Origin: a virus
IMG/VR virus record: IMGVR_UViG_3300030107_007521
Span: 1 to 46,538 of that record
DNA: 46,538 nt
Reading direction: 5' to 3' (one strand)
Shown here: positions 1-46,538 of the stretch, one piece after another
Numbering within the stretch: position 1 is the first letter of the stretch
Layout of the letters: each line of letters starts with the position of its first letter
Notes under the pieces: model-generated
The model's input: the letters and a program-made list of their open reading frames with translations, nothing else
Told to the model about the DNA's origin: nothing
Databases searched by the model: none
Position numbers and translations under genes: made by a program

Positions 1-19
1 TAATCAAAGGGCAAGCAAA

Positions 20-2452
20 ATGGCAAGAAACAGGACAATTTATTCAAATGAAATTTTGATGGTAGCCCCGTCGGCAACTGGTTCACAAGATCTAAATTAT
101 GGAGGCCCTGGAGAAAGTCTGATTAGACAGCTTAAACGCGTCCAAAACGTTAACTACGCATTCTCAATTAACAGAACTGATACTTACCAATTTGGTCAAC
201 TATCTAGAATTGATTCCGCTGTTTTGTCTGCACCCGCGGTTTCACTAGATTTTTCTTATTATCTTACTGACGGACAAAATGAAAATTTATTAGGATTTGA
301 TAATGCTGAAAATTCAAATTTTTTAGCAGAAGACTTTATAAATGATCAAGATGGTAGAAACTTTTACATTTATACTGCAGACCAAAAAAATGATGCAATT
401 GGAAGTATTGTAAACCTAGAAAGTCAAGACGACTCAGGAAAGAGCGTTACAGCTATAGGAAACTGCTACGTTACAAATTATTCAGTGAACGCAGCAGTAG
501 GCGGGCTCCCAGTTGCGTCCGTATCAGCAGAAGCCTTTAATATCAAAGTTGATGCAGGCAATAAGGGTGGCACAAGCCCAGGAATTAACATAAAAGAAGG
601 TACAAAATCAACAAATCAATATGTTATTCCAAATGAATACATCAGTACTGGTGAAGGCGTAGCCCAACTACTTCCAGGAGATATAGAAGTAGATTTTGGC
701 ACTGGTTCACTGCTAAGTTTAGTTGCTGATAGTGACACAAGAAATTCATCACATATTCAAAGTGTTTCAATAGACATTCCACTAGGCAGAACAACACTGC
801 AGAGAGTTGGTAACTCTTTTGGATACTCTAAAGTCCTTAACACTCCAATTACTGCTTCAGTAAGTATATCAGCGATTTTAGCGGATCGACCAAACGAACA
901 CCGCTCTTTGTTTGAAGAAGTTTATTCAAATAATAGTAATGACATTAAGATAACAATGCGAAAGCCATCTTCCGCAGGAGCAAAACAAGGAGATAAATCT
1001 ATCATATATACTTTAAAAAATGCTACATTAGCGAGTGAGTCTTATGGAATGTCTATTGGAGACAATAGAAGCGCTGACTATACTTTTACTGCTCAATTAG
1101 GAGATCCTGCAACTGTTGCTGACGGATCATTAGGAGGAGCTTTCACAATGAACTCTTCAGGGATTTACGAACAGTTACAAGTTTTTGAGACAGGAGTGTC
1201 AACAGATACATCGAATCATTTTAAAGATAACATTGGTTATGGTCATGCTATTGCTGCCAACAATGATATTTTAGTTATTGGCGCTAGTGGATTTAGAAAC
1301 TCTAATTTTGAGCTCGGAGCTGCATATATTTACAAAAAAGAAAAAGGATTTTATAAGCAAGTTCAGCTTACTTCTGGACAAAATCACGCTGCAGGCTTAA
1401 GCAATGCAAGTTTTTTTACTTTTGATGAAGATGACATGGATGTAAATGTTGGTTTTGATGTAGCAGTTAGTCCACAAAATCTTATTGCTTTGGGAGCAAT
1501 GAATTCAGACTTTGGCAGCAGTGCTGTTGCAATACTGCACCCAAATGATACACTAACAAACTGGACTGTAAATGATATAGTAACTGGAGCGGCAGATGCA
1601 CTGGATACTATAAATCTTGGTCGAAGCATAGCTTTTGACAAAGAAGTTAGCGGAACAACACAATGGTTCGCTGCTGGAGCGCCACTTCATAGTCCCAGCG
1701 GCGAGTTGGGTATGGTGCAGGTCAGGTACGGAACTAAAGGCGAAGTAAATAGTTTTGCGGGTTATGAGTTACCAAAGTCAAATACTGAACTACCAGGATC
1801 TGCCGTTCATGATGTAAATGAAAGATTTGGAACGTCAGTAGCGATACATAATGGGCGGATCGTAGTCGGCGCACCAGGTTACTCTGATCAATCTGGAGTT
1901 GCCTATGTTTATGCCGCTGATGGTACAGGCCCACACACAAGCAGCGCTTCATGGGTTGAAGTTGCCCAATTAACAGGGCTTGAGGCTGAAATTGGAGATG
2001 CTACTCCTGCTTTTGGTCAATCTGTTGATATATATAGCAACACTATAGTTGTTGGAGCGCCCAGTGGGTTAGTCAATAACCAAGGATGCGCAGTTGTTTT
2101 CACAACTGACCAAACCTACAGAGGATGGTCTTTTGCAGCCACCTTATCTGCATCAGATGCAGCCAATGGTGATCTTTTCGGACATGCGGTATCAATGCCA
2201 AATAGCAGCACAATTGTTGTCTCCTCACCGAAAGATAATTATGACTCTGTTAATAACGGTGGTTCTGTATATGTTTTTACAGGCGCGGGAATTAATTGGA
2301 CAGAAACGCAAAAAATAAAATATACTGGTTCAATTAGCCAGGATGAGTTTGGTCGTTTTAATACTAGCTTAGCAACAACACAAAAAGATATCTTTGTCGG
2401 GGGGGAGCCACTGGCGGCAGCAACAGAAAAAGTTATTCGCTATAGAATATAA
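20..2452 (+). CDS. Tail-tube-like protein with C-terminal seven-bladed FG-GAP propeller
   Basis: The N-terminal part (about residues 1-370) is a paralogue of the two minus-strand proteins at 14961-16178 and 16246-17475. It shares the MARNRxIY start, an NRTDxxQFGQLxRID block, a TNYSxxAxVGxxP block, a SIDIPLGRxxLQRxGNSFG block and a closing NATLxSES block. I read this as the tail-tube fold. Residues about 406-810 hold seven repeats with FG-GAP signatures (FGTSVAIHNGRIVVGAPG, FGQSVDIYSNTIVVGAP and similar), starting near residues 406, 476, 533, 603, 665, 720 and 776, which is enough for a complete integrin-alpha-like propeller. An AAAGGG lies 8 bases before the ATG. The product may be a decorated minor tube subunit that displays propellers for host or matrix contact; that role is inference. 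The gene sits away from the other tube genes, left of phoH. Confidence 0.75.
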   Translation: MARNRTIYSNEILMVAPSATGSQDLNYGGPGESLIRQLKRVQNVNYAFSINRTDTYQFGQLSRIDSAVLSAPAVSLDFSYYLTDGQNENLLGFDNAENSNFLAEDFINDQDGRNFYIYTADQKNDAIGSIVNLESQDDSGKSVTAIGNCYVTNYSVNAAVGGLPVASVSAEAFNIKVDAGNKGGTSPGINIKEGTKSTNQYVIPNEYISTGEGVAQLLPGDIEVDFGTGSLLSLVADSDTRNSSHIQSVSIDIPLGRTTLQRVGNSFGYSKVLNTPITASVSISAILADRPNEHRSLFEEVYSNNSNDIKITMRKPSSAGAKQGDKSIIYTLKNATLASESYGMSIGDNRSADYTFTAQLGDPATVADGSLGGAFTMNSSGIYEQLQVFETGVSTDTSNHFKDNIGYGHAIAANNDILVIGASGFRNSNFELGAAYIYKKEKGFYKQVQLTSGQNHAAGLSNASFFTFDEDDMDVNVGFDVAVSPQNLIALGAMNSDFGSSAVAILHPNDTLTNWTVNDIVTGAADALDTINLGRSIAFDKEVSGTTQWFAAGAPLHSPSGELGMVQVRYGTKGEVNSFAGYELPKSNTELPGSAVHDVNERFGTSVAIHNGRIVVGAPGYSDQSGVAYVYAADGTGPHTSSASWVEVAQLTGLEAEIGDATPAFGQSVDIYSNTIVVGAPSGLVNNQGCAVVFTTDQTYRGWSFAATLSASDAANGDLFGHAVSMPNSSTIVVSSPKDNYDSVNNGGSVYVFTGAGINWTETQKIKYTGSISQDEFGRFNTSLATTQKDIFVGGEPLAAATEKVIRYRI

Positions 2453-2461
2453 CAAGTTTTA

Positions 2462-2476
2462 GTGTAATATATTATG
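2462..2476 (+). promoter_or_regulatory. Putative phage late promoter (GTGTAAT motif) for the phoH-terL operon
   Basis: GTGTAATATATTATG lies in the gap after the propeller gene, 56 bases before the phoH ATG. The same GTGTAAT core precedes six other genes in this window. A small inverted repeat (TGGTG/CACCA, 2475-2488) follows directly. There is no recognisable -35 box. Promoter function is inferred from recurrence and position. Confidence 0.5.
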
Positions 2477-2517
2477 GTGACAACACCAACATTAAGCATT
2501 AAAAATTTAATAAAACA

Positions 2518-3342
2518 ATGGCTAGAAAATCTGCTATCAAGGCGGTGTCTAATGCTGACGTTATTTGCGAAGCTGACGAAAACAACATAATAGACTGCAT
2601 GTCTTCTTTGAAAAAGAAAAAAATAAAATTAAACCCAGTAAAATTTACTGAAAAACAAAAACAATTTTTGAAATTATCGATTGCCAAAGATACGAAAATG
2701 ATGTTTGTACGTGGTCCCGCTGGAACAAGCAAAACTTATTTGGCTGTATATACTGCACTTCAACTCTTCAATATTAACAACGATTATGATATTATGTATG
2801 TTCGTACTATTGCTGAAAGTGGTGAAAAAGGTTTGGGCTCGCTTCCAGGAGACGTTAATGAAAAGTTTAATCCTTTTATGATGCCATTAAATGATAAGCT
2901 CGAAGAAATGATAACTTCACAAGAAAGAAACTTTTTAGAACAAAAGAAAATCATAAATGCTATGCCTATAAATTATTTGCGCGGCTCAAACTGGATTAAC
3001 AAAATTATTATTGCAGACGAGTCTCAAAATTTTACCGCAAAAGAGTTAACAACTCTAATAACAAGGCTAGGAGAAAATAGTAAATTATTTATTTGCGGTG
3101 ACCCTATGCAAAGTGACATTAATGGTAAAAGCGGGTTTAAAACTATATCAAATCTTTTTAATGATCAAGAATCTAACGAAAAAGGTATATATTGTTTTGA
3201 CTTTTATAAGGAGGATATTGTAAGAAGCGAGATACTTAAATTTATTGTTGGTAAGCTTGAAAAACTACAAGAAATTCCTGCTCCAGCTAAAAAAAGAGCC
3301 ACAAGACAAAATAAAAGTGTAAACACTAAACGTTCAAGTTAG
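2518..3342 (+). CDS. phoH: PhoH-like P-loop ATPase
   Basis: The protein has 274 residues. The Walker A motif GPAGTSKT spans residues 66-73. The Walker B region IIIADESQN puts D167 and E168 at the catalytic positions. Further on, LFICGDPMQSD matches the GD-x-x-Q motif that PhoH proteins share with superfamily-1 helicases. The C-terminus (about 250-274) is a basic tail without a domain I recognise. PhoH-family ATPases are frequent in marine phages, and their role in infection is not settled (phosphate stress and RNA handling have both been proposed). It is the first gene of the run that leads to terL. The ATG is preceded by an A-rich leader with no Shine-Dalgarno sequence. Confidence 0.9.
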   Translation: MARKSAIKAVSNADVICEADENNIIDCMSSLKKKKIKLNPVKFTEKQKQFLKLSIAKDTKMMFVRGPAGTSKTYLAVYTALQLFNINNDYDIMYVRTIAESGEKGLGSLPGDVNEKFNPFMMPLNDKLEEMITSQERNFLEQKKIINAMPINYLRGSNWINKIIIADESQNFTAKELTTLITRLGENSKLFICGDPMQSDINGKSGFKTISNLFNDQESNEKGIYCFDFYKEDIVRSEILKFIVGKLEKLQEIPAPAKKRATRQNKSVNTKRSS

Positions 3343-3372
3343 AAATATTTTAAAAAATATATAAAATAAAAT

Positions 3373-3762
3373 ATGCCATTTAGATACTGTACACAATGTG
3401 GTTTTAAAAACGTTTATACTTTAAACGAGGCAAAATTTTGTGCTGGTTGTGGGCAATCACTGAACCAGGCGACAGCAGGCAACGAACCACAAACCACGAA
3501 CGCACCTCACCTGCAATCAGCACAAGCTAATTTAGAAGAGCCAGCGGATATTCCAAATATTTCAAAATTAGAATACTCTGTTGATGTTGGTGCAAACAAT
3601 AAGACCACTATTGGTCAAATTATCAATTCAAAACAATCTTCATCTGAAGGTACGAGGATCTCAAATACTAGTCAAGCTTCAAAAAGAATGACTCGAGAAG
3701 AAATTGAAGCAGAAACTATGAGAGAGTGTCAAAGTGCTCGTAACAGACCTTTAGGTGATTAA
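3373..3762 (+). CDS. Small zinc-ribbon protein
   Basis: The protein has 129 residues. The N-terminal zinc ribbon is made by C6-x2-C9 and C23-x2-C26, in the form CTQCG...CAGCG. The remainder is hydrophilic, rich in N, Q, S and T, and probably disordered, with an acidic/basic helix near the C-terminus. The stop overlaps the start of the sigma factor gene as TAATG, so the two are probably translationally coupled. That pairing makes a role alongside the sigma factor in transcription possible, but this is only inference from the neighbourhood. The leader (3343-3372) is almost pure A/T with no Shine-Dalgarno sequence. Confidence 0.75.
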   Translation: MPFRYCTQCGFKNVYTLNEAKFCAGCGQSLNQATAGNEPQTTNAPHLQSAQANLEEPADIPNISKLEYSVDVGANNKTTIGQIINSKQSSSEGTRISNTSQASKRMTREEIEAETMRECQSARNRPLGD

Positions 3763-4478
3763 TGCCTTGCAAAAAGAAATATAAGTACGAAGACAAAGTC
3801 GAAATTATTGACGCAGAGCTTCAAAAAAGAAAACACAAGTGGCATTTAAATGCACTTGCATGGTTTGATTTCGAAGACGTTGAGCAGATAATAAGATTTC
3901 ATATTTTTAAAAAGTGGGATCAATGGGATCAGTCAAGAAATCTTGAACCATGGATTAATAAAATTATTTCTAACCAACTTAAAAATATTCTAAGAAATCA
4001 TTACAGTAACTTTGCGCGACCATGCTTAAACTGTCCATTTAATGAATCAGAAGAAGAAGGCGGAGGCGAAAACAGTTGCTCATTCACGCCAAGCAAAAAA
4101 CAATGTTCTGAGTGCAAGCTTTATGCTAAATGGGAAAAAAGTAAAAAGCATGCGTATGATATTAAGCTGCCATTGGCGCTTGAAAATCACCAACAAGAAG
4201 TATTTTCTATTTCAACAACAGAGTTTAATTTTGGTGACTCTATAAAAAAACTACACATTGAAATGAAGTTGATATTAAATACAAAACATTATAAAGTTTA
4301 TGAAGATTTGTTTATTAAAAATTTGCCAGAAGATGAAGTTGCAAAAGATCTTGGTTATACCACTAATGAAAAAAATAGAAAAGCTGGATACAAACAAATT
4401 AAAAACTTAAAAAAGATGTTTAAAGAAAAAGCTATTTTGATTATTAAGGAAAAAGACATTATAATAACAAATGAGTGA
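3762..4478 (+). CDS. Phage sigma-70-like factor, probable late-transcription sigma
   Basis: The protein has 238 residues. Residues about 20-80 resemble sigma region 2 (FEDVEQIIRF, then WINKIISNQLKNILRNHY). A cysteine-rich insert follows, with C88-x2-C91, C106 and C115-x2-C118, likely a zinc site. Residues about 170-230 resemble the region 4 helix-turn-helix (LPEDEVAKDLGY then KNLKKMF). This layout is seen in phage sigma factors that direct host RNA polymerase to late promoters, as T4 gp55 does. Its presence next to structural genes that share an upstream GTGTAAT motif suggests that the motif is its target. It overlaps the zinc-ribbon gene by TAATG and the next gene by 8 bases. Confidence 0.75.
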   Translation: MPCKKKYKYEDKVEIIDAELQKRKHKWHLNALAWFDFEDVEQIIRFHIFKKWDQWDQSRNLEPWINKIISNQLKNILRNHYSNFARPCLNCPFNESEEEGGGENSCSFTPSKKQCSECKLYAKWEKSKKHAYDIKLPLALENHQQEVFSISTTEFNFGDSIKKLHIEMKLILNTKHYKVYEDLFIKNLPEDEVAKDLGYTTNEKNRKAGYKQIKNLKKMFKEKAILIIKEKDIIITNE

Positions 4479-5523
4479 ATTAACTGAAGAACAAAAAAAG
4501 TTAATTGCAGAAAACTATAAATCCATACCAGACTTGACACGGCTAACCCAAATAGTATCGGGTGATGATACTATTGATGGCAGAAGTAAAATTGGCAGAT
4601 CTATCAGAAAGTTCATGGTTGATCAGGGTTTGAACTATCAAACTTCTAAGCACGCAAAAGTTGAAGAAATAGTTTTAACACATGAAGAAAAAGAATTTTT
4701 AAATTCTCATGCTGGCCAAGATATGTCAAGTATACAATTAGCGGAGTTGTTGTGGCCAAATAAAGAAATAAAAAAACTTTCAAAAGAGCAAAGAGTTGTT
4801 GCAGATTATATCAAGAATCATCACCCAGATTTTGTAAAGTCAGAAGAAAGCGCGGTGGGCACAAAATATAGTCCGCCTAAAGCTTTATCAAGGTCAATCA
4901 AAAAGATAAATGACTTTGCGGGTAAAGATCTTGATGAAAACAAACTGCAAATGCAAGACAGAAAAGCTGCAGAGAATCTAATGAACTTTTTGTCAAGCCC
5001 TAGATTTTTACAAGTGATTAACAACTATGGATCGCAAGAAGATAGAGAGCTATTTGAAGCAGAGTTTGTAAGATGCGTTTGGGATAAGCCAGATTTAACG
5101 TCCGACGAAATTAACTTGTACATCAATGTATGTATGGATTATATAAACCTAAAACATATTGAACAGCAAAAGGCTAAATTAAATATGATGTTTGATGATG
5201 CCCAAGATCAACAAGAGTTTACGATTCGCTTAACAGAGATTCTAAAGACTAAAAGCGAAGAATATAATCAATGCGCATCACGTATGGACAAATTGATCAC
5301 TAAATTAAATGGTGATCGTGCAAAACGTGTCGCATCTAGGAATCAACAGAACGCTAGTATTTTAAATATTGTTCAACTTTTTCAAGAAGAACAAGAGCGC
5401 GGGATTATGGTTAAGATGGCTGAAATGCAAAAGAAAGTCGTACGCAAAGAAGCAAATGAACTTGAATCTATGGGCGAATGGAAATCAAGAGTTTTAGGAG
5501 TAAGAAAAGACGATGTCATTTAA
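4471..5523 (+). CDS. Unrecognised protein, possible terminase small subunit
   Basis: The protein has 350 residues and matches no family I can name with confidence. Residues about 85-115 (around GQDMSSIQLAELLWP) look like a helix-turn-helix. The second half (about 220-330) is strongly charged, helical and probably coiled coil (LNMMFDDAQDQQEF, FQEEQERGIMVKM). DNA-binding N-terminus plus oligomerising helical region is the design of small terminase subunits, and terL lies two genes downstream, but at 350 residues it is long for that role. It overlaps the sigma gene (ATGAGTGA) and the nuclease gene by 11 bases, so it belongs to the same operon. Confidence 0.5.
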   Translation: MSELTEEQKKLIAENYKSIPDLTRLTQIVSGDDTIDGRSKIGRSIRKFMVDQGLNYQTSKHAKVEEIVLTHEEKEFLNSHAGQDMSSIQLAELLWPNKEIKKLSKEQRVVADYIKNHHPDFVKSEESAVGTKYSPPKALSRSIKKINDFAGKDLDENKLQMQDRKAAENLMNFLSSPRFLQVINNYGSQEDRELFEAEFVRCVWDKPDLTSDEINLYINVCMDYINLKHIEQQKAKLNMMFDDAQDQQEFTIRLTEILKTKSEEYNQCASRMDKLITKLNGDRAKRVASRNQQNASILNIVQLFQEEQERGIMVKMAEMQKKVVRKEANELESMGEWKSRVLGVRKDDVI

Positions 5524-6499
5524 CTGTAAGGAATGTGGTAAGGATTTTGGCTCTGAGGCGGCGCTTCACCGTCACCTAAAAGGCCATGATATGACACTTG
5601 CGGATTATTATACAAAACATTTTCCAAGAAAGAATTTATTAACTGGTGACCCTTTGCCATTTAAGAACAAGAAGGATTATTTTGCAAAAGATTTTTCTAC
5701 ATACAGTCAACTGTTGAAATGGTGCCACCATTCAGATGTTAACGAAGTTAAAAAATATACTTTGAAAAAACTGAAAGAACGCATACAAGAAAAAGAATTA
5801 AAACTTGGCCCAACACACTTAGAACTTTTATTAAGTGATTTGCCCACAATAGACATTTACAAAAAGTTTTTCACAAGTTATTCTCATGCCTGTAGTCAGG
5901 CTGGAGTGCGTCCAATGCTATATAGAAACTTAGATGAAACGTTTTTTACTCAAGAAGGTTTTGACAACTTAGAAATAGTTATTGACACACGCGAGAACAA
6001 TCCACTACCTTTCAAAAATACTAAAAAGTTTGCATTAGACTTTGCGGATTATACCGCAAGTGGCGCTAAATATGATTATACATTTGTAGAAAGAAAAAGC
6101 GAATCAGATTTTAAATCTACAATGTCGTATAACTTTCCGCGGTTTAGAAAAGAAATGGCAAGAGCAAAAGCGATGGACAGTTATGTGTTTGTTGTGGTTG
6201 ACAGCAGTATACAAAAAATTAAAAAACAAAATCACTTTTCTCCACATCCTGCAAACTTAAAATTTATTTTTCATAATATGAAAGCATTATGCCACGAGTT
6301 CCCAGAAACATGTCAATTTGTTTTTTCTGGTAATAGAACTTCTTCGATGGATTTGATTCAAAGAATTTTATATTTTGGAAGAAAGATATGGTATTCTGAT
6401 TTACAATATCACATAGACGCAAGAAATTATGGCTTGGCAAGAAGGCAATCAAAAAAGAAGACTCAGCAAAACCCGCGATATAAACAAAGAGCTTCTTGA
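5513..6499 (+). CDS. ERCC4/XPF-type nuclease with N-terminal C2H2 zinc finger
   Basis: The protein has 328 residues. A C2H2 finger occupies the first 25 (C5, C8, H21, H25, in CKECGKDFGSEAALHRHLKGH without the final part). The middle is a helical linker. From residue about 155 the ERCC4 nuclease core appears: IDTREN at 157-162, then DFADYT, then VERKSESD at 192-199. These match the metal-binding D and the ERK-x3-D signature of XPF-family nucleases. Being immediately upstream of terL, and overlapping it by 71 bases, it may act on branched or packaging DNA; that role is inference. The finger may supply DNA specificity. Confidence 0.8.
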   Translation: MSFNCKECGKDFGSEAALHRHLKGHDMTLADYYTKHFPRKNLLTGDPLPFKNKKDYFAKDFSTYSQLLKWCHHSDVNEVKKYTLKKLKERIQEKELKLGPTHLELLLSDLPTIDIYKKFFTSYSHACSQAGVRPMLYRNLDETFFTQEGFDNLEIVIDTRENNPLPFKNTKKFALDFADYTASGAKYDYTFVERKSESDFKSTMSYNFPRFRKEMARAKAMDSYVFVVVDSSIQKIKKQNHFSPHPANLKFIFHNMKALCHEFPETCQFVFSGNRTSSMDLIQRILYFGRKIWYSDLQYHIDARNYGLARRQSKKKTQQNPRYKQRAS

Positions 6500-8300
6500 A
6501 GGTGATCTTGGTTTCTTAGAAGAAAAAGAAGCCAAGCTTTTACTGTATAAGTTCTTGCGAGAAAACACAACTTTTGCAGCAGATTTATTGATGGGTATAA
6601 AACTTTTTCCGTTTCAGCATATGTCTGTAAAGGCCATGTTTGAAACAGATTATTTTATGGGCGTGTGGTCCCGTGGTATGTCAAAGTCTTTTACAACCGC
6701 TATTTTTGCTGCGCTCGATGCTACATTGAATCAAGGAGTTGAAATAGGGATACTTTCTAAATCTTTTAGGCAGGCAAAAATGATCTTCAAAAAAATAGAA
6801 GATATTGCAGCAAAGCCTGAGGCAGCGTTATTTGCTCAGTGCATCACAAAGAAAAGTAAGAGTAATGATGAATGGTTGCTAGAAATTGGCAGTTCAAGAA
6901 TACGAGCGTTACCATTGGGTGATGGTGAGAAACTACGCGGTTTTCGTTTTCATAGAATCATTATTGACGAATTTTTGCTCATGCCAGAAAGAATTTACAA
7001 TGAAGTTATTGTGCCATTTTTATCTGTGGTAGAAAACCCAACACAGCGTGAGGATTTATATAACCTTGAAACAGATTTAATTAAACAAGGAAAAATGACT
7101 GAAGCAGAAAGATATGTTTGGCCAAACAATAAACTTATAGCACTTTCTTCTGCGTCTTACAAATTCGAGTATATGTATAAATTATACAGTCAGTTTGAAA
7201 ACTTAATCTTTAATCAAAGCTCAAAAGACACTGCGCATAGAACAATTATGCAATTTTCATATGACTGCGCTCCTAAACAGTTGTATGATCAAAACTTAAT
7301 TAATCAAGCAAAAGCAACCATGAGTGAGTCTCAGTTTGATCGCGAGTTTGGAGCAAAGTTTACAGACGACAGTAGTGGTTATTTTAAGATTTCAAAAATG
7401 GCAGAATGTACTGTACCAGATGGAGAAGACCCCTCTATTGAAGTCGCTGGTGAGCCTGGCGCAGAATATTTATTAGCCTTCGACCCAAGCTGGGCAGAAA
7501 GTGAAAGCTCTGATGATTTTGCCATACAAGTTTTAAAATTAAATAAAGAAAAACAAATTGGTACCGTTGTTCATAGTTATGCGCTGTCTGGCGCAAACAT
7601 GAAAGAGCATATTCGATATTTTCATTATCTACTTACTAACTTTAACATTGTGATGGTTGTAGGCGACTATGCTGGTGGCGTACAGTTTTTAAGCGCATGT
7701 AATGAGAGCGAAACATTTAAGAAGGACAAAATTAATTTAGGAATTATTGACGTTCCATTTGAGCATTCTGAAAGTTACAGACAAGATCTACAAAACGCTA
7801 GAAATTCTTACAACATAAAAGAAAAAAAGATTTGCTATTTAAGAAAACCTACAAGCAATTGGATTCGACAGGCTAACGAGTTATTACAATCTAATTTTGA
7901 TCATAAAAGGATATTTTTTGCGTCAAGAGCTATTGACGACTCGTATCAAAACCAAAAAAGAAAACATATACCAATTGACACATTAAAATATCTACGTTCT
8001 GGTGATAGTGAAAAAATGGGCAGAGAAGCAAAAATGATTGATTTCATTGAACATCAAACTGACATAATTGATCTAACAAAAGTAGAGTGCGCACTTATAC
8101 AAATAACAACTACCTCTCAGGGAACGCAAACCTTTGACCTACCGCCTAATCTCAAAAGGCAATCTGGCAGAGATAAAGCTAGAAAAGATAGCTACTCAGC
8201 TTTAGTATTAGGCAACTGGATGGTAAAAACATATTTTGATATGATGAACTTTAAACAGGAATCCGTTCAATCTACTTTTACTCCCATGTTTATAAACTAA
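6429..8300 (+). CDS. terL: Terminase large subunit (TerL): packaging ATPase and nuclease
   Basis: The protein has 623 residues. The P-loop variant WSRGMSKS is at 80-87 and the Walker B motif RIIIDE ends with D180 and E181. The C-terminal RNase-H-like nuclease shows D352 in LAFDPSW and D413 in VVGDYAGG, the usual metal-binding acids. TerL pumps DNA into the prohead through the portal and cuts concatemers. The start chosen overlaps the nuclease gene by 71 bases; the next in-frame methionine that could serve (residue 56) would still leave both domains intact. The portal gene follows after a short gap that contains a palindrome. Confidence 0.93.
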   Translation: MAWQEGNQKRRLSKTRDINKELLEGDLGFLEEKEAKLLLYKFLRENTTFAADLLMGIKLFPFQHMSVKAMFETDYFMGVWSRGMSKSFTTAIFAALDATLNQGVEIGILSKSFRQAKMIFKKIEDIAAKPEAALFAQCITKKSKSNDEWLLEIGSSRIRALPLGDGEKLRGFRFHRIIIDEFLLMPERIYNEVIVPFLSVVENPTQREDLYNLETDLIKQGKMTEAERYVWPNNKLIALSSASYKFEYMYKLYSQFENLIFNQSSKDTAHRTIMQFSYDCAPKQLYDQNLINQAKATMSESQFDREFGAKFTDDSSGYFKISKMAECTVPDGEDPSIEVAGEPGAEYLLAFDPSWAESESSDDFAIQVLKLNKEKQIGTVVHSYALSGANMKEHIRYFHYLLTNFNIVMVVGDYAGGVQFLSACNESETFKKDKINLGIIDVPFEHSESYRQDLQNARNSYNIKEKKICYLRKPTSNWIRQANELLQSNFDHKRIFFASRAIDDSYQNQKRKHIPIDTLKYLRSGDSEKMGREAKMIDFIEHQTDIIDLTKVECALIQITTTSQGTQTFDLPPNLKRQSGRDKARKDSYSALVLGNWMVKTYFDMMNFKQESVQSTFTPMFIN

Positions 8301-8311
8301 AAGTAACTTTT

Positions 8312-8329
8312 TTAACTTTTAAAAGTTAA
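8312..8329. repeat. 18-base perfect palindrome between terL and portal
   Basis: TTAACTTTTAAAAGTTAA is a perfect palindrome just after the terL stop. It lacks a following T-run on the plus strand, so a factor-binding site or weak terminator are both possible. A related AAAAGTTAAC sequence lies in the minus-strand leader near 17558. Confidence 0.5.
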
Positions 8330-8343
8330 CATTCATAACTTTC

Positions 8344-8357
8344 GTGTAACTAAAACA
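8344..8357 (+). promoter_or_regulatory. Weaker GTGTAA-type motif before portal
   Basis: GTGTAACTAAAACA lies 15 bases before the portal ATG, which has no Shine-Dalgarno sequence. If this is a promoter, the portal mRNA would be nearly leaderless. GTGTAAC also occurs inside a gene (46463), so this variant is less specific than GTGTAAT. Confidence 0.3.
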
Positions 8358-8358
8358 A

Positions 8359-10365
8359 ATGGCCTCTAAAAGAAAATATACAAAGAAATCGGAATATTGG
8401 AATAAATTTGGTAAAGCTAGCTCTATTGAAGAAACTCTAGCTAATAATCCTTTGTTACAAAATAGCACGTATTCTCCTAGTATTGAGGGAGAACCATACA
8501 TTGGCTCAACCGCAAAAGCGTCCTATGTTAGAGGTGGAGGAGATCCTGCGGTAAGAACCCGCTCAAATAGAATTCATAGAGTTCCTCAAAGAGACCAATA
8601 CACGAATATCCGCGATGGGTTGCTGCCATATGATTATGCAGTTAGCGGCATTAATGTTAGAGAAGCTATCGAACTTTGTCAAAAAGCATATGCGAATGTG
8701 GCTATTTTTAGAAACGCTATTGATATTATGGCAGAATTTTCTAATGCAGAGCTGTTCTTAGATTCTGGAAGTAAAAGGTCGAGAGATTTTATTGAGGCTT
8801 GGTTTAGAAAAATTAAGATTTGGAAATTAAAAGATCAATATTTTCGCGAATATTATAGATCTGGTAATATTTTCTTTTATAAAATTGATGGCAAGTTTAA
8901 CACCGAAGACTATGTCAAGATGCTAAAAACCTATGGGTCAAATGGAACATCTTCAAATAAATTACCAATTCGTTATATTATGCTTAACCCTTTTGATGTT
9001 GTCGCAAGAAGAACTACTGGGTTTGAGACCACGGGAGTTTATGCGAAAGTTTTGAGTGAATATGAGATTGAAAGATTAAAAAATCCTAAAAATGATTATG
9101 ATCGTGAAGTTTACGAGTCTTTACCGCAAGATATGAAAGATAACTTTAGTAAGAACGGATATTTTCTTGATGGCGCAAAGCTAGAACTAGAGCCAGAAAG
9201 ATTAAGATATTCTTTTTATAAAAAGCAAGACTATGAGCCTTTTTCTGTGCCATTTGGATTTTCAGTTTTAAAAGATATTAATATGAAGCTTGAGTTTAAA
9301 AAAATTGACCAAGCTATTGTTAGAACTATTGAAAATGTTATTTTGTTAATCACAATGGGTAATGAGCCCACCAAGGGAGGCATCAATCATAACAATCTCG
9401 CAGCAATGCAAGAGCTATTTAGAAATGAAAGTGTCGGTCGAGTCTTAATATCTGATTATACGACTAAAGCTGAATTTTTAATTCCTGACATGAATAAAGT
9501 GTTAGGATATGAAAAATATAGAATTGTTAACGAAGATATTAAAGAAGGTCTACAAAATATAGTTGTTGGTAGTGAAAAATACAGTAATACAGCAGTAAAA
9601 GCAGAAATCTTCTTAGAAAGACTAAAGGAAGCCAGGGAAGCTTTTATCAATGATTTTCTACAACCTGAAATTAAGCAAGTGTGCAAAAATATGGGTTTCA
9701 AAAATTACCCAATTGTAAGATTTAAACAAGTCGACACCAAAGACGAGACTCAGCTGCAACGTGTGGCGACACGACTTATGGAGCTTGGTTTAATGACTCC
9801 GCAACAAGGCATGGATGTCATAAACAAAGGAGTATTTCCAAATTCAGAAGAAGTTGACAAAAGTCAAGAAAAATTCATCGACCAGCGTAAGCAGGGATAT
9901 TACAATCCGTTAATTGGTGGCGCACCCATGATGGATCTAGATGATGATTTAGGCAAGCCAGAAAAAAGTAAGCAGACTGTGCCAGGAACTCCTGGCCGAC
10001 CAAGCGGCACTACAGATATTCCACAAGAAATCGCGCGTTCAGAAATATCTGCTAAAAATATTACAAATGTTATTCATGCAAGTGAAAAACTAGAAACTTT
10101 TGGTAAGAAACAGGCAAGGAAACATTATAAGATCAAAAGACTATCAAAAACACAAAATGAAACAGTCAATGATTTATGTAAAAAAGTGATTATGGCTAGT
10201 GATATGGAAGATTGGGAAGATCAAATCACTAAATGTTTTGAAGACTCAAACTCTATACTCGGACTATCAACGATGGAAGAAGTCGAAAAGACTGCAGAAG
10301 AACATCACTTAACTGATTACAGTGCAGCATTGATTTATCATTCGAAAAATTTCTCAAACGAATAA
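8359..10365 (+). CDS. Portal protein
   Basis: The protein has 668 residues. It sits between terL and the capsid protease, the standard place for the portal. The central part (about residues 95-480) has the portal pattern of helices and strands: AIELCQKAYANVAIFRNAIDIMAEFSN without its ends, then a FREYYRSGNIFFYK hairpin, a MLNPFDV segment, and LKDINMKLEFKKIDQ near the clip region. The dodecameric ring forms the unique capsid vertex through which DNA passes and to which the adaptor binds. The C-terminal about 130 residues are charged and helical, with an acidic end. The leader has no Shine-Dalgarno sequence. Confidence 0.85.
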   Translation: MASKRKYTKKSEYWNKFGKASSIEETLANNPLLQNSTYSPSIEGEPYIGSTAKASYVRGGGDPAVRTRSNRIHRVPQRDQYTNIRDGLLPYDYAVSGINVREAIELCQKAYANVAIFRNAIDIMAEFSNAELFLDSGSKRSRDFIEAWFRKIKIWKLKDQYFREYYRSGNIFFYKIDGKFNTEDYVKMLKTYGSNGTSSNKLPIRYIMLNPFDVVARRTTGFETTGVYAKVLSEYEIERLKNPKNDYDREVYESLPQDMKDNFSKNGYFLDGAKLELEPERLRYSFYKKQDYEPFSVPFGFSVLKDINMKLEFKKIDQAIVRTIENVILLITMGNEPTKGGINHNNLAAMQELFRNESVGRVLISDYTTKAEFLIPDMNKVLGYEKYRIVNEDIKEGLQNIVVGSEKYSNTAVKAEIFLERLKEAREAFINDFLQPEIKQVCKNMGFKNYPIVRFKQVDTKDETQLQRVATRLMELGLMTPQQGMDVINKGVFPNSEEVDKSQEKFIDQRKQGYYNPLIGGAPMMDLDDDLGKPEKSKQTVPGTPGRPSGTTDIPQEIARSEISAKNITNVIHASEKLETFGKKQARKHYKIKRLSKTQNETVNDLCKKVIMASDMEDWEDQITKCFEDSNSILGLSTMEEVEKTAEEHHLTDYSAALIYHSKNFSNE

Positions 10366-10370
10366 AAACT

Positions 10371-10388
10371 GTGTAACACGTTAATAGG
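10371..10388 (+). promoter_or_regulatory. Weaker GTGTAA-type motif before capsid protease/scaffold
   Basis: GTGTAACACGTTAATAGG starts 36 bases before the ATG of the protease/scaffold gene. It is flanked by a 7-base inverted repeat (AAACTGT at 10366, ACAGTTT at 10394). The spacing matches the stronger GTGTAAT sites. It would drive the protease, scaffold, decoration and capsid genes up to the terminator at 13955. Confidence 0.4.
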
Positions 10389-10406
10389 TACTAACAGTTT
10401 ACGTAC

Positions 10407-12023
10407 ATGCATAAATACACAACAACATTCCTGCAGCCAATTATTGCATCGGCAGATATTGATCAAAACAACCTGCAGATTTCTCAAGCATCACTAGACA
10501 GTTTAAAAACATTAATGCCCGAGTCGATTGACTTGGACAAAAATATTGATTTAGTTGGTGTGGCATTCAATGCTGCTGTTGTTAACAAGTTTAACAGAAA
10601 TCATGATGGTATTGGTACTGATACAGCTTTAGCAGTCAAAGATTATTTCGTTCACAAGCCTACAAACATAGAACACAAAAAACAAAGAATTGTAGGCCAT
10701 ATTGTTTCTGCCGCTTTTTCTAGTTACGGAGATAACGAATTAGTTTCTGACGAAGAACTAAGAGAAACAAAAGATCCTTTTAACATTGCATTAGGTGCAG
10801 TAGTTTACAGAATGGTTGATAAAAAGTTTGCAGAGTTAATTAACCAGTCAGTTGATCCAGAAAGCCCATTACATAATCAAGTTTCTGCAAGTTGGGAGAT
10901 AGGATTTAATGACTATCAAATCGCTCTGGGAAGCGAAGATTTATCCGAAGCGGAAATAGTAACTGATGAAAAACAAATTAAAGAGCTAAGTCAGTATTTA
11001 AAAGCCGCAGAAGGTAATGGTACTATGAAGGATGGTACATTAGTACGAAGACTTGTAGTTGGCAATGTTTATCCTTTAGGAATAGGGTTTACCGCTAATC
11101 CAGCTGCCGAAGTAGAAGGCGTAGTTTTAACAGAAAATACTAGCGTTTCATTTAACGATAAAGATGATGCGTCTATTATTGCCCCAGAAAAAGCCGACAA
11201 AATATTAAAAAATATTTTAAATTTTAAAAATAAAATTTCACAAAGTGAAAAAAACACTGTAAAAAATCAACAAGAAAGTAATTCAAGCATTATGAATCCA
11301 GAACAACTCATCCAAGAGATTAAATCTGTGCTAGATGAAAAGCTTTCTTCTGAAAAAGTGTCTTCGGACAATTTCGCAGAAGAGTCTGTGGCTTCCATTT
11401 CTTCTATTGTGAATCAAGCGATTCGCGAAAAGAATGAAGAGTACAAAAGTAAACTCTCGAAGGCACAAGAAGAAAAAGCTCAAGTCGAGGCTCAGCAAAA
11501 AGAACTCACCGCATCAGTGGAGACTCTTAGCGAGAAGCTCCAAGCGGCCGAAGACAGAATTCGTCAATTCGAAGAAGATATCACCCGCCAGCAGGCAGTT
11601 GCTAGATTCGACGCTCGTATGGAAACAATCGAGCAGGGTTACGAATTAAACGAGGAAGACCTTAAGATTGTTGCATCTGAGGTAAAAGACCTAGAAGAGT
11701 CTGATGAAGCTTTTGCTTCTTATCAGGAAAAGCTTGGTGTTATCTTCGCTCATAAGAGTAAAGAATATATTCAAGTTCAGAAAGACAAATTTGACGCAGC
11801 TGTAGCTGAGGCAGTAGAAAAAAAGGTCTCTTCTTTAGAAGAGTCTAAAGCTTCTACTGACGAGCCAACTGCAGAAGTAAATTTAGAAGAAGTTTTAGAT
11901 GACGCTCAAGAGACAACTCCTGAGATTGCTAATACCAACGAAGCTTCCTCTGGAGAGGCGGAAACTCTGAAATCAAAGTTCCAATCCGCGTTTAGCAAAG
12001 AAAACATTAAAATAACCTACTAA
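10407..12023 (+). CDS. Prohead protease fused to scaffolding domain
   Basis: The protein has 538 residues. The N-terminal half looks like a prohead serine protease: a VKDYFVHKPTNIEHKK block with H90 and a following GHI (H98), and a QVSASWEIGF block with S160, the usual His/Ser pair order in these families. From residue about 296 onward the sequence is a long, charged, coiled-coil-rich domain (about 300-470) with an acidic tail, typical of internal scaffold that is digested during maturation. The C-terminal end KSKFQSAFSKENIKITY may bind capsid. Methionine 296 is a likely internal start for free scaffold (separate entry). Codon use changes at about this point, becoming richer in C- and G-ending codons. 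Confidence 0.75.
   Translation: MHKYTTTFLQPIIASADIDQNNLQISQASLDSLKTLMPESIDLDKNIDLVGVAFNAAVVNKFNRNHDGIGTDTALAVKDYFVHKPTNIEHKKQRIVGHIVSAAFSSYGDNELVSDEELRETKDPFNIALGAVVYRMVDKKFAELINQSVDPESPLHNQVSASWEIGFNDYQIALGSEDLSEAEIVTDEKQIKELSQYLKAAEGNGTMKDGTLVRRLVVGNVYPLGIGFTANPAAEVEGVVLTENTSVSFNDKDDASIIAPEKADKILKNILNFKNKISQSEKNTVKNQQESNSSIMNPEQLIQEIKSVLDEKLSSEKVSSDNFAEESVASISSIVNQAIREKNEEYKSKLSKAQEEKAQVEAQQKELTASVETLSEKLQAAEDRIRQFEEDITRQQAVARFDARMETIEQGYELNEEDLKIVASEVKDLEESDEAFASYQEKLGVIFAHKSKEYIQVQKDKFDAAVAEAVEKKVSSLEESKASTDEPTAEVNLEEVLDDAQETTPEIANTNEASSGEAETLKSKFQSAFSKENIKITY
11292..12023 (+). CDS. Probable nested scaffold protein from an internal in-frame start
   Basis: ATG at 11292 is in frame with the protease gene and begins MNPEQLIQEIKSVLDEKL, exactly at the junction between protease and scaffold domains. 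The 11 bases CAAGCATTATG here (11284-11294) recur exactly at the start of the next gene (12024-12034). Codon use shifts toward that of the capsid gene from this point. In lambda, the scaffold Nu3 is made the same way from inside protease gene C. The product would be 243 residues of coiled-coil scaffold. Only a weak AAGAAAG precedes it, so the call is inference. Confidence 0.45.
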   Translation: MNPEQLIQEIKSVLDEKLSSEKVSSDNFAEESVASISSIVNQAIREKNEEYKSKLSKAQEEKAQVEAQQKELTASVETLSEKLQAAEDRIRQFEEDITRQQAVARFDARMETIEQGYELNEEDLKIVASEVKDLEESDEAFASYQEKLGVIFAHKSKEYIQVQKDKFDAAVAEAVEKKVSSLEESKASTDEPTAEVNLEEVLDDAQETTPEIANTNEASSGEAETLKSKFQSAFSKENIKITY

Positions 12024-12031
12024 CAAGCATT

Positions 12032-12754
12032 ATGGCATATAGATTATTACCATTCAGACAATACGACGAAAACGACGTTATTAATCTGTTCGCCAATGAT
12101 ACGTCGGATGCTAAGCCGACTACCAATGGGAACGGAAGTGCAGGAGTTTTTGTTAGTATTAAAAGTGGTGGAGGAAACTTTAGCAAGGATCCTGTCACCT
12201 ACGTTGATCGTACGGAGCTTTCCGCTTCTTATGATCATGTTAAAAACCAATATCCTGAAGTTCAGCTAAAAGTGGAGGCCGCTTCGGTCGGTGCTAAAGC
12301 TGGTGAAGTTATTGGTGTTACATTGAAGCAAACACTTGAAAAAGACGAGAATGATGAGAAGCTTCTCTACAATCCCGTCAAAAGAGATGAGCTTCAAGCT
12401 GTGCTCTCTGGCCAGGCAGTGCCTATCGCCACGAGAGGTATTTTCACTTTAACAAGTGATGCATTTGACAATGACAACGACGGCACCGCATCTTGTGCTC
12501 CTGGTAGAGCGGCGATTATTTCTCCAGAATCAGCAGGCAAGTTAAGCGGCATAGCATTTTCCAGCCTTTATGGCGGAACTGCAGCTGGTGTTACAGAAAC
12601 AGGATTCGTGCATACTGCCCAAGGTGGAACCGAAGTTGATTATTCGCTTAATCACGTAGTAGGTACTTGGATCGGCTCGGGTCATAGAGACTCTGTTGGT
12701 CCTGTTACCGATGTCCATCGAGGCGCTTATGGCGTACTTAAACTTAACCTCTAA
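12032..12754 (+). CDS. Putative capsid decoration (head) protein
   Basis: The protein has 240 residues and is not recognised by sequence. It lies between the scaffold and the major capsid protein, where decoration or stabilising head proteins usually are. The N-terminus MAYRLLPFRQYDENDVINLF is followed by a flexible G/S/N-rich stretch (about 27-50) and a beta-rich remainder. Predicted secretion or membrane features are absent. It starts 8 bases after the scaffold stop, with CAAGCATT before the ATG instead of a Shine-Dalgarno sequence. Its codon use resembles that of the capsid gene, which suggests high expression. Confidence 0.5.
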   Translation: MAYRLLPFRQYDENDVINLFANDTSDAKPTTNGNGSAGVFVSIKSGGGNFSKDPVTYVDRTELSASYDHVKNQYPEVQLKVEAASVGAKAGEVIGVTLKQTLEKDENDEKLLYNPVKRDELQAVLSGQAVPIATRGIFTLTSDAFDNDNDGTASCAPGRAAIISPESAGKLSGIAFSSLYGGTAAGVTETGFVHTAQGGTEVDYSLNHVVGTWIGSGHRDSVGPVTDVHRGAYGVLKLNL

Positions 12755-12778
12755 TCTTAGAGAAAGGAAATAAATAAA

Positions 12779-13933
12779 ATGAATATTACCTTAAAAAGAA
12801 CAAATGAACAGCTTGAGCTAGTTCAGGCAATGGCCTCTAAGAACAGAGACGTCGCTTATGAAGCCCAGGTTGCTTTGGCTGAGTTTATCGGCCCAGTCAT
12901 TAATGAAGTTGTAAATAACGCTCCAACTTTGAGCAATATGTTTACGCCCCTTCAGTTTAATGCTGATGACAATCCAAGTATTCCTTTGGATGTTTATTAC
13001 GATGTAGCTGATGAAGATTACATTAATGTTTATAGCTCGCATGCCCCAGGTGGTCTTCCCACCAACCAGGTCACTCCTTCTCACAATGAAGTGAAGTTAG
13101 CCACTTACAAACTCGATACTGCAGTTTCTTTTGACAAGAAATATGCTTCTCGTTCGAGAATGGATGTAGTTAGCAAAACTTTTACTCGCGCTGCTCAAGA
13201 AATCCTTCTTAAGCAAGAGAGAACGTCTGGTAACTTATTGTTGGGCGCATTAGCAAACGCTTCTACCACGATTGATGGCGCTACCAAGAAACACACTATC
13301 GCCTGTAACCAGGCTGGCCGCTTCTTGTTAGACGATCTTAATGCTTTGTTAACCTTAGCCAAGAGAATTCGTCCTTCATTCGCTGGTGGTACTCCTGTGG
13401 CTGGTAGTGCTGGTATCACGGATCTTATCGTCTCTCCTGAGACTGTTGAGGATCTTCGTGAAATGGCCTACAACCCAATCAACTCTCGCGAGCAAGATGG
13501 CACAGCTGCCTCTGGCACTGCCCAGGGCCTTGCTGCTCCAGATTCAGTTCGTGCGGGTATGTTTACTAGCGCTGGCATTCCTGAGTTCTATGGCGTCAAT
13601 GTTATGGAAATTCACGAGCTTGGTCCAAACAAGAAATTCACTAAGATATTCGCCAGTTTGGCTGCTGCCGCCCAGATGGATGCCAACCCGAACAGTGCTA
13701 AGGCTGCATTTGATCATGCTGACGCTGATGACTTGGTTATCGGTATTGATCGTAGCCGCGATGCATTTGTTCGCGCAATCGCTGTTGATGCTGAGACTGG
13801 TTCTGAGTTCAGTTTAGTCGCTGATGATCAGTACAGTGTTCGTCAGCAGAAGATTGGCTACTACGGTTCTATCGAAGAAGGCCGTGTGGTTCTCGATGAT
13901 AGAGCTATTGTTGGTGTCGCAGTTGATCTGTAA
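12779..13933 (+). CDS. Major capsid protein (HK97-fold)
   Basis: The protein has 384 residues. Its position after the protease/scaffold and putative decoration genes, its codon bias toward C/G-ending codons, its strong ribosome site (AAAGGA at 12763, 10 bases before the ATG) and the terminator that follows all indicate the most highly expressed structural gene. The sequence fits an HK97-type capsid: a helical N-arm, a spine-helix region around residues 130-150 (MDVVSKTFTRAAQEILLKQE), a P/A domain with IVSPETVEDLREMAYNP (about 222-238), and a FYGVNVMEIHELG segment typical of the late part of these proteins. I saw no long cleaved propeptide, consistent with a separate scaffold. Confidence 0.88.
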   Translation: MNITLKRTNEQLELVQAMASKNRDVAYEAQVALAEFIGPVINEVVNNAPTLSNMFTPLQFNADDNPSIPLDVYYDVADEDYINVYSSHAPGGLPTNQVTPSHNEVKLATYKLDTAVSFDKKYASRSRMDVVSKTFTRAAQEILLKQERTSGNLLLGALANASTTIDGATKKHTIACNQAGRFLLDDLNALLTLAKRIRPSFAGGTPVAGSAGITDLIVSPETVEDLREMAYNPINSREQDGTAASGTAQGLAAPDSVRAGMFTSAGIPEFYGVNVMEIHELGPNKKFTKIFASLAAAAQMDANPNSAKAAFDHADADDLVIGIDRSRDAFVRAIAVDAETGSEFSLVADDQYSVRQQKIGYYGSIEEGRVVLDDRAIVGVAVDL

Positions 13934-13954
13934 TACACACAATTATAAAGCATT

Positions 13955-13982
13955 AACCCGTCCCATTTGGGGCGGGTTTTTT
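13955..13982 (+). terminator. Rho-independent terminator after the capsid gene
   Basis: The stem AACCCGTCCC pairs with GGGGCGGGTT across a four-base loop (ATTT), with one G-T wobble. The stem's last bases run into a six-T tract. It lies 22 bases after the capsid stop and is the only classical plus-strand terminator I found in the window. Confidence 0.93.
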
Positions 13983-14004
13983 ATTTCTATTTATACTTTA
14001 AAAA

Positions 14005-14019
14005 GTGTAATAATATTAG
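14005..14019 (+). promoter_or_regulatory. Putative phage late promoter (GTGTAAT motif) after the capsid terminator
   Basis: GTGTAATAATATTAG begins 23 bases past the capsid terminator and 46 bases before the next ATG. An AAGGAAAT ribosome site follows at 14034. Termination followed at once by this motif is good evidence that it restarts transcription. Confidence 0.6.
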
Positions 14020-14050
14020 AATTAGATGGTGCAAGGAAATAATATAGATT

Positions 14051-14458
14051 ATGAAAAAAACTACTTCAAAAAGAAAAAGAGTCTCCAAAAAAACCGCTGC
14101 CAAAAAGAAATCTGAGTTAGATAAGCTTAGTTTAATGGATGGCAAATTAGAAATTGATAAAGTTAGAGAGCTTGAAGAACTTTTGGGCGTTGACCAAACA
14201 AATGTTTTTAAAACTAATGATTTAGATGTTTTTAAAGATGACTTGTCAGAGATGACTTTAACAGATATGCAAGCTTTAGCAGTTGAAGCTGGAGTTTTTC
14301 CTGCGGGAAATAGATCCGCTCTTAAACAAAAGCTATTAAAAGAATTTGTAAGTCAAACGAAAGGTCGACGATACGCCACGGGTGAACAAAAGCCTATAGT
14401 CGATCCAAGTGACCCTAAATTCGAACAGGTTAAAAAATTAATGTCCGAGGGATTCTGA
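14051..14458 (+). CDS. Small basic protein with SAP-like motif
   Basis: The protein has 135 residues. The first 20 are extremely lysine/arginine-rich. Residues about 73-108 (LSEMTLTDMQALAVEAG, then GNRSALKQKLLKEF) fit the two-helix SAP pattern, a nucleic-acid-binding motif. It lies between the capsid terminator and a putative adaptor, so it may be a head or neck protein that contacts packaged DNA; this is inference. Its stop overlaps the next start as TGATG. Confidence 0.6.
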   Translation: MKKTTSKRKRVSKKTAAKKKSELDKLSLMDGKLEIDKVRELEELLGVDQTNVFKTNDLDVFKDDLSEMTLTDMQALAVEAGVFPAGNRSALKQKLLKEFVSQTKGRRYATGEQKPIVDPSDPKFEQVKKLMSEGF

Positions 14459-14964
14459 TGAATGAATTTAAAGTATTAGCTAATAGTGTTTTTGTCAATG
14501 AATTTGACAGTGATACAGATATGGCTACTCTTAGTCAAATATCTGGATGGTTTGAAAATAACGTTGGAGAGCTAAATACTTTATTATTTACTTCTTTTAG
14601 TGGCTCTGGTATCGGAGCAACAGAGGAGATTAGAATTGTGCCCTCGGATAAATTTGGCTTTGAGGAAAGCGGAATATTTAAGCAGTTATATCTAAAACAT
14701 TTTTACCGCAAAAAAGCCAGAAATGTTTTGAAAGGCATAGATAGCAGTGTAGACTTTATCTCGTTACGCGAAGGTGATTCCATGATCACTCGCACCAATA
14801 AAAATGAAATAGCAAAGACATATCGAGGTTTAGCCAAAGATGCTGAGGAAGAGCTAGAAAAGCAAGTTTATGCTTATAATTACTATCAAGCTAAACCAAG
14901 GCAAGTCGCTGGAACTGATGTAAGGGTTGCGCCTGTAACAGGTGAACGCGAAGGTATAGTTTAG
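14458..14964 (+). CDS. Putative head-tail adaptor
   Basis: The protein has 168 residues with no family I can name firmly. It is coupled by TGATG to the SAP-like gene. The helix-rich first half (MATLSQISGWFENNVGELNTLLF without its ends) and its place directly after the capsid genes are what is expected of the adaptor that binds under the portal. Its TAG stop and the TAA of the convergent minus-strand gene share two bases at 14962-14963. No terminator separates the two transcripts. Confidence 0.45.
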   Translation: MNEFKVLANSVFVNEFDSDTDMATLSQISGWFENNVGELNTLLFTSFSGSGIGATEEIRIVPSDKFGFEESGIFKQLYLKHFYRKKARNVLKGIDSSVDFISLREGDSMITRTNKNEIAKTYRGLAKDAEEELEKQVYAYNYYQAKPRQVAGTDVRVAPVTGEREGIV

Positions 14965-16178
14965 ATATCGGCTCTGGCAACTCCACTGAACTTAAATCCA
15001 GTTATAGGGTTACATTCAAAAGTAAATGTAGCGCTTACTTCCATATTACTACCTATTGACTGTCCAAAATTTTGATTTTGTAGTCTAGCTTTAGTTATTT
15101 CTAATTCAATAGCTTTGTTTGATGGTTGACCATTACTGTCTAAACTACTAGTTGGATCCATGAAAGTTATTGTAAAGTCATAATTTTGATCTTCAGAAAA
15201 TACATTATTTACATTGCCATCTTTAATGTTATTGGCTGTAGCGGTAAAACTTACATTTCCTAAAGAAGGAAATATTGCCCTTCTATCATAAGCATACTTA
15301 GAACCAAAGCCAAAAAGCTCTGTTCTGTTAATTGGTACATCAATACTAATGTCTGTAATATGCATTTTATTCGAGCCAGATAAATTTATTCCACCAAGAT
15401 TGTTTTGTTTTAAAGACATTTGTACGTCACCAGGCCTTAGATAATGTATGTCTCCAGTATTTTGATGGCCCATTGAATTGAAATCCGCTCCCAATGAACT
15501 AGAAAAGTCTCCAGTTCTGAGTATATAGCCGAATGGATTTGTTGCAGGCTGTCCATCCTCTGGATTAACTGCAGGAATCAGTCCTGATCCAATCGTGCAC
15601 ACAGTACCATGAGCATCTTCAAAGCTTTGTGTGCCACTTGTTGTATCAAATTTTACGTTAGAAGCTAAATACTCAACAGATGCAGTCGGAACACTACCCA
15701 CAGAAGCTTGAATGGAATAGTTTGTAGGCACGCAATTACCAAATCCAAAAACACTTTGATTTGAAAAGTCAGTTACTAAATTAAAGTCTTGCTCTTGTTT
15801 TTCGCTAACTATTAAGAATAAATTTCTGTCTCCACTTGTATTTTGCTGTCCAGATAAAAATGCAGAATTTTCTCCAGATGGGCAAAAGCCTAGCATACCT
15901 TCGTTTCTGCCATCGCTTAACAAATAAGTGAAGCCCACAGATACGTCAGGTTGAACTACGGCTTTTCTGGTTATAAGAGAATCACCTCCAATTTGTTGTA
16001 TTTCTGTTCTTGCGACATTAAAGTTAAAAGAAGCGTTTTGTACTAAATTTATTTGTTTAAGTTTACTGGGCACATACTGATGATTTGGATTGCTAGTATG
16101 TGAACCAGTGTGAAGAGAGTATGCTGGAGTTGGCCCAGCCAATAATCCTACGTTTTGATATGCTATCCTGTTCCTCAT
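14961..16178 (-). CDS. Tail-tube-like protein, paralogue 3
   Basis: The protein has 405 residues and starts MRNRIAYQN. It shares with the neighbouring 409-residue protein the blocks NARTEIQQIGGD-like, PTNYSIQASVGSVPTASVEY (start of the second sheet), DISIDVPINRTELFGFGSKYAYDRR without its ends, and the closing ARLQNQNFGQSIGSN. It is more divergent than the 409-residue copy, for example IQQIGG in place of INQFGQ. It is the last gene of the minus-strand block and has its own promoter-like motif and a hairpin before it. It could be a second tube subunit or a minor tube/tip component; the sequence does not say which. Confidence 0.7.
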   Translation of the reverse strand: MRNRIAYQNVGLLAGPTPAYSLHTGSHTSNPNHQYVPSKLKQINLVQNASFNFNVARTEIQQIGGDSLITRKAVVQPDVSVGFTYLLSDGRNEGMLGFCPSGENSAFLSGQQNTSGDRNLFLIVSEKQEQDFNLVTDFSNQSVFGFGNCVPTNYSIQASVGSVPTASVEYLASNVKFDTTSGTQSFEDAHGTVCTIGSGLIPAVNPEDGQPATNPFGYILRTGDFSSSLGADFNSMGHQNTGDIHYLRPGDVQMSLKQNNLGGINLSGSNKMHITDISIDVPINRTELFGFGSKYAYDRRAIFPSLGNVSFTATANNIKDGNVNNVFSEDQNYDFTITFMDPTSSLDSNGQPSNKAIELEITKARLQNQNFGQSIGSNMEVSATFTFECNPITGFKFSGVARADI

Positions 16179-16179
16179 G

Positions 16180-16196
16180 CCTATATAAAATTACAC
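16180..16196 (-). promoter_or_regulatory. Putative late promoter (GTGTAAT motif) on the minus strand
   Basis: Read on the minus strand the sequence is GTGTAATTTTATATAGG, ending just before the ATG of the 405-residue tube paralogue (motif starts 18 bases upstream). The first bases of the motif form one arm of the hairpin at 16191-16220. Confidence 0.5.
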
Positions 16197-16220
16197 CACA
16201 ATCAAAAGACTGTGGTGTAA
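16191..16220 (-). terminator. Perfect 10-base hairpin between two tube genes, terminator or attenuator
   Basis: TTACACCACA and TGTGGTGTAA pair perfectly around a 10-base loop. On the minus strand the hairpin follows the 409-residue tube gene and is followed by ATTTTAT, so it could stop transcription weakly. It overlaps the GTGTAAT motif of the next gene, so termination and restart may be combined here. Confidence 0.45.
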
Positions 16221-16245
16221 AATATAACTTATATTTAATAGTGTT

Positions 16246-17475
16246 TTACTCTGAGCTCCGTATTGAATTTGAGCCACACACAGTTCCAGAGATAAATAAT
16301 CCGTTGGTTGTATCTTGTGGTCCACCAACTGTTGCGGTAAACGATAAATCAACAGATTTATTATCACCAATGCTTGAGCTGAACGATTCACTGTCTAGCG
16401 TTGCGTTTTTAACCACATAAGCTATTTGACCCGCTGCCGTCACCCCAGCAGAAGATCCACCAGCAATATTTTTGTTCATTTTTAGGGTAATGTCATGTTT
16501 TGTATTTTCATAAAGTTCGTCAAATAGATTTCCAGCTTTTAAGTCTGCGACGGTTGCAGATACAGAAACACCAACTGTAACAGGAAAATCAATTTCTCTT
16601 GCGAATCCAAAAGAGTTTCCAAGTCTTTGTAATACGCTTCTACCTAGCGGTAAATCTATTGAAAAACTGTTAATATGTGCAGAGGTAGAGCCTGCGCTGT
16701 CAGCCAAATTAGTAATGAGTCCAGTGCCTTCACCAAATGAAATTTCAATATCGCCTGGTCTGATAACTTCGCCTACAGAACCAGTCACTGGATCTGGTAG
16801 TTGAAATGTTGCAGTTCCTTTTGTGCCCGCATCTGGGTCGATTGCTGGTGTAGCCATAAGGGTTGCAGCAGGTTGAGCTGTAATATTTAAGCCTTCGACA
16901 GACACGCTTGCTGTTGGGACAGCACCAACAGAAGCACTCATGCTGTAGTTGGTAATAAATCCATTACCGATAGAAATAACAGTGCTTGTACTGTCAGTGG
17001 TTAGACCTGAGCTTTCATTTGCATCGTTTCCTTCTTTTACTGTTAAAATATGATAATTTCTACCAGAAATATTAGAAAGAAGCCCAGAAATGGCAGAGCA
17101 CGTTGGACTAGCAACAGTCGTTGCTGGATCAACGCTTATTCCTAATGCGTCTTCATTTACACCATTTGTCACTAAGTATGTAAAATCTAATCCTACGGTT
17201 GGCGCATCGATTACTGCGGTGTCTATTCGAGCTAATTGTCCAAACTGATTAATATCAGTTCTGTTGATCGCAAAGTTATAATTTGCGCTTTGAACACGAT
17301 GAATTTGGTGAAATGCACCTAATGGAATGTCTCCATGGGTGTCCGCTGAAGCATCGGCAGCTGAAGCACCAACGCCTGCAATACCACGTTCTACTAAGTC
17401 GATTGTTTTAAAACCCGTATATTGATGGTTTACAAACAACGCTTCACTTTGATAAATTACTCTGTTTCTTGCCAT
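16246..17475 (-). CDS. Tail-tube protein, paralogue 2 (best candidate for the major tail tube)
   Basis: The protein has 409 residues. It is the closest relative of the tube part of the propeller protein at 20-2452: MARNRVIYQSEALFV, NRTDINQFGQLARIDTAV, ITNYSMSASVGAVPTASVS, SIDLPLGRSVLQRLGNSFGF without its ends, and NATLDSESFSSSIGDNKSVD. It follows the neck genes on its strand, which is where the major tube gene of siphoviruses stands, and has a 111-base leader with a GTGTAAA motif and an inverted repeat. Tube subunits stack as rings around the tape measure. Major versus minor role cannot be decided from sequence; abundance in virions would settle it. Confidence 0.75.
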   Translation of the reverse strand: MARNRVIYQSEALFVNHQYTGFKTIDLVERGIAGVGASAADASADTHGDIPLGAFHQIHRVQSANYNFAINRTDINQFGQLARIDTAVIDAPTVGLDFTYLVTNGVNEDALGISVDPATTVASPTCSAISGLLSNISGRNYHILTVKEGNDANESSGLTTDSTSTVISIGNGFITNYSMSASVGAVPTASVSVEGLNITAQPAATLMATPAIDPDAGTKGTATFQLPDPVTGSVGEVIRPGDIEISFGEGTGLITNLADSAGSTSAHINSFSIDLPLGRSVLQRLGNSFGFAREIDFPVTVGVSVSATVADLKAGNLFDELYENTKHDITLKMNKNIAGGSSAGVTAAGQIAYVVKNATLDSESFSSSIGDNKSVDLSFTATVGGPQDTTNGLFISGTVCGSNSIRSSE

Positions 17476-17548
17476 GATGTTAAAAAAAGTTTAAGGTTAT
17501 TGTTGTTTACAACATTTCTACTGTAATGTGAAATTTTTTCTAAACTTA

Positions 17549-17573
17549 TATAAAGTTAAAAGTTAACTTTATA
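17549..17573. repeat. Inverted repeat in the 5' leader of the tube gene
   Basis: TATAAAGTT and AACTTTATA form a 9-base inverted repeat with a 7-base spacer. A 12-base palindrome AAAGTTAACTTT (17559-17570) overlaps it. On the minus strand it lies between a GTGTAAA motif (17586-17580) and the ATG of the 409-residue tube gene, so it may be an operator or a leader hairpin. Confidence 0.5.
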
Positions 17574-17579
17574 CTTTAC

Positions 17580-17586
17580 TTTACAC
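17580..17586 (-). promoter_or_regulatory. Weak GTGTAA-type motif before the tube gene
   Basis: GTGTAAA on the minus strand directly follows the stop of the 307-residue gene and begins the 111-base leader of the 409-residue tube gene. GTGTAAA also occurs inside other genes, so this is a weak candidate supported mainly by position. Confidence 0.25.
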
Positions 17587-18510
17587 TTAATTTGCGCGAG
17601 GTGAGCGATATTTATGTATTTCAAAATCAATAAAACCTATAAAAATGTTAGGGTTGACACGTTTTTTAACACGATCACTTAATTTTGAAACATCTACAGA
17701 CTCAATATGAAACAAACTATCAGATGCATCACTTTCTACTTGATTGTAGCTGTAACCTGTAGGATAAGTTGATGACTTTATGTCTCCAAATTCAGTTGTA
17801 GGAAAATCTTCAAAGTTAACTTGCACAAAAGATCTTTTTTGAGCATCTGCAGCTAATGATAATACACAATCCAAGCAATACAAATCACTTGTCATAACAA
17901 CGGCTTTTACGTTTGTTTTTGTAATATCTAATCCACCAAACGCAAATGGTTCATTTTGTACACTTTCAGAAGTAACAAAAACTGCTGGTAAAACTTGATC
18001 ATAAGGTTCTACTCCAGTTGTGTTAATTGAGCCAAATCTATCATTTGTTTTAAATTTTTCAATAACCAAATCTTCTTCTGTTTGGTTTGTCATATATATA
18101 TTAAAGTCTTTTACTGCAAATTGACCGCTCAAAGACAAGTCATTACTAGGTACATTTCCAGAATCGTCGCCAGTAAAAAATACTCTACCATTGTCATAGT
18201 CTATTGTTAAACCACTTGTTCCGCGCGGTATTTCAAAAGCAGTTCCATCTTCTCTTTGTCCGCTAACTCTATCAATAACTATCGCACCTTCAGTACCTTG
18301 AGAGTTTACAACGCCGCTATGTAAACCGCTATCAAATATAAATTGTTTGTATTGAGACGAATAAACACTATAATCACTTGATAGTCTATCATCTGTCATA
18401 TTATAAAATACGCCAGTTTTGTTTTTGTAAGCGTCTCCATACTTTTGCAAATAGTTGTCAAACCAAAGAAAAAAGCTGGTCATTAATGTATGTTGAAATT
18501 GTGGTTTCAT
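17587..18510 (-). CDS. Neck / tail-completion protein candidate
   Basis: The protein has 307 residues and no clear family. It begins MKPQFQHTLMTSFFLWFDNYLQKYG and is beta-rich throughout, with a hydrophobic stretch VFVTSESV near the middle. Two cysteines lie close together in LYCLDCVLSL. On its own strand it comes after the 193-residue protein (overlap ATGA) and before the major tube candidate, the slot usually held by the tail-completion or terminator protein. The assignment rests on gene order, not on motifs. Confidence 0.4.
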   Translation of the reverse strand: MKPQFQHTLMTSFFLWFDNYLQKYGDAYKNKTGVFYNMTDDRLSSDYSVYSSQYKQFIFDSGLHSGVVNSQGTEGAIVIDRVSGQREDGTAFEIPRGTSGLTIDYDNGRVFFTGDDSGNVPSNDLSLSGQFAVKDFNIYMTNQTEEDLVIEKFKTNDRFGSINTTGVEPYDQVLPAVFVTSESVQNEPFAFGGLDITKTNVKAVVMTSDLYCLDCVLSLAADAQKRSFVQVNFEDFPTTEFGDIKSSTYPTGYSYNQVESDASDSLFHIESVDVSKLSDRVKKRVNPNIFIGFIDFEIHKYRSPRAN

Positions 18511-19088
18511 AGTGTTAATTTATTTACTTTTAGTAAAAAGTTATTTAGTATTTCTGATATATATTTAGTATTTTTAAATCTTCCGCTGCGGATTTTTGAT
18601 TGACTTTGAATACCTCCTCCAGATCTACTGGCATCTGACTCTACATTTAAGTATCTGCCAAGCCCAGATAATCCGCTTTCAATACCTTTTAGCCAGCTTC
18701 TGCCTGTAGCATACGGTAGCGGTGTTGCTGCAAATAATTCTTCTTTAGATGGATAATATATTTTAAAGTCAACTATCGCGTTTTTTACTCGGACAAATGC
18801 TATATAAGAAGATTCTAACATGCTTCTTACTGTTCTTATTGGTTCGTCATTTTTATTAAATCCAATAAACCCAAATAAGCTACCTCCGCTAACAAACGCA
18901 CTTGGATCTGCGTCGACTCCACGTTCAAGCTCTTGTGTTACTGGGTGGTTATTGAATTCTGTAAGCATTTCTCGTTTTAATATTTCAAACTCTTTTATCA
19001 GTCTAGACTCTACATCTTTCCTGAGAAATTTGCCAGTTTGTTTATAAACAATATCAATTGCTCCAGCTGGAACTACTACTCTACTCAT
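18507..19088 (-). CDS. Neck protein candidate (HK97 gp10-like position)
   Basis: The protein has 193 residues. A helical N-terminus (about 15-50, RKDVESRLIKEFEILKREML) is followed by SLFGFIGFNKNDEPIRTV and a strand VDFKIYYPSKEEL, then a basic, serine-rich C-terminus. This helix-then-strand layout, the short length and its position second in the neck block suggest a gp10-like neck protein. It overlaps its upstream gene by 8 bases and its downstream gene by 4, so the three neck genes form one operon. Confidence 0.45.
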   Translation of the reverse strand: MSRVVVPAGAIDIVYKQTGKFLRKDVESRLIKEFEILKREMLTEFNNHPVTQELERGVDADPSAFVSGGSLFGFIGFNKNDEPIRTVRSMLESSYIAFVRVKNAIVDFKIYYPSKEELFAATPLPYATGRSWLKGIESGLSGLGRYLNVESDASRSGGGIQSQSKIRSGRFKNTKYISEILNNFLLKVNKLTL

Positions 19089-19533
19089 CGATTGGTTTTA
19101 AATAATAAGTATAAAATCTCGCGTCAAAAAGTCCGTGTGGTCTGTAATCACTAAAAATAGTAAACCTTCTGCCATCCAGTTGGACACGTTTTGCATCTTT
19201 TAAATAACTATGGGCATCTCCAGAAACCTTGATTCTTACGCTGCCTGCAGGCATTTTAATTTTTAACTGAGAGTCAAGCTGAGAATCTGCAAAATATTCT
19301 TCGTTTTGATTCATATATTGAACTCTCGCTTTGTAACTGCCAGATTGTGTTACATTTACAACACTTGTTGTTGATCCAGCGGTTCCGTAAACAGAGTTAA
19401 ACTCTGAACTGGGAGTTGTAACTGTTTTCGTGGCTTCTTTGATTATCTGGATATCGCGTGCAAAAGTATCATGAAGACTGTCCATGACATCATTCAATGC
19501 TGATTTATCCGTAGCTGTAAGTAAACTTGCCAT
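19081..19533 (-). CDS. Head-closure / stopper candidate
   Basis: The protein has 150 residues. A helical N-terminus (about 8-40) leads into a beta-rich body with YKARVQYMN, LKIKMPAGSVRIKVSG and a final RRFTIFSDYRPHG, a layout like the small stopper proteins that close the head after packaging. It is the first gene of the minus-strand block, 7 bases after a GTGTAAA motif. No Shine-Dalgarno sequence is visible. The assignment is based on size, fold impression and gene order. Confidence 0.4.
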   Translation of the reverse strand: MASLLTATDKSALNDVMDSLHDTFARDIQIIKEATKTVTTPSSEFNSVYGTAGSTTSVVNVTQSGSYKARVQYMNQNEEYFADSQLDSQLKIKMPAGSVRIKVSGDAHSYLKDAKRVQLDGRRFTIFSDYRPHGLFDARFYTYYLKPIDE

Positions 19534-19540
19534 GCTTTTC

Positions 19541-19547
19541 TTTACAC
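19541..19547 (-). promoter_or_regulatory. Weak GTGTAA-type motif before the minus-strand block
   Basis: GTGTAAA on the minus strand ends 7 bases before the ATG of the 150-residue gene, in the 61-base divergent gap. If it is a promoter, the transcript would start at or next to the ATG. It faces away from the stronger plus-strand site at 19563. Confidence 0.3.
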
Positions 19548-19562
19548 TTTTTATTGTTTTTT

Positions 19563-19577
19563 GTGTAATATAATTTA
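19563..19577 (+). promoter_or_regulatory. Putative late promoter (GTGTAAT motif) for the chaperone genes
   Basis: GTGTAATATAATTTA begins 32 bases before the ATG at 19595, with AAGG at 19583 as a possible ribosome site. It is in the divergent gap, back to back with a GTGTAAA motif on the other strand. Confidence 0.6.
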
Positions 19578-19594
19578 GGTTTAAGGTTTAAATT

Positions 19595-19882
19595 ATGGAC
19601 GCAAAAGGATTATTAGGCGATTATTATGGTCGTAATACTAAAAAATTATTTAAGACATTTTTAATTTTATTAGAAGATTTAAAAACAGACCATGACATTC
19701 ATTTTTGCAAACTTCGCAAAAATTTACCCAATCATAAAGAATTAATCGAACAAGCTGATTACTTCGACGAAAAGAAGATGCAATATCTTCGTAAGAAAGT
19801 GTTAGATATGGGCAATGAAAATATTCGTAGTAATGATGATGATCTAGACAAGTTCACAATAGAATTTCAATTTAAAAATTAA
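19595..19882 (+). CDS. Small unrecognised protein
   Basis: The protein has 95 residues, is charged and mostly helical, with a C-terminal acidic stretch (SNDDDLDKF). One cysteine is present. It opens the plus-strand operon that runs into the tail-assembly-chaperone candidates, so it is probably a tail-morphogenesis factor, but nothing in the sequence gives a function. Confidence 0.6.
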   Translation: MDAKGLLGDYYGRNTKKLFKTFLILLEDLKTDHDIHFCKLRKNLPNHKELIEQADYFDEKKMQYLRKKVLDMGNENIRSNDDDLDKFTIEFQFKN

Positions 19883-19900
19883 TATAATAAGGATCAAGGT

Positions 19901-20662
19901 ATGAACGAAATATATAGCTTTACAGTCGAACTTTCAAAGGAAAAAGAAAAGAAAGTTGAAAAAACAATTATCGATAAAGATACTGGTGAAGAAAAAACAG
20001 TGTCTGTCAATGAAAAGTTTACAGAAAAAGAACCTGTTCGGGTTATTTTGAAAGAACCTAATCGCAGACAAATTGAAGAAGCTGATATGGAGTATAGCAT
20101 TGAAATCAGTCAATGCATCAAAAGAGGCATTCTTACAAAAGCTATGCTTGCTAAAAAATATAGTGATTCTGGCGGATTAATGGCGGAAACTGATGCTCAA
20201 GTATTAACTCAAAAATATGGACAACTAAATCAACTTCAAACTGATTTCACAAGACTAAATACAAAAACGGGAGATCGCACAGAAGAAGACGAAGAAAAAG
20301 AAAAACAATTAATTCAAGATATTGCGGGATTACGCAGAGAAATTGTTGATACTGAAACTGCATATGCTTCTTTGTTTAATCACACTGCGGACACTAAAGC
20401 TCAAAACAGAGTTATTTTGTGGTACGTTTTAAATTTAGCATATGTTGCAAGAGGAGAAGAAGATCCAGAGCCATTATTTGTAGGAGATTCTTTTGAACAA
20501 AAAGAAAATCATTATTACGAACTTGATGAAGCTCAAGACGAATTATATTTACTAGTTCAATCAAAACTTGCAACCTTTGTAAGTTATTGGTATTTTACGG
20601 CGGGAGTAACTCGCGCAGACATTGAACAGCTAGATAAAGATATTGAAGAAGGTAATGTTTAA
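19901..20662 (+). CDS. Tail-assembly chaperone candidate 1
   Basis: The protein has 253 residues. A beta-type N-terminus (FTVELSKEKEKKVEK, then VRVILKEPNRRQIEEADMEYS without its ends) is followed by a long charged helical region (about 90-150, LNQLQTDFTRLN, LIQDIAGLRREI) and an acidic C-terminus. The N-terminal form 'strand, then EPxRRQIEEADM' resembles the start of chaperones whose genes lie just before the tape measure. It has an AAGG ribosome site. It joins the next gene by TAATG rather than by an apparent frameshift site. Confidence 0.5.
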   Translation: MNEIYSFTVELSKEKEKKVEKTIIDKDTGEEKTVSVNEKFTEKEPVRVILKEPNRRQIEEADMEYSIEISQCIKRGILTKAMLAKKYSDSGGLMAETDAQVLTQKYGQLNQLQTDFTRLNTKTGDRTEEDEEKEKQLIQDIAGLRREIVDTETAYASLFNHTADTKAQNRVILWYVLNLAYVARGEEDPEPLFVGDSFEQKENHYYELDEAQDELYLLVQSKLATFVSYWYFTAGVTRADIEQLDKDIEEGNV

Positions 20663-21660
20663 TGGGTTTAGAACAAACACTGTTCAAGCGCATTTTTCGT
20701 GATGTTGTTCGCGGACATTCAATAAATTATTATAACAACAAAAAAATCTACGTTAAGCATCTTGGCGTCAATGAACAAGTTGATCTGGATGATTATAGAC
20801 TAGAACACTTAGAACGCGCAAAGCAAAGAGGAATCCCTGAAGAAAAAGAAGTATTAAAATTTCTAAAAGACAGTGGCGATTGGACAGATAAAGACGAAAA
20901 AGATATATCAGATCAATACTCTTTTATTCAAAGTTTGATAGACAATAAAACTGGATTATATCTGCAAAGTCAAATAGATAAACAAGATGAACTGATTCAC
21001 AAAGCTCGCGAAGAGCTGGACGAAAAACTAAAAATAAGAAGAGGACTGTTGGGTAATACTTGTGAAGATTATGCGGAAAAACGCTGTATTGATTTGTATA
21101 TTATAAAAAGCTTTTATTATGACATAAAATTTGAAGATACTGTTTTTACGCAACAATCATTTGACGAATTATCAAATACTGAATTAGGAATAGTTAATAC
21201 TATATATAATGAAATATTTGGAACATATTCTGATTTAAATTTTCAAAAAATGGTTTTGGAAGATTTTTATGGGCCGTATATGCAGTGCTGTGACAAGCCA
21301 TTAGACTTTTTCGGAAAACCTACCACTTTTTTAACACATTATCAATTAAGATTATATTCTTACACGGTAATGTTTAAAAACATATTTAATTCTGGAGAAG
21401 AAATACCTTTTAAAATTCGAAAAGATCCGCAAAAGCTTATGGATTGGGCAAGAAATCCTAAAGGTAGAGAAAAAGCAAGAGAAGTTATGGAAAAATCTGG
21501 CGAAGGCGGAGCAGGCTTGTTTGGAGCAACAAAAGAAGACCTTGAATCATTGGGCATTGAAACGCAAGGAGCTGGAACAGTTTCCTTAGAAGAAGCGGCA
21601 AAGAAAAAGGGCGGCACCTTAAACATGGAAGATTTAATGAAATTAAGTGGAATGGGTTAA
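20662..21660 (+). CDS. Tail-assembly chaperone candidate 2
   Basis: The protein has 332 residues and no family I recognise. It starts at the TAATG overlap with the 253-residue gene. It is helical, with a charged coil at about 70-125, a cysteine pair in GNTCEDYAEKRC, and a glycine-rich loop GEGGAGLFGATKEDLESLG near residue 285 before a short C-terminal helix. Standing immediately before the tape measure gene, and coupled to its neighbour, it fits the second member of the chaperone pair (lambda G/GT position). The C-terminal loop plus LMKLSGMG tail may be flexible. Confidence 0.45.
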   Translation: MGLEQTLFKRIFRDVVRGHSINYYNNKKIYVKHLGVNEQVDLDDYRLEHLERAKQRGIPEEKEVLKFLKDSGDWTDKDEKDISDQYSFIQSLIDNKTGLYLQSQIDKQDELIHKAREELDEKLKIRRGLLGNTCEDYAEKRCIDLYIIKSFYYDIKFEDTVFTQQSFDELSNTELGIVNTIYNEIFGTYSDLNFQKMVLEDFYGPYMQCCDKPLDFFGKPTTFLTHYQLRLYSYTVMFKNIFNSGEEIPFKIRKDPQKLMDWARNPKGREKAREVMEKSGEGGAGLFGATKEDLESLGIETQGAGTVSLEEAAKKKGGTLNMEDLMKLSGMG

Positions 21661-21667
21661 TTTTTAT

Positions 21668-21682
21668 GTGTAATTGCATATA
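21668..21682 (+). promoter_or_regulatory. Putative late promoter (GTGTAAT motif) for the tape measure gene
   Basis: GTGTAATTGCATATA begins 8 bases after the stop of the chaperone candidate and 30 bases before the tape-measure ATG. AAGGA (21682-21686) follows as the ribosome site. Confidence 0.55.
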
Positions 21683-21697
21683 AGGATAATTGGACCC

Positions 21698-24600
21698 ATG
21701 GCCAGAGCAATAGAAGTACCAGTAGTAGCAAAAAGAGGAACGCTTGCAAAATCGATAGAAGGCGAGGCAGCAACGGCGTTTAGAAATTTGGGCAGATCGT
21801 CAGGAGCAGTAGCTCCGTTGGGCAGAATGCTTGGAAGGATAAGGGCAGATGCGGACGAATTTACAAAATCTATTGAAGCTTCTAACGCTCGTGTTATTGC
21901 ATTCGGTGCCAGCGTTGGTGTTATTAATGGCATCAGTAACGCTTTTAAATCCTTAGTCGCTACTACAATCAATGTTGAGAAAAAATTAACTGACATTAAT
22001 ATTGTTTTAGGTGCTTCGCAAAAAGGTATTGCAAAATTCGGAGATGGACTTTTTAAAGTAGCAAAAAATACTGCACAAAGTTTTGACGTGGTTGCTGAAG
22101 CTGCTACTGAATTTGCTCGTCAAGGTTTAAGTATTGAAGAAACATTAAAGCGTACAAATGATGCGCTTATTCTTACTCGTCTTACTGGACTAAAAGCCGC
22201 AGAGTCTGTTAAAGGTTTGACTGCTGCAGTTAACGGTTTTGGCAAAGCTGGGCTTACTACCACTCAGATTATTAACAAACTGTCTGCCGTTGACGTTCAA
22301 TTTGCGGTTGGTACAGATGACTTGATTGATGCGTTGAGTCGTGCAGGCGCTGTAGCTCAAGACGCTGGAGTTAACTTTGATGAGTTGGTTGCTTTGGTAA
22401 CAGTAGCGCAGCAAAGAACTGCTCGCGGTGGCGCTGTTATTGGCAACGCTTTCAAAACAATTTATACCCGAATACAAGATCCCAAAGCTTTAGCGGCATT
22501 AAGGCAAGTTGGTGTAGCTGTTGATGATATTACTGGCGCTGCACTACCAGCTAATAAAGTATTACAAAATTTAGCGCAATCATACGACAGCTTAAATAGA
22601 ACACAAAAAGCTTCAATAGATCAATTTGTCGCAGGTAAATTTCAAATCAACATTTTAAAATCTGTATTAGGAGATTTAAATACCGTTAATAATGAATACA
22701 GCAGAGCTCAACAAGTTTCTGCAAATGCAACAGATCAAGCAATTCAAAAAAATCAACAATTAAATAAAACACTTGCAGCACTCGCAACTCAGGGCGGACT
22801 AGCTGTTGAAGAATTAGCAAAGAAAATTGGTGACATTAGTCTTGGCCCAGGAATGCGTAATATTCTTACTACTTTTAACGAACTTGTAGAAGGAGCAACT
22901 CGTGGGCTAGATGGTGAAGGTGCGGGATCAAACTTTGCAAAAGGATTACTAAGAGGTATAGGAGGAATTTTAACAGGCCCAGGTTTAATTGTTATTGGCG
23001 GAGTATTTATAAAACTATTTAAAGATCTTACAGTTTTCGGTGTCAAAAGTTTAAAAAACTTATTAGGACTGAACAATGCATCAAAACAACAAGCAGCGCT
23101 TCAACAAGGCATTGGTCAACTACTCGCTACAAACGTAAAGTTTCAACAAGCAATTGCTGCAGCCTCAGGTAATACTGCAAAACAAGCGGCTGTCGTAAAC
23201 AGATTTCTCGCAACCGAAGTTGCGTTAAGAGAGCGTGCAGCAGCGGCTGGAGCAAAAATGGCAGCAGGCGCATATGCAGGTGGGTTTGGAGTTAGCGCTG
23301 CAGGCTTTATAACAAAAGGAAGAGGTAGACGCGGAGCTCCTTCATTTGCACCAAGTGGTGAAGTTCCTAATTTTATGATGTCGGTAGCCCAATTAATGAA
23401 GCATTTGGGCGGTAAAACGTTTCAAGTAAAAGGTAATCCAGCTTCAAAAGGAAAAGGTGGATTTATGGGAAGTGTTATGCGCTCAGGCGCAGAACTTGGA
23501 GTGCTTGGCGCGGCAGGCCGTGGGCCTAAAACATACACTAAAGAAATGTTTAGTAAGCAGGGGGTCAAGGAGACGATGGGTGCGGATCTGCCCCAGGGTG
23601 ACGTAAAGGCTGGTATGATAGGGTCGGGCAAATTTGAGTTTACCAAGGGAAGCGGAAAATCAATCCAGGTTGGACAGGGAGCTAGATTTTTAAGACAAGG
23701 AGCAATTGGTATTTCGCCTTTTACTGGTTTTAGGGACGCTGGAAAATTATCTGGAGCGTTAACCACTCAAGGTGGATATCCTTACATGCCGTCAGGAGCA
23801 GGGAAAAGACTTGAAAAGATTATGGCGAACCAACCACTTGGGTTTGGCGGATCAAAAGGAGCAGAAAAAGAAGCGCTGTTTGCAAGTGGTGGGGTAGGAG
23901 AGCAAATACGGCAAGCTCTAGGAGCAAGGGGGCGCTCAGCTAAGCCTGCTAGAGCCATTGCTTCTGCTTTTGATATGGATAAATTTGTTCTTGAATATTT
24001 TAAAAATATGGGTCGTTCACTTCCAGGTGTAGGAGCTTTTGGGCGAGGCATGGGTGGAATTGTTAAAGGTAGAAAAATTGATGAAAATGCAGTAGAAGCC
24101 ATACTTGGATCTCCAGCATATTCGGCTTCAGGATCATTGTCTCGACAAGCTATGGCAGATGCTATGAACAAGGTTATGCCTGCAAGTCAAGCACGGCATC
24201 AGAGATTTCTAGATAAAGGTCTTGTTCCCTTTATGGCTCCAAATTTCTCTCCACTGGGAGATGCAGTAAGAAGAGAAAAAATGCAAGTCGGCGGTATGCT
24301 AGGAATTTCTCCATCTAGCGTCAAAACAAAAGTCGTACAAAACACAGCATTAAGAAGTCCATTTAATCCTGGTGGCTTTGGAGTTATTTCTCCCACGATT
24401 GGACAAAACAGCTTTGCAGATGCACGAAGAATGCACAGAGGAGAAGATTTAAGAACAACTAATTTACCAAACTTTGGGTCGGATATTCCTGGGGTTGACC
24501 CCAAAAAAACTCCAATGGGATATTTACGACCAGGTGTGGCAGAAGTAATTCTATCTGGAATAAAAGAAGACGTAAGTAAAAAACTAGGTCATTCAATAGG

Positions 24601-27600
24601 CGCTGCAACAGTCAAAGCTGCAGAAAGATCTGCTGGCAAAATTCCAACAACTGGAGTTCGGATGCATGACGCGCCAATAGGTCCAATGCCAGAAAGAGTA
24701 GGCAGGTTTAGAAGAGCTGGCAGAGCAATAGCAGGTGCTGGTAGAGGTTTGCAAACGGTAGGAGGAGCAGCTATGGGTCCAGCGTTTACTAGTATGATGT
24801 TGGGAGAAATCGGCCAAGGATTTTTTCCTGGAGCAAGTCCAAGTCAAAGAATTGGCATGACTGCTCGGCAGCGAATTGATGCAGATAGATTTAATAAAGC
24901 TTTTGAAGGTGGTGGCTTAGGCGGAACAATAGGAGGAGTCGCTGGTGCAGGTATAGGCGCTCTGTTTGGAGGTGTTGGCGCTGTTCCTGGCGCAGCGATT
25001 GGTGCTTCTGTTGGAACGACTATAGGAAGTATAATAGGTTATGCTAGAGGTGGAGACCCTGCCTTGAAATTGCCCGAACGAACACAAATGATTGAACAAA
25101 ACATGGGAGCAAGATCGTCAGACATGCAAGCAGTTGATCAAGCCAGGCAAGCATTACTTGCTGCTGGAAACTTAAGGGGTAATCCCACCGAAATGAGAAC
25201 TGCATTATCAAAAGGCAGATCAGCAATAAACGATATTAACGATCCAGAACTAAAAAGAGATATTTTAAAAATTTACAATCAAGCAGAACAAACTGGAGGA
25301 TTTGAAAGTGCGGTCGCGCCACTTGGAACTGCAGCAGCGGGTCATAGTACAGAAATGGGAAAATCAATCGCACGACAAAAGGCAGGCCGAGCGATACACG
25401 AGCTTTTTAAATCTAAAGGTCCAGCAAATTTAAGTCAAGATAAAAAGAAAGAAATAGCTGGCATATTTTCAGCTTTAGACGACGACGATCAACGCGTGGT
25501 TCAAGAGGCCTTAACACAAACAACTTCAGGTGCAGGAACAGGGCGCAGGGGAGGCGGAAAACCAAAGAAGCTACCAGCTGCAACCTTGAAGAAATTGAAG
25601 GAGTTTGGTTTTACTCCCACGGGCTTTAAAGAGATACGAGATTTTAGCAAAGTGCCAAAAGAGGATCGAGAAAGCGGTTTTGGTATGGGAAGCACCACTT
25701 CTGGCACTATTGGAGGTTATTTAACAAATTTTAATCAAGCAAAACAAAATAATTTTCTTGTGGACCCAGACGCAAAAAGCCCAGAAGAAGCCAATAAATT
25801 TCAAGAGTTTATGGATCTGCGCAGAAGATTAGTTGATCAACAACTTTCACAAGATCAAGTGCGAGCACGAAGCGCTGGAGCTACTCAAAGAAGGCAGATT
25901 GCAGCAAATATGCGTTTCGGGATGATGGAACGAGTTGGTGGCACAAGAAGCACAATTGACATGAGATTTAGTGATGCAATGAATGAAGCTCGCATTGCAG
26001 ATGAACTTGCTCGCGGTGATTTGGCTGCAGGCATGGGTCAAAAATTTGCTAATTTAAAGATACCTGAAAATCCTGCAAATGAACTGTTCATGCGAGCTAT
26101 AACTGACGCATTAACTGGAGAAAATCCAATAGAGTCGGCGCAAAAATTATTCAAAGATGTAGACTTTAAAAAGGGCACTTTTGCCTCCGCCACCAGCCCC
26201 GATTTTCCAGACGAACTCCAGTTAGGAACGGAGCAACTACAGAATTTAGAAAATTTTTCAAAAGAGTTAAATAATTCAGCCAAGCTGATTGAAATCAATA
26301 CAGAAAATCAAGAAAACTACGCCAAAGCTTTACAAGAAACTGCACAAACTTTAGATAAACAAAGTTTATTAATTGCTGGCATAGAAGGATTTAAAAATTC
26401 ACTACAAAGCGCGTTACAAAGTATTGCTGATCCATCAATGAGCGGAAGCAAAATTGGAATGAATTTACTCATGGGCACGCTTGGATCAATTAATCAACAA
26501 GCTTCTGCAAATGTTGCTGATGTTATAGGCGGAAAACTGGGCAACTTTTTTGGATTAGGAGAAAAAAAACAAAGAGGCGGGTTTGTTCCTGGAAGCGGCA
26601 CGGGAGACAAAGTTCCAGCTGTGCTAGAACCAAAGGAATATGTTTTGAATGCAAGGGCGGCTGCTGCAGTTGGCGAAGAAAATCTTGATGCGATAAACTT
26701 TGGTATGTTTCCAAGATTTCTTCAAGCTGGTGGTGGAGTTTTTGGCGGAGTACCTTCAAAACACAAAAGAAAAGCTTTAGAAAGATTTGGCCTCGCATCG
26801 TTTGGACCAAGTAGCGGAGGATCTGCACTTGGTGGCGGTGGTATTGGATTAAATATAGGTGTATTTAATAAAAATTTAAGTTCAATAGCTCTGCAGGATC
26901 CTGAATCACAAGCTACTCGTGGATTTTTAAGACAAGAACGACAAAAGGAAATTCAAAAACAATTCCAAAAACAAGCAGGAAGAGATCAACTTGTATCAAC
27001 AATTGTAGGCACGGGAATCAACGTGGGTTTGAATGCACTTTTTAATAAATTAGGAAATAAACCTGATTATGGAGATGTAAGCGGCGATCCGCCTGAAGGT
27101 TTTGTTCCGCCAGATATGGCGGGATATGGCCCAGATGGCTATCCAGCTGGTCCAGCTGGCCTGACCACCATGCAGGCGGTGGACACAGCTGCTGGTTACG
27201 GACACGGAAATCAATCTGCAGGTCGACGCGGCTTGATCGGCAATGCTAACTATGGAAAAGGTAGAATATCAACTTATAGTGGTCGTGGCGGAGGTCGTCA
27301 TACGCCGCATGGTAATCGTGGATCGGGAGGATACTTTTCGTCGCCAGCAGCATCAGGCGCTTTTGAAGGAAGCGTCCAGCCAATTCCCTCTGGCCCTGAT
27401 GGAACAAGGGTCAAACAACCGACGAAGCAGGAGATTGAGCGGGCTAAAACTTTGCGCTTAGTCGCAGACAGGTTGCTATTAACTGGAGATGATAGAATGA
27501 AGGGAGGTGCAGCAATGGAGCCACTCTTCCCCTCGGGTAGGGCGGGAGAAGGGATGGAAACCACTATGGCAAAAATAAGGAAAATCACGGGAAAAAAACA

Positions 27601-28216
27601 ACCAAGCCGCACAGATATGGCGGATTATTTTAGAAATTTAGCTGATGAATTAAATCCTGCACCAAGTGGGAGTAGTGTTGGTGGACAGCTAGGCCAGGGC
27701 ATGAAGGCTTTAAGAAATGTATTTATGAAGTTGATGAATGAGGCCGCAAAACAAGGATCAGTCCTTCCAATGCCCCCAATTGAGCAACGAGGAAGAGGTG
27801 GCACGGGCATAATCGAACGTCAACGTGGCGGCTCAATCGATAACATACCCGCAATGCTAACTGGCGGAGAGTTTGTGGTCAACGCTGGAGCAGTAAGAAA
27901 ATATGGAAGTAATATGTTCAACAGCATGAATCGATTTCAGTCTGGCGGAATGATTGGAAGCCAAAAATTTGTTCCACAAGAAGGTTCTGCAAAATCTTCC
28001 GACGCATCAAGTTCAACAAACAATAACACTGTTAACATCGCAGTCAATATGGGTGCAACAGGCCCAACGGTCAGCGAAGATGCATCGGGTACAAATAACG
28101 ATAGTCAATCAAATGGCCGCGACTTAGGTCACAAAATAAGACGCGCAGTTCTTGAAGTTATTGAAGGCGAAAAACGTGTTAGTGGCAAATTAAGAGATCC
28201 ATACGCTAAACCATAA
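21698..28216 (+). CDS. Tail tape measure protein
   Basis: The protein has 2172 residues from the ATG at 21698, chosen because AAGGA lies 11 bases upstream; an earlier in-frame TTG at 21674 would fall inside the promoter motif. Residues about 90-335 match the TP901-type tape-measure domain (VVAEAATEFARQG, GFGKAGLTTTQIINKLSAVD, FDELVALVTVAQQRTARGG). A possible membrane segment is at about 419-445 and a glycine-zipper segment at about 1071-1118. A VPFMAPNFSPLGDAVRREK block matches a motif common in marine-phage tape measures. Two copies of the 'PAVLEPKEYVLNA' / 'PAMLTGGEFVVNA' motif sit near residues 1626 and 2042. At about 0.15 nm per residue the tail would be roughly 325 nm long. Confidence 0.93.
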   Translation: MARAIEVPVVAKRGTLAKSIEGEAATAFRNLGRSSGAVAPLGRMLGRIRADADEFTKSIEASNARVIAFGASVGVINGISNAFKSLVATTINVEKKLTDINIVLGASQKGIAKFGDGLFKVAKNTAQSFDVVAEAATEFARQGLSIEETLKRTNDALILTRLTGLKAAESVKGLTAAVNGFGKAGLTTTQIINKLSAVDVQFAVGTDDLIDALSRAGAVAQDAGVNFDELVALVTVAQQRTARGGAVIGNAFKTIYTRIQDPKALAALRQVGVAVDDITGAALPANKVLQNLAQSYDSLNRTQKASIDQFVAGKFQINILKSVLGDLNTVNNEYSRAQQVSANATDQAIQKNQQLNKTLAALATQGGLAVEELAKKIGDISLGPGMRNILTTFNELVEGATRGLDGEGAGSNFAKGLLRGIGGILTGPGLIVIGGVFIKLFKDLTVFGVKSLKNLLGLNNASKQQAALQQGIGQLLATNVKFQQAIAAASGNTAKQAAVVNRFLATEVALRERAAAAGAKMAAGAYAGGFGVSAAGFITKGRGRRGAPSFAPSGEVPNFMMSVAQLMKHLGGKTFQVKGNPASKGKGGFMGSVMRSGAELGVLGAAGRGPKTYTKEMFSKQGVKETMGADLPQGDVKAGMIGSGKFEFTKGSGKSIQVGQGARFLRQGAIGISPFTGFRDAGKLSGALTTQGGYPYMPSGAGKRLEKIMANQPLGFGGSKGAEKEALFASGGVGEQIRQALGARGRSAKPARAIASAFDMDKFVLEYFKNMGRSLPGVGAFGRGMGGIVKGRKIDENAVEAILGSPAYSASGSLSRQAMADAMNKVMPASQARHQRFLDKGLVPFMAPNFSPLGDAVRREKMQVGGMLGISPSSVKTKVVQNTALRSPFNPGGFGVISPTIGQNSFADARRMHRGEDLRTTNLPNFGSDIPGVDPKKTPMGYLRPGVAEVILSGIKEDVSKKLGHSIGAATVKAAERSAGKIPTTGVRMHDAPIGPMPERVGRFRRAGRAIAGAGRGLQTVGGAAMGPAFTSMMLGEIGQGFFPGASPSQRIGMTARQRIDADRFNKAFEGGGLGGTIGGVAGAGIGALFGGVGAVPGAAIGASVGTTIGSIIGYARGGDPALKLPERTQMIEQNMGARSSDMQAVDQARQALLAAGNLRGNPTEMRTALSKGRSAINDINDPELKRDILKIYNQAEQTGGFESAVAPLGTAAAGHSTEMGKSIARQKAGRAIHELFKSKGPANLSQDKKKEIAGIFSALDDDDQRVVQEALTQTTSGAGTGRRGGGKPKKLPAATLKKLKEFGFTPTGFKEIRDFSKVPKEDRESGFGMGSTTSGTIGGYLTNFNQAKQNNFLVDPDAKSPEEANKFQEFMDLRRRLVDQQLSQDQVRARSAGATQRRQIAANMRFGMMERVGGTRSTIDMRFSDAMNEARIADELARGDLAAGMGQKFANLKIPENPANELFMRAITDALTGENPIESAQKLFKDVDFKKGTFASATSPDFPDELQLGTEQLQNLENFSKELNNSAKLIEINTENQENYAKALQETAQTLDKQSLLIAGIEGFKNSLQSALQSIADPSMSGSKIGMNLLMGTLGSINQQASANVADVIGGKLGNFFGLGEKKQRGGFVPGSGTGDKVPAVLEPKEYVLNARAAAAVGEENLDAINFGMFPRFLQAGGGVFGGVPSKHKRKALERFGLASFGPSSGGSALGGGGIGLNIGVFNKNLSSIALQDPESQATRGFLRQERQKEIQKQFQKQAGRDQLVSTIVGTGINVGLNALFNKLGNKPDYGDVSGDPPEGFVPPDMAGYGPDGYPAGPAGLTTMQAVDTAAGYGHGNQSAGRRGLIGNANYGKGRISTYSGRGGGRHTPHGNRGSGGYFSSPAASGAFEGSVQPIPSGPDGTRVKQPTKQEIERAKTLRLVADRLLLTGDDRMKGGAAMEPLFPSGRAGEGMETTMAKIRKITGKKQPSRTDMADYFRNLADELNPAPSGSSVGGQLGQGMKALRNVFMKLMNEAAKQGSVLPMPPIEQRGRGGTGIIERQRGGSIDNIPAMLTGGEFVVNAGAVRKYGSNMFNSMNRFQSGGMIGSQKFVPQEGSAKSSDASSSTNNNTVNIAVNMGATGPTVSEDASGTNNDSQSNGRDLGHKIRRAVLEVIEGEKRVSGKLRDPYAKP

Positions 28217-29109
28217 TGAAAAACGCTTCACTACCATATAATCAATCAATATTTATAAATGGCACTGGTATTTCTGGTGTTCAAAGTATTGAAGGCAATT
28301 ATGGTATTACAGAAGAAAATGTAAACTTTATTGGATTTGGATATGTCACTGGATTAATATCACAACCGATGCAGGGCAACTTTACTGTTAGTCGTGCATT
28401 AATAAGCGAAGATCCATTTTTAAACTTGACAGGAGACGGACCAACTTATGCTTTTAGTGGAACAATATTTTATGAAAAACCAAACATAGGAGCAACACTT
28501 GAAAATAATTTAAGTGGTTCATTTGGTTTTCATAGCGGATATCTTAATAGTTATAGTATATCTTGTGGTATTGGTGAAGTTCCATCTGTACAAGCTTCTA
28601 TATCTGTATTTGGAGATTTAGGGCCAGGTATCGATGCTAGATATAATGGTGGTGCAGCAACAGCAGATAATCCCACAATACGCGTGCCAGATCAAGGTGG
28701 AATAGTTTTAAGCTGCGATGGCTCCAGAACAAATAGAATTACTTCGTTTAGTCATACTGTAGAATTGCCACGTGAACCAATTTATGCTTTACCCACCGCC
28801 GCAACTTCAGATCTTCTTGGTGATGATGTTAAATGGAAAATGCCAGCACAAGTTGATTTGATTTACCCACTAGAATCTACAACAAATTTTACACTTGAAA
28901 TTGACGACTATGAAACAAAGAATCTATACGGAGCATTGACAGGTATACATATTCATCCTGTAGACATAACAATTAATGACGATTCTGGCAATGAAATTAT
29001 AAAATTTGATTTATCAAAATCTAGATTAATATCTGAAAGTTTTAGTTCTGATGTAGGCGGTGCAATAACAGTTAACTTAACTTACAAAAAATATTCCAAT
29101 AAACGATAA
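28216..29109 (+). CDS. Tube-fold tail protein, paralogue 4 (distal tail candidate)
   Basis: The protein has 297 residues. It carries the tube-family pattern in shortened form: YLNSYSISCGIGEVPSVQAS (second sheet), ITSFSHTVELPREPIYAL (where the tube copies have SIDIPLGR), and SRLISESFSSDVGG (where they have NATLxSES). It lies directly after the tape measure and is joined to both neighbours by TAATG. In siphoviruses this place is held by the distal tail or tip proteins that share the tube fold, so this is probably a tail-tip ring protein; family likeness is seen, role is inferred. Confidence 0.6.
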   Translation: MKNASLPYNQSIFINGTGISGVQSIEGNYGITEENVNFIGFGYVTGLISQPMQGNFTVSRALISEDPFLNLTGDGPTYAFSGTIFYEKPNIGATLENNLSGSFGFHSGYLNSYSISCGIGEVPSVQASISVFGDLGPGIDARYNGGAATADNPTIRVPDQGGIVLSCDGSRTNRITSFSHTVELPREPIYALPTAATSDLLGDDVKWKMPAQVDLIYPLESTTNFTLEIDDYETKNLYGALTGIHIHPVDITINDDSGNEIIKFDLSKSRLISESFSSDVGGAITVNLTYKKYSNKR

Positions 29110-29882
29110 TGGCATTTTTAAAATACGAAGATGTTTTAGTAAAAGTAGGCACTAATGAAATATTTGCCGACAGTGCATCTATTAATGTGGAAAGTTCGTT
29201 ATCAGAATCAAGAAACATATATGGAGAGATAGAAAGATATGCGCCAACAAATGGTTTGAAGGGTCAAATGTCTTTTGAGTATTATATGACAGGCGCACTT
29301 CCAACATATCTTGACGTTACAGGAATTAGTGATACCGACACACGCAATGGTACTTTTGGTGGGTTAGCGTTTTCAGACGCCTACACAACATCATTTAGTT
29401 TAAATGTTGAACCGTATTCGCCAGTAATGATATCTTCTAATATGGATTTTTATAGTGCATTAACAAGTAGCATATCTTCTAATTTTAGTAATCCAACAAG
29501 TTTAAGTAATTGGACAAACAAATACGCACACGGTATTAGATCTTTTGTTGCAGGCGCTCCATCAAATATTAACAACACACTCTCTGTTTCTTATTCTGTA
29601 TCTGCACAAAGAATTCCAGTATATTTAGCGGGAGAAACAACTCCTACAAGAGTAACAAAACAAGGAGTCGAAGTAAACATGACTATACGTGGAGACAATA
29701 TAGGAGATGTACTAGCTATCTCTGGAAACCATGCAGAAATAGTTTGTCATATGCTAGATATGAATACTAATACAACTTTAAACAAGTTAAGATGCAGTGG
29801 TCAAATTATCAATCAAAATCTTACAGTTTCTGCACAAAATTATTTAAATGGTGTAATATCTGTTAGGCAAGTTTTTCAATAA
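29109..29882 (+). CDS. Tube-fold tail protein, paralogue 5 (distal tail candidate)
   Basis: The protein has 257 residues. The tube pattern is weaker here but still visible: TTSFSLNVEPYSPVMISSNM, then SVSYSVSAQRIPVYL before a VEVNMTIRGD strand, and QIINQNLTVSAQNYLNG at the end. It is coupled by TAATG to paralogue 4 and to the 1472-residue gene. A GTGTAAT motif inside its last 32 bases looks like a promoter for the next gene. A second distal ring or hub component is the likeliest role. Confidence 0.5.
   Translation: MAFLKYEDVLVKVGTNEIFADSASINVESSLSESRNIYGEIERYAPTNGLKGQMSFEYYMTGALPTYLDVTGISDTDTRNGTFGGLAFSDAYTTSFSLNVEPYSPVMISSNMDFYSALTSSISSNFSNPTSLSNWTNKYAHGIRSFVAGAPSNINNTLSVSYSVSAQRIPVYLAGETTPTRVTKQGVEVNMTIRGDNIGDVLAISGNHAEIVCHMLDMNTNTTLNKLRCSGQIINQNLTVSAQNYLNGVISVRQVFQ
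29851..29867 (+). promoter_or_regulatory. Putative late promoter (GTGTAAT motif) inside the upstream gene
   Basis: GTGTAATATCTGTTAGG lies in the end of the 257-residue gene, 31 bases before the ATG at 29882. Its spacing and its trailing TTAGG match the intergenic sites (compare 19563), so the 1472-residue gene may have its own promoter despite the TAATG coupling. Confidence 0.4.
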
Positions 29883-32800
29883 TGAAGGTAGATTTTGACG
29901 TATCTGGGTGGAGTCAGACTAGGACTTATGAAAAGTTCGATGTTATATTTTTCTCTGGTGATCCAGTAACAGGTTGTAATCCATTTGAGTCAGGATATTA
30001 TTATGCAACTGCAGATAATAATGCGACCACAAACGAATCTTTAGCTCCTACTGGATCAAATACCAACTGGACTAGATCTTTCCCCAGCACTCCTTCTTAC
30101 AATTCTTCTGTGTCATTTAACGCAGAAAATAACAAAAATGTTTTTGGCGATGGATATTATACGTTACTGCCTACTTCTCATAATAATCTAAAAGTAAAAT
30201 ATAATTTAAACTTTCAAGGCCGCACTTCAAAAGAGGCAAAAGCAATTTTACATTTTTTAGGCCATAGATTTGAAGAAGCTTATACTGGCGCAAACTCTGG
30301 AACTCTTGGCGCTCATCTAAATGGTCACACCGAGTATCAAAGTGATGTTGTTTTAACAGGATTTAATTTTACACCATTCGCGCCTTATAATCAAAGTGGT
30401 AAATATTATTGTGAAGAGTTTGATCATAATCAAGTTTTTACAAACGTACACAGTATTAATGCAATATTTGATAAAAGTGAAGATTCGCTAACTAATTGGA
30501 AAAATAAAGAAATTAATCTAGACAACACTTTAGGCTTTTGGGCCGCAGGAGTTACATACAATAAATATGATATAGTTTATTTTAGTGGGCATAATATTTC
30601 CAACTTTAGTGGATTTTATTATTATACTGGAACAGAGCCTGGAACCGCAACTACCGCTAACGGCCCAACAGGAAATAGCACTTTATGGACTAATGATACG
30701 TTTTATTTTAACCCATCGTCTTTTAGTATTCCTCAAAGGCCACGACTTTTGAAAAGCGAATTAAATAGAAACTATGTTGAAAGATGGAACGATGGAATCA
30801 ATACGAATTTATTTAATATAAATTTACAATTTGAAGGAAAAAGTGAACACGAAGCAAAAGCAATTAGTCACTTTTTAATTAATAAAAAGGGTTACGAAAG
30901 TTTTAAGTTTTCTCCGCCCGAGCCATACAATCAAGCAAACAAAATTTTTGTTTGCCAAAGTTGGTCAGACAATTTTGTGTTTTCAGATAATAGATCTTTA
31001 TCGGCTAGCTTTGAGGAAATGCCTTTGGATCTAAACAAAACCCCGAGAAACTTTAAAACATATATTTTAGATGACGGCGGCAGAATAATAGCTCCGTATG
31101 AAAAACAAATCGGAACAGACGATTCAGTGTTTAAAGTTGATTATGGTATTTTCATGACTGGGTTTAAAAGTGGCACTGGAATGTATTTGTACAATAGCGG
31201 CGATCAAAAGATTGTATCGACTTTAAACTTGTCAGGAGAACACGCAAGATCTGGAGTTTATAAATTCAAAGAAAACACAGATAGCAGATTTAAGTTGAAT
31301 AGCAATGTAAGTGCAATTTTTGAATTAGGTCAAAAAGAAAGTGGCTTTTTTGAAATAGAATTCGCTACCACTGGAAAGTCTGGAGCACAAAATTCGTGGT
31401 TTACCAATGACCTGCCAACGGACGGATATTTTTTTTATTTTTCTGGTCACGGCGGAGCAGGTTATACTGGACCGCATGAAAGACCTTCACAGTTAACAAT
31501 TACTAGTACAGACCAATATAATTTTGCAGATCCAAGTGGCACTTTAAAAATAGATTTAACTGGTAACGCCGAAGCTGTTCCGCCTGGACCTATCGCATCT
31601 TTTGACGTTCAACCTAATGATGATGATATTTTATTAACTGGCCAATGGACATACAGCAAACCTTTAACAGCTACAGGTGTGTTGTTACAAGTTTCTGGGG
31701 TTGCTAAAAATACCTCATTACCAGCAGGCGAAATTGCAACAGGAGTGTTAATTGATGAACCAACAGGAACAACTGTTTTTAGTTATCCATGTGTTCCTGG
31801 TCAAGCACATTATTTTAGAATTAGAACGCAAAATATCGATTTAATCGGTGGAAATGTAAATGGTGGAAATTTAAGAAAAGTTGAGGCAACTGAATTTGTT
31901 CACGCAAATGCGACAGTCAGTAAAACATCTTTAAGTGTTAGGGTTGACAAAGAATCAGCAAAAAGTTTTGCAGAATCAAATATTGGGTTCAAAAATGTAA
32001 ACTTAAAAACAATTGCTCAAAACGAAATAAACAGACTAAACGCCTTAAATTCCAACATTGCAATAGACGTATTTTCTAAAATAGAATTTAAATTTGATGA
32101 AGAAATGTATATATTTTCCGCAGATACTAGCTTGCCTGCATTAGATACTGGAGCAAAATTTACAAGTAGCTATGGATCAGGATTAGACCCAGTGCCTATA
32201 GAATTGTATATTCCAAAGTCAACACAAATAATTGGCGCAGGTGGAAAAGGTGCAGACGCTTTTTCGATCAGATCTTATGGCGGAACTATTGGCGACAAAA
32301 AAGAATGTCCTGTTGCTTTTACTGTTACTTCATCACAAAAGTCAACTTTATCTTCAAAAGAAGTTAGATTTTGTTCACTACCAGAATTGGCTGGAGTTGG
32401 CCCAATATCTTTAAGATATTTAAACGAAAAAATGGATGGAAACTATGTTGTTGGCACTGCTCCAAATAATGGAGGTAATGGCGGAACAGCTTTTAAAATT
32501 AGTTCTGATTATGCTTCTTCTACCATAAGACTAGAGTGTAGAGGGTTTATTGGAGGCGGAGGAGGTGGAGGAGGCGCTGGAGGAACAAGAGCGTCAAATA
32601 TTACCGCTATGATAATTCCCAGAGAAATAATTACATTCGACCCTAACACAAAAACACTGTCGGTAAAAGACAGAAAATTTGGGGAATATCTTTTACCGTA
32701 TAAAAGTAAAATAGAAGATCTTAAGTCTTTCAACTATCTCTCAAAACCGCATCCAGCATTACAAGCTAAAATGGTCCCCGCTACACCCGATAAGGACAAC

Positions 32801-34300
32801 CCTAAAGAAAATAAACACGATCAATTTTATTATGAAATAAGGCCAGGTGGAGGAGGCGGAGGTGGAGCTGGATTCAATTTATCAACGTCTGAAGGAGGAG
32901 ACGCTGGTATAGTTTCCCCTTCTCCAGCAGAAGGAGGTAAAGGTTGTGCGCAATTTGTTTCAAGACTTAGAGCGTTTAACAGCAGAACGTTTGAAGTTTT
33001 AACAAGCTCGAGAAATGGTGAGTCATCACAAATAACCTTTCCCCTAAGTACTGGCGAACAAATAAACAGTTCGCGTGGTGGAAATGGAGCGACATCAATG
33101 TTTATTTACGCTCCAATAATGGCAAGAGGCAATTATGGTATGCAAGATCCAAGCGGATTAAAGGTGAGTCTTGCAGACGAGCAAGAATCAAAAAGAAACG
33201 CTGGAGGATATGGCGGCTTTGGTGGAGGTTTTGGCCAAGATGGATTTAATGGTGAGCATCCCGTACAAAATTATACAGAAAGGTATATTCCAGAAGCGAG
33301 AGAAGACGGAGTTGTTACAAGAGTAGGACAGCCTGAACCAAGAACTTTTGGATTTGGCGGAACTGGCGGCTTATGTATTGACACAAACGGCGCTATATTA
33401 GATTTTTATCCTATAGATAATATTCCTTGTAGTGGTCAAGATTTCAGAGATGAGCTTAAAGCCAATAATTCAGAACTATATAGAAACAAAATAGGTTATG
33501 GAGCTTATTTAACTCCTAAATTTACAAGCGCAACATCTATAGCGACTGCTTCTGGGCAAAATAAAGTCGTTGGACTAATTTCGGGATTAAAAAGTAATGG
33601 AACAGATAAAATTGACTTTACTTCTGTTACGCGAACAACTGCAAATCAGAGTAACGCCGTTAATGGAAGTTATCCCGCGTGGAAAGCTTTTAATCAAGTT
33701 ATAGACGGAAGTTTTGATGATTATGTTTTAATGGATCAAGGAACTTTTCCATATTATTTAATATATGATTTAGGAGAGGGTAACGCAAAGCAGGCTGAGT
33801 GTTATCACATCGCTAGCGCAGGCGCATCTGAATCTCATTATGCTAGCAATACCACTCAGTCTGTTTTTGGTACGGTTTTTGCTCCAACAAGATGGCAATT
33901 ATACGGTTATAATGGCACTCCAGATGGTCTAAACGGAGATTCTGACATGACACTTTTGCATAGTAAGTATGATCCTAATTTTATGCCGCGCGCAGCGGTC
34001 GTGAAAGAAGGTTCATCAGTTTACGATGCAGATTTTACAGACTTAAAAGCAGAGCAAAAAGTTCAAGTTAAAGTAGATGGCACAAAACATAATTCTTATG
34101 TTTCAGTACCAGGCGCAATAAGGTATTTTAAAATACCCGAAGAAAATAAAGGATCATATAGATATTACGTTTTAAAGATACTTGACTCAGATGGATCGGG
34201 TGGTGGAGTTGGCGATACTACTCAAAAAGTAAAAATAGCTGATTTTGGTTTAAGAGGAAAAAACGAGTCTTTCGCTGGATTTATAAAATTAATTCAATAA
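29882..34300 (+). CDS. Lambda gpM-like tail-tip protein fused to a large adhesin
   Basis: The protein has 1472 residues and occupies the M position (before L). It begins with two repeats, each a CBM5/12-like segment (about 1-70 and 215-275: W...Y..[FY]D.[IV]..SG...YYYAT.....PTG....W) followed by an M-like segment (about 75-200 and 280-390) ending in ...F.C..W...FVFSDNRS..ASFEE. Residues about 390-570 are not recognised. A fibronectin-III-like domain is at about 573-675. Residues about 783-1167 are glycine-rich, with tracts at about 891, 988 and 1108, reminiscent of poly-glycine-helix adhesins such as the T-even gp38 tip. Residues about 1263-1455 resemble a discoidin (F5/8 type C) domain. Probably a receptor-binding tip component. 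Confidence 0.65.
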   Translation: MKVDFDVSGWSQTRTYEKFDVIFFSGDPVTGCNPFESGYYYATADNNATTNESLAPTGSNTNWTRSFPSTPSYNSSVSFNAENNKNVFGDGYYTLLPTSHNNLKVKYNLNFQGRTSKEAKAILHFLGHRFEEAYTGANSGTLGAHLNGHTEYQSDVVLTGFNFTPFAPYNQSGKYYCEEFDHNQVFTNVHSINAIFDKSEDSLTNWKNKEINLDNTLGFWAAGVTYNKYDIVYFSGHNISNFSGFYYYTGTEPGTATTANGPTGNSTLWTNDTFYFNPSSFSIPQRPRLLKSELNRNYVERWNDGINTNLFNINLQFEGKSEHEAKAISHFLINKKGYESFKFSPPEPYNQANKIFVCQSWSDNFVFSDNRSLSASFEEMPLDLNKTPRNFKTYILDDGGRIIAPYEKQIGTDDSVFKVDYGIFMTGFKSGTGMYLYNSGDQKIVSTLNLSGEHARSGVYKFKENTDSRFKLNSNVSAIFELGQKESGFFEIEFATTGKSGAQNSWFTNDLPTDGYFFYFSGHGGAGYTGPHERPSQLTITSTDQYNFADPSGTLKIDLTGNAEAVPPGPIASFDVQPNDDDILLTGQWTYSKPLTATGVLLQVSGVAKNTSLPAGEIATGVLIDEPTGTTVFSYPCVPGQAHYFRIRTQNIDLIGGNVNGGNLRKVEATEFVHANATVSKTSLSVRVDKESAKSFAESNIGFKNVNLKTIAQNEINRLNALNSNIAIDVFSKIEFKFDEEMYIFSADTSLPALDTGAKFTSSYGSGLDPVPIELYIPKSTQIIGAGGKGADAFSIRSYGGTIGDKKECPVAFTVTSSQKSTLSSKEVRFCSLPELAGVGPISLRYLNEKMDGNYVVGTAPNNGGNGGTAFKISSDYASSTIRLECRGFIGGGGGGGGAGGTRASNITAMIIPREIITFDPNTKTLSVKDRKFGEYLLPYKSKIEDLKSFNYLSKPHPALQAKMVPATPDKDNPKENKHDQFYYEIRPGGGGGGGAGFNLSTSEGGDAGIVSPSPAEGGKGCAQFVSRLRAFNSRTFEVLTSSRNGESSQITFPLSTGEQINSSRGGNGATSMFIYAPIMARGNYGMQDPSGLKVSLADEQESKRNAGGYGGFGGGFGQDGFNGEHPVQNYTERYIPEAREDGVVTRVGQPEPRTFGFGGTGGLCIDTNGAILDFYPIDNIPCSGQDFRDELKANNSELYRNKIGYGAYLTPKFTSATSIATASGQNKVVGLISGLKSNGTDKIDFTSVTRTTANQSNAVNGSYPAWKAFNQVIDGSFDDYVLMDQGTFPYYLIYDLGEGNAKQAECYHIASAGASESHYASNTTQSVFGTVFAPTRWQLYGYNGTPDGLNGDSDMTLLHSKYDPNFMPRAAVVKEGSSVYDADFTDLKAEQKVQVKVDGTKHNSYVSVPGAIRYFKIPEENKGSYRYYVLKILDSDGSGGGVGDTTQKVKIADFGLRGKNESFAGFIKLIQ

Positions 34301-34308
34301 AATAAAAA

Positions 34309-35394
34309 ATGGCACAAGAAAGTCAATCAAATCAATATTCTCACATCGACTCGTTCGAAGAAGTTAATACGATTAAATTTAACGAGCAAATACAGTCCTT
34401 AGAAGGATCTGTAATAATTGAGCTCTTTGAAATAGACACGGCAAAATATGGCGGTCAGGTTTATAGATTTCATGCTGGAAAAGTTATTCAAGGAGACATT
34501 ACTTTTGCTAGTCAGACCTATCAAGCTTATTCTTTAGAAGTTGAGGATTTTGAAATTAGAGGTGATGGAGCGCTGCCTAGACCTAAAATTGTATTTGCAA
34601 ATACTGATGGATTTATTTCTAATATTATAAATGGAAAAGACGATTTTGTTGGATTAAAAGTAAAAAGAATTAGAACGTTTTTAAAGTATTTAGATGAAGT
34701 AAATTTCGTTGACAATATTAATCCGTACGGAACTCCAGACGAAACGGTTAAATTTCCTGATGAAAAATATTTTATAAATAAAAAAATAGTTGAAGATAAA
34801 AATGTTATAGAGTTTGAGCTGGTTTCTGAGTTAGAGCTTGAAAGTGCAAAACTGCCAGCACGCACTGTTTATGCTAATTACTGTCCGTGGATTTACAGAG
34901 GTAATGGTTGTCACTATGGCAACAAAGACGTACATCCAAAATCAACGTGGTTACTGCCTACTGATGAAAACATACTTGGGCAACCTGTGGCAGATGCAGA
35001 TAATAACAGATTTAGAGGTGAAGTATATGGATTTTCTACAGGTGGAAACGCACCGTGGCAAGGAAATCTTAGCTCACCATTTGCAAATTCTGGTTCGTAT
35101 GATGCAACTGGTATATATGCTAGCGGTGACTATGTAACAATTCAAAGTACTGAATCTGATGAAATTAAATTATATTTTGTTGCAAAACCCACTGGCAAGA
35201 TAGCAACAGAATTTCAAAGTGCGGCTCTAACTTTTTTTAATGTTTCAGGCAAAGACCCAAGGTACGACGCAGATAATTGGGTTCAAGACCAATGCTCAAA
35301 AAATCTTAGTGGGTGCTTGTTAAGATTTGCGAATACAAATAAAGGTTTGCCATATGGAGGTTTTCCTGGAGTAGAGAGATTTCCTTATGGATAA
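34309..35394 (+). CDS. Lambda gpL-like minor tail protein, Fe-S cluster type, with an insertion
   Basis: The protein has 361 residues. The N-terminal part has the L pattern (VIIELFEID, QAYSLEVEDFEIRGDGALPRPKI without its ends). The C-terminal part has CPWIYRGNGCHYG and QCSKNLSGCLLRF followed by LPYGGFPG. The four cysteines C192-x8-C201 and C329-x6-C336 keep the spacing of the iron-sulphur ligands reported for lambda gpL. Between the pairs, about 127 residues replace a short loop and carry a CBM-like segment (GIYASGDYVTI ... YFVAKPTG ... DNW). It forms part of the tip ring that receives the tape measure. It overlaps the K-like gene by 8 bases. Confidence 0.85.
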   Translation: MAQESQSNQYSHIDSFEEVNTIKFNEQIQSLEGSVIIELFEIDTAKYGGQVYRFHAGKVIQGDITFASQTYQAYSLEVEDFEIRGDGALPRPKIVFANTDGFISNIINGKDDFVGLKVKRIRTFLKYLDEVNFVDNINPYGTPDETVKFPDEKYFINKKIVEDKNVIEFELVSELELESAKLPARTVYANYCPWIYRGNGCHYGNKDVHPKSTWLLPTDENILGQPVADADNNRFRGEVYGFSTGGNAPWQGNLSSPFANSGSYDATGIYASGDYVTIQSTESDEIKLYFVAKPTGKIATEFQSAALTFFNVSGKDPRYDADNWVQDQCSKNLSGCLLRFANTNKGLPYGGFPGVERFPYG

Positions 35395-36118
35395 AAAAAT
35401 TGAAACCCTTTTAATTACTCACGCTAAAATTGAACCAGAAAAAGAATGTTGCGGATTTATTGTTTTAGATAATTTAAAACAGTTAATAATTATACCTTGC
35501 GAAAACATATACGATTATCCAAAAGAGGGATTCAAAATCTCTCCTTATAAGTTTTTACAAGTAAAGAAAAAATATGATATAATTTGTTTATATCATTCTC
35601 ATCCAGTTGGTGACGCTATATTTTCACAAAAAGATATTAATCAATCTGAAGAACTGTGTATTCCTATTTGTTTGTACGCGTTAGAAACAGATAGTTTTAA
35701 CATATTTTTTCCTACAAGCTATTCAGTACCACCATTAATTGGACGCGACTATATAGAACATTTTCAAAATTGTTGGAAGTTTGTATATGATTATTATACG
35801 TCAATTGGACTTTTGAGTGACTATGATTTTAACTTTTATTTGAGAAGATTAGGTCAATATGAATATCACTCGAGTGTACTAGATAAATTTAAAAATTTTT
35901 TTAAAAAAAATGATATACAAAGAATATCTAAAAATTTGGCTCAACCCGACGATCTTTTGGTATTTTCTGCTCAGAACAAGTCTGTATCGCATTTTGCAAT
36001 AATGTTGGATGACGATCAGTTTATGCAGCATCAAATGGGAACTTTATCTTCAAAAAGAATGCTTGACGATGTTTTTTTAAAAAAAATACATAGTGTATAT
36101 AGAATAGCAAATAAATAG
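35387..36118 (+). CDS. Lambda gpK-like tail-tip hydrolase (JAMM plus NlpC/P60)
   Basis: The protein has 243 residues in two domains. The JAB/MPN metallopeptidase is at about 1-110, with E20, the H70-S-H72-P motif and S80-x2-D83, a complete zinc-binding set. An NlpC/P60 domain follows, with catalytic C129 (in QNCWKF) and H202 (in VSHFAIM). In lambda and relatives K takes part in tail-tip assembly and is thought to process peptide or peptidoglycan substrates. The gene overlaps the L-like gene, and a promoter-like motif starts exactly at its stop. Confidence 0.88.
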   Translation: MDKKIETLLITHAKIEPEKECCGFIVLDNLKQLIIIPCENIYDYPKEGFKISPYKFLQVKKKYDIICLYHSHPVGDAIFSQKDINQSEELCIPICLYALETDSFNIFFPTSYSVPPLIGRDYIEHFQNCWKFVYDYYTSIGLLSDYDFNFYLRRLGQYEYHSSVLDKFKNFFKKNDIQRISKNLAQPDDLLVFSAQNKSVSHFAIMLDDDQFMQHQMGTLSSKRMLDDVFLKKIHSVYRIANK

Positions 36119-36132
36119 TGTAATAATACTTA
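36118..36132 (+). promoter_or_regulatory. Putative late promoter (GTGTAAT motif) for I, J and the fibre
   Basis: GTGTAATAATACTTA starts at the last base of the K-like gene (its TAG stop provides the G) and lies 26 bases before the I-like ATG. AAGG at 36140 follows as a ribosome site. Confidence 0.6.
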
Positions 36133-36143
36133 ACGGTCTAAGG

Positions 36144-36818
36144 ATGAAAACTATACATTTACATGGAAAAATTGGTAAAATGTTTGGAGAAAAATGGCTA
36201 CTCGACGTAGATTCTGTAACAGAAGCGTTGCGAGCGATTGATGCAAATGTTGGAGGATTTTTTGACTATTTACTAGATAATCTTCAAGAAAACAAAACTT
36301 TTTCTTTTCTTCTGGACAGCGAAGAACATACGATACAATCTAAAGAAGAGTTGATTGTGCCTTTGCCAAAAAAATGCAAAGAATTTCATATAATACCGAA
36401 TGCAGAAGGAGCTTTAACAGCTTTTGTTACTTCTTTAGTGGTTACTCTTGCAAGTGGATTTATTATGCGCGCTCTTTTTAAGCCGCCGAAACCAGAAGAA
36501 GAAAGACAAAGTAAATCATTTTTATTCTCTGGTGGAGAAAATGTTGCACAACAAGGAGCCGCTGTACCTTTGGGCTACGGAAGACTTTTAGTCGGCTCAG
36601 TGGTTGCTAGCGCAACAATGGAACATATTGATAGACACAGAGTTGACACAACTAGTGACGTTAGCACTTCACAATCTCATGTTAGGTTTTTTAAGAATTT
36701 AGGTAATGTATCTAAATATCAAGAAAATCTAGGAGATACAAAAGTTTATTTAGAGAATACAGATCCAGTAGGAGTATTTTCTCTAGATCAAGACTCTGGC
36801 GGAGGAGCAGGAGGATAA
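36144..36818 (+). CDS. Lambda gpI-like tail assembly protein
   Basis: The protein has 224 residues. The N-terminus is a ubiquitin-like fold (MKTIHLHGKIGKMFGEKW, then VPLPKKCKEFHIIPNAEG). A hydrophobic helix follows (about 90-112, ALTAFVTSLVVTLASGFIMRAL). The end holds AVPLGYGRLLVGS, a block typical of I proteins. The C-terminus finishes with a glycine-rich tail. The I protein helps assemble the tip with J and is not thought to remain in the virion in lambda. It ends 3 bases before the J-like start. Confidence 0.85.
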   Translation: MKTIHLHGKIGKMFGEKWLLDVDSVTEALRAIDANVGGFFDYLLDNLQENKTFSFLLDSEEHTIQSKEELIVPLPKKCKEFHIIPNAEGALTAFVTSLVVTLASGFIMRALFKPPKPEEERQSKSFLFSGGENVAQQGAAVPLGYGRLLVGSVVASATMEHIDRHRVDTTSDVSTSQSHVRFFKNLGNVSKYQENLGDTKVYLENTDPVGVFSLDQDSGGGAGG

Positions 36819-36821
36819 TTT

Positions 36822-39800
36822 ATGGCTACTAATGTAGGTTTAGGTAAAAAGTTTAATGCTGTATTAGGAATACATGGTGGAACCTATGATTCTTATACTT
36901 ATCCTTATTATGATTGGAAACTTGACACTGCGATTAGAAAAGAAACACCTTTGGTTAGCAAGGCAAATAAAAAAGATGAAGACCAATACTTTGAATCTGC
37001 AAGCTTATCAAAAATAGTTGATTTAATTTGCGAAGGCCCAATAGAGGGTTTTTCTGATAAAGGCGGAAATACTATCAGATTTTTTTCCGCATTACGTTCA
37101 CAAAATTTACAATATTTAAAATCAATATTTTTAAATGATACTCCCGTATTAAATGAAAGAGATAATACTTTTAATTTTAGAGTTTTTGATGCAGATTTTA
37201 GGGAGGGAATAGCTAGACAAGAACCTTTTCCAGATTCTTATAAAAGTCACGGTAAAACTATTTTCTATAATTCTCAGCTTTTTCCCGCTAATAGTGACGT
37301 GCCTAAAACAGCTGGACTAAAAGAACTGTCTAAAGTATCAACATATTCTAGAGAGCTGGGTCCTAATGCGTATGAGGGAGATCTTTTTAATGTGGCAATG
37401 GGTAAAGATGGAAAATTTGATGACATCTTAAAAGCTGCGGGAGTTGCCATAGAATTACAAGATGCCAAAGGGATAGCGGGTATTGTTAAAGTTTTTCCAG
37501 AACAAAAAATTGCACTACATGAACAGTTTAAAAAGTTAGAAAGGCATATGCATCCAGTGGTGCATACAATTACCGACACAAACGTAGACATTGTTTCGGT
37601 TGTTATTAATGTCCACGCTTTGAGCAAAACCGTTGTAGGAAAAAGAACTACAAGAAATAAGCCCGCAGAACTTAGTTTTTTAATTTATGTTAACAATGAG
37701 GGAGAGCCTTCAATTGAGCAGCCGCCAATACTGGAAGTCACTCCTGAAATGGCAGAAAATGCCGAAGGGGGAGCGTCCGATGGTACAAATTTTGCCATTA
37801 ACGGTCAAATTTACAATACTGTGCGCGGTTATGTTCCTCATGAGCTAATAGAAAATGACACTGGTGGATATTTTGTCAGAAGAGTAAGAGGCTTTGCAAC
37901 TAGTGATTATTTATTCGAAACAAAAATTCATTTGCCTCCAAATCCAAAAGGTAAAAAAAGAGTTATAAGAGTTTCAAGGATAGATCCTGATGAAGAGTTC
38001 AAGGGCGGAAAAGATTCAGTGATTGTCTCGGCTAGTTTACATTCTATTGTAGAGACAGTATCTTGTAAATTATATTATCCAGATTCGGCAATTATTGGTA
38101 CTACTATAGACTCTAGGGCATTTGCAAGTGTTCCAGATAGAAAATATTTATTAAAACTTTTGAAAATTAAAGTACCTTCTAATTATCTGCCTGATACTAA
38201 AGAATATGTTGGTAACTGGAATGGTAAGTTTAAGTCTAAAGATATTGTCAATACGTCTTCCCTGACTGGAGATTCTCTAACTGGCGTTTCTTTGTCTTCT
38301 TACAAATTAAGAGAAGCTAAAACCGTGATTAATCCAGATGGAGCAGTAAAAGTAAACACTTCAGTTAAAAAGTTTGGTAGCGGCGCTATATTTTTCCCAA
38401 GCTCGGATACTTTTGGTACAGACGCAGAAACTGGAAAAGTTTTATTAGTTAGAGACAGCTTTTCAACAGTTACCAATCCAACAAGTCGTGGAGATCTTTC
38501 AGTTACGCCCGAGGCACCTCTTGGCACTTTTGATGGAGTGAATTTTACTGTTGAGTTTTATGTAAAAGCTAGTGCTACACAAATTCAAAATGTTTATGAT
38601 TTAAAAGTTGCGAGTAGTGGCGTCGACTCTTCTAGTGGTGTAGAAGGAGTGCCTAAGGTGATAATTGCTTCAGAAGAAAATAGTTCAATTAATTGGGACG
38701 GAAATGGAGGCATTCCTGGCCTAGCTGAAATGACCGTAATATCAGATCAAATTCAAAAAGAGTTAGAAAGAGACAGTATTAGTAGTACTTTTGCTAGTTT
38801 ATTGGGTGGCTCTTGGAGAATTGAGGTAGGAACTAAAAACAGCTCCGATCCAGATGACACTGATTTAGGAAAAGTTAGATTTCGGGCATTTAGTCCTGTT
38901 GGTAGCATTCAGTTTCAAACTGTCAATAGCAGCTTGGGAACCACATCCAACCTAGTTCCAGAATTTTCCGATCTTAAACTGCAAAAACAAGCAGACATAA
39001 CAAGCACCACTAACATTGCCGACGATGCTTGGCATCATATTGCGGTTGTAAGGAACGGAGACAATATGTACATGTTTGTGGACGGAACAAGAGAAGCTTC
39101 AATTACTATTGACAAAAGGCCGATTTTCGGTTTTAAATATTTATCTGGAGAAAGCGCAACAAGAGGCGAAATACAAATTGGTGGAACAAAAACACCTTAT
39201 GTATCAAAAAATAATAAACTTTATGCTATATCGTTTAATGGTTATATGGATGAAATTATAGTTTCTAAAAAAGCAAAATATATAGAGTCATTCAATGCAA
39301 AGACGCATCCAAGAGGAGGTGCAGGTGTCAACCCAGATAATTTAAAAGATTTAATAAAAAATGATTTTACAACACAGTTTTATATAAAAGGTGATGACAG
39401 AGATAATAATTCTACAGACATATTTGATTTTACCGAGGCAATAGTTGATGAGTCATTTAGGTTTGATGAAGACGCAGAATTTGATTCTGCTGAGTTACAG
39501 TGGACTGATAATCCAGCGTGGATATTTTATGATTTAGTTACAAACAAAAGATATGGAATGGGTAAATTTGGTTTAAATGCTGAGTCAATTGATAAATGGA
39601 ATTTATATGAAATTGCAAAATATTGCGATGAAAAAGTTAAGACTGGCTTGGATCCAAAGTATAAACCTAGAAAATTTACGGTAAGCACTAATCCAAAGCA
39701 TGGTAGCTCCAGAATACAAATCGAAGGTTTTTTAAATCAAGCGCAATTTGAAAAAGAATTTCCAGAATACTCAACAATAGCACTGTATGATTTGAATGAT

Positions 39801-41612
39801 GAAAAAGAACCCGTTCATAGAAGAATAAAATATTTAAGAAAGTATTCAAGAGAAAAAGCTGGTGGTGCTAGCTCAGCGCTTGTGCAAACAAATGAAAGAT
39901 ATTCCACTTCAAAGCCAAATAAACTAAGAAGCTATCGCGGAAGCGATGAAAATTCTGCAGGTTCAGCAATAATAGAGTTGCATAAATTGATTTCACCAGA
40001 AGAGTGTTTACGAATACATCCAGGAATATCTGATTTATTAAGATCAAAAAAACAAAATGTAAACGCTAATTTTTTTGAAAAAAATGCAACAGATACCCAG
40101 TTAATATTGCAATTTATGGATGATACTAAAAACAAAAATTCTGTAATTACCCAAAACTTTGATGTTAGACAAAAAATAAATAGTACGTCAACTTCTGGCC
40201 TTGCGGCAACAGAATTTTATGGAAACTTTGATATTCTTGAGCCAAGATTTTCTGCTAATCTATATATTACTACTCAAGTGGATGCATATAAAATATTAAA
40301 TGATGTAGCTTCTATATTTAGAGGCATCACGTATTTTGCAAATGGTAAAGTATTCGCGCATTTTGATAAAAAACGCGACGCAATATTAAATTTTACAAAC
40401 GCAAACGTTAAAGATGGTAATTTTAGTTATTCTGGCTCATCTAAATCAGATAGATTCACAACATGTATTGTGAGGTATGTTGATAAATATGAAAATTATA
40501 AACCTAAAATAGAATATGTTGAAGATCCAGACGGAATCGTTAAATACGGTATTATAGAAAAAGATTTAGTTGCATTTGGCTGCGCTTCTCGATCTCAAGC
40601 TCGCAGGCTGGGAAGGTGGTTTTTGTTTTCCGCTCAATATGAAACAGAGACAGTAGAATTTTCTTCTGGTAAAGAGTGCGCTTATTTAAGGCCTGGAGAC
40701 GTTTTTAAAGTAATAGATAAAACGAGAACTCAAAAAAGATTCGGAGGAAGAGTAGTTGATTTTGTTTCTGGCGAACAGAAAATAAAAGTTGATTTAAATT
40801 TGTCAGAAGATTATGTTGGTGAAAGTATTTTCATAACAATAATTCAGGACTTTGAGTTTTCTGATTCTTTAAATAAAAAAGTTGATAGAATTACTGTAAC
40901 AGACGAAGGCCAAATACAACAAAAAACTGTAAATGATGAAGAAATATCAAATATAAGAAAATCACAAGTAAAAGAGTTTAAAATAAAAAGTATTTCTGTA
41001 GATAAGTCCACAGTGCCCCATGAAAACAGAATAGTAGAGCTAGAGGAAGTTGATGGAACTTCTTTAGATGATTTTGGTAAAATTAATATTGGATCTATTT
41101 TTATTCTCAATCAAAAAGGTGTAGACGTTAAAATTCAAGAAGATACTTTTAAAGTAATAAACGTAAGGCAAATAGATGATTTAGAATATGAAGTGCAAGG
41201 TGTTAAGTACATAGAATCAAAATATGATTTATCTGATAATAAATCTAATACAAAACTTAACATAAATTATACAAAGAGTCCATTAACTTATTCTAGACCA
41301 GCAAAACCCATTGGGGTACCAAGAATTTCTATCAGCTCTTTGAAAGGCGGCTTAGAAAGAGAACTCACTGTTTCTTGGGAGCCTGTTTCCACAACGCCAG
41401 ACAAATATAAAGTTGTCATAACATTGCAAGGGCAAGGATCTGATTCTACTTCTTCTGGCAAGAAAATAGTATTAGAAAAAAATGCTAAAGATGCTAATTC
41501 ACAAGTGGTGGATACATCAATTAGTGTAAACATAGGCAACTACTCGGGCGAGATAGATGTCGCAATATATTCCATCGACTCCAACGGAAATTTAGATTTA
41601 ATATACTACTAA
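36822..41612 (+). CDS. Lambda gpJ-like central tail-tip/host-specificity protein with an internal laminin-G-like domain
   Basis: The protein has 1596 residues (lambda J has 1132). The N-terminus has the usual J block: LSKIVDLICEGPIEGF (about 62-78), then LKSIFLNDTPV. A block NPAWIFYDLVTNKRYGMG near residue 897 and AKYCDEKV after it are also characteristic. Between these, residues about 571-815 form an insertion with a concanavalin/laminin-G-like pattern (FTVEFYVKA, WHHIAVVRNGDNMYMFVDG, GYMDEIIVSKKAKY). The C-terminus has a fibronectin-III-like domain (about 1490-1596). J forms the trimeric hub and spike and decides host range in lambda; the extra domain probably adds a surface-binding site. 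Confidence 0.92.
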   Translation: MATNVGLGKKFNAVLGIHGGTYDSYTYPYYDWKLDTAIRKETPLVSKANKKDEDQYFESASLSKIVDLICEGPIEGFSDKGGNTIRFFSALRSQNLQYLKSIFLNDTPVLNERDNTFNFRVFDADFREGIARQEPFPDSYKSHGKTIFYNSQLFPANSDVPKTAGLKELSKVSTYSRELGPNAYEGDLFNVAMGKDGKFDDILKAAGVAIELQDAKGIAGIVKVFPEQKIALHEQFKKLERHMHPVVHTITDTNVDIVSVVINVHALSKTVVGKRTTRNKPAELSFLIYVNNEGEPSIEQPPILEVTPEMAENAEGGASDGTNFAINGQIYNTVRGYVPHELIENDTGGYFVRRVRGFATSDYLFETKIHLPPNPKGKKRVIRVSRIDPDEEFKGGKDSVIVSASLHSIVETVSCKLYYPDSAIIGTTIDSRAFASVPDRKYLLKLLKIKVPSNYLPDTKEYVGNWNGKFKSKDIVNTSSLTGDSLTGVSLSSYKLREAKTVINPDGAVKVNTSVKKFGSGAIFFPSSDTFGTDAETGKVLLVRDSFSTVTNPTSRGDLSVTPEAPLGTFDGVNFTVEFYVKASATQIQNVYDLKVASSGVDSSSGVEGVPKVIIASEENSSINWDGNGGIPGLAEMTVISDQIQKELERDSISSTFASLLGGSWRIEVGTKNSSDPDDTDLGKVRFRAFSPVGSIQFQTVNSSLGTTSNLVPEFSDLKLQKQADITSTTNIADDAWHHIAVVRNGDNMYMFVDGTREASITIDKRPIFGFKYLSGESATRGEIQIGGTKTPYVSKNNKLYAISFNGYMDEIIVSKKAKYIESFNAKTHPRGGAGVNPDNLKDLIKNDFTTQFYIKGDDRDNNSTDIFDFTEAIVDESFRFDEDAEFDSAELQWTDNPAWIFYDLVTNKRYGMGKFGLNAESIDKWNLYEIAKYCDEKVKTGLDPKYKPRKFTVSTNPKHGSSRIQIEGFLNQAQFEKEFPEYSTIALYDLNDEKEPVHRRIKYLRKYSREKAGGASSALVQTNERYSTSKPNKLRSYRGSDENSAGSAIIELHKLISPEECLRIHPGISDLLRSKKQNVNANFFEKNATDTQLILQFMDDTKNKNSVITQNFDVRQKINSTSTSGLAATEFYGNFDILEPRFSANLYITTQVDAYKILNDVASIFRGITYFANGKVFAHFDKKRDAILNFTNANVKDGNFSYSGSSKSDRFTTCIVRYVDKYENYKPKIEYVEDPDGIVKYGIIEKDLVAFGCASRSQARRLGRWFLFSAQYETETVEFSSGKECAYLRPGDVFKVIDKTRTQKRFGGRVVDFVSGEQKIKVDLNLSEDYVGESIFITIIQDFEFSDSLNKKVDRITVTDEGQIQQKTVNDEEISNIRKSQVKEFKIKSISVDKSTVPHENRIVELEEVDGTSLDDFGKINIGSIFILNQKGVDVKIQEDTFKVINVRQIDDLEYEVQGVKYIESKYDLSDNKSNTKLNINYTKSPLTYSRPAKPIGVPRISISSLKGGLERELTVSWEPVSTTPDKYKVVITLQGQGSDSTSSGKKIVLEKNAKDANSQVVDTSISVNIGNYSGEIDVAIYSIDSNGNLDLIYY

Positions 41613-41613
41613 A

Positions 41614-44600
41614 ATGCCAATAGAAGCAAATTATTACTTACCGCCAATAGACTACTTTGCCGTAACAGGAAAAAAGTGGGAGATCACTGGCTTTAAGGTG
41701 CATACAGAGAGCTCAAAAGCTATATTCTTAGATCATTCTACTGGCCTAGCTCACGAGCTGTTTTCTGGTGCGGTAGAAAATGGATATTATACCACTGGCG
41801 CAACAGGCATTTATTCTGCAAGTGGCCAATATGACACAAGAGACCTTTCAATATCTTGGGGAGTAAAAGATCCTTCAACAAACTTGCAAGTTTCTGATTC
41901 AGCTTTATTGGGTAGATATTTACAAGGATTCGAAGTTAACTTTTATAATGCAACAGGAAAATTTCATAGTGGAATTAATTTTCAACAAGATGGTAGTATA
42001 CAAAAAATTGATTTGCTGTCTGGTGGATCGGGATATGTCAATCCTACGGTAGTAATCACAGGCGCAAAAGTTGGTGGAGAATACACTGCTCCATCTGGCA
42101 CTGGGGCAAACATAAGAGTTCGCAACTTAGGCACTGGGCTTCATAAAAGTGGATCAATACTTTCCATGCCAGAAAGTGGTCTTGGTTATTTGTCGGGAAT
42201 ATTTTATGTTGACATTGTTTCTGGGGGAAGTGGATATACCCAAGACACCGTTTTATTAGTGACTGGCAGCGGCGACTCTGCTCAAGCAGGAAAAGGTGTC
42301 GGTTCGGGTGCGATGTTGCAAATTAATGAATTTGGCCTTGGTAGGAGATATGGTTACACAGATTCAACAAATATCACTATACCAAGATTATTAAATCAAC
42401 AAATATTTGACAGCGAGGGTGAAAGAAAATATCAAATAGAGGTTGTTTCTGTTGATTATTATAGTAATAGGTCTACTGGCAGACTCATGGTAGATTTCCC
42501 TGAGCCAAACTTAGGAAATGTTTCTTTGGTTGATTTATCTGATGGTTTATCATTTCAGATAGATCCGCCGTCAAAAACTTTTAGGGGTCAAACTTTTGAA
42601 GATATAAGTTTACATGGAGTTTCTGTATATAGAGATGAAACAGAGAATTTTAAAATTAAAAATGATATAGGTGATAGCAATTTAGTAAAAAACCATACTA
42701 TTCCTGTTTCAGATAATCGTTTAAGCAATTTCAGTGAGATAAAAATTGATCCAGATTTATTTACTCAAGAAGACTCTTTTAAAGGGTATTATTATAAATT
42801 TGTTCCATACGATAATTTTGGTAGTGGTGCAGCAGTTTCTTTTGCAACTGGCATAAGGATAGGTGAAAATTTATTAACGCCAGATGTACCCTCTGGTTTT
42901 AGGCTTGTTACTGACCCTAGCAAAACTGTTGGAACAAACATTGAAGGTCAAACAGTTACAAACACATATTTAACTTGGAAAAAGGACAGACTCTTTGATG
43001 TTAGTCATTATGAAATAGTTTTAGATGATGAAGTTGAAAAAGAGTCAACAGTTTTTACTGTTACGCCTCCAACTGTTTCTGGCATAAATTATATGGTCAC
43101 TGGGACTGGTGCAAACATAGCTACTAACGATCAGGAAACTCTAACGCCAGTCTCTCCTATAAACTATTCTAGAAATATTTTTGATATTTTTTCTGCTTAT
43201 GGAAATGGTGGAATACAATGGATAGATCATACCGTATATTTAGATAGTAAATATCTAGATAATTTGTCAACAAGCTTTTCAAATGTACAAAAAATATTTG
43301 TTCCCTCAGGTAATACTGCAAGTGGATTTATTTATTTTACTGGTAATGAGGGTTATACCACAACTTATATAGCAGATAACAGATTATTATCTGATTCAGA
43401 TGGAGCTTTAGTTGCTAAAAATATTAATAATAAAATTGTAACAGAATTTGAGCCTAAATTACAAATTCCTTCAACCAGAGAAGGAGGTCAATATTCTGTT
43501 AAGGTTAGATCTTTTAATTTTAATAATTTTGCATCTAATTACAGTGCTAAAAAAGTTTTTACTGCAAGTGGCAATTCTAGCCATTTTACTTTTGTGCCAG
43601 GGCAGGCGCAGCTTAGATTAGGCGGAACTGGAGACATTACAGTCAATGGCGATTTTGCAACCACAGTTGGTGGCTCAGGAATAGTTGCGAACGGAAAAGG
43701 CATCGTTGTTGTGGGCGGCATGGACAACCGAGCTACTGGTGAAATTGCAGCCTTAGTTGGAGGCTCGGGCAATAGGCTTATAGGTAATGTTGGTGATCCG
43801 CAAGAAGGTCATTTTCTTGGAGGTGGCGCGCTAAATACTGGATCTGGGCAATTTACTGCAATGGTTGGCGGTCTTAGAAATAGCGCACAAGCTCACGGGG
43901 CGTTTTTAGGAGGAGGTATAAGAAACTATATTCCTCACGATGTTGCTGGTAACGATGCTAGTGTTGGTACCGCTTATTCATTAATTGGTGGAGGACTTGA
44001 TAATACGGTTAGTGGATTAGCCTCGATAATTGTTGGAGGAAACACAAATAAAATTGGAACAAATGCAGCAATTGGCGAAACAACTGCAACTAGATTTGTT
44101 AATGACGGACTTACTGATTCATCTTATTCTATAATAGCTGGCGGAAAAGATAATGAAATATATTCTTCAAATTCTTTTATTGGTGGCGGATTAAACAATA
44201 TTATTTTTGGCGGATCTTTTGCAGATAAAAGTAACATTCTTGGTGGATCTTTCAATACAATTAGTGGCGTTGCTGATACCGATGGAAGCGCAATATTAGC
44301 AGGAATACAAAACAAGCTTATTGATGCTGGCACCGCATTAGCTGGTGGAAGTTATTCATCTGGAACCGCAAACAACACTTTTGCTCTTGGCGTTCATTCT
44401 TGGGCTGCACATAAAGGAGCTTTTGTTCTTTCTGATTCTTTAACACCATCCGCAGACACTGACGGAACAGTCGCAAAGAAAAGTCATGGAACAAACACTT
44501 TAAATTTATTTTTCGACAGCGGCGTATATGTAAGAAATGGCGACGTATTTATTTCAGGTGATTTAACCGTAAGTGGATCGTCAAATATTGGCGGTGGCGG

Positions 44601-46538
44601 TGGTGGAGGCGCTGTAACTGCTGTTGCAAATGGTGCTGATAATAGAGTTGCCACTTTTTCATCAAGCACCGCTTTAAACGGTGAAGCTAATTTAACTTTT
44701 GACGGAACACGATTCACTGTTGATGGCGATGCTAGCATAACAGGAGAGTTAAGAGTAGCTGAAAATATTGGAATTGGAGCTGCTGTTGCCGATGCTACAA
44801 ACACAAAATTTCAAATTAAGCAAGATACTGATGACCATTTAGCTTTTAGGCCTGTTTCAACGCTGTTTGGTTCCGTAGGTTTGTTCGGAGGAGGCGGCGC
44901 AGGCATGCAAACTTTAAATGATGCTTACAGTGCAACTCAAAACTTTGCGATTCAAGCTTCAAAAATTGCATTAGCCATCGATGGTAATTATGGAGGTTTG
45001 ATGGTTGATGCTCTTGGAAAAACTCAAATATCTCCAACTCAAAATGTTGCCCCACAGGCAATGCTTGTTGTCAGTGGCGATGCAAGTATAACAGGAGAAT
45101 TGAGAACGGATGGAAACATTGGTGTGGGTGTTGCACCCGCTCATAAATTAAGCTTGCTTGACACTGCTGTTGGTGGTTTTATAAATCCCCGTAATAGTCA
45201 AACCAGGGTCGACATGGGAACTTATACTGATCATGATTTAGCATTATATGCTGGAGAAAATGAACGGGTTCGCATTGATAAAGATGGAAATGTTGGAATA
45301 GGAACAACAGATCCAGGTTACAGCTTAGACGTTAATGCGGCAGGTAGTCAAACTATAAGAGTAAAATCCACAAATAATCATGCAGCTGTCAGAATTGATA
45401 GGCCATCAGAGAGCTATGATAGTAACTTGATGTTTCAAACAGCTGGAACTACTAAATGGCGATTAGCCCAAGGTGTAGTTGTGGCTGGTGATAATTATTT
45501 AAGTATATATGATGACATTAACGATGTTGGCCATACCACTTTTAAGGCTGGCGGAAACGTTGGAATAGGAACGTCAGAACCATCTGGCAGATTGCATGTA
45601 AGAGCGGGATCCATGGGGCCTATGGGAGGCGCCACAATTGATTCAAGATATAATCTTGTCGTAGAAGATAATGGAGAAAATTACATAGGTATGTATGCTC
45701 CAACTAACTCTTACAATGGAATACGCTTTAATGATCAACTGGGACTGGATGGCTACATTGATTACTATCATGGAACAGCAGGTGATTGTTTAGTTTATAG
45801 TGCAGGAAATCACCATAAGTTCCAGATTGGATCGGCAGAAGAGATGCGGCTTACAGCTAATAGCTTGATCATAAACACAGAAAGTCATTTTAACACAGAC
45901 AATCATGGGGCAATGCTTGTAGTTAGCGGAGATGCTAGTATAACAGGAGAATTAAAAGTAGGTACGGATGCGCAGATTGGTTGTAGCGTCTCAACGTCAA
46001 AGTTGGCAGTAAATACTGCCGTAGATGCAACCCTCACGGTTCAATCTCACGACAATAATGCAAATGTGTTTGTCTTAATGACTGACCATGCGAAACAGCT
46101 TTTTAACGTGCGCCAAAGTTCTGATGCTGCATTAATAAGAGCTTACAAAACAAACGGAGCTAGTTCGCAAACTCAGACAATTGCACTGGACGCTGATGGG
46201 GTATCGTTTATAACAGGAGGTAATTTAGCCGTTGGTACAACAACTAGTGACAATGCTTTGTCGATAGTAATGCCTGCAGCAGATTCTAGTAACTTATTTG
46301 ATGCAAGCATAAGTGATACAAACGCCGCATTGTCTGTCTTTAAGGCTTTTAATAATGGTAGTGATGATTCTGACGTTGAAATTGGTAAATTTGGGGTCGC
46401 TAGAGCAGGGTTTGGCGCATCTACTGATTGGGCGGGCCATTTGAAATTTTATACGCACGGTGGTGTAACCACCCCTTCTTTTGGATCAGAAAGATTTCGT
46501 TTGACATGGGATGGTAACGGTAGAGGGTATTTTGGCGT
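41614..46538 (+). CDS. Giant tail fibre, cut off by the end of the window
   Basis: The frame opens at the ATG at 41614, one base after the J-like stop codon, and stays open to the end: 1641 codons and two bases, with no stop. The N-terminal about 700 residues include two SGGSGY repeats (about 137 and 202). From residue about 686 to 930 there are YadA-head-like repeats (LIGGGLDNTVSGLAS, SIIAGGKDNEI, FIGGGLNNI). Further on there are three SGDASITGEL-type repeats and GNVGIGTTDP / GNVGIGTSEP at about 1226 and 1315, frequent in trimeric fibres. Such fibres often end in a self-cleaving S74 chaperone domain, which would lie beyond the window. Role: reversible host contact at the tail tip (inferred). 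Confidence 0.85.
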   Translation, partial: MPIEANYYLPPIDYFAVTGKKWEITGFKVHTESSKAIFLDHSTGLAHELFSGAVENGYYTTGATGIYSASGQYDTRDLSISWGVKDPSTNLQVSDSALLGRYLQGFEVNFYNATGKFHSGINFQQDGSIQKIDLLSGGSGYVNPTVVITGAKVGGEYTAPSGTGANIRVRNLGTGLHKSGSILSMPESGLGYLSGIFYVDIVSGGSGYTQDTVLLVTGSGDSAQAGKGVGSGAMLQINEFGLGRRYGYTDSTNITIPRLLNQQIFDSEGERKYQIEVVSVDYYSNRSTGRLMVDFPEPNLGNVSLVDLSDGLSFQIDPPSKTFRGQTFEDISLHGVSVYRDETENFKIKNDIGDSNLVKNHTIPVSDNRLSNFSEIKIDPDLFTQEDSFKGYYYKFVPYDNFGSGAAVSFATGIRIGENLLTPDVPSGFRLVTDPSKTVGTNIEGQTVTNTYLTWKKDRLFDVSHYEIVLDDEVEKESTVFTVTPPTVSGINYMVTGTGANIATNDQETLTPVSPINYSRNIFDIFSAYGNGGIQWIDHTVYLDSKYLDNLSTSFSNVQKIFVPSGNTASGFIYFTGNEGYTTTYIADNRLLSDSDGALVAKNINNKIVTEFEPKLQIPSTREGGQYSVKVRSFNFNNFASNYSAKKVFTASGNSSHFTFVPGQAQLRLGGTGDITVNGDFATTVGGSGIVANGKGIVVVGGMDNRATGEIAALVGGSGNRLIGNVGDPQEGHFLGGGALNTGSGQFTAMVGGLRNSAQAHGAFLGGGIRNYIPHDVAGNDASVGTAYSLIGGGLDNTVSGLASIIVGGNTNKIGTNAAIGETTATRFVNDGLTDSSYSIIAGGKDNEIYSSNSFIGGGLNNIIFGGSFADKSNILGGSFNTISGVADTDGSAILAGIQNKLIDAGTALAGGSYSSGTANNTFALGVHSWAAHKGAFVLSDSLTPSADTDGTVAKKSHGTNTLNLFFDSGVYVRNGDVFISGDLTVSGSSNIGGGGGGGAVTAVANGADNRVATFSSSTALNGEANLTFDGTRFTVDGDASITGELRVAENIGIGAAVADATNTKFQIKQDTDDHLAFRPVSTLFGSVGLFGGGGAGMQTLNDAYSATQNFAIQASKIALAIDGNYGGLMVDALGKTQISPTQNVAPQAMLVVSGDASITGELRTDGNIGVGVAPAHKLSLLDTAVGGFINPRNSQTRVDMGTYTDHDLALYAGENERVRIDKDGNVGIGTTDPGYSLDVNAAGSQTIRVKSTNNHAAVRIDRPSESYDSNLMFQTAGTTKWRLAQGVVVAGDNYLSIYDDINDVGHTTFKAGGNVGIGTSEPSGRLHVRAGSMGPMGGATIDSRYNLVVEDNGENYIGMYAPTNSYNGIRFNDQLGLDGYIDYYHGTAGDCLVYSAGNHHKFQIGSAEEMRLTANSLIINTESHFNTDNHGAMLVVSGDASITGELKVGTDAQIGCSVSTSKLAVNTAVDATLTVQSHDNNANVFVLMTDHAKQLFNVRQSSDAALIRAYKTNGASSQTQTIALDADGVSFITGGNLAVGTTTSDNALSIVMPAADSSNLFDASISDTNAALSVFKAFNNGSDDSDVEIGKFGVARAGFGASTDWAGHLKFYTHGGVTTPSFGSERFRLTWDGNGRGYFG
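44728..45960 (+). repeat. Three dispersed repeats coding for DASITGELR/K
   Basis: Copies begin at 44728, 45079 and 45931, each GATGCxAGxATAACAGGAGA with small changes. The second and third are preceded by a nearly identical AMLVVSG coding segment (45060 and 45911). They mark module boundaries in the fibre and may have arisen by duplication or recombination of fibre segments. Confidence 0.7.

Follow-up and report, generated by a model that had tools for sequence, protein, structure and literature searches.

What decoration domains are for on phage tail tubes is an unsettled question, and it is raised again by the first gene in the record of an uncultured long-tailed phage (IMGVR_UViG_3300030107_007521; the window hereafter, meaning the whole stretch of 46,538 nucleotides that we analysed), in which a tail-tube-like domain is followed by an FG-GAP propeller. 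The reading that we favour, at a probability of about 0.6, is that this protein is a minor tube subunit with an exchangeable propeller adhesin, and the third member of a T5-type tube family in the phage. The record is a fragment whose first base lies only 19 bases ahead of the gene; the start ATG is nonetheless backed by a related sequence that reaches further upstream (L004), and the orthologues in L005, L006, L007, L095 and L116 (15928-18603, minus strand) are colinear with it from end to end.

Decorated tubes as such are well known. The T5 tube is a stack of trimers, each subunit of which has two tube domains (PMC10038345, PMC8718954); the tube proteins of lambda and T5 carry Ig-like domains, a fraction of SPP1 subunits carries FN3 (PMC8718954, PMC6669499), and the TpeX tube extension of the 936 lactococcal phages, which is larger, binds carbohydrate and host cells and shows little conservation (PMC6669499). 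The generalization of the first-pass annotation, that domains added to tube proteins are usually small and Ig-like, is fair as a rule, with the larger carbohydrate-binding extensions of the 936 phages as exceptions (PMC6669499). In MTP-TpeX and SPP1 gp17.1*, as proposed here, the C-terminal extension is present on a fraction of the tube subunits (PMC6669499, PMC8718954); it is produced there by a translational frameshift, whereas the gene studied here is a separate, uninterrupted ORF to which an FG-GAP propeller has been added, and so falls outside the frameshift class. In the literature that we searched, mostly without subscription journals, we found neither a propeller on a tube protein nor a separate decorated tube paralogue of this kind described. 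Decorated tube proteins are a known theme, and an FG-GAP propeller on a separate tube paralogue is a new form of it.

The N-terminal part had been called tube-like on first inspection, and as a predicted fold this is borne out. An AF2 model of residues 1-397, built on an alignment of 60 sequences (pTM 0.76, mean pLDDT 72), matched tail proteins in a Foldseek search of the PDB over 367-431 alignment columns: the SH-Ab15497 major tail protein came first (8xan, 2.7e-11), followed by tail-tip and tube chains of DT57C and T5 (8hqz, 3.5e-11; 7qg9, 3.9e-11; 9iny, 1.6e-10) and by the tail tube of P74-26 (8ed0, 4.1e-10), and several major tail proteins in a library of viral models agreed. Shorter tail-tip chains of T5 and DT57C (~296-298 residues) were thus matched in addition to the tube chains. 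Residues 1 to ~381 are predicted to form two tandem tube β-sandwich domains in one chain, as in T5 pb6 and p140 and in P74-26, and almost certainly adopt that type of double tail-tube fold. In sequence the tube-propeller protein has no detectable similarity to PDB chains; for the tube part, a PHROGs search likewise gave nothing above noise.

For the C-terminal part, the Pfam family FG-GAP_2 (PF14312) matches the 810-residue protein with an E-value of 7.5e-27 and 93.7 bits against a curated cut-off of 23. The full-length AF2 model, a single chain like that of the tube part and built from 55 aligned sequences, is of moderate quality (pTM 0.63, pLDDT 72) and does not give the relative placing of tube and propeller; in a Foldseek search it nonetheless ranks tube proteins first and integrin α headpieces next (3v4v, integrin α4, 1.5e-8). 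It contains seven strand groups, at residues 405-450, 475-522, 536-583, 606-652, 668-709, 724-769 and 783-809. The last of these has three strands, and the strand at 387-389 is its candidate partner, which probably completes blade 7 and closes the ring. On this basis the propeller begins near residue 382 (nucleotide ~1163). The earlier claim of seven FG-GAP repeats closing a propeller thus holds up, while the span given for it (residues 406-810, nucleotides 1235-2452) was too short and left out the probable closing strand. The junction that includes this strand and the C-terminal RYRI are unvarying across the four propeller types compared. Chance or low-complexity repeats as the source of the FG-GAP signal are ruled out by the Pfam score and the model. 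Despite the fold match to integrin α, a pattern search of the propeller found none of the calcium-binding DxDxDG loops (D-x-[DN]-x-[DN]-G) of that family; RGD was not found in the protein, and a PDB search with the propeller sequence returned no relatives.

Table 1. Features of the window and tube paralogues with inserts in other phages. Coordinates are those of the window unless a record handle is given.
Feature	Coordinates	Strand	Basis or remark
Tube-propeller gene	20..2452	+	single uninterrupted ORF, 810 aa
Predicted double tail-tube domain, residues 1 to ~381	20..1162	+	AF2 and Foldseek
Junction motif GxYEQxQVxxTGxSxDT, residues 381-397, probably the strand that closes the propeller, and a linker	1160..1210	+	invariant alignment columns
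Predicted seven-bladed FG-GAP propeller, residues ~382-810	1163..2449	+	Pfam, strand groups, integrin α4 match
PhoH-like gene, constant downstream neighbour of the propeller gene	2518..3342	+	phrog_170, 4.4e-60
Large terminase	6429..8300	+	phrog_2, 4.2e-27
Tube paralogue P405, 405 aa	14961..16178	-	35% identical to tube part
Terminator-like hairpin between P409 and P405	16183..16220	-	13 pairs, then TTTTATAT
Tube paralogue P409, 409 aa	16246..17475	-	44% identical to tube part
Tape measure protein, 2180 aa	21674..28216	+	phrog_14917, 9.5e-41
Lambda-like tail-tip genes L, K, I, J	34309..41612	+	phrog_18, 30, 32; PF13550, PF13385
Insert-bearing tube paralogues	L052:11225-13738, L062:11208-13733, L032:9077-11191, L044:8888-11224, L071:7397-9943	+	

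The setting of the gene is not that of a major tube gene. It lies in a PhoH-terminase cluster outside the tail genes, with ~19 kb separating it from the tape measure, and this location counts against the view that its product is a tail subunit. A search of the record with the propeller protein as query revealed two further tube paralogues, P409 and P405, which are also present in other records of the lineage. P409 has the head genes on one side and the tape measure on the other, which is the site that the single tube gene occupies in relatives; it is the counterpart of that gene in sequence too, and is therefore probably the major tail tube protein, the propeller gene being classed as a paralogue. 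The hairpin that follows P409 (MFE -19.9 kcal/mol, z -5.0) is kept in five relatives, which suggests that P409 is a separate and strongly expressed unit, as would suit the major tube protein. P409 had no relatives in cultured phages at E-values up to 0.1, and matches in a promoter scan were no commoner than in shuffled sequence. From the ratio of tape measure length to tail length in T5, the tape measure may correspond, very roughly, to a tail of ~300 nm with on the order of 75 rings. Further downstream, the gpJ-like tip protein (36822-41612) carries a Laminin-G-type insert at residues ~720-817, and an incomplete fibre gene (41614-46536) contains repeats of VVSGDASITGEL and GGxxN segments.

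If the assignment were reversed, with the tube-propeller protein as the main tube protein and P409 and P405 as minor ones, propellers would line the entire tail. The complete tube domain and the conserved predicted inter-ring loop (see below) would allow this, and three big domains per ring appear sterically possible; but P409 occupies the site of the relatives' sole tube gene, the conserved hairpin behind it is of the kind expected for a strongly transcribed unit, and the fused gene is limited to a small lineage among the matches listed, so that we regard this arrangement as improbable. Given two undecorated paralogues, one of them placed like the tube gene of relatives, a minor subunit is the probable source of the propellers. 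The first-pass annotation had envisaged propellers either along the whole tail or at one ring; P409 and P405 favour a minor subunit or special ring and make a lining of the whole length unnecessary.

How the fused protein might fit into such a tube is suggested by the parts that would contact neighbouring rings. In T5, ring stacking is mediated by the N-terminus and long loops (PMC8718954, PMC10038345). Here the MARNRxIY start is retained, and the loop at residues 50-76, which we call inter-ring from the topology, is 71% identical between the fused proteins and the P409 orthologues, compared with 45% over the whole tube domain; in the P405 orthologues, which form a distinct, long-branched clade in the tube tree, identity in this loop is only ~27-30%. 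If the loop is assigned correctly, the fused protein has retained the means of stacking with P409, and P405 has not.

These data also bear on a different arrangement, in which the protein, like T5 p140, would occur only once, as a trimeric ring at an end of the tube, with its three propellers anchoring side fibres or a collar instead of touching the host. T5 does have such a second tube-type gene, comparable to the extra paralogues here, and the collar and side fibres of T5 are borne by the one ring made of p140, itself a tube paralogue (PMC10038345); the tail-tip chains matched by the tube fold, and a propeller gene that is separate and probably minor, fit this as well. An anchor should have a conserved partner surface, yet few of the segments compared diverge as much as the propeller; moreover p140, whose single ring sits above the distal tail protein, is undecorated, in contrast to the 430-residue decoration here, and P405, with its altered loop, would be the better counterpart of p140 if the loop is assigned correctly. 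We therefore think an anchor ring unlikely, though less so than a tail lined with propellers throughout. As for pb6, it resembles the minor subunit that we favour in having a C-terminal domain, which projects outward in T5 (PMC10038345, PMC8718954), and differs in that this is one small Ig-like domain on the tube protein, where our phage has a third paralogue with a propeller of 430 residues.

The search for tube-FG-GAP fusions in other phages that the first-pass annotation proposed brought up further cases. At least seven IMG/VR records, including the window, carry one; the six others are 3300020436_003733, 3300030090_005624, 3300030330_006886, 3300032087_004407, 3300030333_008349 and 3300030419_008186. 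The scans with the tube part used short peptide patterns, which matched 223 and 354 relatives, with up to 80 loci taken from each scan, and could have missed remote fusions. In every fusion record examined for context the fused gene lies upstream of PhoH, and it is the sole FG-GAP gene in the records that carry it. In a tree of tube domains the fused genes fall into one clade (support 100/100), and among 147 distinct tube-like ORFs sampled only this clade has a long addition beyond a complete tube domain; judging from these sequences, the propeller gene is an extra copy specific to a small lineage, among the matches listed. Tube paralogues of other phages have inserts of ~170-350 residues at varied sites within the tube domain, without a Pfam match above cut-off; these are other decorations on the same tube scaffold. 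A search of cultured phages with the 810-residue protein gave matches to the propeller only, and the bacterial genome collection yielded ten loci, all on MAG contigs.

What the propeller may do is suggested by how it changes. Compared with three relatives (G001-G003), the window is 99% identical in the terminase and 98-99% in PhoH at the amino acid level, and 92-98% in most other packaging genes. In the fused gene the tube part is 87-88% identical, while the propeller drops to 42-43% by BLAST (~48% over aligned columns). P409 is at 77-83% and P405 at 48-89%, and the fibre gene is 55% identical in G002, the only one of the three that covers it. The P405 values are split, with 88-89% in two relatives and 48% in the third, and P405 seems to have been swapped too, independently of the propeller gene. 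In G004 the tube part and the propeller are 61% and 60% identical to the window, and in G005 58% and 33%. The two parts also give conflicting trees: in the tube tree the window joins L005-L007, the AU test rejecting both alternatives (p=0.014 and 4e-6), whereas in the propeller tree it joins L095, with the alternatives rejected at p about 1e-4, in a test of six sequences of which three are near-copies. This conflict indicates that the propeller has passed as a module from one lineage to another, the switch lying near residues 390-405. The third-codon-position identity of the tube part, 0.52-0.54 against ~0.91 in PhoH, shows a divergence above that of the flanks, so that the whole fused gene has probably been exchanged as well. 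Fast divergence of the propeller could instead reflect relaxed constraint. A diversity-generating retroelement was rejected as the cause, since no reverse transcriptase was present in the five records searched.

A captured tube copy might also have served as the scaffold of a secreted or intracellular FG-GAP protein that never enters the virion. That would agree with a gene outside the tail cluster and with the existence of FG-GAP proteins in other phages that have no tube part; the tube part, though, is kept at 87% identity with its predicted inter-ring loop conserved, and the fused gene is colinear across related records, which leaves this explanation with little weight. We consider the presence of the protein in virions likely. 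Exchange of the propeller as a module fits an adhesion role, to which we lean with somewhat less confidence.

Phage propellers and FG-GAP repeats have precedents in other contexts. The receptor-binding protein of phi11 and 80alpha has a β-propeller proposed to bind host glycan (PMC7048315); it has five blades and belongs to a trimeric fibre protein of the tail tip (PMC7048315), in contrast to seven blades on a tube-type protein. FG-GAP-like repeats are phage-encoded in Vibrio phage nt-1, cyanophage S-MbCM6, where the protein is annotated as structural, and Sinorhizobium phage Phosso; a tube domain was not found in these three cultured-phage matches within the stretches examined.

Several other genes of the relatives deserve mention. 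L007 encodes a tubulin/FtsZ-type GTPase (3236-4531, minus strand; PF00091, 1.4e-19) in a close relative of the phage, with ~90 additional N-terminal residues and FtsZ as its nearest PDB chains, an ammonium transporter (234-1457, plus strand; PF00909, 3.2e-116) and a DUF1552/HXXSHH protein (4693-5976, plus strand; 1.4e-81), a family that might be of use in placing the host. Divergent neighbours of the fused gene (L004, 23-1576, and L007, 8390-9949, both minus strand) have ankyrin repeats and a weak likeness, below cut-off, to nucleotide cyclase catalytic domains. Amid the purine and folate genes PurT, SHMT and AIRS, L110 carries a Cas12f1-like/TNB nuclease domain (3386-4807, plus strand; 4e-12), probably a transposon-type nuclease.

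Returning to the minor tube subunit, we envisage that the double tube domain would form a trimeric ring that fits P409, and that a short linker would hold the propeller on the outside of the tube, where it may bind the host surface or surrounding glycans. The subunit would be dispersed among the P409 rings or would make up one special ring, and the propeller would be replaced as hosts or surfaces change. Whether the propeller serves in the tube rings as an exchangeable adhesin of a second host or particle recognition system, evolving like a tail-tip receptor-binding protein, seems to us evenly balanced. One copy of a tube gene appears to have been given over to carrying a large binding-type domain, which changes or is swapped far faster than the flanking particle genes, in the manner of receptor-binding domains. 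If this is true, the tail shaft would serve as a second surface for adhesion, the three paralogues would be an example from nature of tubes assembled in a mixed or ring-specific way, and the tube domain would offer a scaffold to display large folded domains on tubes.
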